Shown: positions 1-64,000 of the stretch, in pieces | Layout: every line of letters starts with the position of its first letter | Numbering within the stretch: position 1 is the stretch's first letter | Assembly: GCA_012270865.1 (NCBI GenBank) | Contig: JAAXHL010000124.1 | Coordinates: 1 to 64,000, forward strand | DNA from: Candidatus Poribacteria bacterium | Lineage (GTDB): Bacteria > Poribacteria > WGA-4E > WGA-3G | DNA: 64,000 bases | Reading direction: 5' to 3' | Notes under the pieces: generated by a model | Databases searched by the model: none | What the model was told of the DNA's origin: nothing | What the model saw: the letters and a program-made list of their open reading frames with translations, nothing else | Program-made: the position numbers and the translations under genes

Positions 1-453
1 TTTAATTCTAATGGTCACTATAAATGCTTCCTGTTTGAGTGGCAATTGTGCGTAAAAATCAATAATCGCCCTTTCAATAATAGGGCGAATTCTGCGTTCA
101 AAATCCATAGTAGGCAATTGATGATTGGGGACGATAACACAGTTCCCAAAAAGTGTAGTGATCTTCGCGATTTTTTCACTTTCATTTAGTTGTGCGAATT
201 CGACTTCATCAGCATCTTTTAGTGAAGCAGTAACGTTGTCAAATGTATCTGGATCCACTTTAACCGTTTTTGGATCGGTAAGATCAGCAAAGTCAGACGC
301 GTATTGCTTAACTACCTTGACAAAAGACTCTTTGAAAAGTTCCTCTGCAGTCGTTTTGCAATATTTTTTTATGGCGTGGTTGATACCATCAATAATAGAA
401 AATCCAGTGCCTACAATATTGTAAGCATTGAGGACTAAACCGAGTATTGTCAT
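1..453 (-). CDS. N-terminal fragment of an unrecognised protein, runs off the left edge
   Basis: An open frame of 151 codons begins with ATG at 453 and reaches base 1 without a stop. Its RBS (AGGAGA) lies about 9 nt upstream, and a promoter of its own lies at 486-514. The protein starts MTILGLVLNAYNIVGTGFSI, a short hydrophobic stretch, then becomes charged, with FERRIRPIIERAIIDFY near residue 115. There is no catalytic motif in the visible part. The position just downstream of hsdM suggests a defence-linked gene. A short N-terminal domain of this style can precede an NTPase or effector domain, but that is a guess because the rest is outside the window. Confidence 0.75.
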   Translation of the reverse strand, partial: MTILGLVLNAYNIVGTGFSIIDGINHAIKKYCKTTAEELFKESFVKVVKQYASDFADLTDPKTVKVDPDTFDNVTASLKDADEVEFAQLNESEKIAKITTLFGNCVIVPNHQLPTMDFERRIRPIIERAIIDFYAQLPLKQEAFIVTIRIK

Positions 454-485
454 GGATTTTCATCTCCTATCACGGACTTGCCAAC

Positions 486-514
486 ATTATAGCATATTTA
501 TGGTGTTAAATCAA
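486..514 (-). promoter_or_regulatory. Sigma-70-type promoter for the gene at 1-453
   Basis: On the minus strand TTGATT (509-514) and TATAAT (486-491) are separated by 17 nt. The ATG at 453 follows 32 nt after the -10 box. This gives the edge gene its own transcription start in the gap after hsdM. Confidence 0.7.
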
Positions 515-547
515 AATTTAGGGAACCACCCGGACCGTTCTGATTCT

Positions 548-2179
548 TTACTGCTTTTCATTTAATCCAAGCCGTGCTAACACCTCTTCCAACGCTTTAT
601 CTGCCTTTTCACGTGCAACCCGTGCCTCCGTTAAATCCGCCAAAATCTCATTCACCTGACGGTGTTCGACCTTATCGCCTACGTCTACAAACTGCGATGG
701 GCTCAAATTGTAATCGGTTTTTCGGGCATCTTCTAACGTAATAACACTGCTCAACTTCTCGCGAGACTCCCACGTCTGATAAACCTCCGTCGCTGCATCA
801 ATCCCTTCATCGGTCAGAATATTTTTCGGTTTCCCCTTCTCAAAATATTCGGAGAGATTGATGAGCAGTATCTGTTCTTTCCGTTCCGTTGGTTTGTTGC
901 GGTTCAGGAATAAAATAATCCCCGGTGCACTTGTATTGTAAAACAGATTTTCAGGCAAGAGGAGCACACCTTCAATGAGATCCGCCTCTACAAATTCCTT
1001 CCGAATGTCGCGCTCACGACTGCTCTGCTTACTCCCTGAACCACGAGAGACTGCACCGGTATCCAGCACAATTGCTGCACGTCCTGTCTCTTTCAGAGAT
1101 GCGTGTATATGCTGTACCCACGCCCAATCTGCTGAGGAACTCGGGGCAATTCCATACGTAAACCGTTTCCAGTTATCATTGGCGTAAAAAGCATCGTCAT
1201 ATTCCTTCTGATTCCACATCGGATTGGCAACCACATAGTCAAAACGTCGCAGCGCAGAGTTGTGTGCCACATAACGCGGGTTACGGAAAGTGTCGCCGAT
1301 GCGCAATTCCGCGCCGATGAAATCGTGAAGAAAAGCGTTCATCTTTGCCATAGCATAAGTCGTGGGGGTCAGTTCTTGTCCGTAGATTTGGGATGCTTGA
1401 CTCTTTTGATTGGGATGCATCTGCTCAAATAGCAAAAGGGGTTTGATAAGCAGACCGCCTGAGCCGCACGCTGGATCGTAAACTGTGGTGTAAGGTTCTG
1501 GATTAATAAGTTTCGCCATCAACCAGCCGACCTCTTTGGGTGTGTAGAATTCACCCGCGCTCTGTCCCTGCCCTTCCGCAAACTTCCGCAGTAGATACTC
1601 ATAAGCCCGTCCGAGGATATCCGGCTCCGTGTCTTGTAGTCCAAGCCGATGCTCGCTTATCACTTCAATCAGTTTTTCCAGTCGATCATCATCAAGGAGT
1701 CGCTGTCCGCTCTGCCGTTCGTTGAAGTCCTCTACATCCAGAACACCCTCCAGTTTCGGGTTGAAACGCGCCACCTCGCGCATCGCTTCGGTAACAAATT
1801 CTCCCAAGTGACCATCTGCAGGATGATTGCGAAGTGCCTCCCAGCGATATTCCTGCGGGATGTAAAAGCGGACAATCGGTCGGCGTTCATTTTTCAGCGC
1901 GTCCGCATGGTCGGCTTTGACAATCTCTCGCGCAACTGCTTCGTCACCCAAGTCCTCAACATGTTTTCTGAATTCGTCGTCGAACACATCGGAGAGTCGC
2001 TTATAGAAAATCAGAGGCAGGATAAAGTCCTTGAATTTCGGGGCATCGGTTGCGCCGCGGATAACACAAGCAGCATCCCATAGCCACGTCTCAAGGGTGG
2101 AGATATCTAAGTGTTCTTCGTTCTTGGAGGAAAAAAGTGTAGGTTGCGGTGTGTCTGTTTCAACTTTCTTTTTCGGCAA
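548..2179 (-). CDS. hsdM: Type I restriction-modification system methyltransferase subunit HsdM
   Basis: N6-adenine DNA methyltransferase subunit of a type I RM complex, which works with HsdS (specificity) and HsdR (cleavage). The 543 residues match the usual length. The helical HsdM N-terminal domain (about 25-180) is followed by GEFYTP (209-214), the SAM-binding motif I DPACGSGG (235-242) and the catalytic motif NPMWN (319-323, in place of the usual NPPF). The C-terminal end is coiled (LTEARVAREKADKALEE). The start is a TTG at 2179 with AAAGGAAA about 9 nt upstream. No hsdS or hsdR is visible: downstream is the edge gene and upstream are unrelated secreted-protein genes, so the partners must lie beyond the left edge or be missing. 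Confidence 0.95.
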   Translation of the reverse strand: MPKKKVETDTPQPTLFSSKNEEHLDISTLETWLWDAACVIRGATDAPKFKDFILPLIFYKRLSDVFDDEFRKHVEDLGDEAVAREIVKADHADALKNERRPIVRFYIPQEYRWEALRNHPADGHLGEFVTEAMREVARFNPKLEGVLDVEDFNERQSGQRLLDDDRLEKLIEVISEHRLGLQDTEPDILGRAYEYLLRKFAEGQGQSAGEFYTPKEVGWLMAKLINPEPYTTVYDPACGSGGLLIKPLLLFEQMHPNQKSQASQIYGQELTPTTYAMAKMNAFLHDFIGAELRIGDTFRNPRYVAHNSALRRFDYVVANPMWNQKEYDDAFYANDNWKRFTYGIAPSSSADWAWVQHIHASLKETGRAAIVLDTGAVSRGSGSKQSSRERDIRKEFVEADLIEGVLLLPENLFYNTSAPGIILFLNRNKPTERKEQILLINLSEYFEKGKPKNILTDEGIDAATEVYQTWESREKLSSVITLEDARKTDYNLSPSQFVDVGDKVEHRQVNEILADLTEARVAREKADKALEEVLARLGLNEKQ

Positions 2180-2219
2180 TGGCTCGTTTCCTTTGAGGAA
2201 TGGTTTTCAGTTGTCAGTA

Positions 2220-2240
2220 GGCGGGGTTGAAAACCCCGCC
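2220..2240 (-). terminator. GC hairpin downstream of the LamG gene
   Basis: Perfect 9-bp stem GGCGGGGTT / AACCCCGCC with a GAA loop, 27 bp after the stop of the LamG gene. It has no clear T tract, so it may be a dispersed hairpin rather than a classical terminator. The same GGGGTT-N3-AACCCC core recurs near 3152, 3212 and 63220. Confidence 0.45.
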
Positions 2241-2266
2241 AGCGAAGGTTTAAGAAGTTGTTATCT

Positions 2267-3037
2267 CTATCGTTGTAACGTCACGCCTGAGCGTTTCAGG
2301 TCCGCCCATTGGGTTGCCAGTTTACCTTGCGGTTCAACCGGCAGGAACGTCTCAACGCCTTCCATGATTAGATTGATTTCGTCTTCGTCCAAGGCACGGG
2401 TGAAGACTGCGTAATCGTCCATCAAACCGGCGAAAGTCTCGCCACCGGAACCACCGATCCGATAGGTGACGTTCGCACCAGCCGTTTCTTGGAAATCGGT
2501 CTCGGCGACCATCTCACCGTCGGCGTAAAGTTTGAATTTATCGCCATCGCTTGTAACCGCTACGTGCATCCACTTATCCGCTTCAACGATACCCGGATCG
2601 GTCTGACACAGAACTGTCCATCCGGCGACGCGTCCACGCCAAGAGATGAGTCCTTCGTCTTTGTTAATGAACAAGGTATTGTGTCCAGAAGCACCAGGGA
2701 GGCTCCGCCAGATGTGTTCCCACGTAGTGCCATCAAAGTTCGGATTAATCCAAGCAGAGATTGTGAACGGGTCTGATTTGAAAATGTCACCGTGAAGCGA
2801 GTCGGAGACTTGCATCTCGACATAAGCAGCCGGATCAAGTTCAATCGCGTCTCCAAATTTGCCAGCGACCCATTTGGAGCCGCCTGTAATTTCGCCGTGG
2901 TTATCGTTGCCGGATATGTCTTCGGGGTTCCCCTCAAACGGGTAGTATGCCACCATATCTGGATCTTCACCCGTAATCCCTAAAGTGGCACTCAAAAATA
3001 AAAAGGTGAATGACAAGATTAACGTAAGGACTTTCAT
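2267..3037 (-). CDS. Secreted LamG (concanavalin A-like) domain protein with C-terminal tag
   Basis: 256 aa with a signal peptide (about 1-20, MKVLTLILSFTFLFLSATLG). A single LamG/concanavalin-A-like fold follows: it begins VAYYPFEGNPEDISGNDNHG (29-48), contains PFTISAWINP, and ends DDYAVFTRALDEDEI, the hallmark end of LamG_3 domains. Such domains bind carbohydrate or protein outside the cell. After the fold comes a tail, LPVEPQGKLATQWADLKR, which is also found at the ends of three other secreted proteins in this window. The ATG at 3037 has AGGAG about 8 nt upstream. The substrate is unknown; the protein probably acts in the periplasm or on the surface. Confidence 0.85.
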   Translation of the reverse strand: MKVLTLILSFTFLFLSATLGITGEDPDMVAYYPFEGNPEDISGNDNHGEITGGSKWVAGKFGDAIELDPAAYVEMQVSDSLHGDIFKSDPFTISAWINPNFDGTTWEHIWRSLPGASGHNTLFINKDEGLISWRGRVAGWTVLCQTDPGIVEADKWMHVAVTSDGDKFKLYADGEMVAETDFQETAGANVTYRIGGSGGETFAGLMDDYAVFTRALDEDEINLIMEGVETFLPVEPQGKLATQWADLKRSGVTLQR

Positions 3038-3128
3038 CGGAATAGCTCCTTTTTAGCGTTTCGTTAGACGTTGAAAAATTTAGTCTACACCTAATCACAT
3101 ATTAACACATCAACGAAAAAAAATCAAT

Positions 3129-3246
3129 TTTTAGCAGGGAATTCAGGAATCGGGGTTACAAACCCCTCCTACAACGGGTTGGAGCCGTTTTTGGCAGGGA
3201 ATTCAGAAATCGGGGTTATAAACCCCTCCTACAACGGGTTGGAGGG
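3129..3246. repeat. Two tandem copies of a 60-bp unit with an internal hairpin
   Basis: Bases 3129-3180 recur at 3189-3240 with only a few changes, period exactly 60. Each copy holds a GGGGTT-N3-AACCCC stem-loop (3152-3166 and 3212-3226) followed by CTCCTACAACGGGTTGGAG. It lies in the gap between the LamG gene and the glycosyltransferase gene. Confidence 0.85.
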
Positions 3247-3257
3247 GCTCGGTGCGT

Positions 3258-4457
3258 TTATGAGGCACGTTTAATGATCTCGGTATAGCGTTGATGGAGT
3301 TTCGCACCGATGCTTCGCCAGTCGTAGTCTTTTTCGACGCGGGCGCGTCCGTTTTCGCCGATTCTACGGCGGAGTGCCGGGTCTGTCAGCAGTCGGGTGA
3401 CTGCCTCCGCAAAGGGTTTCGGTTCATCAGCAATGAAGATTTCCTCGCCGTCTTTGAGGTCTAACCCCTCCGCGCCGACTGACGTAGAAACAATCGCTTT
3501 GCCCATCGCCAACGCTTCGAGGATTTTCAGGCGGGTACCACTCCCGATACGCAACGGCACGACGAAGACCGTCGCCTCGGCGAAGTAGGGTTTAATCTCC
3601 GGTACACGTCCCGTAACGATAACGCCATCCCTTTCCGCCAACTTTTGGACGCGTGCCGACGGATTCCCGCCGACAATAGAGAATTGCACATCCGGTACCT
3701 TGTTTCGGATACCCGGTAAGATTTCATCTGCGAAGAAGGCGACCGCGTCCTCATTCGGATACCAGTCCATACTGCCGATATAGATGAGGTGTGCTGGTGC
3801 TTCGGTGGTAAAATCGGGTTGGAAATGCGTCACATCAACACCGTTTGGGATTATCGTAATAGTGTCCGTTGCGCAGTGCCGATGAAAGACGGCGGCATCG
3901 ACATCGGACGTACACGTGACGGCATCGAACTTCGGACTTAGCACCCGTTCATAGCGTTGAAAGGCGAGTTGCTGCGTCCAATACATGAATTTATAGAACG
4001 GGTTAGCCGTCTCACTACAGAGGCGCCGCCAGATTTCGGAATCGACGTTCTGTTGTGAAAGCACACCCGGTAGATCGGTCTCCGTGTGGAACTGTGCCGT
4101 GTGGAACATCTCGTAATGGACGAGATCGTAGGCTTCAGTCGCGAGCAACTCCTTGAATTTCTGACGGTAGGCAGGTAGATCGTAGCGTGCGACCGTGATA
4201 GGTTGTCGTCTGTAGAAGGCGTTGATAAGTGTACGGAACGATACGCGTGGGAGTGTCGGTGCATTCGGGACGAGGTGAACTTGAACGCCTAACTGCTGGA
4301 GTTCGGCGACACCTTCTTCATCTGTCGGTTGCGTCTCCAGGGCGAGCAGTGTTATATCGCTTTTCTTCGCAATCTGTTTGAGGAGGTTAAAGACCCGAAT
4401 ACGTCCGCCATCGGTGAGTGGAAACGGCACGGTGGGAGAAAGAAAAAGAATTTTCAT
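3258..4457 (-). CDS. Glycosyltransferase family 4 (GT-B fold)
   Basis: 399 aa transferase of the GT4 class, which moves a sugar from a nucleotide donor onto a glycan or lipid acceptor in the cytoplasm. The N-terminal Rossmann half starts MKILFLSPTVPFPLTDGGRI with the glycine-rich acceptor loop. The C-terminal half has IPNGVD (203-208), IGSMDWYPN (227-235), and the donor-binding stretch VPLRIGSGTRLKILEALAMG (300-319), in which E314 is the usual E of the EX7E motif. It resembles TIGR03087/stp1-like sugar transferases. It ends 21 bp before the 60-bp repeats and starts 10 bp after the S66 peptidase gene, with which it is probably co-transcribed. The acceptor cannot be told. Confidence 0.9.
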   Translation of the reverse strand: MKILFLSPTVPFPLTDGGRIRVFNLLKQIAKKSDITLLALETQPTDEEGVAELQQLGVQVHLVPNAPTLPRVSFRTLINAFYRRQPITVARYDLPAYRQKFKELLATEAYDLVHYEMFHTAQFHTETDLPGVLSQQNVDSEIWRRLCSETANPFYKFMYWTQQLAFQRYERVLSPKFDAVTCTSDVDAAVFHRHCATDTITIIPNGVDVTHFQPDFTTEAPAHLIYIGSMDWYPNEDAVAFFADEILPGIRNKVPDVQFSIVGGNPSARVQKLAERDGVIVTGRVPEIKPYFAEATVFVVPLRIGSGTRLKILEALAMGKAIVSTSVGAEGLDLKDGEEIFIADEPKPFAEAVTRLLTDPALRRRIGENGRARVEKDYDWRSIGAKLHQRYTEIIKRAS

Positions 4458-4466
4458 TTTTTTAAA

Positions 4467-5516
4467 TCAGACATCTATAACGGCTGCTTCGTCAATAACA
4501 ATTTCCTGCTTGGTGGAATCAATACGCACCTTTGTCCCGATTGGAATGACGAACATCGGATCGGTATGTCCGAAGTCCATATTGGTAACGATCGGCATAT
4601 CGTTTAGTCCGTGTTCCTCGCGGACGGCTTTACAGAGTGCATCGTCGTATTCGCTAAAAGTCTGTGGGTCAACACCGCCGCCGGGTCGTCCGAGTAGGAT
4701 ACCGTTAAGTCCTTCAAGAATACCCATAGCTGCGATGCATCGGACGAATTCGGTTAGAAACGAAGGGGGTGGCGCGTCTTCGGAAGTCTCTAAGAAAAGA
4801 ACGGCACCTTGAAGATCCGCAGCGGAAAAATAGTCAGTCCCGCGAAGCCAGTCCAGCACTTCAACACAGCCTCCGAATAGCTGCCCTTCGGCAATACCTC
4901 CGTCCTGATGAAATTTCCAGCCAGTGCAAGGGTTCAGTTTTCGACGGATGGATTGGTTTTCTGGGTTCTCCCACGGTAGACGTTCAACCGTCCATCCGGA
5001 TTGATTCTGCGGGATAACACCGATAGGTTCGGTAGAAAAGAGCGTGCGTCTAACGGAATCCACCATATAGGGAAACATCCCGCAGTTTTCAGCAAATCCT
5101 GCCATAAATGAGGGACCATAAAATGAGACGATACCTGCTTTAAAACAGACGGCGTGCGAAATAGTCGTGTCCGAAAAACCCATAAAGACCTTGGGGTTCT
5201 TCCGAATCAGGTCCAAGTCGAGGTAGGGCAGCGTGCGGATGGAATCTTCACCGCCGATTGTCGAGATGATACCGTCAATCGTTTTATCGGCAAAAGCCGT
5301 CATCAGGTCGTCGGCACGCGCTTCCGGGTTTTTAGCGAGCCAATCAGCATCGCGCAAGGCGTGCGCGGTTTCGATAACCGTTACGCCGAATTCTTCCGCA
5401 AATTGCTGTTTACCGATCTCATAACGGTAAGGAATGGTGCCGGGGCCACCCCAAGAGAGCGAAATCGCTGCAATACGGCTACCGAGACGCAGTATCTTGG
5501 GTTTGACTTTCATCAT
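4467..5516 (-). CDS. S66 family peptidase, LD-carboxypeptidase / MccF-like
   Basis: 349 aa serine peptidase of family S66, whose members cut L,D bonds in murein peptides or hydrolyse microcin C-type nucleotide peptides (MccF). The catalytic triad is visible: Ser115 in GFSD, Glu243 in FLETSED and His317 in DFGHTDPM, along with IGGEDS (88-92). The FLET-ED-PPP stretch and the length of ~350 aa favour the MccF-like branch over short LdcA. The start is ATG at 5516 or the next ATG at 5513. The gene overlaps the 3' end of the upstream membrane-protein gene by 38 bp, suggesting translational coupling. The true substrate is not settled. Confidence 0.88.
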   Translation of the reverse strand: MMKVKPKILRLGSRIAAISLSWGGPGTIPYRYEIGKQQFAEEFGVTVIETAHALRDADWLAKNPEARADDLMTAFADKTIDGIISTIGGEDSIRTLPYLDLDLIRKNPKVFMGFSDTTISHAVCFKAGIVSFYGPSFMAGFAENCGMFPYMVDSVRRTLFSTEPIGVIPQNQSGWTVERLPWENPENQSIRRKLNPCTGWKFHQDGGIAEGQLFGGCVEVLDWLRGTDYFSAADLQGAVLFLETSEDAPPPSFLTEFVRCIAAMGILEGLNGILLGRPGGGVDPQTFSEYDDALCKAVREEHGLNDMPIVTNMDFGHTDPMFVIPIGTKVRIDSTKQEIVIDEAAVIDV

Positions 5517-6582
5517 CCAATATCCCGATTTTTTCCTTTACTTTCGCAATAAGTACAAGCAGTCGTTCCTTCGCGCGCTGACGTGAACCCGGCACCGGTG
5601 GTGGCGGGTTAAAGACCGTCCCACGATCCCGCTGTACCCAGCCTTTTATACTGTCACTTGCCTGAATGCGAAGCCACTCGCTGTCCAGATCGAGGTAGAC
5701 GTTCAATCGCTCGTTCTCGTTTCGGATGTTATATTTTAGGGGTGTATCTTTGATGTGCCAACTCACATCGTTTTCACCTGTTGATACTTGCGTCTTCCGT
5801 GATAGCGGTATCTTCAACGCCTCAAATTCTCGTCTGAGTTCCTGCGTCAATTTGCCTTCAGCGAGAGCGGTCTGCGATGCTAAACCGACTTGAAACAGAA
5901 ACGTCAAAATCTCAGGTTTCGACTGCTGATAGACATTGAGTTTTTCAGTGCCGTTTTCAATGCGATACGTCTGCTGCGTCCCTTTATCTATGATACGCCA
6001 CCGCCTATTTACCTGTCCGGTGGAGATTTCCAAATCTGTGGAGAGCGGAAGATTGTTTTTATCAAAAGCGTCCTTAAGGTCGGGTAGGTAGACATCAATT
6101 TGATGACCTGTCTTGACGATGCTGTACCCGGCACCCGGTGCATTTTTGAGCACCCACTCCTCGCCACTTAACAGGACTTCGAGGGTAGCCGTACTCGGAC
6201 CGAAGCGAATATCTTCTGTCATATTCGCGAACATCTTTTGCCAATTAATCTCTTTTTCCAACGCGTTGTCAAGTTCTTTACCTTTGAGTTTGGCACGATG
6301 CGTCAACGCCGCGCTAAATAGGTGTTCTCGGTCCAATCTACCGCTGTTCAGATTGCTCATATATTTTTGATCTAAGTTGAAACGGTATACATCTTTGGTA
6401 TAGGCGAGCGGTTTGGAATTGACTGTCGGTCTCCCGCGGACGGCTGTACGACTGTGAATTTGCAGTTTCGCGGTGTCCTTCTGTTCAACCGGTGGTGCCT
6501 GAAGGATGTAGACCGCAATTCCAAAGCTGATTGCGAGGATAAAGATAATACCGAAGGTTAGGCTTTTCAGAAATGCTTTCAT
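5479..6582 (-). CDS. Membrane-anchored protein with two repeated domains and an SH3-like end
   Basis: 367 aa, function not recognised. It has an N-terminal signal anchor (about 7-29, LTFGIIFILAISFGIAVYIL) and then an exported region. Two similar segments carry a PLS..L-ISTG...RW.I.DKGTQQTYRIEN..EKLNVY pattern (about residues 175-225 and 260-300), followed by EWLRIQASDSIKGWVQRDRG, which looks like a bacterial SH3 (SH3b) strand pattern. A basic, coiled C-terminus follows. Its coupling to the S66 peptidase gene hints at a cell-wall role, but this is only context. Confidence 0.7.
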   Translation of the reverse strand: MKAFLKSLTFGIIFILAISFGIAVYILQAPPVEQKDTAKLQIHSRTAVRGRPTVNSKPLAYTKDVYRFNLDQKYMSNLNSGRLDREHLFSAALTHRAKLKGKELDNALEKEINWQKMFANMTEDIRFGPSTATLEVLLSGEEWVLKNAPGAGYSIVKTGHQIDVYLPDLKDAFDKNNLPLSTDLEISTGQVNRRWRIIDKGTQQTYRIENGTEKLNVYQQSKPEILTFLFQVGLASQTALAEGKLTQELRREFEALKIPLSRKTQVSTGENDVSWHIKDTPLKYNIRNENERLNVYLDLDSEWLRIQASDSIKGWVQRDRGTVFNPPPPVPGSRQRAKERLLVLIAKVKEKIGILDDESQTQDTASR

Positions 6583-6719
6583 GTGTGTTGTCCTATTCCG
6601 AGCAGTGTATTTTAAATTTGCTTCTTAAACGGATATAGGCAAAAATCAGTTGACTTTAAGTCTCCGAAAGTTCAGAATTGATCGTATATCTCTACTATTA
6701 TCCACTATTTAGGGGAAAT

Positions 6720-8024
6720 ATGCAAGCGTTAAATCCTTTAGCGATTGAATTAAACGAGGAACTTCGCAATGCTGCGCCATCGGTTTTCGCACTCCTTTCC
6801 GAATTAGGCAAACGTATCTACCTACCGAAAGGCATCTTAAGCCAAACAGCGGAAGCGAACGCGCAGGCGCATCAGTTCAACGCCACGCGTGCGATCGCCT
6901 TGGACTTTTCAGAGGACACAAGTGATATGATGCACCTGCCGGTTGCTCGGAAACTGGTGCCTGAACTCACACCAGAAAGCATCTACGGTTACGCACCCGT
7001 GCTCGGTCAGCAGGCGTTACGGGAGGCATGGAGAACGCATCTACTGCAAGAGAATCCGTCGCTCAGTCAGAAAACGTTCAGTCTCCCGATTGTGACCAGC
7101 GGCATGACACACGGGTTAAGCCTGCTCGCCGAACTCTTCGTGGACAGCGGAAACCTGCTTATTCTCCCAAATCAGATTTGGGGCAATTATAGGCTTATCT
7201 TCCAGACCAAAGCGGGTGCGGATATCCAGAGCTACCCCTTCTTTAACGCCTCCAGCGGCTTTAGCACACACAGTTTTCGCCAAACCCTCGCCGAGGCGAC
7301 CGATGAAAAACTGCGTGTCCTTCTGAATTTTCCGCACAATCCGACCGGCTATGCAATTACACACACGGAGGCACAACAGATTGTAGATGCAATCGTGGCG
7401 CGAGCAGAAACCGGATGCCGTATCCTTGTTATGATTGACGATGCTTATGCCGGTCTGTGGTATGATGAGACGGTCATGCACGAATCGCTTTTCGGTTTGT
7501 TGGTTGGATGCCACCCGAATGTGGTGCCTGTGAAAATAGACGGTGCCACGAAAGAGGAATACGCATGGGGTTTGCGTGTGGCGTTTATCACCTTCGGACT
7601 CGACGCAACGGTGATGCGACCACTGGAACAGAAACTAAGCGGACTCATCCGAGCGAATACCTCTGGTGCGTCGCAGGTTTCGCAAACACTCATCTGGACG
7701 GCGATGCAGGCACCGGATTATGCGGAACAGAAACAGCAGAACTATGAAATACTCAAGGCACGTGCGTTGAAGGTGAAGGCGGTTGCCTCTGATGAAAGGT
7801 ATGTGAGGTATTGGGATGTGTATCCGAGCCATGCCGGTTATTTCGTGTGTCTGCACCTTAAGTCTGGAAACGCTGAAACTGTTCGGCAGCGGCTGCTTGC
7901 AGAACACGGCATCGGTGTCATTGCGCTCGGTGAGGCGGCGTTGCGGATCGCGTATTCCTGTCTGGACGAGGCGGATATTGAGACGATGTTTGGGATAATT
8001 GTGAAGGTTATTGAGGCGTTATGA
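6720..8024 (+). CDS. PLP-dependent aminotransferase, class I/II
   Basis: About 434 aa from the ATG at 6720, chosen over an upstream in-frame ATG (6678) because AGGGGAA sits 3 nt before it at 6711-6717. Fold type I aminotransferase: NFPHNPTGYAITH (203-215), the cofactor Asp in VMIDDAYAGLWYD, and the Schiff-base Lys278 in DGATKEEYAWGLRVAF. The N-terminal and lysine regions resemble a poorly characterised aspartate-aminotransferase-like group rather than AspC, so the amino-acid substrate is open. It is divergent from the membrane-protein gene at 5479-6582. Confidence 0.9.
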   Translation: MQALNPLAIELNEELRNAAPSVFALLSELGKRIYLPKGILSQTAEANAQAHQFNATRAIALDFSEDTSDMMHLPVARKLVPELTPESIYGYAPVLGQQALREAWRTHLLQENPSLSQKTFSLPIVTSGMTHGLSLLAELFVDSGNLLILPNQIWGNYRLIFQTKAGADIQSYPFFNASSGFSTHSFRQTLAEATDEKLRVLLNFPHNPTGYAITHTEAQQIVDAIVARAETGCRILVMIDDAYAGLWYDETVMHESLFGLLVGCHPNVVPVKIDGATKEEYAWGLRVAFITFGLDATVMRPLEQKLSGLIRANTSGASQVSQTLIWTAMQAPDYAEQKQQNYEILKARALKVKAVASDERYVRYWDVYPSHAGYFVCLHLKSGNAETVRQRLLAEHGIGVIALGEAALRIAYSCLDEADIETMFGIIVKVIEAL

Positions 8025-8062
8025 AAACAATTTTTGGTAAATACCTCTTGTCCTTAATATTC

Positions 8063-8283
8063 CTATAGTTTGGACAGTTTCTGTTGGGTTCATGACCGGT
8101 TCCTAAAGCATTTCTGATTTTGCTGAATGTTTTTCACATAAATCTAACTCATAGAAAAATAAATTCTACTGCACCAATGATCAGTCCCGTAGGGACGGAA
8201 TGTCTATAGAAACGCCATATCTACCAAGCCCTAAGCCCCGTGGGGGCGGCATGTGTATTGTCTTAAAATTGTCCAAACTATAG
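8063..8283. mobile_element. 221-bp non-autonomous insertion element (MITE-like) with 9-bp target duplication
   Basis: Terminal inverted repeats CTATAGTTTGGACA (from 8063) and its complement ending at 8283 enclose 221 bp without a coding frame. The element is flanked by identical 9-bp direct repeats TTAATATTC at 8054-8062 and 8284-8292. Inside are TCCCGTAGGGAC and CCCCGTGGGGGC hairpins. It sits exactly against the stop codon of the gene at 8284-9234, whose TAA lies within the right target copy, so that protein is unchanged. Confidence 0.8.
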
Positions 8284-9234
8284 TTAATATTCAGCAGGTC
8301 TGGCAATACCACTATAAATTGATCGCATTAGTTTGCCTAAGAGAATTCTGTCCTCAGTATTCCGTATATAAGTAAATTTGAATCCTTTTTCTTTTTCGTC
8401 CCACTTATTTTCAATAATCATAATATGCTTGCTACCAGAGAAGGTAGTTTCAATAAAAGTCACCGAATTGTCATCTTTGACTAATTCTACTTCCGTTGAA
8501 CCAGCGTTTCCGGAAAAAATAGCACTGTCAGAACCAGTAATTGTGTATTGTAATTCGCCGTTGCGCAAGTCCTTAGCATCTTCGTTTGCAAGAAGCTTCC
8601 CGCTCGCGAGATCAAAATTTTTGTAGTTTCCTTTTCGGGCATAGATGATAAAAGTCCTTGTTCTCGGAAGGGGTGGACTGCTCCCGCCCGATGCCTTTGA
8701 AATTTGATATTGTCCTGCTGGTTTAGCTATCCCGCTATAGACAGATCTGAGAGTCTGCTGCAATAGTCCCATATCCCCAGTGTTTCGTGTATAGGTAAAT
8801 TTGAATCCCTTTTCTTTTTCATCCCATTTATCTTCAACAATCATAACGTGCTTGTTTCCAGAGGAGGTGGTTTCAATAAAAGTTACTGCTTGACCATCTC
8901 TAACTAATTCAACATCTGATATACCAGTGTTGGCTGAAAGAATTGCCTTATTGGGACCTGTGATTATAAATAGTAGTTCGCCTTTGCGAAAATCCTTAGC
9001 CTCTTCGTTTTTCACAAGCTTCCCACTAACGGGATCGAAAGCTTTGAAATTTCCCTGTTTGGCATAAATGAGAAATGTTTTTGTTCTGTCAAGGGAAGGA
9101 GTCTCTCGGTTTTCACTGTGCGTCTGTGCGATCAATTTCGGAGTTGTAAAAATTAGAAAAAGAATTATTGTGCCAAAAATACTTATCCAATATCTTGATA
9201 TTCGTGTTATACGGATTAGGGTTTGCTCCATCAT
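8284..9234 (-). CDS. Exported protein made of two near-identical tandem domains
   Basis: About 316 aa from ATG 9234 (AAGGAG 6 nt upstream), function not recognised. An N-terminal hydrophobic segment (WISIFGTIILFLIFTTPKLIAQ) looks like a signal peptide or anchor. Two copies of a ~125-residue unit follow, each with a TKTFLIYAKQGNFK-like start, SGKL..NE.AKD.R.GEL, VTFIETT.SG.KH.MI.E, KWDEKEKGFKFTY and a RS.YSGIA.PA end. The copies are very similar, which implies a recent duplication within the gene. An in-frame upstream start (9345) lacks an RBS and would precede the signal segment. Confidence 0.7.
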   Translation of the reverse strand: MMEQTLIRITRISRYWISIFGTIILFLIFTTPKLIAQTHSENRETPSLDRTKTFLIYAKQGNFKAFDPVSGKLVKNEEAKDFRKGELLFIITGPNKAILSANTGISDVELVRDGQAVTFIETTSSGNKHVMIVEDKWDEKEKGFKFTYTRNTGDMGLLQQTLRSVYSGIAKPAGQYQISKASGGSSPPLPRTRTFIIYARKGNYKNFDLASGKLLANEDAKDLRNGELQYTITGSDSAIFSGNAGSTEVELVKDDNSVTFIETTFSGSKHIMIIENKWDEKEKGFKFTYIRNTEDRILLGKLMRSIYSGIARPAEY

Positions 9235-9317
9235 CAAATCTCCTTGAAGTGTAACGTAAGGATTGTCACTTGTAAAAGGGCAGACACAGCGGCCTGCCCT
9301 ACAAGAAGTATATGAAT

Positions 9318-9929
9318 TTATTGTTCTGCCTTTAAGGCACCCCATGTCGTGGTGATTTTTCCACCGGGTTCAACAGGCGTAGTCGTCGGATCTCCGACAG
9401 TCTTGCGGAAATAGACATCGTCTTCAACGTCATTTGGACCTGCCCAGACCCAGTACGCTGTTGAGTCCGGATTGTTCAAGGTTTGGCGCATTGTGTCTGC
9501 CCCGAAACCCCAGATACCACTGCCGAACTGATCGAGTTGCGTCGCATTATCCCAGCTGCTATCGTCAAAATCAGGTTGTTCCCAACCGTCGTTCCGATCA
9601 GCAAGTGGGGTGCTGGCATCCGCCTTCCAAGTCTCATCAGAAGGGATATAGGTCCCGTCGTCAAGGATAACATCAAACAAGGCACCGCCACGTCCAGTAT
9701 CCCCGGGTTCCGCGTCATGGACGTAGACAGCGATAACAGCGTAACCGTCCGGCATGTCAAACTCAGTGATGGTGGCTTGTTGCCAGTTATTACCTTCAGC
9801 GACCTGTTCGCCGTTAATGAAGCCTACCCAGGAATTATCGCCATTGATACGGAGCGTTGCCGCCCAAGTACCTGAAGCGACTAAAGCAAAAACTAAAACC
9901 AAAATTGTGGGAATAAAAAACTTTTTCAT
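9318..9929 (-). CDS. Secreted beta-sandwich-like protein with C-terminal tag (copy 1)
   Basis: 203 aa. Signal peptide (1-23, ending SGTWA). The mature part is about 55-60% alike to the product of the next gene upstream: INGDNSWVGFINGEQVAEGN, YAVIAVYVHDAEPGDTGRGG, a DDSSWDNATQ segment, GSGIWGFGADTMRQTL and WVWAGPNDVEDDVYFRKT. The pattern is that of galactose-binding-like domains in secreted proteins, but no catalytic site is seen. It ends with PVEPGGKITTTWGALK, the tail shared with three other secreted proteins here. Start ATG 9929 with AAGGAG upstream. Confidence 0.8.
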   Translation of the reverse strand: MKKFFIPTILVLVFALVASGTWAATLRINGDNSWVGFINGEQVAEGNNWQQATITEFDMPDGYAVIAVYVHDAEPGDTGRGGALFDVILDDGTYIPSDETWKADASTPLADRNDGWEQPDFDDSSWDNATQLDQFGSGIWGFGADTMRQTLNNPDSTAYWVWAGPNDVEDDVYFRKTVGDPTTTPVEPGGKITTTWGALKAEQ

Positions 9930-9972
9930 TCGATTCGATTCTCCTTTTTTAGGTTATGATGATTGGGTGAGA

Positions 9973-10611
9973 TTACATCGCATCGTTTTTGATGCGTGCC
10001 CACGTAGTCGCGAGTTTGTCTTGCGGTTCGACGGGAAGCGTGCCGATAGTATATCGGAAATAGATGTCGTCTTCGACATCGTTGGGACCGCACCATACCC
10101 AGTTTGCCTCGCAATCCGGGTCTTTGAGAATCTCGCCCATTATTGCGGCACCGAATCCCCAAATACCGCCTCCGAATTTTTCGTAGATTTCGAGTTCATC
10201 TTCCCATTTGCTGTCGTCGAAATCGACCTCTTCCCAACCGTCATTCCGGTCATCGATAGGTTTACCGGTATCACACCGCCACCCTTCTTCGCCGGTCCCG
10301 ATGTAATCAGGCTTATCGTCAAGAATAATATCGGCGAGGAATCCACCTCTACCAGCGGCACCGGGTTCTGCGTCATGGACGTAAACAGCAATTAAAGCGA
10401 ACCCGTTGTCTAATTTAAATTCACTGACGGTCGGAGCTTGCCAGTTTCCGCTCTGTGCGACCTCCTCGCCGTTAACAAAAACAACCCAAGTATTATCACC
10501 ACTGACCCGCACTGTACCGTTTTTCGGGGCAGCATTTGTCGTATGTGGCAGAAATATGAGACTGCTTAAGAAGAACGCAAGTAACAAGGAGCCTATTGAT
10601 CGATCTTTCAT
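9973..10611 (-). CDS. Secreted beta-sandwich-like protein with C-terminal tag (copy 2)
   Basis: 212 aa from ATG 10611, preferred to 10623 because GGAGG lies 5 nt before it. Signal peptide 1-24 (ends TTNA). Paralogue of the product of 9318-9929 and 43 bp upstream of it: VSGDNTWVVFVNGEEVAQSG, ALIAVYVHDAEPGAAGRGG, DDSKWEDELE, GGGIWGFGAAIM and WVWCGPNDVEDDIYFRYT are shared. Ends PVEPQDKLATTWARIK. Likely a tandem duplication making two extracellular binding proteins; the ligand is unknown. Confidence 0.8.
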   Translation of the reverse strand: MKDRSIGSLLLAFFLSSLIFLPHTTNAAPKNGTVRVSGDNTWVVFVNGEEVAQSGNWQAPTVSEFKLDNGFALIAVYVHDAEPGAAGRGGFLADIILDDKPDYIGTGEEGWRCDTGKPIDDRNDGWEEVDFDDSKWEDELEIYEKFGGGIWGFGAAIMGEILKDPDCEANWVWCGPNDVEDDIYFRYTIGTLPVEPQDKLATTWARIKNDAM

Positions 10612-10745
10612 AAAAACCTCCATTTTTTAATTGACTTTGCAGTGTATTGTTGAAGATCACTGCATGTAGCCTGCCAACAGCGGCAGGCGGTTTTGAAGTA
10701 TGAACGTTATTGTTCGTATACCTTTCCTTTTCGTTTGGCGACACA

Positions 10746-11648
10746 TTAAAAATTTGATTCGAGTGCTAATTTTCCAGCGAGGTCCGCGACGAACTGATAA
10801 GCGACACGTCCAGACCGTCCGCTTGAGGATGCCTCCCACTCCAATGCTGCCCGGTGTAACGTCTCCGTCGGAACAGAGAGTCCCCGTTTTAACGCATAGT
10901 GCGAAACGATCTGTAAATAAGTATCCTGCGAAATCCGTTGGAAGGCGAGCCGTAGACCGAAACGATCGCTCAGCGACACCTTCTCCTCTGTCGCTTCACG
11001 TGGGTATAACTCATCTTCATCGTTTTGCGGATACCGGTTTTCTCGTACCTGCCGAGGCATCAGGTGCCGTCTGTTTGAGGTGGCATAGATGAGAACGTTG
11101 TCCGGACAAGCGGAGATTCCGCCTTCCAACATCGCTTTCAATTCTCGGTATTCGGGTTCATCTTCGTTGAATGCCAGATCGTCACAGAAGAGGATATAAC
11201 GTTCCGGACGTTCCCACAACACCTCGGCAACCTCCTGTAGATGTACGAGTCCTTCTTTGCCGATACCGATCAACCGAAGTCCTTTATCAGCATAACGCTC
11301 CAACATCGCTTTGACGAGCGAAGATTTTCCAGTACCGCGGTCCCCCCATAGTAACACGTGATTTGCAGGCAGCCCTTGTAAGAATTGTCGAGTGTTCCGG
11401 TCTAACGCAGCGGACTGCGAATTAATGCCGATGAGGTCGGTACTCTCCACGAGATGCGGGTGTTTCACAGGTACGAGATACCCCGTCCCGTTCTGCGCGC
11501 GCCACTGAAAAGCGATGTAGTCGTCAAGGCACTCGCCTTGCGTGTATCCGGCGCGAGCGTCTAAACGATTTAGCAAGTCGTCGGCTTTTTCAAGCAGTTG
11601 CCTAAAAAGTGGCACGATGCTTTCTGTCTCTCGGTTTTCTTTCGACAT
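10746..11648 (-). CDS. DUF815-family AAA+ ATPase
   Basis: 300 aa. P-loop GDRGTGKSS (102-110), Walker B YILFCDDLAF (151-160), sensor region NVLIYATSNRRHLMPR and the C-terminal lid region. The order and spacing, including GINSQSAALDRNTRQFLQG before the P-loop, match the DUF815 family (COG2607), a predicted cytoplasmic AAA+ protein of unknown role. It stands alone between secreted-protein genes on one side and two small membrane-protein genes on the other. Confidence 0.88.
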   Translation of the reverse strand: MSKENRETESIVPLFRQLLEKADDLLNRLDARAGYTQGECLDDYIAFQWRAQNGTGYLVPVKHPHLVESTDLIGINSQSAALDRNTRQFLQGLPANHVLLWGDRGTGKSSLVKAMLERYADKGLRLIGIGKEGLVHLQEVAEVLWERPERYILFCDDLAFNEDEPEYRELKAMLEGGISACPDNVLIYATSNRRHLMPRQVRENRYPQNDEDELYPREATEEKVSLSDRFGLRLAFQRISQDTYLQIVSHYALKRGLSVPTETLHRAALEWEASSSGRSGRVAYQFVADLAGKLALESNF

Positions 11649-11706
11649 AGGTTTAATTCAATTCGTTCCAGTTTTCTGTAGTGGATTTATGTATACCGTC
11701 GTTTAT

Positions 11707-11901
11707 CTATTTTTCGGAGGTACCGAGAACCCGTTTCAGCCATGCTTCAAGTTCACTGTCGCTGGAGATTTCTTTCACCGACCAAGTGATGCCCCATCTG
11801 ATACCCCATGCGATGCCAACAGCAAGCATGACTGTCGCAAAGATGGCACCTGATGCATACAAAAGGAATAGGATTACGAGTCCACCTAAACTTGAGGTCA
11901 T
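11707..11901 (-). CDS. Small membrane protein, paralogue of the next gene upstream
   Basis: 64 aa with one or two membrane passes (about 7-36, LVILFLLYASGAIFATVMLA) and an amphipathic end (DSELEAWLKRVLGTSEK). GIAWGIRWG..W and E.WL..VL..SE are shared with the protein encoded at 11951-12158. Function unknown; GAGTTAAC-type weak RBS before ATG 11901. Confidence 0.65.
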   Translation of the reverse strand: MTSSLGGLVILFLLYASGAIFATVMLAVGIAWGIRWGITWSVKEISSDSELEAWLKRVLGTSEK

Positions 11902-11950
11902 TGTTAACTCCTTATATTATTCTCTGACTCCCTATTAATGAGATATATTA

Positions 11951-12158
11951 CTACGGGTCCGATCTTTCAGAAGCGTTTAGAACCTGTTTCAACCATTTCT
12001 CAAATTCGGGATCGGTGTAAATAATTTTCAACAGCCATCTGCCGCCCCACCTGAGACCTAATGCGATGCCGATACCAATCATGACTGCCCCGAGCATAGC
12101 CGCTATTGGATATATCAATATCAGGAATATGAGCTCCAAAAAAACCGATTCCCATCAT
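11951..12158 (-). pseudogene. Small membrane protein gene, apparently frameshifted in a T7 run
   Basis: The frame 11951-12139 (62 aa from a TTG) encodes a paralogue of the product of 11707-11901: YPIAAMLGAVMIGIGIALG, RWGGRWLLK, EFEKWLKQVL. TTG has no RBS. A well-placed GGAGGG precedes ATGATG at 12158, and that frame joins the paralogue-like frame if one T is removed from the run of seven T (minus strand, near 12140). It is either a true frameshift, slippage, or a sequencing indel. Confidence 0.55.
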
Positions 12159-12239
12159 AGTTCCCTCCGTTACGTAATTGTGAGATTCTCAGTGAACATA
12201 AGACTTACGCGTCCAGCCTTCCAGCCTTCCAGCCATCGC

Positions 12240-13043
12240 CTATGGAGTAGCTTTCTTCAGTTGTCCCCACGTTAGTGTTAGTTTATCTATCGGATCAACG
12301 GCGAGCGGCTCGCCGAAGATCAAAGTACCGAGATTCGCGGAGTCATCTGGGTTTAGACCGTGCCAGTTCATGAACACCAGTTCTGCTCTCTTCTCAGGGT
12401 TATCCGTGCCTTCCTCGTATCCGGGCGTAAACCCGATTTCGGTACCCTCCTCGATTTTCGGGTCCGTGAGCCATTCAAACGGCATCGCCACCTCGTAAAC
12501 CATACCACCTTCGCCCAATTCAGGTGTCGGCAAGACCGCGATATCGGACCTTGGAAGATCGGGGTCTTCGACACCACTGAAATCGGTGACAAGTGCTTTT
12601 TCGTTGATATACGCGAAATTCGGTTTGCTTACAGGTTGTCCGACACCTGCCTTCTCCCAATCAATATACAAAAAGATTGTGTCGCCTGTCCAAGGTTGTC
12701 CAGCATTCGCCGAGGGTGCGAAAATGTCGTCGCGCACGGCTGCTGCGAAATAGAAGGTCTCCGCATCATACATCGTCGACCAGGTCATAGTGAGGTCATC
12801 TTTTCCCTCCCACGAGCCTTTTCCACGCAGCAGTTCCCGTTCCGAGTCGAACGCGACCCAAACCGCGTACTTCCAATCGTCAAGCTTCCCGTCAATCTTC
12901 GGCGCATTTGGGATGAATCCCGCAATTGATTCTCCGTATTCCAATCCAAACGCATCGGTGTTGTCCTCTGGCAAGAAGTCCGCATTCACTGCAAAGACGA
13001 ACACGATCCCAAAGAGGATAGATAAAATTATCGTTTTCATCAT
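12240..13043 (-). CDS. Secreted CBM9-like carbohydrate-binding protein with C-terminal tag
   Basis: 267 aa. Signal peptide (1-21, ends VNA). The family 9 carbohydrate-binding-module pattern begins APKIDGKLDDWKYAVWVAFD (about 48-67), continues DAETFYFAAAVRDDIFAP and GDTIFLYIDWEK, and closes with GTEIGFTPGYEEG and ELVFMNWHGLN. CBM9-type domains bind free sugars or cytochrome-linked ligands outside the cell; no catalytic domain is attached. It ends LAVDPIDKLTLTWGQLKK, the tail shared with the LamG and beta-sandwich proteins. Start ATG 13043 or 13040, with AGGAGAC upstream. Confidence 0.85.
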   Translation of the reverse strand: MMKTIILSILFGIVFVFAVNADFLPEDNTDAFGLEYGESIAGFIPNAPKIDGKLDDWKYAVWVAFDSERELLRGKGSWEGKDDLTMTWSTMYDAETFYFAAAVRDDIFAPSANAGQPWTGDTIFLYIDWEKAGVGQPVSKPNFAYINEKALVTDFSGVEDPDLPRSDIAVLPTPELGEGGMVYEVAMPFEWLTDPKIEEGTEIGFTPGYEEGTDNPEKRAELVFMNWHGLNPDDSANLGTLIFGEPLAVDPIDKLTLTWGQLKKATP

Positions 13044-13076
13044 TTTTTGTCTCCTGATGGTGTTTGGTTGTTAGCA

Positions 13077-13778
13077 CTATTCTAATTTTCTGACCGGTTC
13101 TAAGTTTAGTAACCCAGACACATCTTCAAGAATCGCGTAAACATCGTAATCTTCAAAAGCCGTTTGTGGCGTGACACCGGACAGGACAGCAATAAAGTCG
13201 GTATCGGCGCGTTGCGCGGTTTTCGCATCGGTCAGGCTATCGCCAACATAGAGACAGTTTTCGCGGACGCAATTCAACCTCTCCAGTGCCATCAGCAAAC
13301 CCGTCGGGTTCGGTTTATGTTCCGATACATCTTCGGCACCGATGACGACTTCAAACGCGTCTAACAGGTGCTCACGTTTGAGTACCGTTTCAATACGGTA
13401 ACGATATTTCAGTGAAAAAATACCGAGTCGGATACCGAAGTCCCGCAACACTGCGATTGTCTCAGGAACGATGTCAAAGAGTTGCGTGTTATCCGCCATT
13501 ATTTCATCAGCGCGTTCAACGAACAGTCGTGTGAATTCTTCCGTATATCGCGAGTATTCTTTTCCACCTAACATCACCAGGGCATCGTGCAGTGTTAGAC
13601 CGATTGTTTGCCGAATTGCGGCATCGTCAGCGAGCGGCAAACCGAGTCTGCCGAATGCGAAGTTGAAACACGCAATTACACCACGCGAAGAATCAGCGAG
13701 CGTATAGTCAAAGTCGAAGACGATGGCTTGAACAGGTGGTTTCGGTTGACCCAAAAATTCAGTTGTGAGATTTGGCAT
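13077..13778 (-). CDS. HAD-superfamily hydrolase, phosphoglycolate-phosphatase-like
   Basis: 233 aa cytoplasmic phosphatase. Motif I is FDFDYTLAD (21-29) with nucleophile Asp22 and Asp24. An alpha-helical cap (about 35-100) follows, then motif II LGIFSLKYR, the motif III lysine in EHKPNP and motif IV VGDSLTDAKTAQRA. The cap type and GLLMALE..NC...NCLYVGDS resemble Gph/PpaX phosphatases, but the substrate cannot be fixed from sequence. It ends 33 bp before the CBM9 gene and starts 30 bp after the PhyH gene. Confidence 0.88.
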   Translation of the reverse strand: MPNLTTEFLGQPKPPVQAIVFDFDYTLADSSRGVIACFNFAFGRLGLPLADDAAIRQTIGLTLHDALVMLGGKEYSRYTEEFTRLFVERADEIMADNTQLFDIVPETIAVLRDFGIRLGIFSLKYRYRIETVLKREHLLDAFEVVIGAEDVSEHKPNPTGLLMALERLNCVRENCLYVGDSLTDAKTAQRADTDFIAVLSGVTPQTAFEDYDVYAILEDVSGLLNLEPVRKLE

Positions 13779-13808
13779 GTCTATATCTGCGTCTACCTCA
13801 GTTTTCTG

Positions 13809-14594
13809 CTACGCTGCATTAAATAAAGATGGGAAATGGCGGTACGGGTCGGCAGGTTCACGGAAAAGGATCCTCTGACGCTCCGTCAATTCTATCCCCT
13901 CTGGTATAGCCACGCGCCGCGAAGTCCACGCGATGTGTGAGACGCAGTATTTATAGAGCAGTGATCTCCGCTGATGTTTACCGTTCCACGCTGCTGTGCC
14001 ATGCGTCAACGCCTCGGTAAAGAGGATCGCTGAACCGGCAGGCGCGTTTGGAATGACGACACAAGACGAGTCTTCGGGTGCTGCAGCTATCTGTTGTGGC
14101 AGCTTATAATTGCTTTTGTGGCTGCCCGGAATGCAGCAGAATCCACCCTGTTCTGGTCCCGTATCGGCAAGGTTCCAGGTCACAACGACGAATCCGTTGT
14201 GAATCTCATTGTTACGAAAAGAGTAATATTCTCCGGGTTGCGTTTTTGCTGTCGGTGAAGTCGCACCGTAATCGGCGTGCAACCCACCCCTCGGCATACC
14301 TTCCTCCATATACATGCCGTAAATCCGATCCAGACGAAAGCAGTCCCCTAACCGAAATTGGAGTATCGACATAATCTTCGGATGGTCGAGTAGATCGCAA
14401 AACGGTTTCCCCCACTGCAGGAAGCCGGAACCATCGGGTGCACTCCCAAATCTTTGAACCTTCCCCGGAGTCGGCAGCTGCTGTTCGTCAATGTGTCCGT
14501 TGAGTGCCGCGAGTTCTTCCGCGTTCAAGACATTTTCGATGACCAAGTAGCCTTGTACATCAAAGAGGTACTGTTGCAACTGTAGATCGCTCAT
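13809..14594 (-). CDS. Phytanoyl-CoA dioxygenase (PhyH) family Fe(II)/2-oxoglutarate oxygenase
   Basis: 261 aa, one of three PhyH proteins in the window. Iron ligands are His106 and Asp108 (GLHADYG) and His198 (EALTHGT); Arg209 or 210 (HQRRSLLYKY) would hold 2-oxoglutarate. The double-stranded beta-helix core spans about 95-215, and PGSHKSNY is the usual strand marker. These enzymes hydroxylate or halogenate small molecules; the substrate is unknown. ATG 14594 with a GGAGAG RBS. A promoter-like pair lies upstream at 14664-14693. Confidence 0.9.
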   Translation of the reverse strand: MSDLQLQQYLFDVQGYLVIENVLNAEELAALNGHIDEQQLPTPGKVQRFGSAPDGSGFLQWGKPFCDLLDHPKIMSILQFRLGDCFRLDRIYGMYMEEGMPRGGLHADYGATSPTAKTQPGEYYSFRNNEIHNGFVVVTWNLADTGPEQGGFCCIPGSHKSNYKLPQQIAAAPEDSSCVVIPNAPAGSAILFTEALTHGTAAWNGKHQRRSLLYKYCVSHIAWTSRRVAIPEGIELTERQRILFREPADPYRHFPSLFNAA

Positions 14595-14663
14595 GCGTTG
14601 CTCTCCTATTGCCTATAAGTTTCAAACCTAACTGCAAGATTGGCTCAATAAGCGTTGATAATC

Positions 14664-14693
14664 AATTTATCACGCTCACGAGACTTTAGTCAA
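14664..14693 (-). promoter_or_regulatory. Putative promoter for the PhyH gene at 13809-14594
   Basis: Minus-strand TTGACT (14688-14693) and TAAATT (14664-14669), 18 nt apart, about 70 nt before the ATG. Confidence 0.5.
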
Positions 14694-14731
14694 GCAAATT
14701 TGCGTTTTCAGCAGAACCGTGGCGATAAGTG

Positions 14732-14761
14732 AAAAAAAAGAGGCGCGCTCGGAAAGCGCGC
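14732..14761 (-). terminator. Rho-independent terminator of the lipoprotein gene
   Basis: 7-bp stem GCGCGCT / AGCGCGC (14743-14749 and 14755-14761). On the minus strand it is followed by CTCTTTTTTTT. It lies 30 bp beyond the stop of the lipoprotein gene at 14790. Confidence 0.8.
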
Positions 14762-14789
14762 TTATGGAAAAAAATTAGACGATGAAGAC

Positions 14790-15566
14790 CTATTCGTTGA
14801 TGTAATCTGAACGTAACTCAAATGTATGCACCATCCAGCTGCCTGCACGGTTATCAAGTTCAGCTTCAACAGCCATTATATCTTCCAATTGCTCGTAAGC
14901 TGCAGCATCCGCCTGACTCGCAAATTCCAACTCAACAAGCCGGTGCGGGGATTCGCCGTAATAGTTGTCGTAAGAGGCTATCGCTTTTAGTTGTGACGGT
15001 TCGACGAGTGTTTCAGAAACCGAATCAACCCAGTCCAGATAGGCTTGTTTCCCACCCAGTGGGTAGTCAATCAGATAGACCCCTTTAACCATCCAATTGC
15101 CTTCCTCGCCTTTCGAGTAGTCGGAACGTTGGATGAATGTATGTACGGTTGTATCGCTTGAACGATTCGGAATTTCTTCGAGAACCGCAATAATCTCTGG
15201 ACGGTTCAGGTAGGTTGCCGCATCGAGAAAACTTTTGAATTCAAACTCAACAAGCCGGTTTGGACTCATTTCCGGGTCTTCATTGTCGTAAGACCTTATC
15301 CGGACAACCTCTTCTGGGGCTTGCAGCGTTGGTGCGATGGAGGCAACCCACGCAATATACGCATCCTTGCCACCCTCTGGGTAGTCGATGAACCAAACCA
15401 ATTTCACAGGCATCATTTCCATTGCCATCCCCGTCATTGTATCGTCCATAGTGGGCTCCGCTGGTGGCGTGGTATCGACAACCATATCTTGCATCCTTTC
15501 ACAACCAACGAGTGCCATGAATACGATGACTGCTAAGAAAAATAAGTTCCTTACTTTAAAGGTCAT
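14790..15566 (-). CDS. Lipoprotein with two tandem ferredoxin-like repeats
   Basis: 258 aa. Signal peptide with lipobox ALVGC (Cys22). After a Met/Thr-rich linker, two related ~95-residue units follow: LVWFIDYPEGGKDAYIAWV and VYLIDYPLGGKQAYLDWV, each followed by IRSYDN or IASYDN, then RLVEFEFKS or RLVELEFAS, an Ala-rich helix, and VHTFIQRSDY or VHTFELRSDY. The pattern suggests dimeric alpha/beta-barrel type folds, here fused as a tandem. The role is unknown; it is expected to be membrane-anchored in the periplasm. ATG 15566, RBS AGGAGA. Confidence 0.75.
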   Translation of the reverse strand: MTFKVRNLFFLAVIVFMALVGCERMQDMVVDTTPPAEPTMDDTMTGMAMEMMPVKLVWFIDYPEGGKDAYIAWVASIAPTLQAPEEVVRIRSYDNEDPEMSPNRLVEFEFKSFLDAATYLNRPEIIAVLEEIPNRSSDTTVHTFIQRSDYSKGEEGNWMVKGVYLIDYPLGGKQAYLDWVDSVSETLVEPSQLKAIASYDNYYGESPHRLVELEFASQADAAAYEQLEDIMAVEAELDNRAGSWMVHTFELRSDYINE

Positions 15567-15648
15567 GATTTAATCTCCTATAATAAAAATAAGTGAATGA
15601 ATCGTATCATAATTATTGGTATAATGTAACTACTATTTTAGAGTTCGG

Positions 15649-16191
15649 TTACGACTGCCAAATCGGTTCTGGAGACTGCGCTCGGAAATTCACTGTCCGA
15701 GCGAGAACGAATAGAAGGTCCGAAAGCCTGTTTAAACTCTGGATTATTTCTGGGTTGATCTCCGTTTCCTGTGCGAGATGAACGACACGGCGTTCACTGC
15801 GACGGCAGATGACGCGCGCGATATGTAAGATAGCACCGGCAGCACAGCCGCCGGGGAGTATGAAGTTTGTTAGTGGAGGCAGTTCCGCTGAAAGCGTATC
15901 TATCGTGGTTTCCATCTCTACCGTGAAATCCTGTGATATACGAAATTCGGCGGCTTTTGTATGTGTTTCAAGGGTCGCCAAATCCGCGCCAACTGCGAAG
16001 AGATGATTCTGGATTCGCACTATCAGTTCGGAGAGGTCTGGATCGTCAATAAGTACTTGTGCATAACCGATATAAGCGTTCAGTTCATCAACAGTACCAA
16101 TGGCTTCAATCCGCGGGGCATCTTTTCCGATCCTCGTCCCACCGTACAGCGCGGTCTCTCCAGTGTCACCAAATTTAGTGTAGATTTTCAT
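15649..16191 (-). CDS. Cob(I)yrinic acid a,c-diamide adenosyltransferase, PduO type
   Basis: 180 aa enzyme that moves the adenosyl group of ATP onto cob(I)alamin to make coenzyme B12. Family signatures: TKFGDTGETALYGG (5-18, ATP binding), GTVDELNAYIG (32-42) and the C-terminal helix PGGCAAGAILHIARVICRRSERRV containing the conserved R..ER. Length is typical of the MMAB/PduO group. It is divergent from the fuconate dehydratase gene. Start ATG 16191. Confidence 0.95.
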   Translation of the reverse strand: MKIYTKFGDTGETALYGGTRIGKDAPRIEAIGTVDELNAYIGYAQVLIDDPDLSELIVRIQNHLFAVGADLATLETHTKAAEFRISQDFTVEMETTIDTLSAELPPLTNFILPGGCAAGAILHIARVICRRSERRVVHLAQETEINPEIIQSLNRLSDLLFVLARTVNFRAQSPEPIWQS

Positions 16192-16236
16192 ATCAATTCA
16201 TTATATACTTTGTGGAAAAAGGAGTCAAGTTAAGTT

Positions 16237-17571
16237 ATGAAAAATTTAGGGAAAATTCAAAAGGTTCGCGTTGTCGATTTGCGGGTACCTACGTCGGATA
16301 CGCTGCTCGGTTCCGATCCGTTCCATAAGAAACCCAACTATTCCGCCGTGCTAACAACAATAGAAACGGACACCGGACATCACGGCATTTCAGTCGCCTT
16401 TACTGCTGGTGCCGGAAATGACTGGATCGCTTACGGGGTCAAAGACCTCGCGCAACTCGTGATCGGGATGGAAATGGACACTTTTGTGAATGACCCAGGG
16501 GCGTTTCACAGACTGCTCGTGGACCATCACCAACTACGCTGGCTCGCAGACGGTGTCAATCGGATGGCGATCGGGAGTATCGTCAATGCGATGTGGGATG
16601 TCTGGGCAAAAATGGTAGATAAACCGCTCTGGAAACTGCTCGTCGATTTACCATCTGAGAAAATTGTGCAGTCCATTGATTGGCGATACCTACGCGATGC
16701 GCTGACACCTGACGAAGCAATGGCGATCCTTAATACACACTCGGACAGCCGTGAAAAACGTGAGCAGAAACTCCAGCAACAAGGACCGAAGGCGTATTCT
16801 ACGGCAGGGTGGCTCGGTTTAACAGATGAACAGATTATTGAGACGGTCAACCAAGTGAAAGCAGCAGGACTCGACTGCTTCAAGATGAAGGTCGGACAGG
16901 ATCTGGATTTTGATAAAAAACGACTTGCCTTCATTCGTGAGGTGATCGGTACAGAGGCTCGCTTGATGTTAGACGCAAACCAAGTCTGGGGTGTTGACGA
17001 AGCCATCGCTTATATGGAAGCGTTGGCGGCGTTCAAACCGACGTGGATTGAAGAACCGACGGCACGCGATGATGTGCTCGGTTTCCTAAAAATATCGCGC
17101 GCCTTAGAGAAGTACGGTATCGGTGTTGCGACAGGGGAGCAGGTGCCATCGCCTGTTATCTTCAAGCAGCTCATCACGAGCGGTGCGATCCAGTATTGTC
17201 AAATTGATGCCACGCGGTTAGGCGGTGTCAACGACGTACTCGGAGTCATCTTAATGGCAGCGAAGTATAATATCCCCGTCTGTCCGCACGGTGGCGGCAT
17301 CGGGTTATGTAACATGATTCAACACTACGCAATATGGGATCAAATTTGTGTCGCAGCACACTCGGATACACAAGTCGTTGAATACCTCAACTTCCTGCAA
17401 GAAGAGGTCTTCCTACACCCGATCCGAGTCCGCGATGGTGCTTATGTTACCCCGACGGTCCCGGGCTGGGGACTTGAAATGTACCCGGATTTTGTCGAAA
17501 AGCACACCTATCCGACAGGTTCCGTCTGGCAGGGGAGAGAGGCATCTGGAGGGGTAACTTTTTTAGCGTAG
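16237..17571 (+). CDS. L-fuconate dehydratase-like enolase-superfamily enzyme
   Basis: 444 aa, the length of fuconate dehydratases. Enolase-superfamily residues: Lys216 and Lys218 (KMKVG), metal ligands Asp246 (LMLDANQVW), Glu272 (WIEEPT) and Glu301 (GEQVPS), then Asp324 and general acid/base His351 (CPHGGGIGLCNMIQH). The WRYLRD and HGGGIGLCN stretches are characteristic of FucD. The product would be 2-keto-3-deoxy-fuconate. The convergent aldolase-like gene 71 bp away could cleave such a keto-deoxy acid. ATG 16237 with AAGGAG about 14 nt upstream. Confidence 0.9.
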   Translation: MKNLGKIQKVRVVDLRVPTSDTLLGSDPFHKKPNYSAVLTTIETDTGHHGISVAFTAGAGNDWIAYGVKDLAQLVIGMEMDTFVNDPGAFHRLLVDHHQLRWLADGVNRMAIGSIVNAMWDVWAKMVDKPLWKLLVDLPSEKIVQSIDWRYLRDALTPDEAMAILNTHSDSREKREQKLQQQGPKAYSTAGWLGLTDEQIIETVNQVKAAGLDCFKMKVGQDLDFDKKRLAFIREVIGTEARLMLDANQVWGVDEAIAYMEALAAFKPTWIEEPTARDDVLGFLKISRALEKYGIGVATGEQVPSPVIFKQLITSGAIQYCQIDATRLGGVNDVLGVILMAAKYNIPVCPHGGGIGLCNMIQHYAIWDQICVAAHSDTQVVEYLNFLQEEVFLHPIRVRDGAYVTPTVPGWGLEMYPDFVEKHTYPTGSVWQGREASGGVTFLA

Positions 17572-17642
17572 CTGCCTTAACGAAAATGCGCGGTTAAAAA
17601 CCGCGCTAATGAGAAGAGGAAATACTGTCAAGGTCAAATTCG

Positions 17643-18398
17643 TTAGTTTTTCGCGCCTTCCGCGCGTTCTTTATATGCCGCAGCACCGGACGTAATCCAC
17701 CCACCGATACCTGTCATTAAGAATCGCACACCTGCCTTGACATATTTCTCAACCATCGCATCAAGTGCCAAAGTGCCAGCAACCCGTCCCGCTGCTTGGA
17801 TACGAGCGAGTGCTGCATCTATTGTACTCTGGACATCGGGGTGCGTCAAATTCCCGATATGCCCCATAGAAGTCGCCAAATCTGAGGGTGCAACGAAAAA
17901 TACGTCAATATGATCGACGGTAAGAATTTCGTCTAAGTTGTTGATAGCGATAATATCTTCGATGAGAACGATGGCAAGGGTTTGTGAATTGGCTACATCA
18001 AAATAGTTATCTACACCATACCCTTGACGACTGGTATACATCCCGCGGTGACCGATGGGTGCGAACTTCGTACCATCTACGACGTTTTGCGCTTCCGCTT
18101 TTGTGTTGACATGCGGGACGGCGATCCCCATCGAACCGCAGTCAAGTGTGCGGTAGATAAGTGCCTGATCGTTGCGGTTGACGCGTGTGATGGAGGTCAT
18201 ACCCCAGAGGTCGCATGCCCGTGTGAGATCGCCGATTCTTGATGCGTCAACAGCACCGTGTTCGCCTTCCAGCCATACGCCGTCGAATCCGTTCGGACCG
18301 AAAATATCTATATCGTCGGCATTCGTCAATCCTGAGATAACATACGCGAGATCGCCATCCGCTAACTTTTGTTTAACTCTATTGGGTCTTATTTCCAT
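17643..18398 (-). CDS. HpcH/HpaI-family aldolase
   Basis: 251 aa class II (metal-dependent) aldolase of the HpcH/HpaI/citrate-lyase-beta superfamily, (beta/alpha)8 barrel. DGVWLEGEHGAVD (39-51) holds the acid/base His47, GSMGIAVPHVNT carries the conserved PxV(N/D) turn, and LIEDIIAINNLDEIL supplies the metal Glu. Members cleave 2-keto-3-deoxy sugar acids to pyruvate and an aldehyde. Next to the fuconate dehydratase gene this fits fucose or rhamnose acid breakdown. ATG 18398 with AGGAGAGATCT upstream. Confidence 0.85.
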   Translation of the reverse strand: MEIRPNRVKQKLADGDLAYVISGLTNADDIDIFGPNGFDGVWLEGEHGAVDASRIGDLTRACDLWGMTSITRVNRNDQALIYRTLDCGSMGIAVPHVNTKAEAQNVVDGTKFAPIGHRGMYTSRQGYGVDNYFDVANSQTLAIVLIEDIIAINNLDEILTVDHIDVFFVAPSDLATSMGHIGNLTHPDVQSTIDAALARIQAAGRVAGTLALDAMVEKYVKAGVRFLMTGIGGWITSGAAAYKERAEGAKN

Positions 18399-18462
18399 AG
18401 ATCTCTCCTATTAGAACGTTGTCTTAGAGGTAAAGCGTACCAAGAATCCCAAAAATTGTCTA

Positions 18463-18499
18463 TAAAAAAGTGAAGTGCGCACTTAGGAAGCGCGCACTT
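18463..18499 (-). terminator. Rho-independent terminator after the membrane-protein gene at 18573
   Basis: AAGTGCGC / GCGCACTT stem (18473-18480 and 18492-18499), followed on the minus strand by CACTTTTTTATA. Confidence 0.75.
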
Positions 18500-18572
18500 T
18501 GCGTTTAGGTCCGTAATAGCATATTCGTTTTGTTATGAGCCAGAATATTAACGCTGAGATAGGCTTCGTTGC

Positions 18573-19001
18573 CTATTCACTGGCACGTAGCAAATGAATA
18601 CCCATTGCGATATTCAACGGTGGTAGTATAGCATCAAAGAGAATCCATACCAAACCTCGGGTGCCATGGCTGACAGCGGTAAAGTCTGACGCGAAATCCA
18701 TGATGCCGAACCAGTTCCAGAAGAACATGATGGCTGTGAAAATGAACCCGTAGAACAGCGTGTTCGCCGCTATGAATTCCTGAACGCTTGAATCCGCTCC
18801 GACGCGACGCATGCGAGTGTAGCCGAATATTAACCCCAGAATGATCGAAATAGCGGAGAGCCAATTGATGATGTCCCAGGCGGAACTATACGGACTCTCA
18901 TCAGTCGAAGTGTGGTAAACAGGTTCAAGTATTGTCTGGAGGGCGACTATCGCCGCAACGACGATAAGCACAACCCCTATAAATCGCTTAAGGCCTTCCA
19001 T
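18573..19001 (-). CDS. Four-helix integral membrane protein, unknown
   Basis: 142 aa with four likely membrane spans: 7-25 (IGVVLIVVAAIVALQTIL), 45-62 (NWLSAISIILGLIFGY), 83-100 (LFYGFIFTAIMFFWNWFG) and 115-137. It has a charged loop RMRRVGADSS between spans 2 and 3. No family recognised. ATG 19001 with AGGAGAA upstream; followed by a clear terminator, so transcribed alone. Confidence 0.65.
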   Translation of the reverse strand: MEGLKRFIGVVLIVVAAIVALQTILEPVYHTSTDESPYSSAWDIINWLSAISIILGLIFGYTRMRRVGADSSVQEFIAANTLFYGFIFTAIMFFWNWFGIMDFASDFTAVSHGTRGLVWILFDAILPPLNIAMGIHLLRASE

Positions 19002-19231
19002 GAAAATTTCTCCTTTCCCGAGAGGGGATCCAGTTAAATCCTATCCGAAGATAAAATAATATAGTAATGGATGAAGTTTGAGGTTGTTGACCTCTCGTTA
19101 ACGAGACAAGAAATTACCTTCACTTCTCAAAACGGAAAAATTTGCCACATTCTCCTGCAGTATACATTTTGTAACATAAAAAGTCAATTTATTTTACGAA
19201 AAAGTATTTGAGGTAATTGTCGTGCCTTATC

Positions 19232-20164
19232 TTAGGATGGAATAAATGTCTTAATTTCCGTGGCGTATTTCTCAAAATCGCGCTCGGCGAAAGATTTGAG
19301 ATTGTCTAATTGCGTAAGGTTGTCTATCTCCCAGCGATCGATTTCTGGATTGATGCGTAAATAATTGCCCTGTAGCAACAGTTTCGCTGTATGTGCGGAT
19401 GCTTGGGCTTGCAATGTCATCACGTAGGAGGTGAGTTTCACGCCACCCCATCCGGTGAGAAATCCCCAGCCGCGTCTCTGCCGATACATGTTTGTCGAAT
19501 GTCCCGTGCCGATGGATAGCATCCGAATCTCTCTCGCCTCTTTTTTAAACACTGAGAGTGCCTCTGCGGCGGCAATTGTGGAAGGGTTGTTTGCCCATAA
19601 GCAGCCGTCTGCTAATAGGAGGTTGTCAACCGACTTCGGGGCAAAAAATGTGGGTGCAGCACAGGAGGCAAGGATAGCATCTCGTAAACAGACTTCTTTA
19701 CTTCTGGAGGCATTCTCCGAATCGGGACTTCCATAATTGGATCTAAAAATGTGAACGTCACTTTTGGCGATCTCTGAACTTGTTATCATCAGTGGGGTTG
19801 CTATTTCACGGAGAGGCGTTGCCGGAATATGCTTGGCGATAACCTGAGCGAGTTGTTCGCTTGGATATTTGCTCAAGAATAACGGAATGCGATACCATCT
19901 CCTTCGGAAAATGTGCGGCGTCTCTGTTTCAAAGAGTTCGACAATATCCTGCATCGGGATGTCGGAGACAGCGGCACCGGCGATAATCGCACCTGTACTC
20001 GTTCCGGCGATGAGGTTAAAACAGTCCTTGATACGCGTTCCAAAGGCACGTTCAATTTTAGCGAGGAGTTGTACGGTGTACATGCCACGGGTACCACCGC
20101 CATCTAACGCAAGGATGTGGAAGGTGTCCGTGTTGTTCATAGATTGTTTCCTCATATCTCCCAT
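19232..20164 (-). CDS. Patatin-like phospholipase
   Basis: 310 aa from ATG 20164, or 302 aa from ATG 20140. Ser/Asp dyad hydrolase: oxyanion loop DGGGTRGMY (21-29), nucleophile elbow GTSTG with Ser56, and catalytic Asp186 in LADGCLWANNP. It probably removes acyl chains from membrane phospholipids. The closest type is the CapV-like bacterial patatins used as effectors in CBASS, but no cyclic-nucleotide synthase gene is nearby, so it may be housekeeping. A promoter-like pair lies at 20207-20235. Confidence 0.9.
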   Translation of the reverse strand: MGDMRKQSMNNTDTFHILALDGGGTRGMYTVQLLAKIERAFGTRIKDCFNLIAGTSTGAIIAGAAVSDIPMQDIVELFETETPHIFRRRWYRIPLFLSKYPSEQLAQVIAKHIPATPLREIATPLMITSSEIAKSDVHIFRSNYGSPDSENASRSKEVCLRDAILASCAAPTFFAPKSVDNLLLADGCLWANNPSTIAAAEALSVFKKEAREIRMLSIGTGHSTNMYRQRRGWGFLTGWGGVKLTSYVMTLQAQASAHTAKLLLQGNYLRINPEIDRWEIDNLTQLDNLKSFAERDFEKYATEIKTFIPS

Positions 20165-20206
20165 ACATAGATCATAGATCTTTTGTCATCTTTGTGTGTG
20201 ACAATC

Positions 20207-20235
20207 AAGATACCACATTTCTCTTCCAAAATCAA
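20207..20235 (-). promoter_or_regulatory. Putative promoter for the patatin gene
   Basis: Minus-strand TTGATT (20230-20235) and TATCTT (20207-20212), spaced 17 nt, in the divergent gap with the superoxide dismutase gene. Confidence 0.5.
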
Positions 20236-20247
20236 CTGAATTTTATG

Positions 20248-20276
20248 TTGACACAAACCCATAATTTCTGTAAAAT
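20248..20276 (+). promoter_or_regulatory. Strong sigma-70-type promoter of the superoxide dismutase operon
   Basis: TTGACA (20248-20253), 17-nt spacer, TAAAAT (20271-20276), 31 nt before the ATG at 20308. Confidence 0.75.
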
Positions 20277-20307
20277 GCTATTCAAAACAGTTGGACAAGG
20301 AGAACTC

Positions 20308-21030
20308 ATGAACCGCAGAAATTTTCTGATCCAAGGAAGCACCGCAGTCGCAGGGCTGCTGCTTGCGAACAGTCCGCTGCGTCTTTATGCAGACCATCAC
20401 GAGCAGGATCATAGTCACGGCCATACGCTGCCACCACTACGCTATTCATACGATGCACTTGAACCACACATTGACAAACGCACAATGGAGATCCACCACG
20501 GAAAACACCACCAAGGCTACGTCAATAAACTCAATACAGCGATAGCGAATCATCACGACTTGGAACACTTGTCGATTGAGGACCTACTTCGGAATATTGA
20601 CAAAGTGCCAGCAGACATCCGACAAGCCGTTATTAACAGCGGCGGCGGACACGCCAATCACACGCTTTTCTGGAGCATTATGATTCGCGATGGTAGAGAA
20701 CCGACAGGTAAAGTCGCTGAAGCCGTTCAATCCACGTTTGGTTCGCTTGAGGCTGGCAATGAGATGTTCGCCAAAGCAGCGAAAACGCATTTCGGGTCAG
20801 GCTGGGCATGGCTTGTCGTTGACGATAAGAAGAAGCTGCAAATCTATTCGACATCAAATCAGGACAGTCCGTTCATGAAAGGTCATACGCCTATCCTCGG
20901 CCTCGATGTCTGGGAACACGCCTACTATCTCAATTACCAGAACCGACGCGCCGATTACGTTGATGCTTGGGCTAAAGTCGTCAATTGGAAACAGGTTAAC
21001 GCCAACTATATTGCGGCAACGAGTGCCTAA
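20308..21030 (+). CDS. Tat-exported Fe/Mn superoxide dismutase
   Basis: 240 aa from ATG 20308 (AAGGAG 5 nt upstream); an earlier in-frame ATG at 20194 lies upstream of the promoter. The N-terminus MNRRNFLIQGSTAVAGLLLA is a twin-arginine signal, so the enzyme works outside the cytoplasm. The SOD domain runs from LPPLRYSYDALEPHID, with metal-ligand regions EIHHGKHHQ (61-69), HANHTLFW (115-122), and LGLDVWEHAYYL near the C-terminus. It removes superoxide. A His-rich stretch (DHHEQDHSHGH) follows the signal peptide. The sulfite-oxidase-like gene follows after 32 bp. Confidence 0.94.
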   Translation: MNRRNFLIQGSTAVAGLLLANSPLRLYADHHEQDHSHGHTLPPLRYSYDALEPHIDKRTMEIHHGKHHQGYVNKLNTAIANHHDLEHLSIEDLLRNIDKVPADIRQAVINSGGGHANHTLFWSIMIRDGREPTGKVAEAVQSTFGSLEAGNEMFAKAAKTHFGSGWAWLVVDDKKKLQIYSTSNQDSPFMKGHTPILGLDVWEHAYYLNYQNRRADYVDAWAKVVNWKQVNANYIAATSA

Positions 21031-21062
21031 AAACCGCGCCTGCCGAAAAATGAGGAGCCACC

Positions 21063-22190
21063 ATGGAACGCAGAGATTTTCTGAGGCACACCGGTCTAAC
21101 GCTTACCGGGTTGCTACTCAGCCCGTGGGCAGTTTATGCCTTCCCAAACCGTGAAGGTGAAGTGCTGATCCCGTTCACCGATCAACCGTCCCCAGAGCAA
21201 GGACGACTGGATTGGAGCAAATTTGATACGTTCATTACGCCGAACGATGAATTCTTCAACGTTTCACACTACGGCAAACCTGAAGTTGATCTTGCAACGT
21301 GGAAACTGGAAATCAGCGGTTTGGTTGATAATCCGATGATGCTCACGATTGATGACATTAAAGCGCGACCTCGGCAGGAGGTAACCTTCACGTTGGAATG
21401 CTCTGGCAACCACGGGTTTCCAACGTTCACAGGCGCAATCGGTAACGCGAAATGGGCTGGGACACCGCTTAGACCGATCCTCAAGGAGGCTGGTATCCAA
21501 GAAGGTGGCATTGAAGTGATTTTCTTCGGACACGATGTCGGTGAAGAAGAACGGCGAAAGGTTAAGATGCGTCAGAACTTCGCACGGAGCATGTCGGTTG
21601 AGGACGCGTTAGAAGACACGATGCTCCTCTGCTACGAGATGAACGGTGAACCGCTACCGCATGCCAACGGTGCGCCGTTGCGCTTGATTGCTCCGGGTTG
21701 GTACGGCATCGCCTGCGTCAAATGGCTTAAACGTATTGAGGTGCGCGATACCCGGTACATGGGGAAGTTCATGGGACGCGATTATGTCACGATGCGTGAA
21801 GAAAAACGTCCCGATGGCGAATCCGTCTGGATGGAGACTTCGGTCGGCAGGACGCAGTTGAAATCGTTGGCAGCGAAAGTGACGCACACCGGCGATAAAT
21901 ACCGGATCTATGGGGCAGCGTGGGGCGCACCTATCAAGACCGTTGAAATCAGCATTGATGGCGGTGCGTGGCAGAAAGCGACGATAGACCCCGAAGAGGA
22001 CGCGGAATTCGCTTGGAAAATCTGGCATCTCGACTGGAACAGTCCGACGAAAGGCGAGCACACCGTCGTCTCCAGAGCCATTGACACGAAGGGCAACATC
22101 CAACCCGCAGCCGATTCCGACTACATCACTGGGAAGCATACTTATTGGGAAAGCAACGGTCAAGTTGTCCGCCAAATCAATATCGAATAG
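21063..22190 (+). CDS. Tat-exported sulfite-oxidase-like molybdoenzyme
   Basis: 375 aa. Tat signal MERRDFLRHTGLTLTGLLL. The molybdopterin domain contains the Mo-ligand Cys113 (TLECSGNH) and MNGEPLPHANGAPLRLIAPG, the usual cofactor and substrate loop. The C-terminal part (from about 275, AAWGAPIKTVEISIDGGAWQKA) is the Mo-co dimerisation domain, which MsrP lacks. This makes it a SorA/SUOX-type enzyme oxidising sulfite or a related compound in the periplasm. No cytochrome partner gene is adjacent. Good RBS (TGAGGAG), likely co-transcribed with the dismutase gene. Confidence 0.92.
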   Translation: MERRDFLRHTGLTLTGLLLSPWAVYAFPNREGEVLIPFTDQPSPEQGRLDWSKFDTFITPNDEFFNVSHYGKPEVDLATWKLEISGLVDNPMMLTIDDIKARPRQEVTFTLECSGNHGFPTFTGAIGNAKWAGTPLRPILKEAGIQEGGIEVIFFGHDVGEEERRKVKMRQNFARSMSVEDALEDTMLLCYEMNGEPLPHANGAPLRLIAPGWYGIACVKWLKRIEVRDTRYMGKFMGRDYVTMREEKRPDGESVWMETSVGRTQLKSLAAKVTHTGDKYRIYGAAWGAPIKTVEISIDGGAWQKATIDPEEDAEFAWKIWHLDWNSPTKGEHTVVSRAIDTKGNIQPAADSDYITGKHTYWESNGQVVRQINIE

Positions 22191-22358
22191 AAACCTTTCT
22201 TATGAAATTTGACAATCAAAATTGGGCTTGAATACGTAGGAGTTGGGTTACCCAGCCCCTACTCAGAAACCTATCCCTACCCAGAAACCTGCCCGAAACG
22301 GAGTGGAGGGGTTTTTGCTTGGGTGTTTCTTTAGAGCAAAAACTGAATAATTAAAAAA

Positions 22359-23138
22359 ATGAAGATAACTGATGCACAGAAACAGCAATTCCAAGAGGAA
22401 GGCTATTTTATTTTAGAAAATGTTATCCCGGAACCGCTGCTGGAATTGCTTCGCGGTGAGTGCGGGACCTTTATCAATCAAGCGGATGCTGAGATGGAGC
22501 GGCAGGACACCGACGTACTCGGTCTCAACCATCGCGGCAAGCGATATTTCGTCTCAAACTGTTTCAGGAAACAGCCGAAACTCCGCGAATTCCTGTTCAG
22601 CGACCTGATGGCGGATGTCTGCCGTGCCACTTTAGGTGATACCGCATATCTCTTCTGGGAACAGTATGTTGTCAAGGGCGCGGAAGAGGGGATGAAGTTC
22701 AGCTGGCATCAAGATTCCGGCTATGTCGGCTATCCTGATCATAAACCGTATCTCACCTGTTGGTGCGCGCTCGATGATATGTCCGAGGAGAACGGCACGG
22801 TCTACGTGATGCCGTTTTCTCACATTGGTGTCCGTTCATGGGTAAAGCACATCCGCGATGACGAGAGCAACGATCTGGTCGGTTATTTCGGACCGGAGAA
22901 GGGCGTACCGGCTGTCGTACCTGCGGGGAGCATCGTGGCGTTCACGAGTGTCAATTTCCACTGTAGCGGTACGAACTATACAAGCAACCTACGGCGTGCG
23001 TATCTCGCACAGTATTCCGCGGAGCCACTGCTTTCGCACGACGGAAGCCGACTCTGGGGCAATGCGGAGCCGTTATTGAAGGATGGAAAATCTGTTGTAG
23101 GAGAACCGCCACCGGAGATTACATCGCGGTTTGAATAG
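22359..23138 (+). CDS. Phytanoyl-CoA dioxygenase (PhyH) family oxygenase
   Basis: 259 aa. Fe(II) ligands His117 and Asp119 (SWHQDSGY) and His201 (NFHCSGTN), with Arg212 or 213 (SNLRRAY) for 2-oxoglutarate. TCWCALDDMSEENGTVYVMP is the typical core strand. The WHQD motif places it in the larger PhyH branch found repeatedly in Poribacteria-like genomes. Substrate unknown. It is monocistronic and closed by a hairpin shared with the convergent TPR gene. Confidence 0.92.
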   Translation: MKITDAQKQQFQEEGYFILENVIPEPLLELLRGECGTFINQADAEMERQDTDVLGLNHRGKRYFVSNCFRKQPKLREFLFSDLMADVCRATLGDTAYLFWEQYVVKGAEEGMKFSWHQDSGYVGYPDHKPYLTCWCALDDMSEENGTVYVMPFSHIGVRSWVKHIRDDESNDLVGYFGPEKGVPAVVPAGSIVAFTSVNFHCSGTNYTSNLRRAYLAQYSAEPLLSHDGSRLWGNAEPLLKDGKSVVGEPPPEITSRFE

Positions 23139-23148
23139 AGTAGATTGT

Positions 23149-23168
23149 GCGGCGGATCCCTCCGCCGC
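23149..23168. terminator. Bidirectional hairpin between convergent genes
   Basis: Perfect 8-bp stem GCGGCGGA / TCCGCCGC with TCCC loop, 10 bp after the PhyH stop and 6 bp before the end of the TPR gene. Followed by TTCTATTTATT on the plus strand. Confidence 0.65.
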
Positions 23169-23174
23169 TTCTAT

Positions 23175-24644
23175 TTATTCTGTATTGTCAAGTTCTTTAA
23201 GCAATTGCTCAATTTCAGTTTTGAGGTCCTGGTTATCAGTTTGTTCTGCCAATTCCAAGGCTTTCTGATAATCGGCTTTTGCTTCCTGCGTTTTGCTTAA
23301 AAGACGATGGGCTTCCCCTCGTGTACGATAGGTTTCCGCCAAATCAGGGTTTCTCCGAATCGCTTCCCCACAGTCCGTAAGCGCAGACTGGTGCCTTCCT
23401 AATTCTAACATTGTACTGCCTCGCATGAAATAGGCATACGCATCATCCGGTTTGAGTTGCAGACCCTTATCAAAATCCTCAATTGCAGCCTCATAACGTT
23501 CTAAAACATTTTTCACATGTCCACGCATAAAATAGGCATTTGCTATATCAGGCATAAGTTGGATACTTTTACCGAAATCCTCAATTGCAGCCTCATAGCG
23601 TTCTAATGCATCTTTCACACATCCGCGTATGAAATAGGTGTGGGAAGACCGTGCTTCATCAGGCATGAGTTGAATATGTTTATCAAAATCCTCAATCGCA
23701 GCCTCGTATTGTTTTAACCCAACCTTGACACATCCCCGGATGAAGTAGACATCACTGTCATCTGGTTTGAGTCGAAGGCTTTCATTAATATCCTCAGCCG
23801 CGGACTCATAACAACCTAAAGAGGCTTTTGCCCCGCCTCGCATCAGGTAGGCGTGGTTAAAATCCGGGGTAAGTTGGAGTGTCTTGTCAAAATCAGCAAT
23901 TCCAGATTCATACTGACCTAGTACAACTTTTGCTCTTCCACGATTATAGTAAGCGTATGTATACTCTGGATTCAGATGTATCGTTTGGTCGTAAGCGGAA
24001 ATTGCTTCGTCTACCTTACTTCCCATTGAAAAAAGACTACCGATAGAGAAAAAGGCGTTCGCTGCAGCATTGTTTATAGGTTTCTCTGAGACTTCAGTGA
24101 TGGAATCTCTCTTTCGCTCCTCATCTCTTGTGTCATTTGGCGTTGTATTTTCTGTTAGTTCAGGGAACAAATCAGTTAATTTCGGAAAGTGTTCGTTCTC
24201 ATACTTTGAAACAAGGATACCGATGAAATCCATTAACGGTGACAACGGATGTTTTTCATTGTCACCAACAATATAGATTAACTCTTTTAGCACTGCATCA
24301 AGTTGTTTATAATCGGCTTCAGTTAGTGCAACAAAATTGTTATTTGCGTTCCGACTTGCTATATCCGTTAACGTTTCAAGAACTTCCACAAGCCATTGGT
24401 AGTCGCTTTCAGGGTAATCAACTTCAACTTGTTGCTGTGCCGATTCTTGTATCGATTTAGAAACAACCATTGGACTTTCAGGAACGAGTTCCCACATCAG
24501 CGTTTGTAGATGCTTTGAGTTAAACTCAGCAATCGTTTGCTCTTGGAGGAGTGCGCTAATGTTTGTTTTTTCTAATAAGACATTAAGTCCCAAAGAAACG
24601 GGTGTTGGCGATACATTCTGTGTAGGAGGTCTTTCAGTTAACAT
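23175..24644 (-). CDS. HigA-like N-terminal region fused to a TPR array
   Basis: 489 aa. Residues about 75-170 (DYQWLVEVLETL, LTEADYKQLDAVLKELI, HPLSPLMDFIGILVSKYENEHFP) resemble the helical region of HigA-type antitoxins (COG5499), including the HPL..L and YE.EH.P signatures, though no helix-turn-helix follows. From about 210 to the end there are roughly eight tetratricopeptide repeats (for example AYYNRGRAKVVLGQYESGIADFDK and AYFMRGHVKNVLERYEAAIEDFDK patterns). The start lies 3 bp after the stop of the broken HigB gene, as expected for a toxin-antitoxin pair. The antitoxin assignment is an inference from weak similarity plus position. Confidence 0.75.
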   Translation of the reverse strand: MLTERPPTQNVSPTPVSLGLNVLLEKTNISALLQEQTIAEFNSKHLQTLMWELVPESPMVVSKSIQESAQQQVEVDYPESDYQWLVEVLETLTDIASRNANNNFVALTEADYKQLDAVLKELIYIVGDNEKHPLSPLMDFIGILVSKYENEHFPKLTDLFPELTENTTPNDTRDEERKRDSITEVSEKPINNAAANAFFSIGSLFSMGSKVDEAISAYDQTIHLNPEYTYAYYNRGRAKVVLGQYESGIADFDKTLQLTPDFNHAYLMRGGAKASLGCYESAAEDINESLRLKPDDSDVYFIRGCVKVGLKQYEAAIEDFDKHIQLMPDEARSSHTYFIRGCVKDALERYEAAIEDFGKSIQLMPDIANAYFMRGHVKNVLERYEAAIEDFDKGLQLKPDDAYAYFMRGSTMLELGRHQSALTDCGEAIRRNPDLAETYRTRGEAHRLLSKTQEAKADYQKALELAEQTDNQDLKTEIEQLLKELDNTE

Positions 24645-24647
24645 GGT

Positions 24648-24968
24648 TCACTTTCTCCAATTTCCTGTATCATATTCATCATGCGTTAGTACCTGATCGA
24701 TAATCACGACCTGCTTCGCGTATTGCACAACTGCGATAAGTCGGGCATCGTTGCCGCTAATGTTAAAAACCGTCAATGTTATTGAGTCGCGGTTAAACCT
24801 TCGAGGTCGAACCTTCACGGGTGAAACGCGTCCGAAGGTTTCACGCAAGTCAATAATTGACTTGAAACTTCCTTCTCTCATCAGTCATGTCCAATTGTTG
24901 AGGGATGCACGAGTATTCGGATGTCGCTCTGCAAATTTTGCCAACTCATTTTCTCTAACAATTCGCAT
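24648..24968 (-). pseudogene. higB: HigB-type mRNA interferase toxin gene, interrupted by an in-frame TGA
   Basis: The full frame from ATG 24968 encodes MRIVRENELAKFAERHPN at its N-terminus, then LNNW, one Thr codon, and a TGA (near 24886-24888). The same frame then continues LMREGSFKSIIDLRETFG, with VFNISGNDARLIAVVQY and LTHDEYDTGNW at its end. Both halves match HigB_toxin and align without a gap. The stop falls where family members commonly have Arg, so a single CGA to TGA change explains it. The 77-aa remainder from ATG 24881 lacks the N-terminal third. The toxin is probably dead. Confidence 0.85.
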
Positions 24969-25159
24969 AAGACATCCGTATAGTATGTCCGTTGTATTCA
25001 AGGACGGCTTCGGTTTTTGAAAAGTCGGTAGAGAATATCCAGACAGTCAGATTATAGTTATCGCATTAAATCTGTGTTATGGAACAGCGAATATTATACC
25101 ACACGAAAACTTGAATGGCAAAAAAAATATCTTGATAGAATAACACGCTCAAGCTGTCC

Positions 25160-26452
25160 CTATTCGTCTTGGGAAAGTTTGCCGTTAACGTTACTAACCG
25201 GATGACGACTAAATCCTGTCAGATAACTCCCGATCTGGTCTTGGATATCCCGTGCAGGTGTCGCAGAGCCGACGTAATGACTAATCAGGATACCGAACGC
25301 AACGACCTCACCATCTGCTGTCGTCGTGTAGCCAGCGAGTGCAGAGACACCACTCAATGTCCCCGTTTTCGCCCGCAACATCTTCTCAGCGGACATGCCT
25401 TGCATCCGACTTCTCAAAGTGCCATCAACGCCAGCAATCGGCAACGATGCCAAAAACTCTGGCATCAACTTAAAATCGTGATGCATAGAGACGAGCAATC
25501 GCGTAAGCAATTCGGCGTTGAGGAGATTGTACCGCGAGAGTCCAGAACCGTCAACGAACCGATGTACCGGTGGTTCGCCCATGATTTCTTCTAAGAATTC
25601 ATTGATAGCATCTCGCCCTTTTTGCCACGTTCCGGGTTCACCCATCACTTCAGCACCGATCGTTTTAAAGAGCAGCTCAGCGATCCAGTTATTGCTCGGT
25701 TTGTTCATTAATTTGAGGATGTCGGCGAGTGGCGGCGATACGTGTTTAGCAACCGTCTGCGCATCTAACGGCACTGTTCCAGGAACGACATCACCTATCA
25801 TCTCAATGCCTTTTTCTATAAGTTCGTTTTTCAGTAGATAACCGCATGCCAAGGCTCTGCTCCTGGTACCGGGTTCGGGTTCTATTTGTCTGATACTTAA
25901 AGCACTAATCCGAAGCGGTCTATCGTCCCACATCCATCCGGGACCTTCTCGGACAGTGTCAAGATATGTTGCGTCAACAACGATGTCGCCTTGTATTGAT
26001 TTTACGCCGGCTTCAAGCAATGTATCCACCAGTTTCATTATATCTTGAGGTTGAAGCACTGGGTCAGCTCTGCCTTTAAAATAAATGTCCCCTATCACTT
26101 GTGTATCCGCGTCCGCATCAACATAGAGGGTCGTTTCAAACCGGTAGTCTGGTCCCAATCTTGCTAAGGCAGTTGCTGCCGTGAAAAGTTTTGTTGTAGA
26201 GGCGGGATGGTGTAGTTTACGCGGATTCTTTTCATATAATACCTCTCCATTCCTCACAGCGACAACTTTTATACCGACGCTTGCGGTGGTGAACAACGTC
26301 TCTTGCAAAACGGTATCAATATCGGTATGTAATTTTTCAAGTGTATCTACAGGTGCTGCTGGGGGTTGCGTCTCAACGGGTTTCGTTGTAAATATTCCGC
26401 AACTTGAGAACAGCAAGGCACTGCAGACAAGCAAAATAGTATAGGTTTTCAT
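25160..26452 (-). CDS. dacB: D-alanyl-D-alanine carboxypeptidase/endopeptidase, PBP4 type (S13)
   Basis: 430 aa. Lipoprotein signal with lipobox FSSC (Cys18). Active-site triad: Ser85-x-x-Lys88 (ASTTK), SNN in NKPSNNWIAE and KTG in LRAKTGTLSGVSALAGY. It trims or cuts cross-linked murein peptides in the periplasm. It lacks part of the large insert present in E. coli PBP4, as many bacterial DacB proteins of ~430-480 aa do. It is divergent from cimA. Confidence 0.92.
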   Translation of the reverse strand: MKTYTILLVCSALLFSSCGIFTTKPVETQPPAAPVDTLEKLHTDIDTVLQETLFTTASVGIKVVAVRNGEVLYEKNPRKLHHPASTTKLFTAATALARLGPDYRFETTLYVDADADTQVIGDIYFKGRADPVLQPQDIMKLVDTLLEAGVKSIQGDIVVDATYLDTVREGPGWMWDDRPLRISALSIRQIEPEPGTRSRALACGYLLKNELIEKGIEMIGDVVPGTVPLDAQTVAKHVSPPLADILKLMNKPSNNWIAELLFKTIGAEVMGEPGTWQKGRDAINEFLEEIMGEPPVHRFVDGSGLSRYNLLNAELLTRLLVSMHHDFKLMPEFLASLPIAGVDGTLRSRMQGMSAEKMLRAKTGTLSGVSALAGYTTTADGEVVAFGILISHYVGSATPARDIQDQIGSYLTGFSRHPVSNVNGKLSQDE

Positions 26453-26786
26453 GATTGTTATTCTAAAATCCTAAAATATGTGAATATGAATAGACTTTAT
26501 TCTAAATCATAGCACAATTTCACAGATTATGAAAGAAAAACAGAGGCTTTCAGTTTTCGGTAATCGGTCTCCACCTGCAGTTAGTCATCAGGAAGCGTCG
26601 GGAGCAGAGTTCATTCCAACGTCGAAACCACAAATGCCTTGACTTTTGCCCTAAAATGTGATAAAATTTTAGTAATAGAACGAACAGGCATTGCTAAAAG
26701 GAGACACCGATTTTTTTGGCGTTGTGGGGTGAATTTTGTCAACCCATATTTATGAAGTGTGAGCCAAAACTTGTAGTGAAAATAAC
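26453..26786. other. 334-bp divergent intergenic region between dacB and cimA
   Basis: Holds the cimA promoter (26639-26667) and a 120-nt leader before the cimA ATG. A fragment resembling the dispersed CAGTT-TCAGT type repeat lies at 26548-26590. No open frame with an RBS was seen. Confidence 0.6.
26639..26667 (+). promoter_or_regulatory. Promoter of cimA
   Basis: TTGACT (26639-26644), 17-nt spacer, TAAAAT (26662-26667). The transcript would carry a ~115-nt leader, long enough for a regulatory structure, though none was recognised. Confidence 0.65.
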
Positions 26787-28367
26787 ATGGTTGAATTTTA
26801 CGATACGACACTCAGGGATGGCAGTCAGGCAGAAGGCGTTGCGTTTTCTGTTGAAGATAAACTCATCATCATAGAGGCACTCGATAAGTTAGGCATCCGC
26901 TATATTGAGGGTGGTTATCCGGGTTCTAATCCGAAAGACATAGAATTTTTCAAGCGTGCAAAAGGGATGGCACTCGAAACAGCGACGATCGTGCCGTTTG
27001 GTAGCACACGCTATCCGACTTACACGGCTGATACCGATCCGAATTTGGCAGCCCTGCTGGATACGGGCGCAAGGACTGTCACGATCTTTGGGAAAACTTG
27101 GCGGCTCCACGCGACCGATGTGCTTCGTGTGACGGCAGAAGAGAACTTGGAATTAATTGAGAGTTCCGTCCGCTATCTTGTTGAGAACGGTCGTGAGGTC
27201 ATTTACGATGCCGAGCATTTTTTTGACGGCTATGCCGATGATGCTGCGTATGCGATAGAAACGCTGAGTGCCGCTGCTGCAGGTGGCGCGAGTTGCCTTG
27301 TCCTTTGTGATACCAACGGTGGTAGATTACCGTTAGAGGTTCAGGAAGGCGTTGAAGTTGTCCTCTCCGAGTTAGCGTTGCCGGTTGGCATTCACACACA
27401 CAACGATGCAGGGATGGGCGCGGCAAACGCCGTATTGGCTGTGCAAGCCGGGGCAACCCACGTACAAGGCACGTTCAACGGCTATGGAGAACGGTGTGGC
27501 AATGCGAATCTCGCCTCTATTATTCCGACAATCCAACTCAAACTTGAGATGCAGTGCCTCAGCGATACGCAGCTGCAGTCACTCACAAGGGTCTCACGCC
27601 TTATCAGTGAATTGGCGAACCTCCCGCACGATGAACGGCAACCGTATGTCGGACGTTCCGCTTTTGCCCATAAAGGCGGTTTACATACCGACGCAATCCG
27701 TAAGAATCGGCTCACTTATGAACACATCGTGCCGGAAACGGTCGGTAATACACAACGGATTCTCGTCTCCGATCAAGCGGGACGCGGCACCATCATGAAG
27801 AAAATCGAGAAAGAGTATCCGAATTACGACAAGAACTCGCCACAAGTGTTAGAACTCTTCAAACGCCTCAAGGAAGCCGAGCAAGACGGCTATCAATACG
27901 AAGCTGCTGAAGCATCGTTTGAACTTTTGACGCATAAGGTGTTTAACGGGTATCAATCCTTCTTTGATCCAGTCGGTTTTCGTGTGATTATAGAACAGTT
28001 CACCGATTTCGCGATGCGTTCCGAAGCAACTGTGAAGGTCACAACACCAGACGGTCTAACAGCACATACCGCTGCTGATGGCGACGGTCCCGTCAACGCT
28101 CTTGATACGGCACTCCGAAAAGCACTTGAACAGTTCTATCCTGCTTTGCAGACAGTTCGACTCATAGATTACAAAGTCCGCGTATTAGATACCAAAGCCG
28201 GTACAGGTTCTAAAGTCAGGGTGCTGATTGAAGCGAGTGATGGCGAACAGAATTGGAGAACCGTCGGTGTCTCAGAGAATATCATCTCCGCGAGTTGCGA
28301 AGCACTCATAGATAGTTTTGAATACAAACTCTATATGGATAAGAGTTCCCCACGTAAACCAGAATAA
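26787..28367 (+). CDS. cimA: (R)-citramalate synthase
   Basis: 526 aa cytoplasmic enzyme that condenses pyruvate and acetyl-CoA to citramalate, the first step of the threonine-independent route to isoleucine. DRE-TIM barrel: FYDTTLRDGSQAEG (4-17, DTTLRDG with the metal Asp), YIEGGYPGSNPKD and the metal ligands HTHNDAGMGAANA. The C-terminal regulatory LeuA_dimer domain is present (from about 400, VRLIDYKVRVLDTKAGT). The length and the GGYPGSNPKD signature separate it from 2-isopropylmalate synthase. Confidence 0.95.
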   Translation: MVEFYDTTLRDGSQAEGVAFSVEDKLIIIEALDKLGIRYIEGGYPGSNPKDIEFFKRAKGMALETATIVPFGSTRYPTYTADTDPNLAALLDTGARTVTIFGKTWRLHATDVLRVTAEENLELIESSVRYLVENGREVIYDAEHFFDGYADDAAYAIETLSAAAAGGASCLVLCDTNGGRLPLEVQEGVEVVLSELALPVGIHTHNDAGMGAANAVLAVQAGATHVQGTFNGYGERCGNANLASIIPTIQLKLEMQCLSDTQLQSLTRVSRLISELANLPHDERQPYVGRSAFAHKGGLHTDAIRKNRLTYEHIVPETVGNTQRILVSDQAGRGTIMKKIEKEYPNYDKNSPQVLELFKRLKEAEQDGYQYEAAEASFELLTHKVFNGYQSFFDPVGFRVIIEQFTDFAMRSEATVKVTTPDGLTAHTAADGDGPVNALDTALRKALEQFYPALQTVRLIDYKVRVLDTKAGTGSKVRVLIEASDGEQNWRTVGVSENIISASCEALIDSFEYKLYMDKSSPRKPE

Positions 28368-28481
28368 TTGTGCGATAAACATGTCTCCAGTCACAAATAC
28401 TGTTCATAACACGTAGACTTCGCAACTAACAACACATCCCGGATCGGCACCGGTAAAGCACACCTACCGATTGGAGCAGAC

Positions 28482-29090
28482 ATGACACATTTAAACACAA
28501 TCGAGAAAGCGGCACAGAAACTCATCGCGCTTTGCCAGAAAGAGAAACAGACGAAAGCCGATAAGGAAAAGATGCTTGAGATACAGGCAGAGATCTTGGA
28601 AAGCATAGAGAACCTTGCCGAATGCGAACTCTGCGGTGCTATCAGTGAAGTGATTGTAACAATGACTTTGGCTGATGTTACAGCGAAGTTGTGTAAAGCG
28701 TGTGGTGTTAAATCGCTGGAGGCGGGGAAAATTCAGTCTTCTAAGCAGAAAACGTCTCGAAAGCGGACCCGTCGTAAAACTTCAGCAGCGAAACCGAAAC
28801 CTCAAACTATAAGTAGCCGTTCCAAGCGCGAAGTAGCCGCAGAAGAACCAGAAACCCCTGCCATGCTACACACCCGTGTTGAATCCGAAACCGGTATCAA
28901 GAAAACCGACATCAAACGTCTCCATAAGATTATTCAAGACATCGTTGCACCGATGAGTCCTGAACATACACTGACGTATGTGCAACGTGAAGCAGAGATT
29001 GCGAAAATAAAGGTGGAGGTGGGTGCCTTAGAGAAGGCGGTCTCACTCCTGAGCGACGACAGCAGTTCACAAACAGCATCTGCGGTTTAG
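28482..29090 (+). CDS. Putative zinc-ribbon protein with basic linker
   Basis: 202 aa, family not recognised. A helical N-terminus (1-45) is followed by four cysteines in CELC (48-51) and CKAC (71-74) pairs 19 residues apart, a zinc-ribbon spacing. A Lys/Arg/Ser-rich linker (about 85-125, KTSRKRTRRK) could bind nucleic acid. A helical C-terminal part follows. RBS GGAGCAG before ATG 28482. Its end overlaps the convergent epimerase gene by 4 bp. Confidence 0.65.
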   Translation: MTHLNTIEKAAQKLIALCQKEKQTKADKEKMLEIQAEILESIENLAECELCGAISEVIVTMTLADVTAKLCKACGVKSLEAGKIQSSKQKTSRKRTRRKTSAAKPKPQTISSRSKREVAAEEPETPAMLHTRVESETGIKKTDIKRLHKIIQDIVAPMSPEHTLTYVQREAEIAKIKVEVGALEKAVSLLSDDSSSQTASAV

Positions 29091-30058
29091 CCTGTGTGGA
29101 TGTTTTTTGCCCATTCCCGGTTCGCCTGATACCACTCCACGAGTGCCGTTATGCCTTCCCGAAAAGTGACCTGTGGTCGCCAGTCTAAAAGTTTTTCCGC
29201 TTTTCGGATATCCGCCCACGTGGCGCGGACATCTGCCGGATGAAACGGTTGATGTGAAAGTTCCGCCTCCTTACCAACGAGTCCCTCTATTAATCGAATC
29301 GTATCAATTAGTACGATGGGACTGTCCGAACCGAGATTGATGACCTCATAATTGAGCGGTTTCAGTCCTGCTATCACACCACGGGCAATATCTTCAAGAT
29401 AGGTATAGTCCCGCGAGGACTGTTTACCATCGCCATAGACAATAACAGGCTTCCCTTCGCTAATCCACTGGACAAAACGAAACGCGCTCATATCCGGTCT
29501 ACCGGCGGGTCCGTAGACGGTGAAGAAACGGAAGATTGTCACGTCAATGCCGTAGAGGTGGTGGTAGCTATGACAAAGCGATTCGGCACCTTTTTTTGAA
29601 GCGGCGTAGGGGGATAACGGCCCGTCTGTGTTTGCTTCTTCGCTGAAAGGGAGTTCGTTATTCGCACCGTAGAGGCTTGATGTTGAAGCCAACACGAATT
29701 TCTGGACATCAAACTCGCGGCACAATTCCAATAGATTCAGCGTTCCCGTCACATTCGTATCAACATAGACCCACGGATTTTCAACAGACTGCCGCACACC
29801 GGCGCGCGCGGCGAGATTAATCACTGCGTCATAAGAGGTATTGAATAGTTTCTGTAACCCTGTTCGATCACAGATGTTGGTACGGTGAAATTGGAAATTC
29901 GGGGTGCCTTCGAGCTGCTGAAGTCTCCACTGCTTGACTTGTGTATCGTAGGCGGTGTTTATGTTATCAATCCCAATGACAGTATGCCCCATCTCCAGCA
30001 AGAATTCCGTCACTTTCCATCCGATAAACCCGGCACAACCGGTAACGAGGTATTGCAT
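29087..30058 (-). CDS. NAD-dependent sugar-nucleotide epimerase (UDP-glucuronate 4-epimerase-like)
   Basis: 323 aa extended SDR. NAD motif GCAGFIGW (7-14), ASTSSLYG with the catalytic Ser/Thr, and Tyr-x3-Lys in SPYAASKKGAES. FFTVYGPAGRPDMS and the following AFRFVQWISEGKPVIVYGDG are typical of UDP-glucuronate 4-epimerases. It would supply a nucleotide sugar for surface glycans; the exact sugar is not fixed. Confidence 0.9.
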   Translation of the reverse strand: MQYLVTGCAGFIGWKVTEFLLEMGHTVIGIDNINTAYDTQVKQWRLQQLEGTPNFQFHRTNICDRTGLQKLFNTSYDAVINLAARAGVRQSVENPWVYVDTNVTGTLNLLELCREFDVQKFVLASTSSLYGANNELPFSEEANTDGPLSPYAASKKGAESLCHSYHHLYGIDVTIFRFFTVYGPAGRPDMSAFRFVQWISEGKPVIVYGDGKQSSRDYTYLEDIARGVIAGLKPLNYEVINLGSDSPIVLIDTIRLIEGLVGKEAELSHQPFHPADVRATWADIRKAEKLLDWRPQVTFREGITALVEWYQANREWAKNIHTG

Positions 30059-30086
30059 AAATTATCTCTGTCATCCTTTCGACAAA

Positions 30087-31145
30087 CTAAAACTCACAAC
30101 TCGTCTTAAACGCTCTAAAACGCTCTTCAAACATAGAAATCGCCATTTTTGACAGTTCATACCGCGTTTGGGTGTCTGTCTCTAATTTCAGCAGCTCAGC
30201 TTCGTGCTGTGAGGTCAGCGTGTCGATCTCTTCAACTTCCATTTTCAACGCTTCAACGGCATCAAGCGCGTCGGTCTCTCTGGTACATGCCGTCAATAGT
30301 TCGTGATAAAGTGCTACGCCATTATCAAGTTTTTTGAAGTCTTTCCGGATTCGATTCAATACGCTACGATAATCCTCTGGTACCGTCGGACTTTCCGTTT
30401 CAACTAACGTTTTGAGGGTGGTGTCGAATTGTGTCAACTCAAGTTGCTTCTCCGACCAGAGAATTTTCTGTGCGACACCATCTATACTATCATTGTTCAT
30501 AACAGGTGCCTGCTTCTGTAGATTATCGTGGAGTTGTGTCTCCAATTCGGTTAGACCGGTTTGGAATGCCTTGATACGTGCCTTGAATTCTTCGGCATAC
30601 GTGCGGATTTCGGGGATTTTCTCGTGAAGCACTTCGTGCTTCTCTTTCAACTTATGGACCTTCAAGACATACGTGGGGTAGTGCACCTTCAAGTTTTGAG
30701 CAAGTTCCCGGACGGTTTGCAATTCCCTTTTGGTGAGCGGTCTAATGGGTTTGCCCTCAATCGTTCCCATAAGTCCATAAGCAGCAACAGAGAAACCGAG
30801 GATAGTTAGAATCAACGCTAAAAAGTGAAATAGCGAATCATCCCCTGCTGTGACCATGGCGAGCAATCCGAATCCGCCGACAAGTAGACCGACAACGAGC
30901 GGAAAGACTGGACTGGACAAATAGTCTTCAGCGGTTTTTCCGACAAACCACCTGCCTTTTCCATACATGGCGTAGGTGCCATATAGTACGACATAGACAC
31001 CGCAAAGAGATAGAATCACCATTAAGATAGAGAAAAATAAGTTGGGCACTACACGCATCGCAAATAAACCGCACCCAATAAGCAGCAAACCTGCAACGAT
31101 TGAGAAGATTGGACTGGACAGGTAGTTTTCTATTTTGGATTTCAT
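30087..31145 (-). CDS. Membrane protein with two duplicated TM hairpins and a coiled-coil domain
   Basis: 352 aa. Two repeated units at the N-terminus, ENYLSSPIFSIVAGLLLIGCG (6-26) and EDYLSSPVFPLVVGLLVGGFG (about 73-93), each followed by a second hydrophobic helix, give four spans. The remaining ~220 residues are charged and helical with heptad-like runs (HKLKEKHEVLHEKIPEIRTY; ALKMEVEEIDTLTSQHEAEL), probably a cytoplasmic coiled coil. Function unknown. It lies 28 bp upstream of the epimerase gene. Confidence 0.7.
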   Translation of the reverse strand: MKSKIENYLSSPIFSIVAGLLLIGCGLFAMRVVPNLFFSILMVILSLCGVYVVLYGTYAMYGKGRWFVGKTAEDYLSSPVFPLVVGLLVGGFGLLAMVTAGDDSLFHFLALILTILGFSVAAYGLMGTIEGKPIRPLTKRELQTVRELAQNLKVHYPTYVLKVHKLKEKHEVLHEKIPEIRTYAEEFKARIKAFQTGLTELETQLHDNLQKQAPVMNNDSIDGVAQKILWSEKQLELTQFDTTLKTLVETESPTVPEDYRSVLNRIRKDFKKLDNGVALYHELLTACTRETDALDAVEALKMEVEEIDTLTSQHEAELLKLETDTQTRYELSKMAISMFEERFRAFKTSCEF

Positions 31146-31238
31146 AGGTATATTTTCTCCTATCCGGATCGGTTGTGTACGTTGAATTCTGATCTACAAT
31201 AAGGGTAGATTGTTACCGCGATCTATATTCACAATGGA

Positions 31239-31796
31239 TTACTCCGCATCAGCTGTTTCAGTCACTGTCAACAGTTTGTCAATCTCTTTTTTCAACTCGG
31301 TATAAACTTCTAATTTGAAATTCGATTTTCGGTGGAATACGATAGTGCCTTTCTGTGAGATGAGGTAAAGCACCGGTTTCTCTTTTTCCGTCTGATACTG
31401 TTTATGTACCGTCCCTTTCCAATCGAGTAAGAACTTCACAGGCGGCGGATTTTTCTTGAGTTGACCTCTGATAAACCCTTTCGGTATAAACCCCGGAACG
31501 CTCCGCATATCAGCGATGATATAGGCAGTAACTTGTTTGTTTTCTCGGTAATCCTTCTGGAACGCCTCTGCCCATTTGTCATCCTCTTTCCGAATTTTTC
31601 GGTTCCCGAGAATTAGGAAGACCACTTTACCGCGTAGTTTCTTCAGGTTGTGTTCCTTTTCTTCAGGGTCTTGGAGGGTCCAATCCGGTGCAATGTCGCC
31701 GACTTTTGGGGGTGTCGATTCAGCCTTTTCATCGGCGAAACTCGCGAGCATCCCGAAGAAGGCGATACCGATAATAACAGTGATATACAATCTCAT
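31239..31796 (-). CDS. Exported thioredoxin-fold protein without a CxxC motif
   Basis: About 185 aa from ATG 31796, chosen over 31856 because GGAGAAG lies 6 nt before it and the signal peptide (MRLYITVIIGIAFFGMLASF) starts there. The mature part begins PKVGDIAPDWTLQDPEEKEH, the AhpC-TSA/redoxin opening, then LRGKVVFLILGNRK, where redoxins have the Cys pair. Here both Cys are absent, so it is unlikely to be a reductase. Ends with a Glu/Ala-rich tail. Confidence 0.72.
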   Translation of the reverse strand: MRLYITVIIGIAFFGMLASFADEKAESTPPKVGDIAPDWTLQDPEEKEHNLKKLRGKVVFLILGNRKIRKEDDKWAEAFQKDYRENKQVTAYIIADMRSVPGFIPKGFIRGQLKKNPPPVKFLLDWKGTVHKQYQTEKEKPVLYLISQKGTIVFHRKSNFKLEVYTELKKEIDKLLTVTETADAE

Positions 31797-31864
31797 GATA
31801 CTTCTCCATCCGCCCCGTGTGTTACCTATCCACATTCTAACATAGATTTCTAACAATTGTCAAG

Positions 31865-31893
31865 TTGACTTTTTAGCGGAAACCTGCTATTCT
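31865..31893 (+). promoter_or_regulatory. Promoter of the 31945-35482 gene series
   Basis: TTGACT (31865-31870), 17-nt spacer, TATTCT (31888-31893), 51 nt before the ATG at 31945. Genes that follow overlap or nearly touch (32643, 33902, 34733). Confidence 0.55.
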
Positions 31894-31944
31894 ATTAAAC
31901 AAATAAATCGTCGTAATAATATTTTTGACCGATCGGGGTCGCGT

Positions 31945-32646
31945 ATGAACGCTGAACGCACTGTCCCAACACTTTTAAATCAGATACGGGAGGAACTCCT
32001 TCCGCATATTGCGCGTTCGTCGGAAATCCAGACGGTTGAGAACCTGCAACGCTTTCGGAGTCAGCTTCACAGTCTCCATTATTACTGTGTTCGCGCACAG
32101 ATTCCCGACACCGTTTGCAATCGCGTGGAGGTCTTGCTGTCAACGAGTGCCGATTATTGGCGACTTATCGCAGAAAATGAAGTGGTGTTGACAAATTTGA
32201 AAGATTTTAGGCGCGTTCGCACCTTCTCAGCAGAAGCAGAAGGCATAACAAACTTAGAAGAACTGCTCTCCGGCGAGGACACGCTTCGCGATGTGATTAT
32301 CAACAGTATCGCCTTTATGCTCAATTGGAAGGCGAATACCATCTGGGTAGATTCCGCGAAGAAGGCGCGCACCGCAATGGCAAAAAATTATATGCTCGAA
32401 ATTCAGGACCGCTTATGGCAGTTTATCAAGGAGAGTACCCCAGAGACAGAAGCCGACGATTTGGAGAAAGCCGAACAGGTTCGTGATCGCGCCGACAAAT
32501 TGCTCGCCGTGATTTACGCCAGCGACCTGCCAACAGAAGCACAAGTTACCCTGCTGATGCAAATCTATACACTCCTGCTACGGCTGCAACTCGGTCAACT
32601 CATCCTCCGATTAGAATCCCTTCAGGAGGAAACCGCAGACGCATGA
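31945..32646 (+). CDS. All-helical protein of unknown function
   Basis: 233 aa, predicted soluble and almost entirely helical (LLNQIREELLPHIARS; LRDVIINSIAFMLNWKANTI; LLMQIYTLLLRLQLGQLILR). No known motif. Its stop overlaps the ATG of the next gene (ATGA at 32643), so the two are translationally coupled. Confidence 0.65.
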   Translation: MNAERTVPTLLNQIREELLPHIARSSEIQTVENLQRFRSQLHSLHYYCVRAQIPDTVCNRVEVLLSTSADYWRLIAENEVVLTNLKDFRRVRTFSAEAEGITNLEELLSGEDTLRDVIINSIAFMLNWKANTIWVDSAKKARTAMAKNYMLEIQDRLWQFIKESTPETEADDLEKAEQVRDRADKLLAVIYASDLPTEAQVTLLMQIYTLLLRLQLGQLILRLESLQEETADA

Positions 32647-33890
32647 AAACACGCCTTTTTGACGTACTTTGCCATACTATCGGAGAGATCATAACCTTCA
32701 GCACACTCCTTCTACTTCTGTTTAGTAGCGTTCTCGCCGCTGATGTGCCGATGTCCGACGCTGAACTTTTGCCCGGAAAGGAAGTCCGTATCACTGCCCC
32801 AAAAACAGAGAAAACTTTTCTGGTTTACGTTCCCGTTGATTACACCGACAAACGTCCGTTTCCGGTCCTTTTTTATTACCACGGTTACCGCGGATCAGCC
32901 ACAACGCAGATGTTCAGGCATATCACAAAAGGAGAAGGGTTTATCGTTGTCGGTATGAATTACGCAACCGACCTCTATTACAATAAACTCCTACCGACCG
33001 AAACGGCAAAGGAGAAAATCTTTTTCGATGAAGTGTTAGAACTTATTTCAACACGTCTGAATGTCGCCAAAGAATACATCTTCATGGGCGGTTATAGTCA
33101 AGGCGGGTACTCAACCACGGTTCTCGGAGAACAGTTGTTAGATCGGTTAGCGGGACGGATCGTTCTCGGTGCTGGCAGACGCGATGTGGATATGAATCCG
33201 CCACCAGCCGAACTCATCCGTGGGCATCCGGTCTTCTATGGTGCCGGAGAATTGGATGATCCACATTATCAGCGAGCGAAACGCGCAGCACAACTCTATA
33301 CGGAATGGGGTGCAGACGTGACGTTTGAGGGTTGGGAGAATGAAACACACAGTCTCTCTCCACAGTGGTCAACGAAAACCAAAATGCGGGAGTGGCTTAT
33401 CGCTTACGGACCCATGAAGCAGGTCGCCTCTGGATTTGAAAAGGCACAATCCGCTGAAAAGAACGGGAAACTCGGGGAAGCGTTCACATTTTACGCCCAA
33501 ATTGCGGAGATTTTACCGGACACGGCGTTGTGCCAGACAGCAAAGAAATCAGCGACGCACCTTGCGACGAAAGCCGAAACAGCACTTGAACAACTTAAGG
33601 ATGCGTTCGATAAGAAACCGTACGCCGAATTAACGAAAGCGTTGACGACTTTTCGGGATACGTACAGTCATAGCATATTTGCGGTGCGTGCGACACAACT
33701 GCTCAGTGAACTGTTGAATGCGAAGGCGGATGCGTTAGAGGCGCGCGCACTCGCAGCGGAAGCAGAGAACAATTATGACCGCGCACTGCAACTCTACGAA
33801 CTCTATCTCACCTATTTCCCAGAAGCCGAACGCTACACTGCCGTTCAAAAACACGTGAAAGCCTTAAAACAAAAAATCGGAGCGAAGTAA
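32643..33890 (+). CDS. Exported alpha/beta hydrolase with C-terminal helical repeats
   Basis: 415 aa. Signal peptide (about 15-33, ending VLAA). The esterase/depolymerase-like alpha/beta fold holds PFPVLFYYHGYRG (oxyanion), the nucleophile elbow GGYSQGG with Ser152, a later Asp in GAGELDDPHY and the catalytic His in ENETHSLSP. It resembles polyhydroxybutyrate-depolymerase/feruloyl-esterase-like secreted hydrolases. The region after 260 is helical and repeat-like (FEKAQSAEKNGKLGEAFTFY; AEAENNYDRALQLYELYL), probably TPRs. Confidence 0.8.
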   Translation: MKTRLFDVLCHTIGEIITFSTLLLLLFSSVLAADVPMSDAELLPGKEVRITAPKTEKTFLVYVPVDYTDKRPFPVLFYYHGYRGSATTQMFRHITKGEGFIVVGMNYATDLYYNKLLPTETAKEKIFFDEVLELISTRLNVAKEYIFMGGYSQGGYSTTVLGEQLLDRLAGRIVLGAGRRDVDMNPPPAELIRGHPVFYGAGELDDPHYQRAKRAAQLYTEWGADVTFEGWENETHSLSPQWSTKTKMREWLIAYGPMKQVASGFEKAQSAEKNGKLGEAFTFYAQIAEILPDTALCQTAKKSATHLATKAETALEQLKDAFDKKPYAELTKALTTFRDTYSHSIFAVRATQLLSELLNAKADALEARALAAEAENNYDRALQLYELYLTYFPEAERYTAVQKHVKALKQKIGAK

Positions 33891-33901
33891 AGGAGGTCTG
33901 T

Positions 33902-34693
33902 ATGTCGAAAGACCTGTTTAAGGAATTGGTTGATGTCATAGCGACACTGCGGAGCGAAAACGGTTGTCCGTGGGATCGGGAGCAGACACATGAATCGCTT
34001 AAATCTACACTCATTGAGGAGACTTACGAAACGCTCGAAGCGATTGATACTGGCGATCCGAAAAAGTTAGAAGAAGAACTCGGCGACCTTCTTCTCAACA
34101 TCATGCTCCAAGCACAGATCGCAGCAGAACACAAAAATTTTGATGTCTACGGTGTAATTGAAACATTAACAGAGAAACTGATACGCCGCCATCCGCATGT
34201 CTTTGGAGATGTTGATGTTGAGGATTCAGATGAGGTTGTGAAGAATTGGGAGGCAATCAAACGCTCAGAATCGGGCTATGAGGATAGGAAATCAGTACTT
34301 GATGGGATTCCGAACGCGCTCCCGACGCTGCTCCGCGCACAGAAAATACAGAACCGCGCAGCGTGTGTCGGTTTCGATTGGGATGAACTGACCGATGTCG
34401 TCGCTAAAGTCGAAGAAGAACTTGAGGAGGTTAAAGCGAGTATCAACGCAGATGAACCGAAGGCAACGGCAATGGAACTCGGAGATCTGCTGTTTGCGAT
34501 CGTTAATCTGTGCCGTTTTATGGAGATCCAAGCCGAGGAGACACTCAGACAGGCGAACCGGAAGTTTATGTGGCGTTTTAAGTGGATGGAAACGGAATTA
34601 GAACGCCGTGGCACGGATTTTGAAGCACACGATTTAGAAAGTTTAGACGCTCTCTGGGAAGAAGCGAAGAAAGCAGAAATCGACGCGGATTAA
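33902..34693 (+). CDS. mazG: Nucleoside triphosphate pyrophosphohydrolase
   Basis: 263 aa with two MazG domains. The first has CPWDREQTHESLK (21-33) and the EExxE..D metal sites LIEETYETLEAID and LEEELGDLLLNIMLQAQIA. The second contains VEEELEEVKASINADEP and MELGDLLFAIVNLCRF. It hydrolyses non-canonical or surplus (d)NTPs to monophosphates in the cytoplasm. RBS AAAGGAGG immediately upstream. The length fits E. coli-type MazG. Confidence 0.95.
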   Translation: MSKDLFKELVDVIATLRSENGCPWDREQTHESLKSTLIEETYETLEAIDTGDPKKLEEELGDLLLNIMLQAQIAAEHKNFDVYGVIETLTEKLIRRHPHVFGDVDVEDSDEVVKNWEAIKRSESGYEDRKSVLDGIPNALPTLLRAQKIQNRAACVGFDWDELTDVVAKVEEELEEVKASINADEPKATAMELGDLLFAIVNLCRFMEIQAEETLRQANRKFMWRFKWMETELERRGTDFEAHDLESLDALWEEAKKAEIDAD

Positions 34694-34732
34694 TTTGCCT
34701 AAACCCACGCCTTTTGACACAGGTGAACGATC

Positions 34733-35482
34733 ATGCCAAACGCATCATTGAATCTGTTAGTGCAAAAATGCGAAGCACACCCAGACTATCAACACTACGC
34801 TGACCTCTTTGAACAGTTGGATTCATCGGCACCGCCACGGATAGAATTCGTTCACCGCGCGACACTCCGAAATTTTCAACAAACTGAAAAACTCGGCATC
34901 TTTTCAGGTTCTTTCAATCCGTTGACACTGGCACACATAAAAATGATGGAAGATACGGTTGCTGAATATCGGTTAGATGAACTGCTTCTACTTCTCGCGA
35001 AGGCGAATGTTGATAAATCGGTGTTCGGTTTGCCGCTTGCCGCGAGACTCTTAACGCTTAAGAAATATGCGGAGAACCAGTCGCTGATTTCAGTCGGTGC
35101 GTCAAGCCACGGTAGGTATATTGACAAGGTCACGGCGTTAAAAGTGCTGTTCTCGCCGGACACGGAATTTCATTTCATCGTCGGATATGACACCCTCGTC
35201 AGAATTTTTGATCCGAAATACTATACAGATTTCCACGCCGAAGTGCAGGCGTTATTTGCCTCTGCACGGCTTATTGTCGCAAACCGCGCCGAAGCTGATA
35301 TTAAGACCATAGAAACCTTTATGGCACAACCGGAAATCAGCCGCTATGCCTCCTATGTCTCATCCATCTTTTTACCTGATGTTTACGCATATATGTCGTC
35401 AACTGAGGCACGTGATTTGTTAGAACACGGCGAAACCGTTGAACATCTCGTACCACCGAGTATCCTTGAGATGTTTGACTAA
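34733..35482 (+). CDS. NadD-like nucleotidyltransferase with an N-terminal extension
   Basis: 249 aa. HxGH-type nucleotidyltransferase: GIFSGSFNPLTLAHIKMM (55-72), where the usual GxxHxGH reads NPLTLAH, and a C-terminal YMSSTEARDLL in place of ISSTxIR. It most resembles nicotinate/nicotinamide nucleotide adenylyltransferases. About 50 extra residues precede the Rossmann core. Substrate assignment is tentative. Confidence 0.75.
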   Translation: MPNASLNLLVQKCEAHPDYQHYADLFEQLDSSAPPRIEFVHRATLRNFQQTEKLGIFSGSFNPLTLAHIKMMEDTVAEYRLDELLLLLAKANVDKSVFGLPLAARLLTLKKYAENQSLISVGASSHGRYIDKVTALKVLFSPDTEFHFIVGYDTLVRIFDPKYYTDFHAEVQALFASARLIVANRAEADIKTIETFMAQPEISRYASYVSSIFLPDVYAYMSSTEARDLLEHGETVEHLVPPSILEMFD

Positions 35483-35832
35483 AACCTCTCGAACAGTGTC
35501 AATATTTCGCTTTCGCTGGTGAAACTGTCTCAGTGTGTTTCCAATTTGATACAGTTTTCCGAATACACCTACCTTATTGTGTCGAATCACACACACTTTC
35601 CGCTATTATCTATCCATTTTAGCATTTCTGCATTGGCACGATTCTTGCTTAATATTTCACAGGTTTGTGTTAGTTATACCGTTAATCGGCAAATTTTTCA
35701 CAGATTTTGAAACAGATTCATAAATAGTCTCGTATTTAAATAATACTAATTCTGGCAATAGGTCATCAACCTAAATGTCAACGGCTCATATAGAGCTATA
35801 ATCAATAAACATAATGCTAAGGAGAATGGACA
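35483..35832. other. 350-bp AT-rich gap, no gene seen
   Basis: Contains a TATAAT box (35797-35802) with a weak ATGTCA 16 nt upstream that could serve the small gene at 35833. Otherwise AT-rich, without an RBS-supported frame. Confidence 0.5.
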
Positions 35833-35985
35833 ATGTTTAACGGTGTCGAAATAATTATCGGCAGTTTAGGTGCTCTCATCGGTATTGGTGGCGGTTACCT
35901 CGTCCTTTCTGCTTTTTTCGCTGGCATCCAGCATATCACAAAGGTTGGTGCTGTCGAAATTAAGGAAACGGTGCCTGAGAAATAG
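35833..35985 (+). CDS. 50-residue single-span membrane protein
   Basis: ATG at 35833 with AAGGAGAA about 6 nt upstream and TAG at 35983-35985. The product starts MFNGVEIIIGSLGALIGIGG, one glycine-rich membrane span (about 6-32), then a polar end (VEIKETVPEK). Good start signals, a -10 box and clean membrane topology support a real gene. Function unknown. Confidence 0.65.
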   Translation: MFNGVEIIIGSLGALIGIGGGYLVLSAFFAGIQHITKVGAVEIKETVPEK

Positions 35986-36018
35986 TCGTTCCTACGTATA
36001 AACGATGCTGAAACGGAC

Positions 36019-36047
36019 TTGACAATTCAAGGTTTTTGTGTTATAAT
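36019..36047 (+). promoter_or_regulatory. Perfect-consensus sigma-70 promoter before endonuclease V gene
   Basis: TTGACA (36019-36024), 17-nt spacer, TATAAT (36042-36047): both hexamers match consensus. The ATG is 92 nt downstream of the -10 box. Confidence 0.8.
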
Positions 36048-36139
36048 GTTATAGAGCAGTAGAGGGTTACCACCGTGTATCGGGGTACAGAACATTGTAA
36101 GGCAAAACGAGTTTTTATTGAAAACGAACAGCGGCAGCT

Positions 36140-36814
36140 ATGAAATATCGCGCCCTCCACTCGTGGGATGTTGCACCTGAAGAAGCCAGACGACTTCAAA
36201 ATGAACTGCGCACACAGGTGATTTCAACAGACCAGTTTGGGACAATCAACACCGTTGCTGGAGTAGACATCGGGTTGAAAAAGGACACCGCAATCGCATC
36301 TGTGGTCGTCCTGAGTTTCCCTGAATTACAGGTGGTAGATAGCGTGGTTACAGCAAGCCCTGTTCGTTTTCCTTATATACCAGGCTTGTTATCCTTTCGG
36401 GAGATACCGCCACTACTGACAGCATTTGATCAGTTACAAACGGTACCGGATCTGATAATCGTTGACGGACAAGGCATCGCACATCCCAGAAGATTTGGGC
36501 TTGCATCGCACTTAGGGTTGCTCTTGGATAAACCGACAATCGGTTGCGCAAAATCCAGACTCTGCGGACGATATACGGAACCTGACTCCGAACAGGGTGC
36601 TTATACGTATCTTACAGATAAAGGAGAGGTGATCGGTGCTGCAGTCCGCACGCGTACAAACATCCGAGTGGTCTACGTGTCTACAGGGCACCAAATTTCG
36701 CTGGATTCAGCCCGTATGTGGACGTTGGCATGTTGTCGAGGCTATCGCTTACCTGAAACCACCCGCCATGCACACAACGCCGCATCCGGTAAAACTCCCA
36801 AAATACGCACATGA
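36140..36814 (+). CDS. nfi: Endonuclease V (deoxyinosine 3' endonuclease)
   Basis: 224 aa DNA-repair nuclease that nicks near deoxyinosine. Active-site residues: Asp43 (GVDIG), Glu88 (FREIP), Asp109 (VDGQG), with wedge PYIPG (78-82), His115 (GIAHPRRFGLASH) and Lys138 (CAKSRL). Length and motif order are normal. Its stop overlaps the ATG of the next gene by 4 bp. Confidence 0.95.
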   Translation: MKYRALHSWDVAPEEARRLQNELRTQVISTDQFGTINTVAGVDIGLKKDTAIASVVVLSFPELQVVDSVVTASPVRFPYIPGLLSFREIPPLLTAFDQLQTVPDLIIVDGQGIAHPRRFGLASHLGLLLDKPTIGCAKSRLCGRYTEPDSEQGAYTYLTDKGEVIGAAVRTRTNIRVVYVSTGHQISLDSARMWTLACCRGYRLPETTRHAHNAASGKTPKIRT

Positions 36815-37602
36815 ATGCTAACAACAGGCATCACTGGTCGTTTGACTACAATCACGGTGCGCAAAACCCCCAATTTATACAGGAATTGATGAGAACACTC
36901 CGCAGTTGTTACACGGATACCGACACGCGCGACAGCCACTCAGGACAGACAGTCAAGCACGTCTATAATATCTTACCGAACTATTGGCGCGGTTATGCAG
37001 GCGGAGACCCGAATAAAGAACTGCAGATCGGGGAAGCTACCGTTGAACGCAGCAAAAACAACGGGTTATGGAACTATAACGTCCAATACGAAAATACGAC
37101 AAGCGGCGAACACCTACGGATGCAATTCCGTTGTCATGATGGCAATTACCGCCCGCTCACAGACAACTGGCGTGTCCATATCCGTAATAGTGGAGATGAC
37201 ACATATTCCGAATTGGTGTCCGAGGGACATCTTATAGGAGACTCAGAGATACGACTCCGCATCAACGGTACTGAGGTCGTTGCTGGCACGGTAGATACAT
37301 TGACCAAACTGACGTGCAATTGGGCACTTTTTGACATAATTCCAGCACTCGCAGGGACAGTCCAAGCGTCAGACAGTGGAATAGACCTCGTACTGCTTGA
37401 AGACCTGGAGCAGCTCAGACCGAAAAGTAAGATCGGTTTCCTTGAATCGATACAGACACCTATGCCGCTCGATGGTTATTACCTTTACGGTGCCGGACTT
37501 CTGCCTTCGTATTGGTGGCTCGATGCGAACGGAAACATCGCTATCGCTTCGACGTTTTTCGAGACGTTGGTGCTGAGAGAAAAGAGAGGTGGCAGTGCAT
37601 GA
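36811..37602 (+). CDS. Uncharacterised soluble protein coupled to the sulfatase gene
   Basis: 263 aa, no family recognised, no signal peptide. Beta-rich composition with many Trp/Tyr (VKHVYNILPNYWRGYAGGDP; NYRPLTDNWRVHIRNSGDD). Its end LREKRGGSA overlaps the sulfatase ATG (ATGA at 37599), and its start overlaps endonuclease V, so the three are translationally linked. Confidence 0.6.
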   Translation: MNANNRHHWSFDYNHGAQNPQFIQELMRTLRSCYTDTDTRDSHSGQTVKHVYNILPNYWRGYAGGDPNKELQIGEATVERSKNNGLWNYNVQYENTTSGEHLRMQFRCHDGNYRPLTDNWRVHIRNSGDDTYSELVSEGHLIGDSEIRLRINGTEVVAGTVDTLTKLTCNWALFDIIPALAGTVQASDSGIDLVLLEDLEQLRPKSKIGFLESIQTPMPLDGYYLYGAGLLPSYWWLDANGNIAIASTFFETLVLREKRGGSA

Positions 37603-39023
37603 CCGAAAGCCCGAATATCCTTTTTATCAACACCGACCAGCATTCGTGGGATGCGATCTCGGCGCACGGCAACCCGCATCTTCACACGCCTAACATTGAT
37701 GCGCTTTATAGGAACGGAACCTCTTTTCGCCAATCATACTGTACGGATCCGGTGTGCGCCGCTGCACGCTCCAGTTGGGCAACGGGATTATATACCTCTG
37801 AGACAGGTGTCCCCTTTAATGGTGGACATCTGCACCCAGACATTCCAGATATCGGGCAGGTGCTGAGGGCAAGTGGTTATAGACCCTTCCATTGTGGTAA
37901 GTGGCATGTTCCGGGTCGGAATGTCCGTGAAAGTTTTCAGACACTCTATTACGGCAGACGCAATATCGGCGCAGGGGGTGCCGCGTATTACGATTCTGCA
38001 ACCACACACGCAGTTGCGGACTTCTTGACGAACTACGATGGCGACGAACCGTTTTATCTACAGATTGGCTACGTTGATCCGCATGATGTCTGCGAATATC
38101 TACACAACCATGAGGAAAAACAGATTCCAAATCCGGTGGAGCAAGGGATTGTTTCGGAGGATGCCTTACCGCCACTCCCTGAAAATTTTGACTACGATGA
38201 ACGCGAGACGGTGCTACACCGCGTCTGTCGTCGAGTTGATGACGCGCTGATTCACGCGCCTATCCTTAAAGCCGTACGATACTGGGATGAACTGCAGTGG
38301 CGTTACCTGATATGGAACTATTACAGATTCATCGAAAAGGTTGACGCTGAGATTGGTCGAGTCCTCGCGCTGCTACGCGAGACTTCTCTCCACCACAAGA
38401 CCCTCATCATCTTCAGTGCTGACCACGGTGAAGCGTGCGGAAGTCATCAGATGTTCCAGAAGTTCACACTTTATGAGGAGAGTGTGCGAGTGCCGTTCAT
38501 TGTGGCGTGTTTAGGAGACGGAATCCCTATAGAGAAAAATCGGTCTGACGAAACGCATTTCATCTCTGGTGTAGATGTGTTCCCTACTGTCTGTGATTAC
38601 GCAGGTGTTGATGCACCGGAAATGTTGCAAGGCGTGAGTGTGCGTCCACTGGTAGAAGGCAGGGATGTCCAGTGGCGAGATTCTGCCTACATAGAGAGCA
38701 ATTATTGGGGACGCGCGATTGTCACGGAACGCTATAAATACGTTACAGAGTACAAACCGAAAACGGCGGAGGATTTCTTGCCGCCAGGACCGGACACGGA
38801 ACGGTTTGGACTCGCGCAGCTATTTGATCGGCAAAACGACCCAGCAGAGACAGAAAATTTAGTATCAGACGCAGCATACAGCGAAATTGTCAAGATATGT
38901 CAAGATAAACTGATTGCCCAAGAAGCGAAACTCCAGCGACGGGAAATTGTGCATCCAAACCCGAAGCGCGTAATATCAAACTGGGGTGAGCGGTTACGGA
39001 CATACTGGCAACACAATAGATAG
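37599..39023 (+). CDS. Sulfatase, formylglycine-dependent type
   Basis: 474 aa from ATG 37599, chosen because ILFINTDQHSWDAIS (7-21) is the normal sulfatase start and the ATGA couples it to the previous gene. Metal Asp13. The modifiable cysteine is Cys53 in DPVCAAARSSWATG; the motif is C-A-A-A-R, with Ala for the usual Pro, a tolerated CxAxR variant. FHCGKWHVPG and FSADHGEACGSH (metal and sulfate binding) are present. No signal peptide, so apparently cytoplasmic. It releases sulfate from a sulfated sugar or other ester. No sulfatase-maturating enzyme is in the window. Confidence 0.9.
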   Translation: MTESPNILFINTDQHSWDAISAHGNPHLHTPNIDALYRNGTSFRQSYCTDPVCAAARSSWATGLYTSETGVPFNGGHLHPDIPDIGQVLRASGYRPFHCGKWHVPGRNVRESFQTLYYGRRNIGAGGAAYYDSATTHAVADFLTNYDGDEPFYLQIGYVDPHDVCEYLHNHEEKQIPNPVEQGIVSEDALPPLPENFDYDERETVLHRVCRRVDDALIHAPILKAVRYWDELQWRYLIWNYYRFIEKVDAEIGRVLALLRETSLHHKTLIIFSADHGEACGSHQMFQKFTLYEESVRVPFIVACLGDGIPIEKNRSDETHFISGVDVFPTVCDYAGVDAPEMLQGVSVRPLVEGRDVQWRDSAYIESNYWGRAIVTERYKYVTEYKPKTAEDFLPPGPDTERFGLAQLFDRQNDPAETENLVSDAAYSEIVKICQDKLIAQEAKLQRREIVHPNPKRVISNWGERLRTYWQHNR

Positions 39024-39072
39024 GAATACAAATTGTTGATACAACGCTAAAAAACATTAGGACCTCCGAAAA

Positions 39073-40248
39073 ATGAATATATTTTCAAAACGCTTAAATC
39101 GGCTGCCACCTTATATGTTTGGTAAGCTCAAACAGTTAACGCATGAACGCAGGCAGCAAGGAATAGACATTATCGACTTAGGGATGGGGAACCCGAATCA
39201 GCCGACCCCGCAACCTATTATTGATAAGTTGACGGAGGCTGCGCAGGAGCTTCGGAATCATCGCTACTCCGCTTCGCGTGGCATTTACAATCTGCGCCGG
39301 GAAGTCAGTTGGCATTATGAACGTCGGTTCGGTGTTGACATTGATCCGAATGAAGAGGCGATCGCTGTTATCGGTACGAAAGAGGGACTCGGACATCTCG
39401 CTTTGGCTTTGATTGACGAAGGCGACTTGGCGATGGTACCAAATCCGACGTTCCCGATTCATACGTACAGCGTTGTCCTTGCTGGTGGTAGCGTTGTGAG
39501 CATACCACTCACAGAGGAGAACGATTTTATCCCTTCACTCACTGAGATTACACGCGATATTTGGCCGAGACCTAAGATGTTAATCTTAAGTTTTCCGCAT
39601 AACCCGACGGGTGCTGTTGTTGATCTTGGGTTCTTCGAGGAGATCGTCGCGTTCGCGAAACAACAGGAGATCGTTGTCGTCCACGATTTGGCGTATGCGG
39701 ACATCGTTTTTGATGGCTACAAAGCACCGAGTTTCCTACAGGCGAAGGGCGCGAAGGATGTCGGTATTGAATTCATTTCGCTGTCGAAATCCTATAACAT
39801 GGCGGGTTGGCGGTGCGGGTTCGCAGCTGGGAATCGTGATATTATAGAGGCACTCGCTCGGATTAAAGGCTATTACGATTACGGGATTTTCGCACCGATT
39901 CAGGTCGCCGCTATCATGGCACTCCGCACACCAGCAGATACAGTGACAGAAAACGCTGCGATCTACCAGAACCGCCGCGATGTACTTGTGGAAGGGTTAA
40001 ACCGGATCGGATGGACAGTACCGAAACCTCAGGCTTCAATGTTCGTCTGGGCACCTATTCCCGAAACGTGGCGACACTTGAACTCTCTGGACTTCTCAAT
40101 GAAACTCTTGAATGAAGCGGAAGTCTGTGTCTCTCCGGGTGCCGGGTTTGGACATAACGGTGAGGGTTATATCCGCATCGCGCTTGTAGAAAACGAGGAT
40201 CGCATCCGTCAGGCAGTCCGTCAGATCCGGCGTGCGTTGTTCGGTTAA
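39073..40248 (+). CDS. PLP-dependent aminotransferase, AlaC/DapL-like
   Basis: 391 aa fold type I aminotransferase. IDLGMGNPNQPTP (34-46), FPHNPTGA (174-181), cofactor DLAYAD (205-210) and Schiff-base Lys239 (SLSKSYNMAGWRCGF). The IDLGMGNPN start and SKSYNMAGWR motif match the glutamate-pyruvate (AlaC) and LL-diaminopimelate aminotransferase group. Reaction not fixed. ATG 39073. Confidence 0.92.
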   Translation: MNIFSKRLNRLPPYMFGKLKQLTHERRQQGIDIIDLGMGNPNQPTPQPIIDKLTEAAQELRNHRYSASRGIYNLRREVSWHYERRFGVDIDPNEEAIAVIGTKEGLGHLALALIDEGDLAMVPNPTFPIHTYSVVLAGGSVVSIPLTEENDFIPSLTEITRDIWPRPKMLILSFPHNPTGAVVDLGFFEEIVAFAKQQEIVVVHDLAYADIVFDGYKAPSFLQAKGAKDVGIEFISLSKSYNMAGWRCGFAAGNRDIIEALARIKGYYDYGIFAPIQVAAIMALRTPADTVTENAAIYQNRRDVLVEGLNRIGWTVPKPQASMFVWAPIPETWRHLNSLDFSMKLLNEAEVCVSPGAGFGHNGEGYIRIALVENEDRIRQAVRQIRRALFG

Positions 40249-40259
40249 TGCTCAATCAA

Positions 40260-40321
40260 TATGTATACAAATTATACATATCAACGCCGATATGTATAGA
40301 AATTGCGAAAAAGTATACATA
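40260..40321. repeat. Four alternating TATGTATA/TATACATA boxes
   Basis: TATGTATA at 40260-40267, TATACATA at 40273-40280, TATGTATA at 40291-40298 and TATACATA at 40314-40321. The first pair forms a perfect 8-bp inverted repeat with a 5-nt spacer. It could be an operator or a hairpin downstream of the aminotransferase gene. Confidence 0.55.
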
Positions 40322-40322
40322 T

Positions 40323-40432
40323 TGGGACTTACGCATTCCGTTTTAAAGTCCCCCTGATAAGGGGGATTTAGGGGGTTAATTCCTATTTTTGCGTCTAAAC
40401 GTCCAATATTTTCTCAATTTGCGTAAGTCCTG
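40323..40432. mobile_element. MITE, copy 1 (110 bp)
   Basis: Terminal inverted repeats with core GGACTTACGCA (40325-40335) and TGCGTAAGTCC (40420-40430), plus a 2-nt outer step. Flanked by CATAT at 40318-40322 and 40433-40437, a 5-bp target duplication. Non-coding interior with a CCCCCTGATAAGGGGG hairpin. A second copy with the same ends lies at 53644-53765. Confidence 0.85.
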
Positions 40433-40454
40433 CATATCCTACTTAAGTGCGAGA

Positions 40455-41357
40455 TTATTCCAATCCCCACTGTTTCTTTGCCTCTTCAAACGAAATTTTT
40501 TGGCCGCCCGTGTGAGAAATCGGGTTCTTGCCGACCCATCGCTCATCGATCGGATGCTCTGCCGGTTGGAAACGGATGTCACAACTGACACGCCACCGAT
40601 CCGATAGGTTCTTGGTGGAAGTATGCATCGTGTGCATCGTGAAGATGATAACATCCCCCATCTCAAAATCGGCTGTTTTCCACTCACCGCCGTATTTATC
40701 GCTAATCTCTATCGGATCGCGTCCGAAATGACCAGGCGTACCGTCCCTATCGACATCTGTTTTACCGTAGGTATCCCGAATCCGCGCGAAACTCGGTAGG
40801 TTATGCGACCCGACCAAGACCGTCAGTGTCCCCATCGTCGCAGGTACATCACCGAACGGGACCCAACAGGTGTGCAGCTGCTTCGAGCCTCTCCCCATAT
40901 AGACGAAATCGAAATGCGGTCCCGACCAACCGTCAGGACGGACGAACCGGAGCCATTTGTAATCGAACGTTCGGGTATCGCCGCCGAAGAAGTTACGGAA
41001 GAATTTAAAGAGTTCATCGCCTTCTAAGACAGACAGTACATCTGGATGGTGTGTAACAGCGGGTGCCCCCATTGTCCGTCCGGGGCTTCCGTTCCCGGCG
41101 ACTGCTTCCATGATGTCGGTGTCCGCTTGAAATACCTCGTCTTTTCCGTTTCCCTCGGCATATTCAAGGATGGCGCGCCGCGCTGCGATAATCTTTTCCT
41201 TATCTATTAAGCCGCGGACGAGTAGATACCCGTCCTCTGCTATCTGTTCGTGCAAGCCTTCTGGTGAGTCGAGGACAGCGTTACAGTCCCGAAGTACACC
41301 GAGATGTGGACCCGGGAAGGTCATTTCATGGTCTCCTACAAAAACGGTTTTCGCCAT
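40455..41357 (-). CDS. Phytanoyl-CoA dioxygenase (PhyH) family oxygenase
   Basis: 300 aa. Fe(II) ligands His148 and Asp150 (GPHFDFVYMG) and a distal His in FTMHTMHTST, with Arg in SDRWRVSCDIRFQ for 2-oxoglutarate. It lacks the WHQD form seen in the 22359 copy, so it is a different branch. Start ATG 41357 overlaps the stop of the DprA-like gene by one base (TAATG), so the pair is coupled. Confidence 0.88.
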   Translation of the reverse strand: MAKTVFVGDHEMTFPGPHLGVLRDCNAVLDSPEGLHEQIAEDGYLLVRGLIDKEKIIAARRAILEYAEGNGKDEVFQADTDIMEAVAGNGSPGRTMGAPAVTHHPDVLSVLEGDELFKFFRNFFGGDTRTFDYKWLRFVRPDGWSGPHFDFVYMGRGSKQLHTCWVPFGDVPATMGTLTVLVGSHNLPSFARIRDTYGKTDVDRDGTPGHFGRDPIEISDKYGGEWKTADFEMGDVIIFTMHTMHTSTKNLSDRWRVSCDIRFQPAEHPIDERWVGKNPISHTGGQKISFEEAKKQWGLE

Positions 41358-42046
41358 TATGTTCCTCCGAATTGTGCTATTGCGGTAGCAGAGTTTTTGT
41401 TTTTCTGAACGTATGCGGACGGTTCCATCCGTTGTGCCCCAAGTTGAAAGAGTGTCTCGTTTGCCGGTGTCTCAAAGGTAAAGACGGGTTTGCCCGAGGC
41501 TATTACCTTCTCTGCGAATTCCAAAGTCTTACTGTTTTCAGCGGCGTGTGCGATATAGATTTTGTCCGCAAGCGCTGCGACGAAAGCGTTGCGTCGGTTC
41601 GCCAACGCGACTGTCTGTCGATTGTAACGACTTTCAAACGGCGATAGAATTAAGAGTCGCTCTTTGGCTAAAGCGTCTTTCCATACCGATTTCAGCCGCA
41701 TATTTTCGATGCTCCGTGCGGGACACAAGAGAATCGGTTGTACGCCGCGCAACAAGACACGCAGACATTCTTGTTCAATCGGCGAATGATAGCCTCCGAT
41801 TGTTGGGACCTCTCTCTCCTTGAACCTTTGTGCCAAGTCGTGTGTTTTCAATATCAGTTCCCCGGGACATTTCTTGGAACAGAAAAGTGCCCAGAGGTTT
41901 CCGTTGGAAGCGGTATCTGTTCCGGGTAACAAATCAATATTTCCACGTGCCCAAATCGTTTCGGGTGCTTCTGTTTTTAGGGAGTCCTTTAATTTTTTCG
42001 GGTAATTTGTGTCTATTTGTGTGACGCGTTGGATTGGCGGTAGCAC
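41357..42046 (-). CDS. DprA/Smf-like Rossmann-fold protein
   Basis: 229 aa. The segment YPKKLKDSL...PETIWARGNIDLL (15-39) is the usual opening of DprA-like domains, followed by NGNLWALFCSKKCPGE, where DprA has its nucleotide-like loop, and SPFESRYNRQTVALANRRNAFVAALADKIYIAHA, matching the NR.R...LA..viV..A core. It is shorter than true DprA and lacks the GAxGID segment. Such short forms occur in defence and mobile contexts. A promoter of its own lies at 42098-42126. Confidence 0.78.
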   Translation of the reverse strand: MLPPIQRVTQIDTNYPKKLKDSLKTEAPETIWARGNIDLLPGTDTASNGNLWALFCSKKCPGELILKTHDLAQRFKEREVPTIGGYHSPIEQECLRVLLRGVQPILLCPARSIENMRLKSVWKDALAKERLLILSPFESRYNRQTVALANRRNAFVAALADKIYIAHAAENSKTLEFAEKVIASGKPVFTFETPANETLFQLGAQRMEPSAYVQKNKNSATAIAQFGGT

Positions 42047-42097
42047 TTCTCATCCTACATGGTATTTGATAACTCTTTTAATTGTTGAAGTGATGTT

Positions 42098-42126
42098 ATT
42101 TTAACAAAACTTGGCAATTAGTGCAA
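42098..42126 (-). promoter_or_regulatory. Promoter of the DprA-like gene
   Basis: Minus-strand TTGCAC (42121-42126) and TAAAAT (42098-42103), 17-nt spacer, 51 nt before the ATG at 42046. It closely resembles the promoter at 48350-48378. Confidence 0.6.
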
Positions 42127-42305
42127 GAATATAACCTACCGTGAACAGGGCTATTTAGTTCTCGGTTTTTTCGTCCAATTTTGAACACCCAGGGCCGGTA
42201 GGTGCGGTTTGGAACCGCACCGGGACTGAAAAGAAAATTCAGAAATTTAGAAAATCTGATGATTTGTTTAAAACTAAATCACCCTGCTGCAGTAAACGGG
42301 TCGTA

Positions 42306-42839
42306 TCACGCAGAAAGCCGACGATGCGTTTCAGGTGGTGCGCCGTTTTGGAGCCAAATGATGGGTTGTTCTTCTGCCGTGCGGTCAGGATTTACCCAGA
42401 TGATGCGTTGGATCTCACCAACCTGTTGAGAGGCTCGTTTGAAAAGGTCTCGAACGGTTTCGTCAAGTGAAATAACAGTCCGATCGGTTGCGAGTGCTGC
42501 TTGTAAAAGGTGAAAATCCTTTTCCATCGCTTCAATCTCATCTTCATTGCTTGCTGTAACTGTGACCTTGTCTCGGAGTTCCTCATCCTCTGGTGGATTG
42601 ATACGATCTATTCTTCTACGCGCATCCATTGACACCCGCCATTCAAGCGCAAAGCCAGATCTATGCCTTTTCCATTCTTCGCTGATTTCTCTTGTCATCA
42701 CTATCCTATAATCTTGAGACCTTACTACCTTTAGGAAATCACGACAATTGATAGCACGTGGATCAGTCGCATCTTCATCACCGGACGATTGAGCAACATC
42801 CGTGTCAATTACGAATCGTTTTGAATCTCTTGATCTCAC
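42306..42839 (-). CDS. PIN-like nuclease, partner of the DUF3696 ATPase
   Basis: 177 aa. PIN-fold acidic residues: Asp12 and Asp14 (RFVIDTDVA), Glu51 to Glu55 (REISEEW), Asp108 (EKDFHLLQAALATDR) and Asp126 (VISLDETVRDL). The H-LL.AAL..D..VISLDE pattern is typical of PIN-domain RNases. Its ATG overlaps the ATPase stop by 4 bp. It is probably the effector nuclease of an ATPase-nuclease pair. Family membership is inferred from motifs, and the target nucleic acid is unknown. Confidence 0.75.
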   Translation of the reverse strand: MRSRDSKRFVIDTDVAQSSGDEDATDPRAINCRDFLKVVRSQDYRIVMTREISEEWKRHRSGFALEWRVSMDARRRIDRINPPEDEELRDKVTVTASNEDEIEAMEKDFHLLQAALATDRTVISLDETVRDLFKRASQQVGEIQRIIWVNPDRTAEEQPIIWLQNGAPPETHRRLSA

Positions 42840-44176
42840 GAAGCCTCCTTGTCGCCAAATCTGACATTGTCTACAGCATCAAGAAAACGACTCTGCACGT
42901 TGAGACTGACATCATCAAAATCCATGGGCCACTCTCCGTAAGTTCCCGCTTCATCTAAATCGGCACTATTAACTTTAGTCACCCCATCTTCACGCCGTGT
43001 GAACCAGTGCAGCTTGACTAACTCCGACGGAAGATCTCCTTCAGCGACAAGCGTTTGAACGCCCAAAAGTAGCAGTGAACTATGGGTTTCGGCAACGACG
43101 CGCACTCCCCGTTTTGCTGCGTCTGCTAATACTTGTGCCAATGCAACTTGTGCACGAGGGTGGAGGTGCAGTTCGGGTTGTTCAAGGTAGACCAATTGTG
43201 AGGGGCGTGCAACAATCAGTGCCACTAAAACGGGCAAAACTTGGGATACTCCAAAGCCTACCTCAGTTATATTGACCATGTCTATTTCATTGTTTTGATG
43301 ATTGAGGAGGCGACCGACTTGAAGTTCAATGCGGGTGTCCCCAATTTTTTTCGCCCTGACGTGTCCTGTCAGACCAAGTATATTAAGAACTTCGGCGAGA
43401 ATAGCAGCAGGGTTACTATAATTTTGATAATTTTGAAAGTCTTCTCCCAAGTCATGTCTATCAAACGGATTACCCAATGTTTCTAAGGGTTTATCTGTTC
43501 TCTCCTGCCACTCGTGAATGAGAGTCGCAACGTAATTTTCAAACGTGCCGGGATACCAAGAACCAGTTCCTGTCAACTTGTAACTGCGTTCCGGATTGCC
43601 GCGTAATCCGGGGAGATGAATGCTTTTGATAATTTCCCTGTTGACGTTGTCGGGGAGGGTAGTCAAAATGCCTGAATGTTTAGAGTGATAACCGTCCGGT
43701 ACTAAGGTACATCTGGAACGTCTTACCTTTGGCATATCAGGAGATAAGGTAATACCTTCAGCAGGAAATGAGGGTGGATGACTCGCTGATTTTTTTTCTC
43801 CGACCATTTTGATAATTTCAATGGCACTACCTCCTTTTCTAAAAATTGTTTGCACTGAGTCAAGATAAGCATGTTCTCGGATTTCAATCTTAATCTGAAA
43901 ACGATCTGTCTTCTTTCCATTCGGTAACGTGGACAAAAATTGTACTACCTCAGTAAATTTCACATTCGGTCCATCAATCAACAGCGGGCCCGGATCGTAA
44001 GGTGCCTCCAGCGTCTGCTTCAGCATCAATAGCGGTTGCATGATACTGGATTTCCCAGAACTGTTCGCACCAGCAAGAATCGTCAGTGGGCGGATGTCAA
44101 TTGAACACTCCTCCGCGATTGACTTGAAACCTTTCACGGTTATTTTGGTGATGCCTTCTCCTTTTCCCCTTGGCAT
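42836..44176 (-). CDS. ABC/OLD-like AAA ATPase with DUF3696
   Basis: 446 aa. ITKITVKGFKSI (9-20) and P-loop GANSSGKSS (36-44) open an SMC/RecF-like ATPase. The signature-like GFGVSQVLP (307-315), Walker B LVYLEQPELHLHP (328-340) and the ETHSS (363-367) switch close the site. The C-terminal ~80 residues (LVKLHWFTRREDGVTKVNSA to LDEAGTYGEWPMDF) match DUF3696. Such ATPases are commonly paired with nucleases in anti-phage systems; here the partner is PIN-like. RBS AAGGAG before ATG 44176. Confidence 0.9.
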   Translation of the reverse strand: MPRGKGEGITKITVKGFKSIAEECSIDIRPLTILAGANSSGKSSIMQPLLMLKQTLEAPYDPGPLLIDGPNVKFTEVVQFLSTLPNGKKTDRFQIKIEIREHAYLDSVQTIFRKGGSAIEIIKMVGEKKSASHPPSFPAEGITLSPDMPKVRRSRCTLVPDGYHSKHSGILTTLPDNVNREIIKSIHLPGLRGNPERSYKLTGTGSWYPGTFENYVATLIHEWQERTDKPLETLGNPFDRHDLGEDFQNYQNYSNPAAILAEVLNILGLTGHVRAKKIGDTRIELQVGRLLNHQNNEIDMVNITEVGFGVSQVLPVLVALIVARPSQLVYLEQPELHLHPRAQVALAQVLADAAKRGVRVVAETHSSLLLLGVQTLVAEGDLPSELVKLHWFTRREDGVTKVNSADLDEAGTYGEWPMDFDDVSLNVQSRFLDAVDNVRFGDKEAS

Positions 44177-44196
44177 GTGGATACTACTCCTTGTGC

Positions 44197-44244
44197 TAAT
44201 CGTTCACTTAATCGCTTATCTAATCGCTTACTTAATCGCTTACT
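44197..44244. repeat. 12-bp minisatellite, four units
   Basis: TAATCGTTCACT, TAATCGCTTATC, TAATCGCTTACT and TAATCGCTTACT in series. It spans the 3' end and stop codon of the AlbA_2 ATP-binding gene. The period of 12 preserves the reading frame. Confidence 0.85.
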
Positions 44245-45611
44245 TTTCGGACGTATCGGCTTCCTCTACCCTTTCCTATTATGGACAATAACCCTTTATC
44301 TGTCATATCCTTTAGTTCCTGATAGGCAATCTTGCGCGAGATATTGTTGATCTCTACGTATTCCCTTGTCGCAATTTGCCCGTATCTTTGCACATGAAAC
44401 AATGCATTCCTTTGACGTTCATTCAATTGTTCCGAAATATCATCTATTTCTATAAAAGTGCTCTCTTGAATCGGGGAATCAAAGATGATTTTCGTCTCCA
44501 ATGGGTGGAATTCATAACGCGGTGCTTTGTTTCCCCATTCGTTAGAGAGTCTCTTCATCATTTTGATGCCAGAACCGTAACGTTCAATGAAGCCAATATC
44601 GTACATGAATTGGCTTAAAATGGGATTTACTGGTTCATGGACTGGCGCGTCCGGACTGACACCTTCTGGAAAAGTGCCGGGATTAATGACCTCAACGCGG
44701 GTATCAAATATAAACACTCGGACATCCGAGTGTTTTTGATAGTTGCGGTGAATTAAGGCATTGATAATCGCCTCCCGCAGTGCCTTCAGCGGATACTCAA
44801 ACTTATCGTCTCGTTGGAAACTCCTTGAGGTACGAAAACTGAGGAGTCTAATATTTTTCCTGATGAATTCCTCGGCGGCATCGACCATTTCCCACAGTGC
44901 TCCAGAGCAATCCAGTCGATCAATGACAGGATGGGTAACCGATATTCCTTTAAATCTAACAACCCGGAGCTGCGCATTTTGGAGGAATCTTTGCGGGTAA
45001 TTACCGAAGAAGAGAATACCGGCATGGGTTGGCGTTCCTTCTCCGTTACCTCCTTTAATGTTTCTCAACAATTCTGTCACGTCCATGTCTTGCGGTTTTG
45101 CAACGTTCCGGACCTCTTCACGCCGAGTTAAGTACCACTGCACTTTTTGCGGGTCTATATCCTCGCTTCCGGCGTTCCCTGCTAAGTGTCTATCCCAACT
45201 TTGTCCGGTGGCGTTGAGATGCATCTGGGCAATCTCTTGTGGGGGCATGACGCGGTTGCTGTTCCCGACTCTCTTATAGCATCTGCCTTTAACCGAGACC
45301 GGTTTTATAGAGGATTCTGCGATATGTATCAACACCACCGATTTTTCTTTTACATCAACGGATTCAATTTCCATGACCACCCGCGGCTCAGTCGCTTGAA
45401 AGATTTGGTTTGACCAGTTCCTTAATGTTTCCTTCCCGACGGTAATACCTCTGATTTCTCCGCTATCAGACACGCCGATAAGAATCGTGCCACCCTCGGT
45501 ATTGGCAAACGCAGCGGCGGTTTCAATAGTTTCCTGATCGAAACTCTCTTTGAATTCGGTTGTGGTATTTTCGCCTTGCGCGATGCGTTGTTTGAGTTCT
45601 ACGGTTTCCAT
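44232..45611 (-). CDS. AlbA_2/Schlafen-like ATP-binding transcriptional regulator-type protein (COG2865)
   Basis: 459 aa from ATG 45611; a TTG 12 codons earlier would overlap the upstream gene. AlbA_2 domain: TTEFKESFD (17-25) and FANTEGGTILIGVSDSG (35-51). A GHKL-type HATPase_c_4 region follows (ALREAIINALIHRNYQ; RVEVINPGTFPEG; YGSGIKMM). The C-terminal winged helix (ERQRNALFHVQRYGQIATRE) ends KVSD, within the 12-bp minisatellite. This architecture is widespread, often beside mobile genes; its role in this island is unknown. Confidence 0.88.
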   Translation of the reverse strand: METVELKQRIAQGENTTTEFKESFDQETIETAAAFANTEGGTILIGVSDSGEIRGITVGKETLRNWSNQIFQATEPRVVMEIESVDVKEKSVVLIHIAESSIKPVSVKGRCYKRVGNSNRVMPPQEIAQMHLNATGQSWDRHLAGNAGSEDIDPQKVQWYLTRREEVRNVAKPQDMDVTELLRNIKGGNGEGTPTHAGILFFGNYPQRFLQNAQLRVVRFKGISVTHPVIDRLDCSGALWEMVDAAEEFIRKNIRLLSFRTSRSFQRDDKFEYPLKALREAIINALIHRNYQKHSDVRVFIFDTRVEVINPGTFPEGVSPDAPVHEPVNPILSQFMYDIGFIERYGSGIKMMKRLSNEWGNKAPRYEFHPLETKIIFDSPIQESTFIEIDDISEQLNERQRNALFHVQRYGQIATREYVEINNISRKIAYQELKDMTDKGLLSIIGKGRGSRYVRKVSD

Positions 45612-45634
45612 AGTTTTTGATAAGGTCCAAATGC

Positions 45635-45835
45635 CTATTCTTCCCAAAAATTTTCAACCGGCATTGGTTTCCTGCGTCCTTTGTCTATTAACCTAACCCG
45701 TATTGTACCGGATGGACGCGGTGGTGGCATTATAGCAACATCCCAGTTAAGAATATCCTCTTCATCATAGACCGGGAAAGCGAGGCGTTGCTTCTGGCTT
45801 TTGTTGATTGTGTTTTTTGAGTGTGTAGTTTTCAT
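45635..45835 (-). CDS. Small protein carrying the QRLAFPxYDEEDILNWD motif
   Basis: 66 aa from ATG 45835; a longer frame reaches 45937 without an RBS. It consists mainly of a ~48-residue segment (QRLAFPVYDEEDILNWD, then PPPRPSGTIRVRLI and GRRKPMP). The same segment ends the membrane protein encoded at 47033-47488. The stop lies 23 bp before the AlbA_2 gene. It may be a peptide partner or a detached tail domain. Function unknown. Confidence 0.65.
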   Translation of the reverse strand: MKTTHSKNTINKSQKQRLAFPVYDEEDILNWDVAIMPPPRPSGTIRVRLIDKGRRKPMPVENFWEE

Positions 45836-46334
45836 AGACTGTCTAAAACTCCTTTTGTTTACTATTTTATCAGAAGTGTGGGATGTGTGCAACCGTATTG
45901 CACAAAAAATCGGGAAGTGAAGCGGCGCGCGTTTCAAAGTATTCAGAGTAAATCTGGAAAGTAATGGATTTCAGAAAAGGTTGTAAACCTATACTGTGAC
46001 TGGGTTTAGGCGGTTTTTGGAGAAGGTTTCTCGGAAGTTTACTCTGAAATTTTATAGGTGGGAAGACGGTATAAGCTTACATTGTCTGAATGCAGATCGC
46101 ATTTGGGCGAGTACGCCGCAAATCGCGGATTATCGCGGATGTATCGGATTGCGCGGATTTTAGATTTCCGCGTGTTTGACGTTTTTGGTATAGCGTTGGG
46201 TTTCACTCGGTGCCCTGCAACAATAGTAGGTGTGTCGTCTGTAGACTGTTTCTTTGAGATGCTCATGTTTCGATCTTGTCTGTTCAACCCAACGGACGAT
46301 GAGCATCTTCTTTAAATCCACATGTATGGGTACG
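45836..46334. other. ~500-bp gap with a degenerate CGCGGAT repeat, no convincing gene
   Basis: Between 46122 and 46160 the unit ATCGCGGAT recurs in imperfect tandem form (ATCGCGGAT TATCGCGGAT GTATCGGATT GCGCGGATT). Open frames on both strands across it lack an RBS and recognisable protein features. Confidence 0.5.
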
Positions 46335-46425
46335 TCAATTTCCCAAACCCATACGATATTTGATGTCGTAGTTGATGATGTAGTCTAATTCTTCGTCTGT
46401 GAAGCCACAATGTCAGGCAAAACCC
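46335..46425 (-). pseudogene. Methylase 3'-end remnant, copy C
   Basis: On the minus strand this reads HCGFTDEELDYIINYDIK, then YRMGLGN and stop, nearly the same as the end of the methylase encoded at 50158-53403 (HYSFTDEELDFIINYDIK, YRTDLGN, stop). The DNA aligns over about 80 bp, with roughly 50 of the first 60 bases identical. One missing base near 46412 breaks the frame further upstream. It lies 60 bp after the end of the TIGR04255 module. Confidence 0.85.
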
Positions 46426-46470
46426 AGTCAGAGATAACTATCCCATTTTGCAGTGATCAGATAGGTAAGG

Positions 46471-47016
46471 TTATGTGAACGGTGGAATATCGGTAGGTAA
46501 ACCAACCCGCATGAAAAAACGAGCAAATGCCTGCGAAAGTTTTTCTCGATACGGAGACAACAAGCGAATACGACTTGGAATTCTCGCCGCGAACTCTTTG
46601 CAAAATTCTAGTGGAAGCGTATAAGTATAGCGAAAATCAACAACTCTGAACTCTCTTTCTGCCTCTTCTATTTCACATTTATTAAGCACATGATAAGCAG
46701 GGAGTTGTCCTTTTCGCGCATCTTCCATACCTTGGTCCGTAGACAAATGTCCTTCCGTAAGTTCTGAACGATTCCATAAGGGGCAAAGTAATACTTCTGG
46801 ACATTTTTTCTTCCCTATAGCCAAATCGCAACTTTGCGACATAATAATAACATCTCGTACCTCCCATGTGAAATCAGCCCTTCCTTCCTCTAAGGAATTT
46901 AGGGTTAAATCGGAGGGTGGAAAAAATATAGGGCAGTTTTCCAGAATATCTCCTTGCATTAGTTCATCACCGCTTACTAAACGATACCAAGCGGAATCTG
47001 TTTCTAAAATATTCAT
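46471..47016 (-). CDS. Uncharacterised protein with SQSCDL motif
   Basis: 181 aa, soluble. LMQGDILENCPIFFPPS (19-35) and DVIIMSQSCDLAIGKKKCPEV (55-75) are the striking segments: a Q-GD-l..CP opening and a SQSCDL strand with conserved Cys. I have no firm family name. Third gene of a compact module (16 bp after the membrane protein gene). The conserved Cys and Asp suggest a defined site, but no reaction can be stated. Confidence 0.65.
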   Translation of the reverse strand: MNILETDSAWYRLVSGDELMQGDILENCPIFFPPSDLTLNSLEEGRADFTWEVRDVIIMSQSCDLAIGKKKCPEVLLCPLWNRSELTEGHLSTDQGMEDARKGQLPAYHVLNKCEIEEAEREFRVVDFRYTYTLPLEFCKEFAARIPSRIRLLSPYREKLSQAFARFFMRVGLPTDIPPFT

Positions 47017-47032
47017 AAAGGGCTAATACTCG

Positions 47033-47488
47033 TTATTCCCAAGGATCGTCATCAGGAATTGGTTTACTTCGTCCTTTGTATATTAGCTTGACTCGTATTG
47101 TCCCTGACCGACGCGGTGGCGGGGGGACTACAACAGCGTCCCAGTTAAGGATATCTTCTTCATCGTAAGTGGGAAAGGCTAAGCGTTGTTGTCGTGTATC
47201 CACAAATTCTTGGGTTACCCCAGATTTGATCTCTTCGTCAAAATGCCATTGAACGGAGGCACTCGTATTTTTCACGGAAGGCCTTGGGATATTTGGTGTT
47301 CCACTTTCTCCGAAGAGGAAAATTGCGCTTCCAAATATTGCTGTTACAGTAGCACCAACGCCAGACCATATTTTCATCTTTTGCAGGAAAGGTTTTGAAG
47401 TATCCAACTTTTCGGCCTCATCATGGAGACTGGAAAAGACGATATCCTTATTTATCGTTGTTCCCTCTTGTGTGTATTGAGTTATCAC
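47033..47488 (-). CDS. Single-span membrane protein ending in the QRLAFPxYDEEDILNWD segment
   Basis: 151 aa. A polar N-terminus (1-38), one membrane span about 41-62 (WSGVGATVTAIFGSAIFLFG), a linker, then QRLAFPTYDEEDILNWD, PPPPRRSGTIRVKLI and GRSKPIP at the end. The last ~48 residues are clearly homologous to the whole small protein at 45635-45835. Its ATG overlaps the TIGR04255 gene stop by 4 bp. Function unknown. Confidence 0.68.
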   Translation of the reverse strand: MITQYTQEGTTINKDIVFSSLHDEAEKLDTSKPFLQKMKIWSGVGATVTAIFGSAIFLFGESGTPNIPRPSVKNTSASVQWHFDEEIKSGVTQEFVDTRQQRLAFPTYDEEDILNWDAVVVPPPPRRSGTIRVKLIYKGRSKPIPDDDPWE

Positions 47489-48309
47489 GATTTTCGCCTC
47501 CAGAACTTCTCTTGAATTTCCTTGCTTACGAGGTTAGAGAAAAACTTGCCCATTGTATTATGTGCGGTGTTAAACCAACCGCGAATAGGTTTGTATGACC
47601 CACTGCTAACAGCCTTAGATTCAATGTAGATAATCTGCTGATTGCCAGGGATCCGCTGAGCAGTACGAATCGAAACCCTCAATTGCCCTAAGTTGTTTGG
47701 TAAACCGAAGATAGTTTGCCAATTGATACCCTGGACCCCGTTTAAAAGTACACTTTGTTTTGTTAGAGACAACAAGTTTGGGAAAACTTTTACCAAATCG
47801 CCAAGATTTTCCCATCCGTGTCCTTTGGGTATGATGTCGATGTATGTTAATTCGTATTCTCTTGCCACAAGATTTCCCAAGTTCTCCTCTAACAGAAATT
47901 CCTCGAAATGAGATAGGTATTTTTCAAAGTTCTCGACGACCTTTTCGTAACCTGGATATTCATCCTCTGGTCGTCTTTTCCGCCAATTGTGAAGGAAGCG
48001 ATTCCGTTGTACTTGGATAAGTTCGTTTTCGTTTTGGTGTATAAACCAGACCCTTGGCAATACAGGTTTGTCCGGGCTGCCAAGATCTTCTTCGGACACA
48101 GGGCCTAATAAGTTTTGATCTTCGGTTATCGGAAAATTGTCCCTGAATTTTTGCCATAGTATACCGAAATGTCCCGATTGTAACTGCTTAATTGGATTGA
48201 AACGTATACCACAAACGATCTCGTCAATCGGTGGATTTTCATATATTATGGCGGATTGTGTTCTTGTTTGCATTGGATGTTTAGAACCTGTTTGCTTAAT
48301 TGCTCTCAT
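47485..48309 (-). CDS. TIGR04255-family protein
   Basis: 274 aa. The N-terminal ENPPIDEIVCGIRFNPIKQL and the following HFGILWQKFRDNFP match the sporadically distributed TIGR04255 family (PPIxEVVCGVxF... LW..FR..FP). The family has no assigned biochemical function and tends to occur next to small unrelated genes. First gene of a three-gene unit with its own promoter (48350-48378). Confidence 0.82.
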   Translation of the reverse strand: MRAIKQTGSKHPMQTRTQSAIIYENPPIDEIVCGIRFNPIKQLQSGHFGILWQKFRDNFPITEDQNLLGPVSEEDLGSPDKPVLPRVWFIHQNENELIQVQRNRFLHNWRKRRPEDEYPGYEKVVENFEKYLSHFEEFLLEENLGNLVAREYELTYIDIIPKGHGWENLGDLVKVFPNLLSLTKQSVLLNGVQGINWQTIFGLPNNLGQLRVSIRTAQRIPGNQQIIYIESKAVSSGSYKPIRGWFNTAHNTMGKFFSNLVSKEIQEKFWRRKS

Positions 48310-48349
48310 ATAGTTTAATTTTATTCTTTTCTATACACTTTGACGAATT

Positions 48350-48378
48350 ATTTTAACATAAGTTGAGAATTGACGCAA
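48350..48378 (-). promoter_or_regulatory. Promoter of the TIGR04255 module
   Basis: Minus-strand TTGCGT (48373-48378), 17-nt spacer, TAAAAT (48350-48355), 40 nt before the ATG at 48309. Confidence 0.6.
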
Positions 48379-48471
48379 TAATTTAAATTATTTAGAACAA
48401 ACATACTCAATTGTTCCGTAGATATATGGAATGTGTTGAATCTCGTTGGGCGACTCTATCGGTTGGTCTCA

Positions 48472-48540
48472 TCAATTTCCTAAGTTCATACGATACTTGA
48501 TGTCGTGGTCGATGATGTAGTCCAATTCTGCCTCTCAAAA
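48472..48540 (-). pseudogene. Methylase 3'-end remnant, copy B
   Basis: Minus strand reads EAELDYIIDHDIKYRMNLGN and stop, matching the end of the methylase. About 50 of the first 60 bases match copy A (50158-50217). It lies 37 bp after the stop of the Schlafen-like fusion gene and just upstream of the TIGR04255 promoter. Confidence 0.85.
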
Positions 48541-48576
48541 TGAAACCAAGGAGAGCAATATGATTGCTAAACGGGT

Positions 48577-50124
48577 TTAGCTTGTTTCTGTATCATTCTG
48601 AAAATGCCTATAAATAAATTCAGTTACCGCTGGACCCAATAATTTCTTTTTACCGCCTTCAGTTTTGACGTGTAGTTCTCCCTTGCCTGTGTAAAAAACC
48701 TCTTTTCTCTGCGGAGGCGGGACGAGAAGCTCAACAACCCACAAATCTTCTATAGTTTCTCCTGGCAAATCATAGACAGGATGCAATTCAAACTGCCAAT
48801 GCCCAACAATTGAGGGTTGTATAGCTCCAAGTTTTTCAGATACTTTGACTCGTAATTCGTCTCTCTGTTGTTCATTGAGAGGCACACCTATTGTGATTCT
48901 ATCCTTATTTCTTATTCCCCAAAAAATACGCCCCCCTTTTTTGTAATTAAGAAAAGCAACAGTATATATATCAGAAGTATCACTAATTGAACGAATTGCA
49001 TTTCCGCCCCCAATTTCTTTAAATTCATAGAAACGTGTCTCCTCAAAAGGGACAGGTAAGTCACGAACAAAACGAACTCGGGTTGGGTTGGTTAAGTTAT
49101 CAGCATCAGTAGCACGAGCCAAGTATTCCTCAGCTACTTGTTTGTTTTTACACAAGGCGGGTATTTGACCTTCTAAATCATATTGGATACCGTCTTCAAA
49201 ACATTCGATTGCTTTTTGATATTGCTTGGACATGAGAAAAGTCAAACCTGCGTTGTTCAATACGGTTGCTTTTTGAACTGGATTTTGCACTGCATTAAGT
49301 GCTTTATCGAAATTTTCATGGGCTTCTTGAAACTCTCCAAGATGCATCAATGCTAGTCCATCGTCAGAGAAGATCATCGGATTAACAGCCGAAACCAATT
49401 GTCCAGCTTGGAAATCTTCTGCTGCTTTAAATAAAGAATAGTCTCCTCCGCCAACCGCCTCAATGTACTTTCCTTGTACAGTTGCTAGCTTTACTTGCGT
49501 ACGAACCAGTGCTACCCGAACTCCGAGTTTAGCATAGAGAATGCAGTAAGAGAGAACTTTCATATCAGCAATAAGGTTTTCTAATAGTGGTGTTATGAAC
49601 TGTGAATTAAGGATTTGAGTTAACCACTCACGGGTTTCGTCCGAAGAATCTAACTGATCTGAATCTGATACTGTTTGACGAAACATCGTAGTGTCGCCAA
49701 ACAAGGCGAAAAGTAGAGCCGAAGGCGACGCAATTAATATCCTTCCGATTGCTAATTTATTTTCATCAGTTTGATATACAGAATCAAGGTAAAAACGGCT
49801 AAGAACATAATCAACTAGCTCAAAGTCAATTCTGTTAAAGTAATATTCTGAAGTAATGAACTGTTCTATCTGTTCCCGATGTTCTTCTTTATCTGAGAGA
49901 AACGCTTTAACCAATTGTGCAAAAGTTTCAATATCTTTTTTCACAACATACTGACTGCTTTCATCTTGATTTATTTTTTCACAAATATTTTCTGAGACAA
50001 GTACAGTCAGTTGCCCCTCTACCGATGCCAACGATTCGCCAATCTCAGCGGCAATTTCTTTGGCAGGTTTGGGATTGCTATCAAGTAGACTCAATACAAT
50101 CTTTTTACGAACTAAATTGCCCAT
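48577..50124 (-). CDS. Winged-helix, TPR and Schlafen AlbA_2-type fusion protein
   Basis: 515 aa. Residues 1-65 look like an ArsR/MarR-style winged helix (KIVLSLLDSNPKPAKEIAAE). A helical middle follows (70-240), then two TPR-like units (about 252-316: ALMHLGEFQEAHENFDKAL; FLMSKQYQKAIECFEDGI). The C-terminal domain (365-505) has FYEFKEIGGG with Glu367 and Glu370, FLNYKKGGRIFWGIRNKDRI and a late VVELLVPPPQ strand, the layout of AlbA_2 domains of Schlafen-type proteins, some of which cut RNA. Starts 33 bp after the methylase stop. The DNA reads more A+T-rich than the flanks. A candidate sensor-effector of the cluster (inference). Confidence 0.78.
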   Translation of the reverse strand: MGNLVRKKIVLSLLDSNPKPAKEIAAEIGESLASVEGQLTVLVSENICEKINQDESSQYVVKKDIETFAQLVKAFLSDKEEHREQIEQFITSEYYFNRIDFELVDYVLSRFYLDSVYQTDENKLAIGRILIASPSALLFALFGDTTMFRQTVSDSDQLDSSDETREWLTQILNSQFITPLLENLIADMKVLSYCILYAKLGVRVALVRTQVKLATVQGKYIEAVGGGDYSLFKAAEDFQAGQLVSAVNPMIFSDDGLALMHLGEFQEAHENFDKALNAVQNPVQKATVLNNAGLTFLMSKQYQKAIECFEDGIQYDLEGQIPALCKNKQVAEEYLARATDADNLTNPTRVRFVRDLPVPFEETRFYEFKEIGGGNAIRSISDTSDIYTVAFLNYKKGGRIFWGIRNKDRITIGVPLNEQQRDELRVKVSEKLGAIQPSIVGHWQFELHPVYDLPGETIEDLWVVELLVPPPQRKEVFYTGKGELHVKTEGGKKKLLGPAVTEFIYRHFQNDTETS

Positions 50125-50157
50125 ATTCTCTCCATATTTTAGTGTTGCGCGGCATAT

Positions 50158-53100
50158 TCAATTCCCTAAATCCGTACGATACTTGATGTCGTAGTTGATG
50201 ATGAAGTCCAATTCCTCATCAGTGAAGCTATAATGCTCTGCAAGCACACGGTCAATTTTATCTATGATGGACTTAGAATGACGCGGAAAAAACTCATCAT
50301 AAACTACTTTACCAGTAGTTTTGTAGTTTGCTTCTTTGCGATTTGCATGATTACGGTAGTCTTTCATTAGTTCTTCCGTTATTTCGGACAAGCGAATCAA
50401 CTGTGTCTGATTCAAACTCTCAGGATTAAAAGAAAAATTGACAATTTCTCTCATATTAAGATGTCGACAATCAGAGGAAATGATAAACCACCAATAAAAC
50501 AAAGAACTATTAAGTAAACAACAAAACGCAAGAGCATGTTCCTTTTTGCTAAAATGTAGGTTCTTTATTTGCTGTGACTGTTTTTTCCCATCTCGCTCGT
50601 TCCAAAAGTAGGGAACAAAATCGGTGGCGCGAATCCAGTATTGAGGCGAATTGTGAAAACGGCAGGCAAATTTTCCAGTCTTAAAACTCAAAAAAGGTTT
50701 TCTACTCTTGAGTTTGTTGACAATACTTTTCCCAACACAATCTGCTATCTTTGGAAAAATACCTTCAAGACAAATATCTGTTATATCTGCATAAAATATT
50801 CCTTGAAATAGAGTTGAACGGGTTTCTGTGAACCATCTTTTATATTGCGTAGCATACAGTGTTGCTGTATTCAGATTCACTTCCTTTTTAGAGAGGAAAA
50901 TAGTAGCTCGTATATGCTGAAGATCGTCAAAAAGTTTTCCCGGTCTGTCATCAAAGTTGGCAAACCAACTTTTCCTATTTTGAGCCTTGAAAAGCAATTG
51001 TGTCGAAATCATACGATCGGTGCATACCAGAGGCAGTTGAACGATCATTCCGACTGATCCCTTGCTCAAGTCGAAAGATCTTTCAATAGACATCGGATAT
51101 AAATTCCCACACTCTTCGGTTTTGTATCCTTTTACTATGTATTGCTTCTTAACCTTACTATACTCTCTATACGGGGGATTACCAATAATGACATCAAATC
51201 CACCGTTTTGCAGAATGCCGTAAAACGCAATGAACCAGTGAAAAGGTTTATGTGAATTTAGCCACTTTTCATAATCAGATTGTTTATTCAGATCAACACC
51301 GTATTCTTCAGCGAGGTATAAGTTGAGTTCATCTTCTAATTCTTGGAGTCTACTCTGCAAATTCTGTTTGTCGGCAGGTGTTACAGCACCGCCTAATGTT
51401 GTCTGTTGTCTACGAAACACCTGAAATAGAATCTTCACGTCCTCGGCCTTTTCTCTAATACGCTTCATTGCACTTTCAAAATCAAGCCTGCGTCTCTCCG
51501 GTTTTTCCACCGTATCATAAGTGGTATAGCCGACAAGAGTATTTCCTGCCTGAATGTTAAAGTCGATGTCGGGTAGCGGTTCAATCCGTTTCACGTCCTC
51601 CAGCTGCGCCACCATTTTGAGAAAGAGACGGAGTTTGCAAATCTCAATTGCCTCATCCATGATATCTACACCGTAGAGATTGTTGATAATGATGGATTTG
51701 AGGACGAAATACTCTCGGTTTGGGTGCTGTTTGATACGTTCAAGAATATCGCGGAAGTCGCTATATCTACGAGATGGCTGTGATTCGGAGATGCGATCTA
51801 CTTCATCCAAGAAAACTTGCATCCGATCAAGACAAGCTTCGTAAAGCGGTTCAAGAATATTGAGCGCGGCAAAGAGGAACGCACCGGAGCCACAGGTGGG
51901 ATCGAGGATTGTCACTTCGGTGATGGCTTTCCAGAAGGCGCGGAGGAGTTCGGGTCCCTCACAATTTTCGATGACATCTTGTGCGAATTGACGGATGTTG
52001 AGATTGTAGGTAATCAAGTCATTGATGTCAGTTATTTCTCCGTTAGCGAGTTTGGATTGGATGGTTTCATAGCGTTGCCGCCGTGCGACGGTCTCTCGCC
52101 AAATCTCTGTCGGTAAGGCATAATCAGGATCCGCGAGCGTGTTCCACTCGGTGCGTTTAGAGACATCGTTAATTCCGGCGGCGATGTTCGCTGGTAACTC
52201 CAATTTGACACCTTTTTTGACAGCATCATAGATATAGCGGTCTGGGTCTTCTTGTAGAAGTTTCCAAACAGATGCATCGCCTTCAAATGCGATTTTGCAC
52301 GCTTTTTTCGCCTTGTCAAAAAGAAACGGAATGATGGTATTTTTGCTGATGTACTCCGTGATATCCTCTTTGGTGTAATAGGCACCCATCTGCTTCTGAT
52401 TGATGTATTTCTCAAAGATGTAACCAAGCACATCGGGGTTGATTTCGTTATCGTTTTTGAGTGGACGGTCATCGAGGTGCCAGTCGTACTGTTCAAAGAA
52501 CTTGAAAAGTTGCTCAAATGCTTTGTCGGGGATGTCAATGCTTTCGCCGTGGAGGGTCTCAAGTTGGTGTTTTTGGAAGATGCCGCCGTTGAGATAAGGG
52601 ATTTTTCCGAGCAGACGTTTTACTTCCCTGCTCCGTTCATCTTCAGGTTTCGCGAACCCTTCAAAGAAGAGTGGACAGAGGAAGTCTTTGTAGTATCGGT
52701 TGCTACCCTTCGTTTGACTTTCTGTCAGTTTGGTAGACAGATAGTTCTCGTCGTTATTCAGGAAATTTTTCTTTTGGATAAAGTAGATGAACATCAGACG
52801 GTTGAGCATGACGGAGACGTACCACTTTTGCATCTCTTCATCAGGAATGCCGTTGAGGAATTTGAGGAATGCGTCGTGTTCTTTCTTGAAATGATCATAA
52901 AACTTTTTAGTGACCCGTTCAGCGTAAAAGGCTGTCCCGACACGTCCGGTCACGTCCCAGAGCGTTATCTGCTCTTCCTCTTCAAATCTAAAAGCGATGA
53001 CTCTTAGTTTTTGAATGAGGGACTCACCGGAGTGTTCGTCTCGGTTGTATCGGTGTTCACGGCATGCATCGGGTTTTCCCTGTTCGCGTTTGACCCACTG

Positions 53101-53403
53101 CCATATCTGTGTCGCCTTTTCAGCGTCGGTATAGATGATAAAGTGTTCATGAACGGATTTTGCGACCTGTTTATGTATCTTGCGGCGAGTCGGATAATCG
53201 GGGATGCCTCCATCAGTTTCCGTTGCGGGGCATTCAAAGACAACCACCCCGCGTTTTTGGGCGATTGCGGCGAGTTGATAGGTGGTTTCGTCTACTGTAA
53301 CGGGTAGTGTTTCGGTGTAGCGGTCCCAACCGAGTTCTTGTGTAAAGAGGTTTTCAAATTCGGATTCTTTGAGATATTGGCGTGTATTTCGCTCGTTAAG
53401 CAT
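50158..53403 (-). CDS. Eco57I-type DNA adenine methyltransferase, large
   Basis: 1081 aa. The N-terminal region (1-180; FENLFTQELGWD, GVVVFECPATE, HKQVAKSVHEHFIIYTD) has nuclease-like layout, but where an ExK would be expected it reads FECPA, so it is probably not a cutter. YYTKED (342-347), SAM motif I DPTCGSGAF (501-509), and catalytic NPPY (742-745) identify an N6-adenine methylase. A target-recognition region follows (750-1000). Sequence ends DEELDFIINYDIK, YRTDLGN, an ending copied twice downstream. It pairs with the PLD-helicase, as in helicase-methylase defence systems. Confidence 0.93.
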   Translation of the reverse strand: MLNERNTRQYLKESEFENLFTQELGWDRYTETLPVTVDETTYQLAAIAQKRGVVVFECPATETDGGIPDYPTRRKIHKQVAKSVHEHFIIYTDAEKATQIWQWVKREQGKPDACREHRYNRDEHSGESLIQKLRVIAFRFEEEEQITLWDVTGRVGTAFYAERVTKKFYDHFKKEHDAFLKFLNGIPDEEMQKWYVSVMLNRLMFIYFIQKKNFLNNDENYLSTKLTESQTKGSNRYYKDFLCPLFFEGFAKPEDERSREVKRLLGKIPYLNGGIFQKHQLETLHGESIDIPDKAFEQLFKFFEQYDWHLDDRPLKNDNEINPDVLGYIFEKYINQKQMGAYYTKEDITEYISKNTIIPFLFDKAKKACKIAFEGDASVWKLLQEDPDRYIYDAVKKGVKLELPANIAAGINDVSKRTEWNTLADPDYALPTEIWRETVARRQRYETIQSKLANGEITDINDLITYNLNIRQFAQDVIENCEGPELLRAFWKAITEVTILDPTCGSGAFLFAALNILEPLYEACLDRMQVFLDEVDRISESQPSRRYSDFRDILERIKQHPNREYFVLKSIIINNLYGVDIMDEAIEICKLRLFLKMVAQLEDVKRIEPLPDIDFNIQAGNTLVGYTTYDTVEKPERRRLDFESAMKRIREKAEDVKILFQVFRRQQTTLGGAVTPADKQNLQSRLQELEDELNLYLAEEYGVDLNKQSDYEKWLNSHKPFHWFIAFYGILQNGGFDVIIGNPPYREYSKVKKQYIVKGYKTEECGNLYPMSIERSFDLSKGSVGMIVQLPLVCTDRMISTQLLFKAQNRKSWFANFDDRPGKLFDDLQHIRATIFLSKKEVNLNTATLYATQYKRWFTETRSTLFQGIFYADITDICLEGIFPKIADCVGKSIVNKLKSRKPFLSFKTGKFACRFHNSPQYWIRATDFVPYFWNERDGKKQSQQIKNLHFSKKEHALAFCCLLNSSLFYWWFIISSDCRHLNMREIVNFSFNPESLNQTQLIRLSEITEELMKDYRNHANRKEANYKTTGKVVYDEFFPRHSKSIIDKIDRVLAEHYSFTDEELDFIINYDIKYRTDLGN

Positions 53404-53450
53404 TAGAGGTTCCTATAAGTTTGTGTAAGTTCGTATGTGGATACGATGGT

Positions 53451-53906
53451 TCACAGTCCAATTTCTTGCTTGATTTGTGCCCACGGTTTTCCGCCGCCAG
53501 CGTCCAATTCCTGTTCTGCTTCAGCAATATCTGCCAAGACATCCAGTTCTGTGTTGATTAGAGCTGTTTCGAGCCATTCGGAGAGAAAAATTGTGAACGT
53601 ATCCGCGTCTTTTTTCTTTCTGAGATTTGTGTCATTAATTTGATAGGACTTACGCATGCTGCTCTTTTGTAGCACAAACTTCATAGTTTGTGGCAGGAGA
53701 CCGCTGTTTTCTCCAAAAATTCTCATCTAACAGAACGGGCCGAAGTCAAAATTGCGTAAGTCCTGTTTGAGTAATTCCTCAAAAAACTCAACAAGTTCTT
53801 CAGGGTCTAACCATTTGAGCCAATCAAGATGTTTGGAAACGGTAACAGAGCTGACGAACAATTGGTCATTCATGAGGTGTCCGACGACAATTTTGGGCTT
53901 TTTCAT
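53451..53906 (-). pseudogene. Small gene between helicase and methylase, split by a MITE and a frameshift
   Basis: From ATG 53906 the frame encodes MKKPKIVVGHLMNDQLFVSS and runs to LVEFFEELLK, where the MITE (53644-53765) begins. After removing the MITE and one target copy, the frame continues LMTQISERK. Adding one A to the following A-run then joins it to KDADTFTIFLSEWLETAL, ending GGGKPWAQIKQEIGL. The intact product would be ~109 aa. The end is like that of small antitoxin-type proteins (Ala/Glu-rich helix, then W..IK.ElGL). An ATG supplied by the MITE end (53657) could still start the C-terminal part. Confidence 0.75.
53644..53765. mobile_element. MITE, copy 2 (122 bp)
   Basis: Terminal cores GGACTTACGCA (53646-53656) and TGCGTAAGTCC (53753-53763), flanked by TTTGA at 53639-53643 and 53766-53770, a 5-bp target duplication. 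Same ends as the element at 40323-40432, different interior. It interrupts a small gene in the helicase-methylase operon. Confidence 0.85.
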
Positions 53907-53988
53907 CTGAAGCCTCCGCGTGTGCAAGTATTAGATTTAGGCGCATTATACATGATGTGTCGGTAACGTTCAAATTCTTTTTCAGATG

Positions 53989-56900
53989 TTACGGTGTGCG
54001 GAGTCCAAGCGAACAGACGATCTGCGGTTCTTGTGCTTGCCTCTCTTGTTCAATGATGCAGAGTCGCTCTGTCTCCCATCGTTCAATGACTAACGCAGCA
54101 AGATCAGCGTTGGAAATACCACTACGGAGTTGGCGGTTGAGGGTATCCTTGGCTGCTTGCCGCAGCGGATAGCGATAGATGGCTTCAATGACCTGCTTAA
54201 GTGCTGGCGTGCTAAGCAGCGTCCCTTCCACTTCCGAAGCGTAATCTTTGAGGCGTTCGTAGGTGCGGAACCGGGCACCGGAGGGTCGTCCAAGCTGCCC
54301 GCCGACGGATCGTTCTTCAGAGAGGATCAACTTTGCGGCTTCTTCCACAAGGTGATGGTGTTCCTCAAACGGAGAAAGTGCTTCTATGTCAGGTTCACAC
54401 GCCGCGGCTTGGAGGATTGCGAATTGAGACTCTGTTACGCTTTCGCTGTTCCGATCTATCCATGCCAAAGCATCGTTCTCGTGTCCTGTTCGGATATAGA
54501 CGAGCGCGCCTTCGGGTTCGTTATCGGTTGGGGTGTGCGGTTGTGTTGAATAGACAACGGGCGGGAGCGCAGGCACAATTTTTTTTAAATCTGGATTTTG
54601 TGTAACGGCGTTTTTCCAAATCTGATAGGCGTGAGAGGCGAGATCCACATCGTTGTCGCGCGCGTCATCAAGTAAGCCCGCCTTTTCATTATAGAGATCA
54701 ACAATTCTCTCATTGCCTTCCTCACCGTCATCTTCAAAAAAGGCTTCATCCGTACCGACGACCTCAGCGTTCTGTTGGAGGCGCGCACGAACGCGCCCGC
54801 GTAAGTTGATGATACGCTCTACACCTTCAGCAGGCAAGAACGAATAACACAAGATGTCTTCCGCTGTTTGTCCAATCCGGTCAACTCTGCCTGCACGTTG
54901 GACCAACCTGATGATTGCCCATGGCAGATCATAGTTGACGACGATTGCACAGTCTTGTAAATTTTGCCCCTCGCTGAGGACATCCGTACTGATAAGCACC
55001 CGAAGCTCAGCTTCCCGATTGACTCTATCGCGTTTATCGTTGCTGACAGGACTAAATCGGTGTGCTAAGGCGGTTGGATCTGCTGAGTCGCCGGTCGCAT
55101 CGGCAATGTGTGTCATGCCGCGTGCTGAGAGGGCATCCGTTAGGTATTTCACGGTATCCGCGAATTGTGTGAAGACCAAGACCTTGTCTTTCGAGTGTGT
55201 CTCGGTTAAGAGTGTCTCAAGTGCGTTGAGTTTTTCGTCTTTTTCGGGGTCCCATGTGCCGTACTGTTGCAAAATCTCGGTAAGTGCAATCGCGTCTTTA
55301 GTGAGATCTTTACAAAGCAACGGGTGAAAGAGGTTCGGACGGAGCCATTTAAACCGACTGTTATACTTTGTTGTGTAAAGTCGATAGATAGCGGCGGCGC
55401 GTTGTTTATAGGCATCGGTTGTGTATGCGCTTGTCTCTGAATCCATGCCATCTATCTGTGTGGCATCGGTATCACCAGAAACGTCTAAAATAAGGGTGGC
55501 ATCCTCGGTGTCTCTATCTTCAAGCCGAGAGTCGAGCATTTCAGCGTTTTGTGATCCGATGGGTAGCGGTTCACCGTTCTCAATGGCGTGAAGGAAGATA
55601 TAGTTGCGTAGAATATGGCGATCAACGGATTGGATGAACGCTTGTCCGCTGCTTTCAAGCCGTTTAAAAAGGTTTGTCCGGCAAAACCCCATCAGTCGTT
55701 GTCCACCGCGGGAAAGGTCTTGCAATTGCCTCTGTTCCGCTTCCGTCGGTGGTTCCGATGGTGTGTCTACAATGTAGTTTGCGAGTCCATATCGGGCAAG
55801 TGTCAGGTTACTTATGACATTCACGACATCAGAAGCGTATAGCTGCGCATAGGTGTCGTCCGGGTTTTCCTCATCAATGGTGAACTTAATCGTTTTCGGG
55901 ACGCGTGTTGGAAAGTAGGAAGGTGTTCCATCGGCAAAAGAGAGAAACTTGCGCCCTGTGTCAGGATCCGTTTCAGCGTAGTTGTCCATGATGAAGCTGC
56001 GCGTTCGGCGCACGAGGTAGCGGCGCATCAGTTCACGCCAATCGTCAATATACTCACTGTGTTCAAACGCTTGAAGCGTACGGATACCGCTCTGATGTTT
56101 GCTATTAAACTCGATGACACCCCCTAACGATTTGATGTATTGCTCCGGACGAATACCGAGGTCCTCGGTTTCATCTACGAACAATCGGAGTTGGTTAGAG
56201 AGGTCGAGATAGGTTTTGTTATAAGGCGTTGCGGAGAGAAGGATAACCTTGCTCTCGTTTTCGTGGATATATTCCTGAATGGCTTGGTAGCGTTTACCTT
56301 CACGGTTTCTGAGGTTATGGCTCTCGTCAATCATAACCAACCGATAGCGACGCAAATCGGGCAACGTCCTGATGACTTGGCTGATTGAGAGGACTCTCCC
56401 GCGTAGGCGATATTCCTCACGGTAATCTTCCCACATGTTCACAAGGTTTTTCGGGCAGATAATCAGCGTTTCGAGATCGTAATCGTCTTCTTGTATACGT
56501 GCAAGTGCCGTTCCCATGAGCGTTTTACCGAGTCCGACGACATCGCCTATGAGCACACCGCCACGTCTGTTGAGGTGATGCGCTGCGATTTTCACAGCGG
56601 CGGTTTGGAATTCAAACAGCTTGTCCTCAAATTCACGTGGAATCCGAAACTCAGCTAAGCCTGCGCGTGCTTCTTGTGACAGATGATACGCCATTTTCAC
56701 GTAGATGTGATACGGCGGAATGGGTTCTTCACGTGCCCAACTCTGCTCAATAATTTCTGCTAATTCTTTGGAAATGTCGATGCACCACCGGTCATTCCAC
56801 CGGTCTTCAAACCAATCCTCTAACTTTTCACACGCATCGGAATCGACGACATCAACATTGAGTTCACCTTGTTGTGAAAGTCCGGAGACGGTTAGATTAC

Positions 56901-57378
56901 TGCTACCGAGGTAACCCACGGTGGGTGCGACCAAGTCTGATCGGTAAATCAGATAGAGCTTCGCGTGGAGCGTGTGTCGGAGAAAGAGTTTTACCTTTAC
57001 CTTTTCTTGGCGAAGTTGGTGTGCTAATTGACGCAATCCTACTTCATCTTGGCGTGTCGGTACGCCTATAGTTAGCTGCTCGCGGAACTCTTCTGCCAAT
57101 TTCCGTTTGAGACGGAGTGCTGTTTGGTTATCAATGCCACCGTCCTTGGCAATTTGCATCGCTTCTCGGAGTTCCTCTTCGGGTAAGCGTTGCATTCCGA
57201 CGAGCAGACGGCAGCAGTTGCCTTCGCCACCGTCCCAATTTTCAACATAAGGCGCAAGCCCGCGCCAACCGCGGAGGTTGAAATAACCGACGCAGAAATC
57301 TGCGTATATAGCGTTTTCAAGTGTCTGTTGAAGTGCGGGAAGGAGTGGTTGGTCAATGTTATCGAAAATACGAGGCAT
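53989..57378 (-). CDS. Phospholipase-D-domain SNF2 helicase
   Basis: 1129 aa. N-terminal PLD-like nuclease domain (1-185) with His138-x-Lys140 (LHAKLYLIY) and GSSNLT (158-163). SNF2/DEAD core: P-loop GDVVGLGKT (278-286), DESH (351-354), SATPYN (about 386-391), LVFTQFADT and the C-terminal RAGRVDRIGQ. It probably translocates on DNA and cuts or remodels it. It heads the island operon and is followed by a small broken gene and the methylase. Domain order resembles helicases of Hma- or DISARM-like defence clusters, without DrmB. ATG 57378 with AAAGGATC upstream. Confidence 0.92.
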   Translation of the reverse strand: MPRIFDNIDQPLLPALQQTLENAIYADFCVGYFNLRGWRGLAPYVENWDGGEGNCCRLLVGMQRLPEEELREAMQIAKDGGIDNQTALRLKRKLAEEFREQLTIGVPTRQDEVGLRQLAHQLRQEKVKVKLFLRHTLHAKLYLIYRSDLVAPTVGYLGSSNLTVSGLSQQGELNVDVVDSDACEKLEDWFEDRWNDRWCIDISKELAEIIEQSWAREEPIPPYHIYVKMAYHLSQEARAGLAEFRIPREFEDKLFEFQTAAVKIAAHHLNRRGGVLIGDVVGLGKTLMGTALARIQEDDYDLETLIICPKNLVNMWEDYREEYRLRGRVLSISQVIRTLPDLRRYRLVMIDESHNLRNREGKRYQAIQEYIHENESKVILLSATPYNKTYLDLSNQLRLFVDETEDLGIRPEQYIKSLGGVIEFNSKHQSGIRTLQAFEHSEYIDDWRELMRRYLVRRTRSFIMDNYAETDPDTGRKFLSFADGTPSYFPTRVPKTIKFTIDEENPDDTYAQLYASDVVNVISNLTLARYGLANYIVDTPSEPPTEAEQRQLQDLSRGGQRLMGFCRTNLFKRLESSGQAFIQSVDRHILRNYIFLHAIENGEPLPIGSQNAEMLDSRLEDRDTEDATLILDVSGDTDATQIDGMDSETSAYTTDAYKQRAAAIYRLYTTKYNSRFKWLRPNLFHPLLCKDLTKDAIALTEILQQYGTWDPEKDEKLNALETLLTETHSKDKVLVFTQFADTVKYLTDALSARGMTHIADATGDSADPTALAHRFSPVSNDKRDRVNREAELRVLISTDVLSEGQNLQDCAIVVNYDLPWAIIRLVQRAGRVDRIGQTAEDILCYSFLPAEGVERIINLRGRVRARLQQNAEVVGTDEAFFEDDGEEGNERIVDLYNEKAGLLDDARDNDVDLASHAYQIWKNAVTQNPDLKKIVPALPPVVYSTQPHTPTDNEPEGALVYIRTGHENDALAWIDRNSESVTESQFAILQAAACEPDIEALSPFEEHHHLVEEAAKLILSEERSVGGQLGRPSGARFRTYERLKDYASEVEGTLLSTPALKQVIEAIYRYPLRQAAKDTLNRQLRSGISNADLAALVIERWETERLCIIEQERQAQEPQIVCSLGLRTP

Positions 57379-57557
57379 TTAGTGATGATCCTTTTCCTGT
57401 TGACAAGCGTTCTGTCCCGGCTATGCGATGAAAATAAACAGTTCGTTGATTGGTAATCATACCTCATTTCTATTAAAAACGCAAGGTGTATTTGCAATTT
57501 CGGAATTGCTCAGCATCATTAAACGCACGTTCTGATACAAATATCCGCTAATTGTGG

Positions 57558-57586
57558 TTGACATGCTCACCGTTTTCCTATAGAAT
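57558..57586 (+). promoter_or_regulatory. Promoter of acs
   Basis: TTGACA (57558-57563), 17-nt spacer, TAGAAT (57581-57586), 71 nt before the ATG. Confidence 0.7.
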
Positions 57587-57656
57587 ATGTCCTATACAAC
57601 TTGTAGAGGCATTTTGAGAACTGCAGATTGATTTGTAGAGGAGATTAAAATATAAG

Positions 57657-59600
57657 ATGGCTAACAATATTTTTCCACCGACAGAAACGGGGTATCCAAT
57701 TGATGACGCACACGTCGACAGTTTTGAAGCGTATCAGGCACAATATGCCGAATCAATTCAAGACCCAGAAACCTTTTGGGCAAAGGTCGCAGAACGGTTG
57801 ACGTGGTATCAGAAATGGGATACAGTTCATAATTACGACTTTGTTAACGCTGATATTAAATGGTTTGAAGGCGGCACGCTCAACGCTTGCTATAACTGTC
57901 TCGACCGGCATGTAGAGGCAGGACACGGCGATGCAACCGCTGTTATTTGGGAAGGAAACGATCCGTCCGAAGATAAGACGTTCAGCTACAGTGAACTCCT
58001 CGCCGAAGTCAAGAAGTTCGCCAATGTCCTGAAATCAGAAGGTATTGAAAAAGGGGATCGCGTCTGTATCTATCTACAGATGGTGCCAGAATTGGCGATT
58101 GCGATGTTGGCGTGTGCGCGGATTGGTGCCGTCCACTCTATCGTCTTCGGTGCGTTTTCGGCGGAATCCCTTCGGGACAGGATTAATGATTCGGCATGTA
58201 AAATGCTCATAACACAGGATACCGCAATGCGGGGACCGCGTAGCGATATACCGATGAAAGCGAATGCGGATGCCGCTGTGGCAGAATGCCCGTCTATTGA
58301 AAAAGTTGTCGTCGTAGAGCGGACGGCGGATACCGTGGATTTTGATGCCTCGCGCGATATCTGGTGGCACGAAGCGATGGCAGAAGCAGACGCAGAATGT
58401 GAACCAGAGGTTATGGATGCCGAAGACCCGCTTTTTATCCTGTACACTTCCGGCTCCACTGGAAAACCGAAGGGCGTTTTGCATACCACTGGCGGCTATC
58501 TTGTCTACACATCTTACACACACCAACAAATCTTCGACTACCACGAAGGGGATGTCTACTGGTGCACGGCTGACATAGGTTGGATTACGGGACACTCTTA
58601 TATTATCTACGGTCCACTCGCAAACCGTGCGATTAGTATCATGTTTGAAGGTGTGCCGAACTATCCAGACTTCGGACGTTTTTGGCAAGTCGTTGAGAAA
58701 CACGGTATTAACATTTTCTATACGGCTCCGACGGCATTGCGGGCTTTGATGAAGGAAGGCGACACGTGGGTCGAAAAATATGACAGGTCCACACTCCGAT
58801 TGCTCGGTACAGTCGGTGAACCGATTAAAGAACCGGAGTGGATGTGGTATTACGACATCGTCGGTGAGAAACGGTGCCCGATTGTGGATACGTGGTGGCA
58901 GACAGAAACGGGTGGAATCCTGATGACACCGCTGCCTGCCGCAACGACACTCAAACCGGGTTCGGCGACGTTCCCGTTCTTTGCGATTGAGCCGGTAATA
59001 CTTGATGAAGCGGGAAACGAGGTCGAGGGGAATCCAGCGACAGGTTATCTCTGTATCAAGACAGCGTGGCCCGGTATCATGCGCACGGTTTATGGGGATC
59101 ACGAACGGTTTTTAGACACCTATTTTCGTCGGTTCCCGGGTTACTATATGACAGGCGATGGGGTCCTGCGTGACGAAGATGGCTACTACTGGATTACAGG
59201 ACGCGTGGACGATGTTCTGAACGTTTCTGGACACCGATTGGGTACAGCAGAGGTAGAAGGTGCGATCGGGCAGCATGAGGCGGTCGCGGAGGCAGCGGTC
59301 GTCGGCTACCCACACGATATTAAGGGACAAGGTATTTATGCTTATGTTACCCTTATGACAGGTGAATCTGCGTCTGATGAAGTGGAAACGGGTATCAAGC
59401 AGGCGGTTCGACAACATATCGGACCGATTGCCACACCTGACAAGGTTCAGTTCACACCGGCGTTGCCAAAGACGAGATCCGGTAAGATTATGCGGCGTAT
59501 CCTCCGCAAGATCGCGGAAGGCGACATCTCTGATCTCGGTGATACGTCAACGCTTGCCGATCCGACGGTTGTCGATGCCTTGGTTGAGGGACGGCAATAG
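57657..59600 (+). CDS. acs: Acetyl-CoA synthetase (AMP-forming)
   Basis: 647 aa, full length. It activates acetate with ATP and CoA in the cytoplasm. P-loop-like A3 motif [12 protein letters not shown] (about 264-275), WWQTETGG (about 415), YMTGDG and the catalytic C-terminal lysine in [14 protein letters not shown], the site that is acetylated in regulated Acs proteins. [13 protein letters not shown] confirms Acs rather than a medium-chain ligase. Own promoter; RBS GAGGAG upstream of ATG 57657. Confidence 0.96.
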
Positions 59601-59736
59601 AATGGTTTTCAGTTATCGGTTATCAGTTAAGAGGCTTCTTAGCATATTTCTTAACTGATGACTATTTCTTGAAGCAGTTGGGTTCGTAGTCGCGTAGTTC
59701 ATTGGGCATTAAATTCGCAAGAAGTAGGAGCATACA

Positions 59737-60231
59737 TTGGCATCAGCAGAAAAGATTGTAAATGAGTTAAAAAGGCATCAGATTACGCACGCTATAGGTG
59801 TACCAGATAACGGTAGTGCGCGGATTTATGAACTTTTACGGGCGGAACCCGGAATCGAAGTTATTACGGTAACCCGTGAAGGCGAGGCGTTCGCGGTTGC
59901 CTCTGGTTTGTATGTGGGTGGCAAAAAACCGGTAATTATCATTCAAAACACAGGTTTTCTCGAATCTGGTGATGCGTTTCGAGGCACGGTTGTTAACATG
60001 CGTGTCCCGGTGGTCGTCTTCATCGGATATCGCGGATACCACAACCGAGATGCGGACGGACACTGGGTCGATTCAGTGGCGAGTTTTTTGGAACCGACAC
60101 TCAAAGCGTGGAATCTACCTTATGAGATGTTAGAAACAGACAACGACATCCGATGTATCCGTACGGCATTCGCGAGGACAGAAGAGACTTCGTTGCCAGC
60201 AGCGGTTTTACTGATTGGACATGCGACATAG
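59737..60231 (+). CDS. TPP-binding N-terminal domain protein, sulfopyruvate decarboxylase alpha-like
   Basis: 164 aa from TTG 59737 (TAGGAG 6 nt upstream). Single Pyr-type TPP domain: ITHAIGVPDNGSARIYELL, VTREGEAFAVASGLYVGGKK (catalytic Glu near residue 49) and VVFIGYRGYHN. It matches ComD-type alpha subunits of sulfopyruvate or phosphonopyruvate decarboxylase; the matching beta (PP-domain) subunit is not in the window, so its activity here is unclear. Confidence 0.85.
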   Translation: MASAEKIVNELKRHQITHAIGVPDNGSARIYELLRAEPGIEVITVTREGEAFAVASGLYVGGKKPVIIIQNTGFLESGDAFRGTVVNMRVPVVVFIGYRGYHNRDADGHWVDSVASFLEPTLKAWNLPYEMLETDNDIRCIRTAFARTEETSLPAAVLLIGHAT

Positions 60232-60448
60232 TTCAGGTGAAGTAGTTGTCAGTGGTCAGCAAAGAGACTTTGTGGCAGTAACAGGAATCGTAACGGTTTC
60301 CACAAGTCAGGGTTTCCGACAGCCGAGTGCTAAATGCCGAGTCCCTCTTGAAATCCTTTTATTTTTATGTTATTTTTTGAAAAATTGCGTTAAAATGCGT
60401 TGATATGTGAATTTTCTACGAATTTTCGCTTTTTTTTAAACATTTTGC

Positions 60449-60478
60449 TTGACAAATCGTTTTAACATGATGTATCAT
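60449..60478 (+). promoter_or_regulatory. Promoter of the sigma factor operon
   Basis: TTGACA (60449-60454), 18-nt spacer, TATCAT (60473-60478), 50 nt before the sigma-factor ATG. The ~215 bp before it are AT-rich without a gene. Confidence 0.7.
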
Positions 60479-60528
60479 TAAAGTTTGTATTATTTTTTAT
60501 TTAAATTCCGTAAAAGGAGAGGAGAACG

Positions 60529-61515
60529 ATGGAAGCCGAATTTCTCGGTGAAACGACGAATATTGATAGTGTTGATTCCTATATGGATGCAGCATATTCA
60601 GAAGAAGCAGAACCGCCAGAGAGTTACAGCGGGAGTGATCAGAGTGCATTAACGAGTTGGCTCCGGAGTGTAGCAGGTCATCGCCTGTTAACCCGTGAGG
60701 AAGAAGTTGAGTTAGCAAAACGAATTGAAGCTGGTGAAAAGGAAGATGGTGATTCAGCGGATGCAGAACGAGCAAGGGATCAACTTGTACAAGCGAATTT
60801 ACGACTCGTTATTTCGATTGCTGTGAAGTATCAAGGGCACAACGTCCCACTCGAAGATCTGATTCAAGAAGGTAATATCGGACTCATTAAAGCAGCGAGT
60901 AAGTTTGATTATCGGAAGGGCTTTAAATTCAGTACTTACGCGATTTGGTGGATTAAGCAAGCGATTATGCGTACGCTTGACAATTTCTCCCGCTCAATTC
61001 GACTGCCTTCTTACGTAGTTGCAAAGATGAATAAGTTTGACGCTGTATATGCGGCCTTATGTCAGGAGCTACAACGTGAACCTCGGCGCGAAGAGATCGC
61101 TGAGGCTTTAGACCTGTCCGTAACACAGGTTGAAGAGATTTTGACGTTCAACGCCGATGCCATTTCCATGGATTTACAACTCAGTGATGAACGCTCCGCC
61201 GCGACATTAGGTGATTTGATTGAGGACCCCGCAACCCACGGTGAAGAAAGTCCTATCGCAGAAATGATTAACGAAGATCTGATCGCCCAATTTCTTAAAA
61301 GACTGCCGGAACGGGAGCAGAAGGTGCTGAAGATGCGGTTCGGCCTCGAAGACGGCGAACGTAAGACGCTCCGCGAAATTGGTGTCGCCCTGGAAGTTAC
61401 CCGCGAACGCGTGCGACAACTCGAGATAGAGGCAATCAAACGCTTACGCGTCTTGTACGACGAAATGGGAGAATTTCAGTCAGATCAGTCTTGGGCAGGT
61501 AAAACTGCCGCATAA
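60529..61515 (+). CDS. RNA polymerase sigma-70 factor (primary-type, short)
   Basis: 328 aa. Region 1.2 (SALTSWLRSVAGHRLLTREEEVELAKRI), region 2 (RLVISIAVKYQGHNVPLEDL; KGFKFSTYAIWWIKQAIMR, the -10 binding helix), region 3 (REEIAEALDLSVTQVEEIL) and region 4 (LREIGVALEVTRERVRQLE helix-turn-helix, -35 binding). The N-terminal 1.1 is short and acidic. It looks like a SigA/RpoD-group factor, either the housekeeping or a close alternative. RBS GGAGAGGAG; the NfuA-like gene follows after 22 bp. Confidence 0.94.
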   Translation: MEAEFLGETTNIDSVDSYMDAAYSEEAEPPESYSGSDQSALTSWLRSVAGHRLLTREEEVELAKRIEAGEKEDGDSADAERARDQLVQANLRLVISIAVKYQGHNVPLEDLIQEGNIGLIKAASKFDYRKGFKFSTYAIWWIKQAIMRTLDNFSRSIRLPSYVVAKMNKFDAVYAALCQELQREPRREEIAEALDLSVTQVEEILTFNADAISMDLQLSDERSAATLGDLIEDPATHGEESPIAEMINEDLIAQFLKRLPEREQKVLKMRFGLEDGERKTLREIGVALEVTRERVRQLEIEAIKRLRVLYDEMGEFQSDQSWAGKTAA

Positions 61516-61537
61516 TTTTCACTCACGGAAGGCAACT

Positions 61538-62152
61538 ATGAAGAATTTCTTGAAGAAGCTCACGGGCAACGAAGAATCTTTGCTGACAGTCACAGAAGCT
61601 GCAGAAGAGAAAATTCACGCAGTAATAGAAGCCGAAGAAGTTGAAGTCGAGGGACTTCGCATTAGTATCCAAGGTAAAACGGCTACTGCGTTCCAGTATA
61701 GCCTCGGTTTAGCGACCGAAGCGCAAGCGGATGATATTGTTGTTGAGTGTGAAAAATTTAATGTCCTTGTCGATGCTGAAAGCGCACCGGATCTCAAAGG
61801 TGCAGTTATTGATTATGTTGATGACCTGAATGCAAGTGGTTTTAATATTGAGAACCCGAACACGCCGGCGTGGGATAACCCGAAGGCACAAAAAATTCAG
61901 GAACTTATTGACGAACGGATTAACCCAGCAGTCGCCGCACACGGTGGACAGATAGAACTGTTGAACGTTGAGGACGATTCTATCTACATTCACATGGGGG
62001 GCGGGTGCCAAGGGTGTGGCATGGCAAATGTCACCCTCAAACACGGCATCGAGGCGATGATTCAGGAGGTATTTCCTGAAATTAAGCACGTGGTCGATAC
62101 AACCGATCACGCTTCAGGAACGAATCCGTATTATTCGCCAAGCAAAGGATAG
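61538..62152 (+). CDS. NfuA-like Fe-S cluster carrier
   Basis: 204 aa. N-terminal A-type (IscA-like) domain (about 15-105) without its Cys triad, and C-terminal NifU domain (115-190) with the cluster ligands Cys157 and Cys160 (GGCQGCGMAN) and HGGQIEL. Such NfuA proteins pass Fe-S clusters to apo-enzymes. Ends at a strong terminator. Confidence 0.93.
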   Translation: MKNFLKKLTGNEESLLTVTEAAEEKIHAVIEAEEVEVEGLRISIQGKTATAFQYSLGLATEAQADDIVVECEKFNVLVDAESAPDLKGAVIDYVDDLNASGFNIENPNTPAWDNPKAQKIQELIDERINPAVAAHGGQIELLNVEDDSIYIHMGGGCQGCGMANVTLKHGIEAMIQEVFPEIKHVVDTTDHASGTNPYYSPSKG

Positions 62153-62163
62153 TGATCCTACAG

Positions 62164-62195
62164 AAAAACGGGCGGGTGTTCACCCGCCCGTTTTT
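62164..62195. terminator. Strong bidirectional terminator
   Basis: Perfect inverted repeat: ACGGGCGGGTG / CACCCGCCCGT stem with a TT loop, A5 before and T5 after. It lies between the convergent NfuA-like and GHMP genes. Confidence 0.92.
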
Positions 62196-62198
62196 GTT

Positions 62199-63167
62199 TT
62201 AAGCCGACACGACACTTGCGCCAACGTTGTTCGCATGCGTAATAAAGCAGGTGCCTCCGTTCGGCAGTGTCTTTAGGAACGCGTCGGTCTCCTGCTTAAG
62301 CCTATCTACATCTTCAGTTATTGCACAAATCGCAGGTCCCCAACTACTCACACCAGCACCGAATGCCCGACTGTCGTGTAGAAAGTCAAGGGTTGATTGC
62401 AGTTCCGAACCTTGCGCGTCAATCTCTACCCGTTTCCATCCAAACGTCTGAATGTCGTTCAATGCTTTGCCAAAGTTGTGCATATCATCTTCGACTAAGG
62501 CAGGGAGTATCTGTAGGAGTAGGATATGGGAAAGTTTTTGTGCGACCCATTCTGGCTGTGGGCACAATGTGCGAAAGAGTTCTATCTCCTTATCGCCGTA
62601 TATTCTCGAACAATTCGGCATGACGATGAGCATCGATAGGTCGGGAAACGGGTATCGGAATAAGATCGGAGGTGGTAAAATATCGCCGACAGCAGAGGAG
62701 GGTAGGAATGACGCTTTCTCTTCTGGGTATCGATGTCCACCGTCCACGATGAACCCACCCGTATCGAATGCTGCAACGCCAATACCTGAGGTGCCGCCGC
62801 GCCCGACAACCTGCGCGAGTTGCTGAACATTTAACTCGAATCGGTACAACAGATTGACAGCCTGTGCGATACCGAGGGCGAGTTGTGTTCCAGACCCAAA
62901 TCCGCTATGCGTTGGGATTTCAGATTCAAATTTTATTTTTATACCCGGGAACGGATATGCCTGTTGAAACCGTTGGAGAACTGTGGTAGCACGTTCGCGG
63001 TAGATAGAAGCCGAGACATCAATGGTTGTCGATCTTTCAGCGATGATTTGAAAATTGGGATGAGCGATTGTCAGACCAAATCCGCCATCAATCCGTCCTA
63101 ATGCACCATTTAGATCAAGTAGAGAGAAGTGTAAGCGGGACGGTGTCGTGATTTTGACGTGGTGCAT
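62199..63167 (-). CDS. Beta-RFAP-synthase-like GHMP family protein
   Basis: 322 aa. KITTPSRLHFSLLDLNGALG (5-24), GRIDGGFGLTI and IPTHSGFGSGTQLALGIAQA (about 92-112, the GHMP ATP-loop region) match beta-ribofuranosylaminobenzene 5'-phosphate synthases, the first committed enzyme of tetrahydromethanopterin biosynthesis. The rest of that pathway is not in the window. It may also act on another phosphoribosyl acceptor. Start ATG 63167. Confidence 0.82.
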   Translation of the reverse strand: MHHVKITTPSRLHFSLLDLNGALGRIDGGFGLTIAHPNFQIIAERSTTIDVSASIYRERATTVLQRFQQAYPFPGIKIKFESEIPTHSGFGSGTQLALGIAQAVNLLYRFELNVQQLAQVVGRGGTSGIGVAAFDTGGFIVDGGHRYPEEKASFLPSSAVGDILPPPILFRYPFPDLSMLIVMPNCSRIYGDKEIELFRTLCPQPEWVAQKLSHILLLQILPALVEDDMHNFGKALNDIQTFGWKRVEIDAQGSELQSTLDFLHDSRAFGAGVSSWGPAICAITEDVDRLKQETDAFLKTLPNGGTCFITHANNVGASVVSA

Positions 63168-63190
63168 AGTTGTATCGGACTGTGTCTGTT

Positions 63191-63290
63191 TTAGATGCGT
63201 ATTTAAGCCCGTTGCAGGCGGGGTTTATAACCCCGGCTTCTATAGATGTTTCGTTACTTGTAGTGTTTACTATAGATGCCTATTTAAGCC
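63191..63290. repeat. Duplicated 19-mer with GGGGTT-N3-AACCCC hairpin
   Basis: TAGATGCGTATTTAAGCC recurs about 80 bp later as TAGATGCCTATTTAAGCC, and a GGGGTTTATAACCCC stem lies between. Same hairpin class as those near 2220 and 3152. Confidence 0.6.
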
Positions 63291-63303
63291 TAAAAAAAGG
63301 AAA

Positions 63304-64000
63304 TCACGGAGCATTTCTATCGACAACAAGTTCAAGCGAACGGAGACCGTAGATAACATAGTTTGTCGCGTGCGTGTTGCGATGCAAGGCTGTTCCGAAG
63401 GTGTATCCACTCTCACCGACCTGTTTTGCGGAATTCATTACAGACATTACAGAGGTAGGCAAATTTGAGAATTCCTCACCTTGAACCGTCAATCCGGGTT
63501 CTGTGAGCAAGAGTTCTAAGATAATATCTGTATTGGTTTCACGCTGCTGTAAAACCTTAACGAGTTGATTGATATTTTTGGGACGATAGTTAAGGGGGGC
63601 ACGTGAACGCTGTCGTTGTACGTCCGTCGTCGCGCTCATTGCGGATAAGGTAATAAGTCCGTCAGGTGCATCGTCTGGTATCGTAATCGTGATATTTTGG
63701 GTGATTAGGTTTTCGAGGTAGGGTCGCAGTGTAATTGTGACCTCGACTGTTTCGCCTGGGCGATAGCGTAGTTTATCCACCTGAAGTCTTTCAATCCATG
63801 CGCCGCTCCGTTTATCCTCTAATTTCAGGTTAAGTGCTACCTTCTCAAACTCGATGGGTGTATACGGGTTATTGCTTAATTGCAAAAGTGGGTCTCGAAG
63901 GACTCTCACAATGCCAGCTCTGGTTGATCCGCCAGACGTATAGACGCTTTTGTAAACGAGTTCCCGATTAACGAGTTCCGGTTGTGCTTTTAAGGTGATT
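63304..64000 (-). CDS. C-terminal part of a protein running off the right edge (possibly S55 peptidase-like)
   Basis: Open from base 64000 to the stop at 63304 (about 232 codons); no start is needed inside the window because the frame reads through GTG 63909. Features: GAWIERLQVDKLRYRPGETV (beta-sandwich like), VEVTITLRPYLENL, ITITIPDDAPDGLITL, then NINQLVKVLQQR and FSNLPTSVMSVMN. This looks like the C-terminal domain found in large exported proteins with a SpoIVB/S55-type peptidase head, but the head is not visible, so the call is tentative. Confidence 0.6.
   Translation of the reverse strand, partial: ITLKAQPELVNRELVYKSVYTSGGSTRAGIVRVLRDPLLQLSNNPYTPIEFEKVALNLKLEDKRSGAWIERLQVDKLRYRPGETVEVTITLRPYLENLITQNITITIPDDAPDGLITLSAMSATTDVQRQRSRAPLNYRPKNINQLVKVLQQRETNTDIILELLLTEPGLTVQGEEFSNLPTSVMSVMNSAKQVGESGYTFGTALHRNTHATNYVIYGLRSLELVVDRNAP

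Follow-up and report, generated by a model that had tools for sequence, protein, structure and literature searches.

A short C-terminal tag that probably addresses exported proteins of Candidatus Poribacteria to the cell surface

Poribacteria are dominant, uncultured symbionts of sponges, and how they display proteins to their host is, to our knowledge, not known. The poribacterial window analysed here, a stretch of 64 kb, raises the question of why exported proteins of unlike fold should end in nearly the same short sequence, and what that sequence would do for them.

Four proteins with a common C-terminus

The original prediction held that four secreted proteins encoded in the window share a C-terminal tag, and at all four genes the tag is indeed present, 3-8 residues before the stop codon. 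The genes and their tags are as follows.

2267..3037, minus strand: exported LamG (concanavalin A-like) protein of 256 aa with a signal peptide and the C-terminal tag (ORF; Pfam PF13385, E=6.7e-24)
2291..2344, minus strand: C-terminal tag LPVEPQGKLATQWADLKR of the LamG protein (41.1 bits)
9318..9929, minus strand: exported galactose-binding-like beta-sandwich protein (rhamnosidase-region-like) of 203 aa, tagged (ORF; NF041573; paralogue comparison)
9327..9380, minus strand: C-terminal tag TPVEPGGKITTTWGALKA of the 9318..9929 protein (36.4 bits)
9973..10623, minus strand: tagged paralogue of the 9318..9929 protein, 212-216 aa long according to which start codon is used (ORF; PDB 3w5m, E=1.1e-5)
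9985..10038, minus strand: C-terminal tag LPVEPQDKLATTWARIKN of the 9973..10623 protein (43.5 bits, the best-scoring tag of the genome)
12240..13043, minus strand: exported CBM9-like protein of 267 aa, tagged (ORF; PF06452, E=5e-7)
12252..12305, minus strand: C-terminal tag LAVDPIDKLTLTWGQLKK of the CBM9-like protein (35.1 bits)

The tag reads VEPQGKLATQWADLK in the LamG protein, 8 residues before the stop, VEPGGKITTTWGALK and VEPQDKLATTWARIK in the two beta-sandwich proteins (3 and 4 residues, respectively) and VDPIDKLTLTWGQLK in the CBM9-like protein (4 residues). The genes of the two beta-sandwich proteins are adjacent, their products are 56% identical, and both resemble part of an alpha-L-rhamnosidase (NF041573; PDB 3w5m). 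Therefore, the claim that the tag sits on different folds stands for LamG, CBM9 and the beta-sandwich, which makes three folds and not four since two of the proteins are paralogues. The strict motif first proposed for the tag found no further match among the remaining ORFs of the window.

Distribution of the tag in the genome and the phylum

On the scale of the genome, 111 out of 1,136 ORFs carry the tag in 1.4 Mb of sequence, a sample of stretches chosen around tags that amounts to about a quarter of the genome. The consensus, V-[EDS]-[PA]-x-[GD]-K-L-[AT]-T-T-W-[GA]-x-[LI]-K, spans about 17 residues and is not matched by any of the Pfam and NCBIfam models searched. The strict motif detects the tag but is too narrow, matching only 48 of the 111 tagged proteins. 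Conservation is nearly complete at V3 (109/111) and K8 (107/111) and complete at W13 and K17 (111/111 each); given that lysine makes up only 57% of K+R elsewhere in the tagged proteins, K17 is selected as lysine, beyond mere positive charge. Among C-terminal tails, 105 contain the core K[LIVMA]x3Wxx[LIVM]K, versus 3 sites in 355,648 non-terminal residues, and in shuffled tails its mean number is 0.12 (maximum 2 in 200 shuffles), so that the tag is not a product of chance. Nor does it derive from gene conversion or recent copying, because its synonymous codons are diverse: where two tags have an identical residue, their codons agree in 39.6% of cases, versus 35.1% expected from codon usage. The possibility that local gene conversion had confined the tag to the four proteins of the window thus falls, the tag being both genome- and phylum-wide.

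With a threshold of at least 12 bits, 108 tags lie no more than 25 residues from the stop; K17 is followed by 0-12 residues. An N-terminus resembling a Sec signal peptide, as scored by a simple hydrophobicity rule, was found in 104 of 108 tagged proteins versus 324 of 1,028 other ORFs (32%), the latter being ORFs neighbouring tag genes within about a quarter of the genome; the enrichment foreseen for signal-peptide proteins is therefore borne out. A lipobox-like N-terminus was seen in at most one of the 111 tagged proteins, and lipoprotein sorting was rejected on this count. LamG is the commonest domain on the tagged proteins (56), which also include PD40 propellers, CBM9, F5/8C, NPCBM, CBM4_9, PA14, LTD and LRR domains; most of them are predicted to be sugar-binding. 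Among LamG ORFs the tag goes with length: 61 of 62 ORFs of up to 360 aa have it, versus none of the 8 longer ones, one of which ends in a TIGR04183 C-terminal domain (CTD) of the type IX secretion system (T9SS). This split, the short proteins tagged and the long ones untagged with one CTD among them, looks like the selection of one anchor over another.

The tag was found in all 85 genomes of the phylum Candidatus Poribacteria that were searched, at about 110 small tagged proteins per genome in the genus of the window and fewer in most other families, and all 51 tags checked in the deep branches of the phylum are terminal. The multi-genome scan covered Poribacteria only, so that restriction to the phylum does not follow from these 85 genomes. 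LamG homologues from plasmids of a Paenibacillus and of an actinobacterium lack the tag.

Resemblance to known C-terminal signals and to the T9SS

Several known systems use C-terminal signals on many proteins at once. The MYXO-CTERM, GlyGly-CTERM and PEP-CTERM tags handled by myxosortase, rhombosortase and exosortase are likewise short, lineage- or phylum-wide and present on dozens of exported proteins, but they combine a signature motif with a transmembrane helix and the basic residues that follow it, whereas no transmembrane helix occurs in the poribacterial tag or in the 0-12 residues trailing K17; a sortase/exosortase identity was rejected for that reason. Dockerins, which bind cohesins, are also C-terminal modules of carbohydrate-active exported proteins, but each contains a pair of Ca-binding repeats some 22 residues long, and the 17-residue tag has none. 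Cargo peptides of microcompartments, which have been suggested in Poribacteria (PMC3909097), and of encapsulins are short C-terminal targeting sequences behind a linker, as the tag is, but their cargoes are cytoplasmic whereas the tagged proteins have Sec signal peptides.

The type A CTD of the T9SS (TIGR04183/PF18962) also sits at the C-terminus of Sec-exported proteins with diverse domains, dozens of them per genome. It measures 43-100 residues, against about 17 for the tag, and has motifs B (PNP), D (GxY) and E and a beta-sandwich fold, all lacking in the tag: neither PNP nor GxY was found in the tails of tagged proteins, and neither TIGR04183 nor PF18962 is among the families matched by the 111 tagged proteins (all NCBIfam matches and the 25 commonest Pfam families). 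CTDs are plentiful, with 37 TIGR04183 matches in the source genome and 47-78 in six other genomes. In some large proteins a degenerate tag-like sequence stands immediately upstream of NYPNPFNPET CTDs with its key residues decayed (W to L; L9 to Q, T or N), which would fit a takeover by the CTD there. In several families of large proteins such a sequence lies exactly at the CTD joint, in a position kept across genomes. On the other hand, about 26 of 30 CTDs in the source genome are not preceded by a tag, and therefore tag and CTD may be independent. Downstream of one tagged gene (L052:6790-7902) the CTD remnant ASGVYFYTFTAGEFTATRKMLIRE was found out of frame; such remnants follow only 1 of the 111 tagged genes, and a truncated CTD was rejected as the general origin of the tag.

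A single-cell study of 2014 reported T9SS-type CTDs in Poribacteria and did not find structural Por genes (PMC3909097), and recent papers describe the T9SS as a system of Bacteroidota (PMC7463736, PMC10994853). Our searches indicate T9SS-like outer-membrane machinery accompanying the tag. SprA_N (PF14349) occurs in 79 of 85 genomes, and the SprA/Sov homologue is divergent, scoring 141.6 bits with TIGR04189 (E=1.8e-41), under the equivalog cut-off of 200; its profile has no match in the PDB. PorV-family barrels (NF033709) gave 16 matches in the source genome, with 8 single stretches above cut-off. A C25 peptidase is encoded in 84 of 85 genomes, and on contig C143 a 2109-aa ORF with both a C25 domain and a CTD, a PorU-like peptidase and putative sortase, adjoins a PorV-family gene. 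The GldM/PorM motor (TIGR03517) was matched in 1 of 85 genomes at E=0.004 and in none above cut-off, and may be too divergent to detect.

Gene neighbourhood gave no lead to a receptor: the surroundings of porV and CTD genes show no excess of tag genes, and tagged LamG genes adjoin sprA only in the genus of the window. Likewise, co-occurrence in the 85 genomes linked no processing enzyme to the tag, because PorU-like C25 peptidases, SprA and the tag are all near-universal and nothing varies. Neither a receptor nor a processing enzyme for the tag was found among the Poribacteria genomes examined.

Possible roles of the tag

The proposal that the tag is a sorting, anchoring or binding signal gains partial support from its enrichment on signal-peptide proteins and its genome- and phylum-wide presence. 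We favour, with reasonable though not strong confidence, a stand-alone C-terminal recognition tag that sorts or anchors Sec-exported envelope proteins, likeliest via the T9SS-like system of the phylum; the tag would thus probably direct its proteins to the cell surface. Sec would first export the tagged protein, and a dedicated envelope receptor would then recognize the tag and sort the protein to the outer membrane or the cell surface, or keep it there. SprA/Sov-like translocons, PorV-family shuttles and the PorU-like peptidase would be the likeliest machinery, with the tag serving short proteins as an alternative to the CTD. It is tempting to speculate further, and here only tentatively, on a minimal, fold-free signal of a divergent and possibly GldM-less T9SS, in which PorV-like shuttles or a PorU-like sortase recognize the 17-residue peptide and place more than 100 lectin-like proteins per cell on the sponge-facing surface. 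The failure to detect GldM or to find a receptor or processing enzyme, the SprA score below cut-off, the restriction of sprA adjacency to one genus, the missing motifs B, D and E, the shortness of the tag compared with even the shortest CTDs, the absent linkage to porV or CTD genes and the many untagged CTDs count against a T9SS-linked tag.

The last two of these points would suit docking independent of the T9SS, in which a periplasmic or outer-membrane scaffold binds the tag as a linear motif, comparable to the cohesin-dockerin pair, and holds carbohydrate-binding proteins on the envelope. That W13 and K17 never vary points to a specific pocket, and dockerin-like C-termini do occur in the same genome. 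We nevertheless regard such docking as rather unlikely: no candidate scaffold was found, and it does not predict tag-like sequences precisely at CTD joints with their position kept across genomes.

A role in quality control or degradation, or else as an amphipathic peptide binding the membrane directly without a protein receptor, would agree with the short, terminal nature of the tag and with its raised hydrophobic moment (0.57 versus 0.28 in the control at 160 degrees; 0.31 versus 0.26 at 100 degrees), a periodicity that favours a strand as far as sequence can tell. An AlphaFold model of a tagged LamG protein (23 sequences, mean pLDDT 57) likewise leaves the tail unpacked, with a tentative helix at pLDDT 30-40, values too weak to establish a conformation. 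Both variants are improbable, since a membrane peptide should tolerate exchange of K for R and among W, F and Y, whereas K17 and W13 are invariant, and a degradation tag on more than 100 exported lectin-like proteins is hard to explain. The weakest reading, already disfavoured and very improbable, takes the tag for the functionless remains of a pre-CTD linker after CTD loss, as its similarity to the pre-CTD joint and the single out-of-frame remnant might suggest, but such remnants are confined to that one gene, W13 and K17 are invariant and the codons diverse, the tag is conserved more tightly without a CTD than with one, and it is terminal in the deepest lineages.

If the recognition tag that we favour served the T9SS, it would be briefer than any CTD that we found described, the shortest being those of 43-55 aa in Prevotella intermedia (PMC11969387), and the information of the signal would be separable from the beta-sandwich fold. 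A tag on more than 100 genes per genome in the genus of the window defines much of the exported protein set of these symbionts at once and makes it open to proteomics.

The C-terminal tag in the window

Four minus-strand genes of the window, as read from their ORFs, encode proteins ending in a tag of about 17 residues, V-[EDS]-[PA]-x-[GD]-K-L-[AT]-T-T-W-[GA]-x-[LI]-K:

2267-3037, minus strand: tagged LamG protein
9318-9929, minus strand: tagged protein resembling a region of alpha-L-rhamnosidase
9973-10623, minus strand: tagged paralogue, likewise resembling the alpha-L-rhamnosidase region
12240-13043, minus strand: tagged CBM9 protein

Read directly from the window, the tags are, in this order, VEPQGKLATQWADLK, VEPGGKITTTWGALK, VEPQDKLATTWARIK and VDPIDKLTLTWGQLK, with the stop codon 3 to 8 residues further on, which bears out the original observation that these proteins end alike; no further ORF was found to carry the tag when the whole window was read. 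They had also been credited with different folds, and the LamG, CBM9 and rhamnosidase-region-like proteins indeed differ, but the folds number three, since the two middle genes are adjacent paralogues (56% identical). The first tagged gene adjoins a type I restriction methyltransferase-like protein (548-2179; PADLOC, 579 bits). Amid the tagged genes lies an exported-looking untagged protein of no known family (8284-9345), with two near-identical repeats; in its long form this ORF runs into the tagged gene at 9318, an overlap that choosing a later start would remove. The window also holds a likely defence island (41357-57378):

42836-44176: AAA ATPase, closest to NsnB, island member
44232-45647: AlbA-like ATP-binding protein with matches to pAgo models
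50158-53403: type IIG restriction-methylase (PADLOC, 1184 bits)
53989-57378: PLD+SNF2 helicase, island member

Extent, conservation and carriers of the tag

A profile built from 39 rows placed the tag at least 98 times in the window's own genome at E<=1e-4 (best 108 candidates scored) and 127 times at a loose limit. Eighty stretches round these places, together with the window, comprise 1.4 Mb and 1,136 non-overlapping ORFs, 111 of them with the tag near the stop; inspection added two weaker variants. Of the C-terminal tails, 105 contain the core K[LIVMA]x3Wxx[LIVM]K, against an average of 0.12 shuffled tails; outside tails the core turns up 3 times in 355,648 residues. The strict motif first proposed, V[ED]Px{2}K[LI]x{3}Wx{2}[LI]K, is real but too narrow, matching 48 of the 111. 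W13 and K17 are invariant (111/111 each), V3 and K8 nearly so (109 and 107); the placing expression demands W13 and K17, yet every one of the 111 proteins selected by the profile could be placed with it. Lysine being only 57% of K+R in tagged proteins, position 17 prefers lysine as such, with arginine in 2 of 51 tags of deep lineages. Synonymous codon choice at tag residues shows almost the diversity expected from codon usage (0.396 observed, 0.351 predicted), which excludes recent copying between genes and so removes the local gene conversion named as a refuting case. At L087:8652-9623, one of the stretches, the tag reads through in frame into a phytanoyl-CoA dioxygenase-like ORF with no stop between them; the likely cause is truncation of a tagged gene upstream or a fault in the assembly.

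The tag was found in all 85 phylum genomes searched (22 genera, 10 families), a presence count that covers phylum genomes, outgroup comparison being weak. Genomes of the window's genus each have about 80 to over 100 tag places, those of other genera in its family 60-106, and the remaining genomes 12 to 108. In nine genomes of other families it was terminal in 51 of 51 examined cases, and deep-lineage proteins often end exactly at K or one residue on.

Enrichment among signal-peptide proteins, a check originally proposed, was examined with a simple rule other than SignalP (near the N-terminus, a basic residue and then a hydrophobic 11-mer). The rule was satisfied by 104 of 108 tagged ORFs and by 324 of 1,028 others, among which it also scores membrane proteins. 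The four negatives lack an N-terminus of their own or are contig-edge fragments. About 56 soluble exported proteins of the same stretches, dockerin-like and barrel-like C-termini included, lack the tag, which is therefore the commonest but not the sole C-terminal type near these loci. Dockerin-like terminal repeats of exported proteins (e.g. ADVNGDGVVNIQDLVLVASGF; stretches L039, L058, L086 and L097) represent a third type in this genome.

A Pfam/NCBIfam scan revealed LamG in 56 of the 111 tagged ORFs, besides PD40/TolB-like propellers, CBM9, F5/8C, NPCBM, CBM4_9, 3-keto-disaccharide hydrolase-like, PA14, LTD and LRR domains; none of the families matched describes the tag itself. Among LamG ORFs of up to 360 aa, 61 of 62 are tagged, whereas none of the 8 longer ones is, one of these terminating in a TIGR04183 domain.

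Relation to type IX secretion

A single-cell study noted type IX secretion (T9SS) C-terminal domains (CTDs) in Poribacteria and reported structural Por genes as not found (Kamke et al. 2014; PMC3909097); in contrast, we observed PorV-family and PorU-like genes sharing genomes with a divergent SprA/Sov-like translocon that occurs throughout the phylum and whose complete copies have about 2,000-2,300 aa (L093:3621-10385 on contig C65 of the window's genome, and 20 other loci). In the window's genome, TIGR04189 (Sov/SprA) matches a protein of 2,254 residues at E=1.8e-41, under the equivalog cut-off; this protein has homologues in 21 of 21 loci examined, and its named relatives are all Candidatus Poribacteria. 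SprA_N matches occur in 79 and C25 peptidases in 84 of the 85 phylum genomes, where GldM was not detected. PorV-family barrels are numerous in the window's genome, and one C25 peptidase copy (2,109 residues) bears a CTD and adjoins a PorV-family gene; porU and porV are presumably neighbours in Porphyromonas. Tagged LamG genes adjoin sprA in the window's genus only, and enrichment of tag genes near porV or CTD genes was looked for and found absent.

Motifs B, D and E are missing from the tag, and described CTDs are 43-55 residues long at their shortest (PMC11969387), so by definition the tag is not a CTD. One non-terminal tag sequence, in a 629-residue FG-GAP/ASPIC protein, directly precedes a T9SS-type CTD (VEPTGKQTTTWGRIKVAEVFQ|NYPNPFNPETWIPYQL; Pfam FlgD_ig 42 bits, Por_Secre_tail 26.9 bits). 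The same layout, mostly with W replaced by L, is kept across genomes in other large proteins. Only a minority of CTDs show it, about 4 of 30 in the window's genome, which has 37 TIGR04183 matches. Downstream of a weakly tagged protein at L052:6790-7902 lies a remnant of a T9SS CTD, out of frame (ASGVYFYTFTAGEFTATRKMLIRE), which may be a CTD in the course of decay. An AlphaFold model was too poor in quality to reveal the tag fold.

The tag is a phylum-wide terminal peptide under strong selection, and the exported proteins that bear it have many different folds. For its recognition the T9SS-like set stands first among candidate machineries, though not proven, because tag and CTDs share a joint, the tag is found on small LamG proteins but not on long ones, and key tag residues vanish where a CTD follows. 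In line with the sorting or anchoring role originally proposed, an envelope receptor would recognise the tag and so sort or anchor the proteins that bear it.
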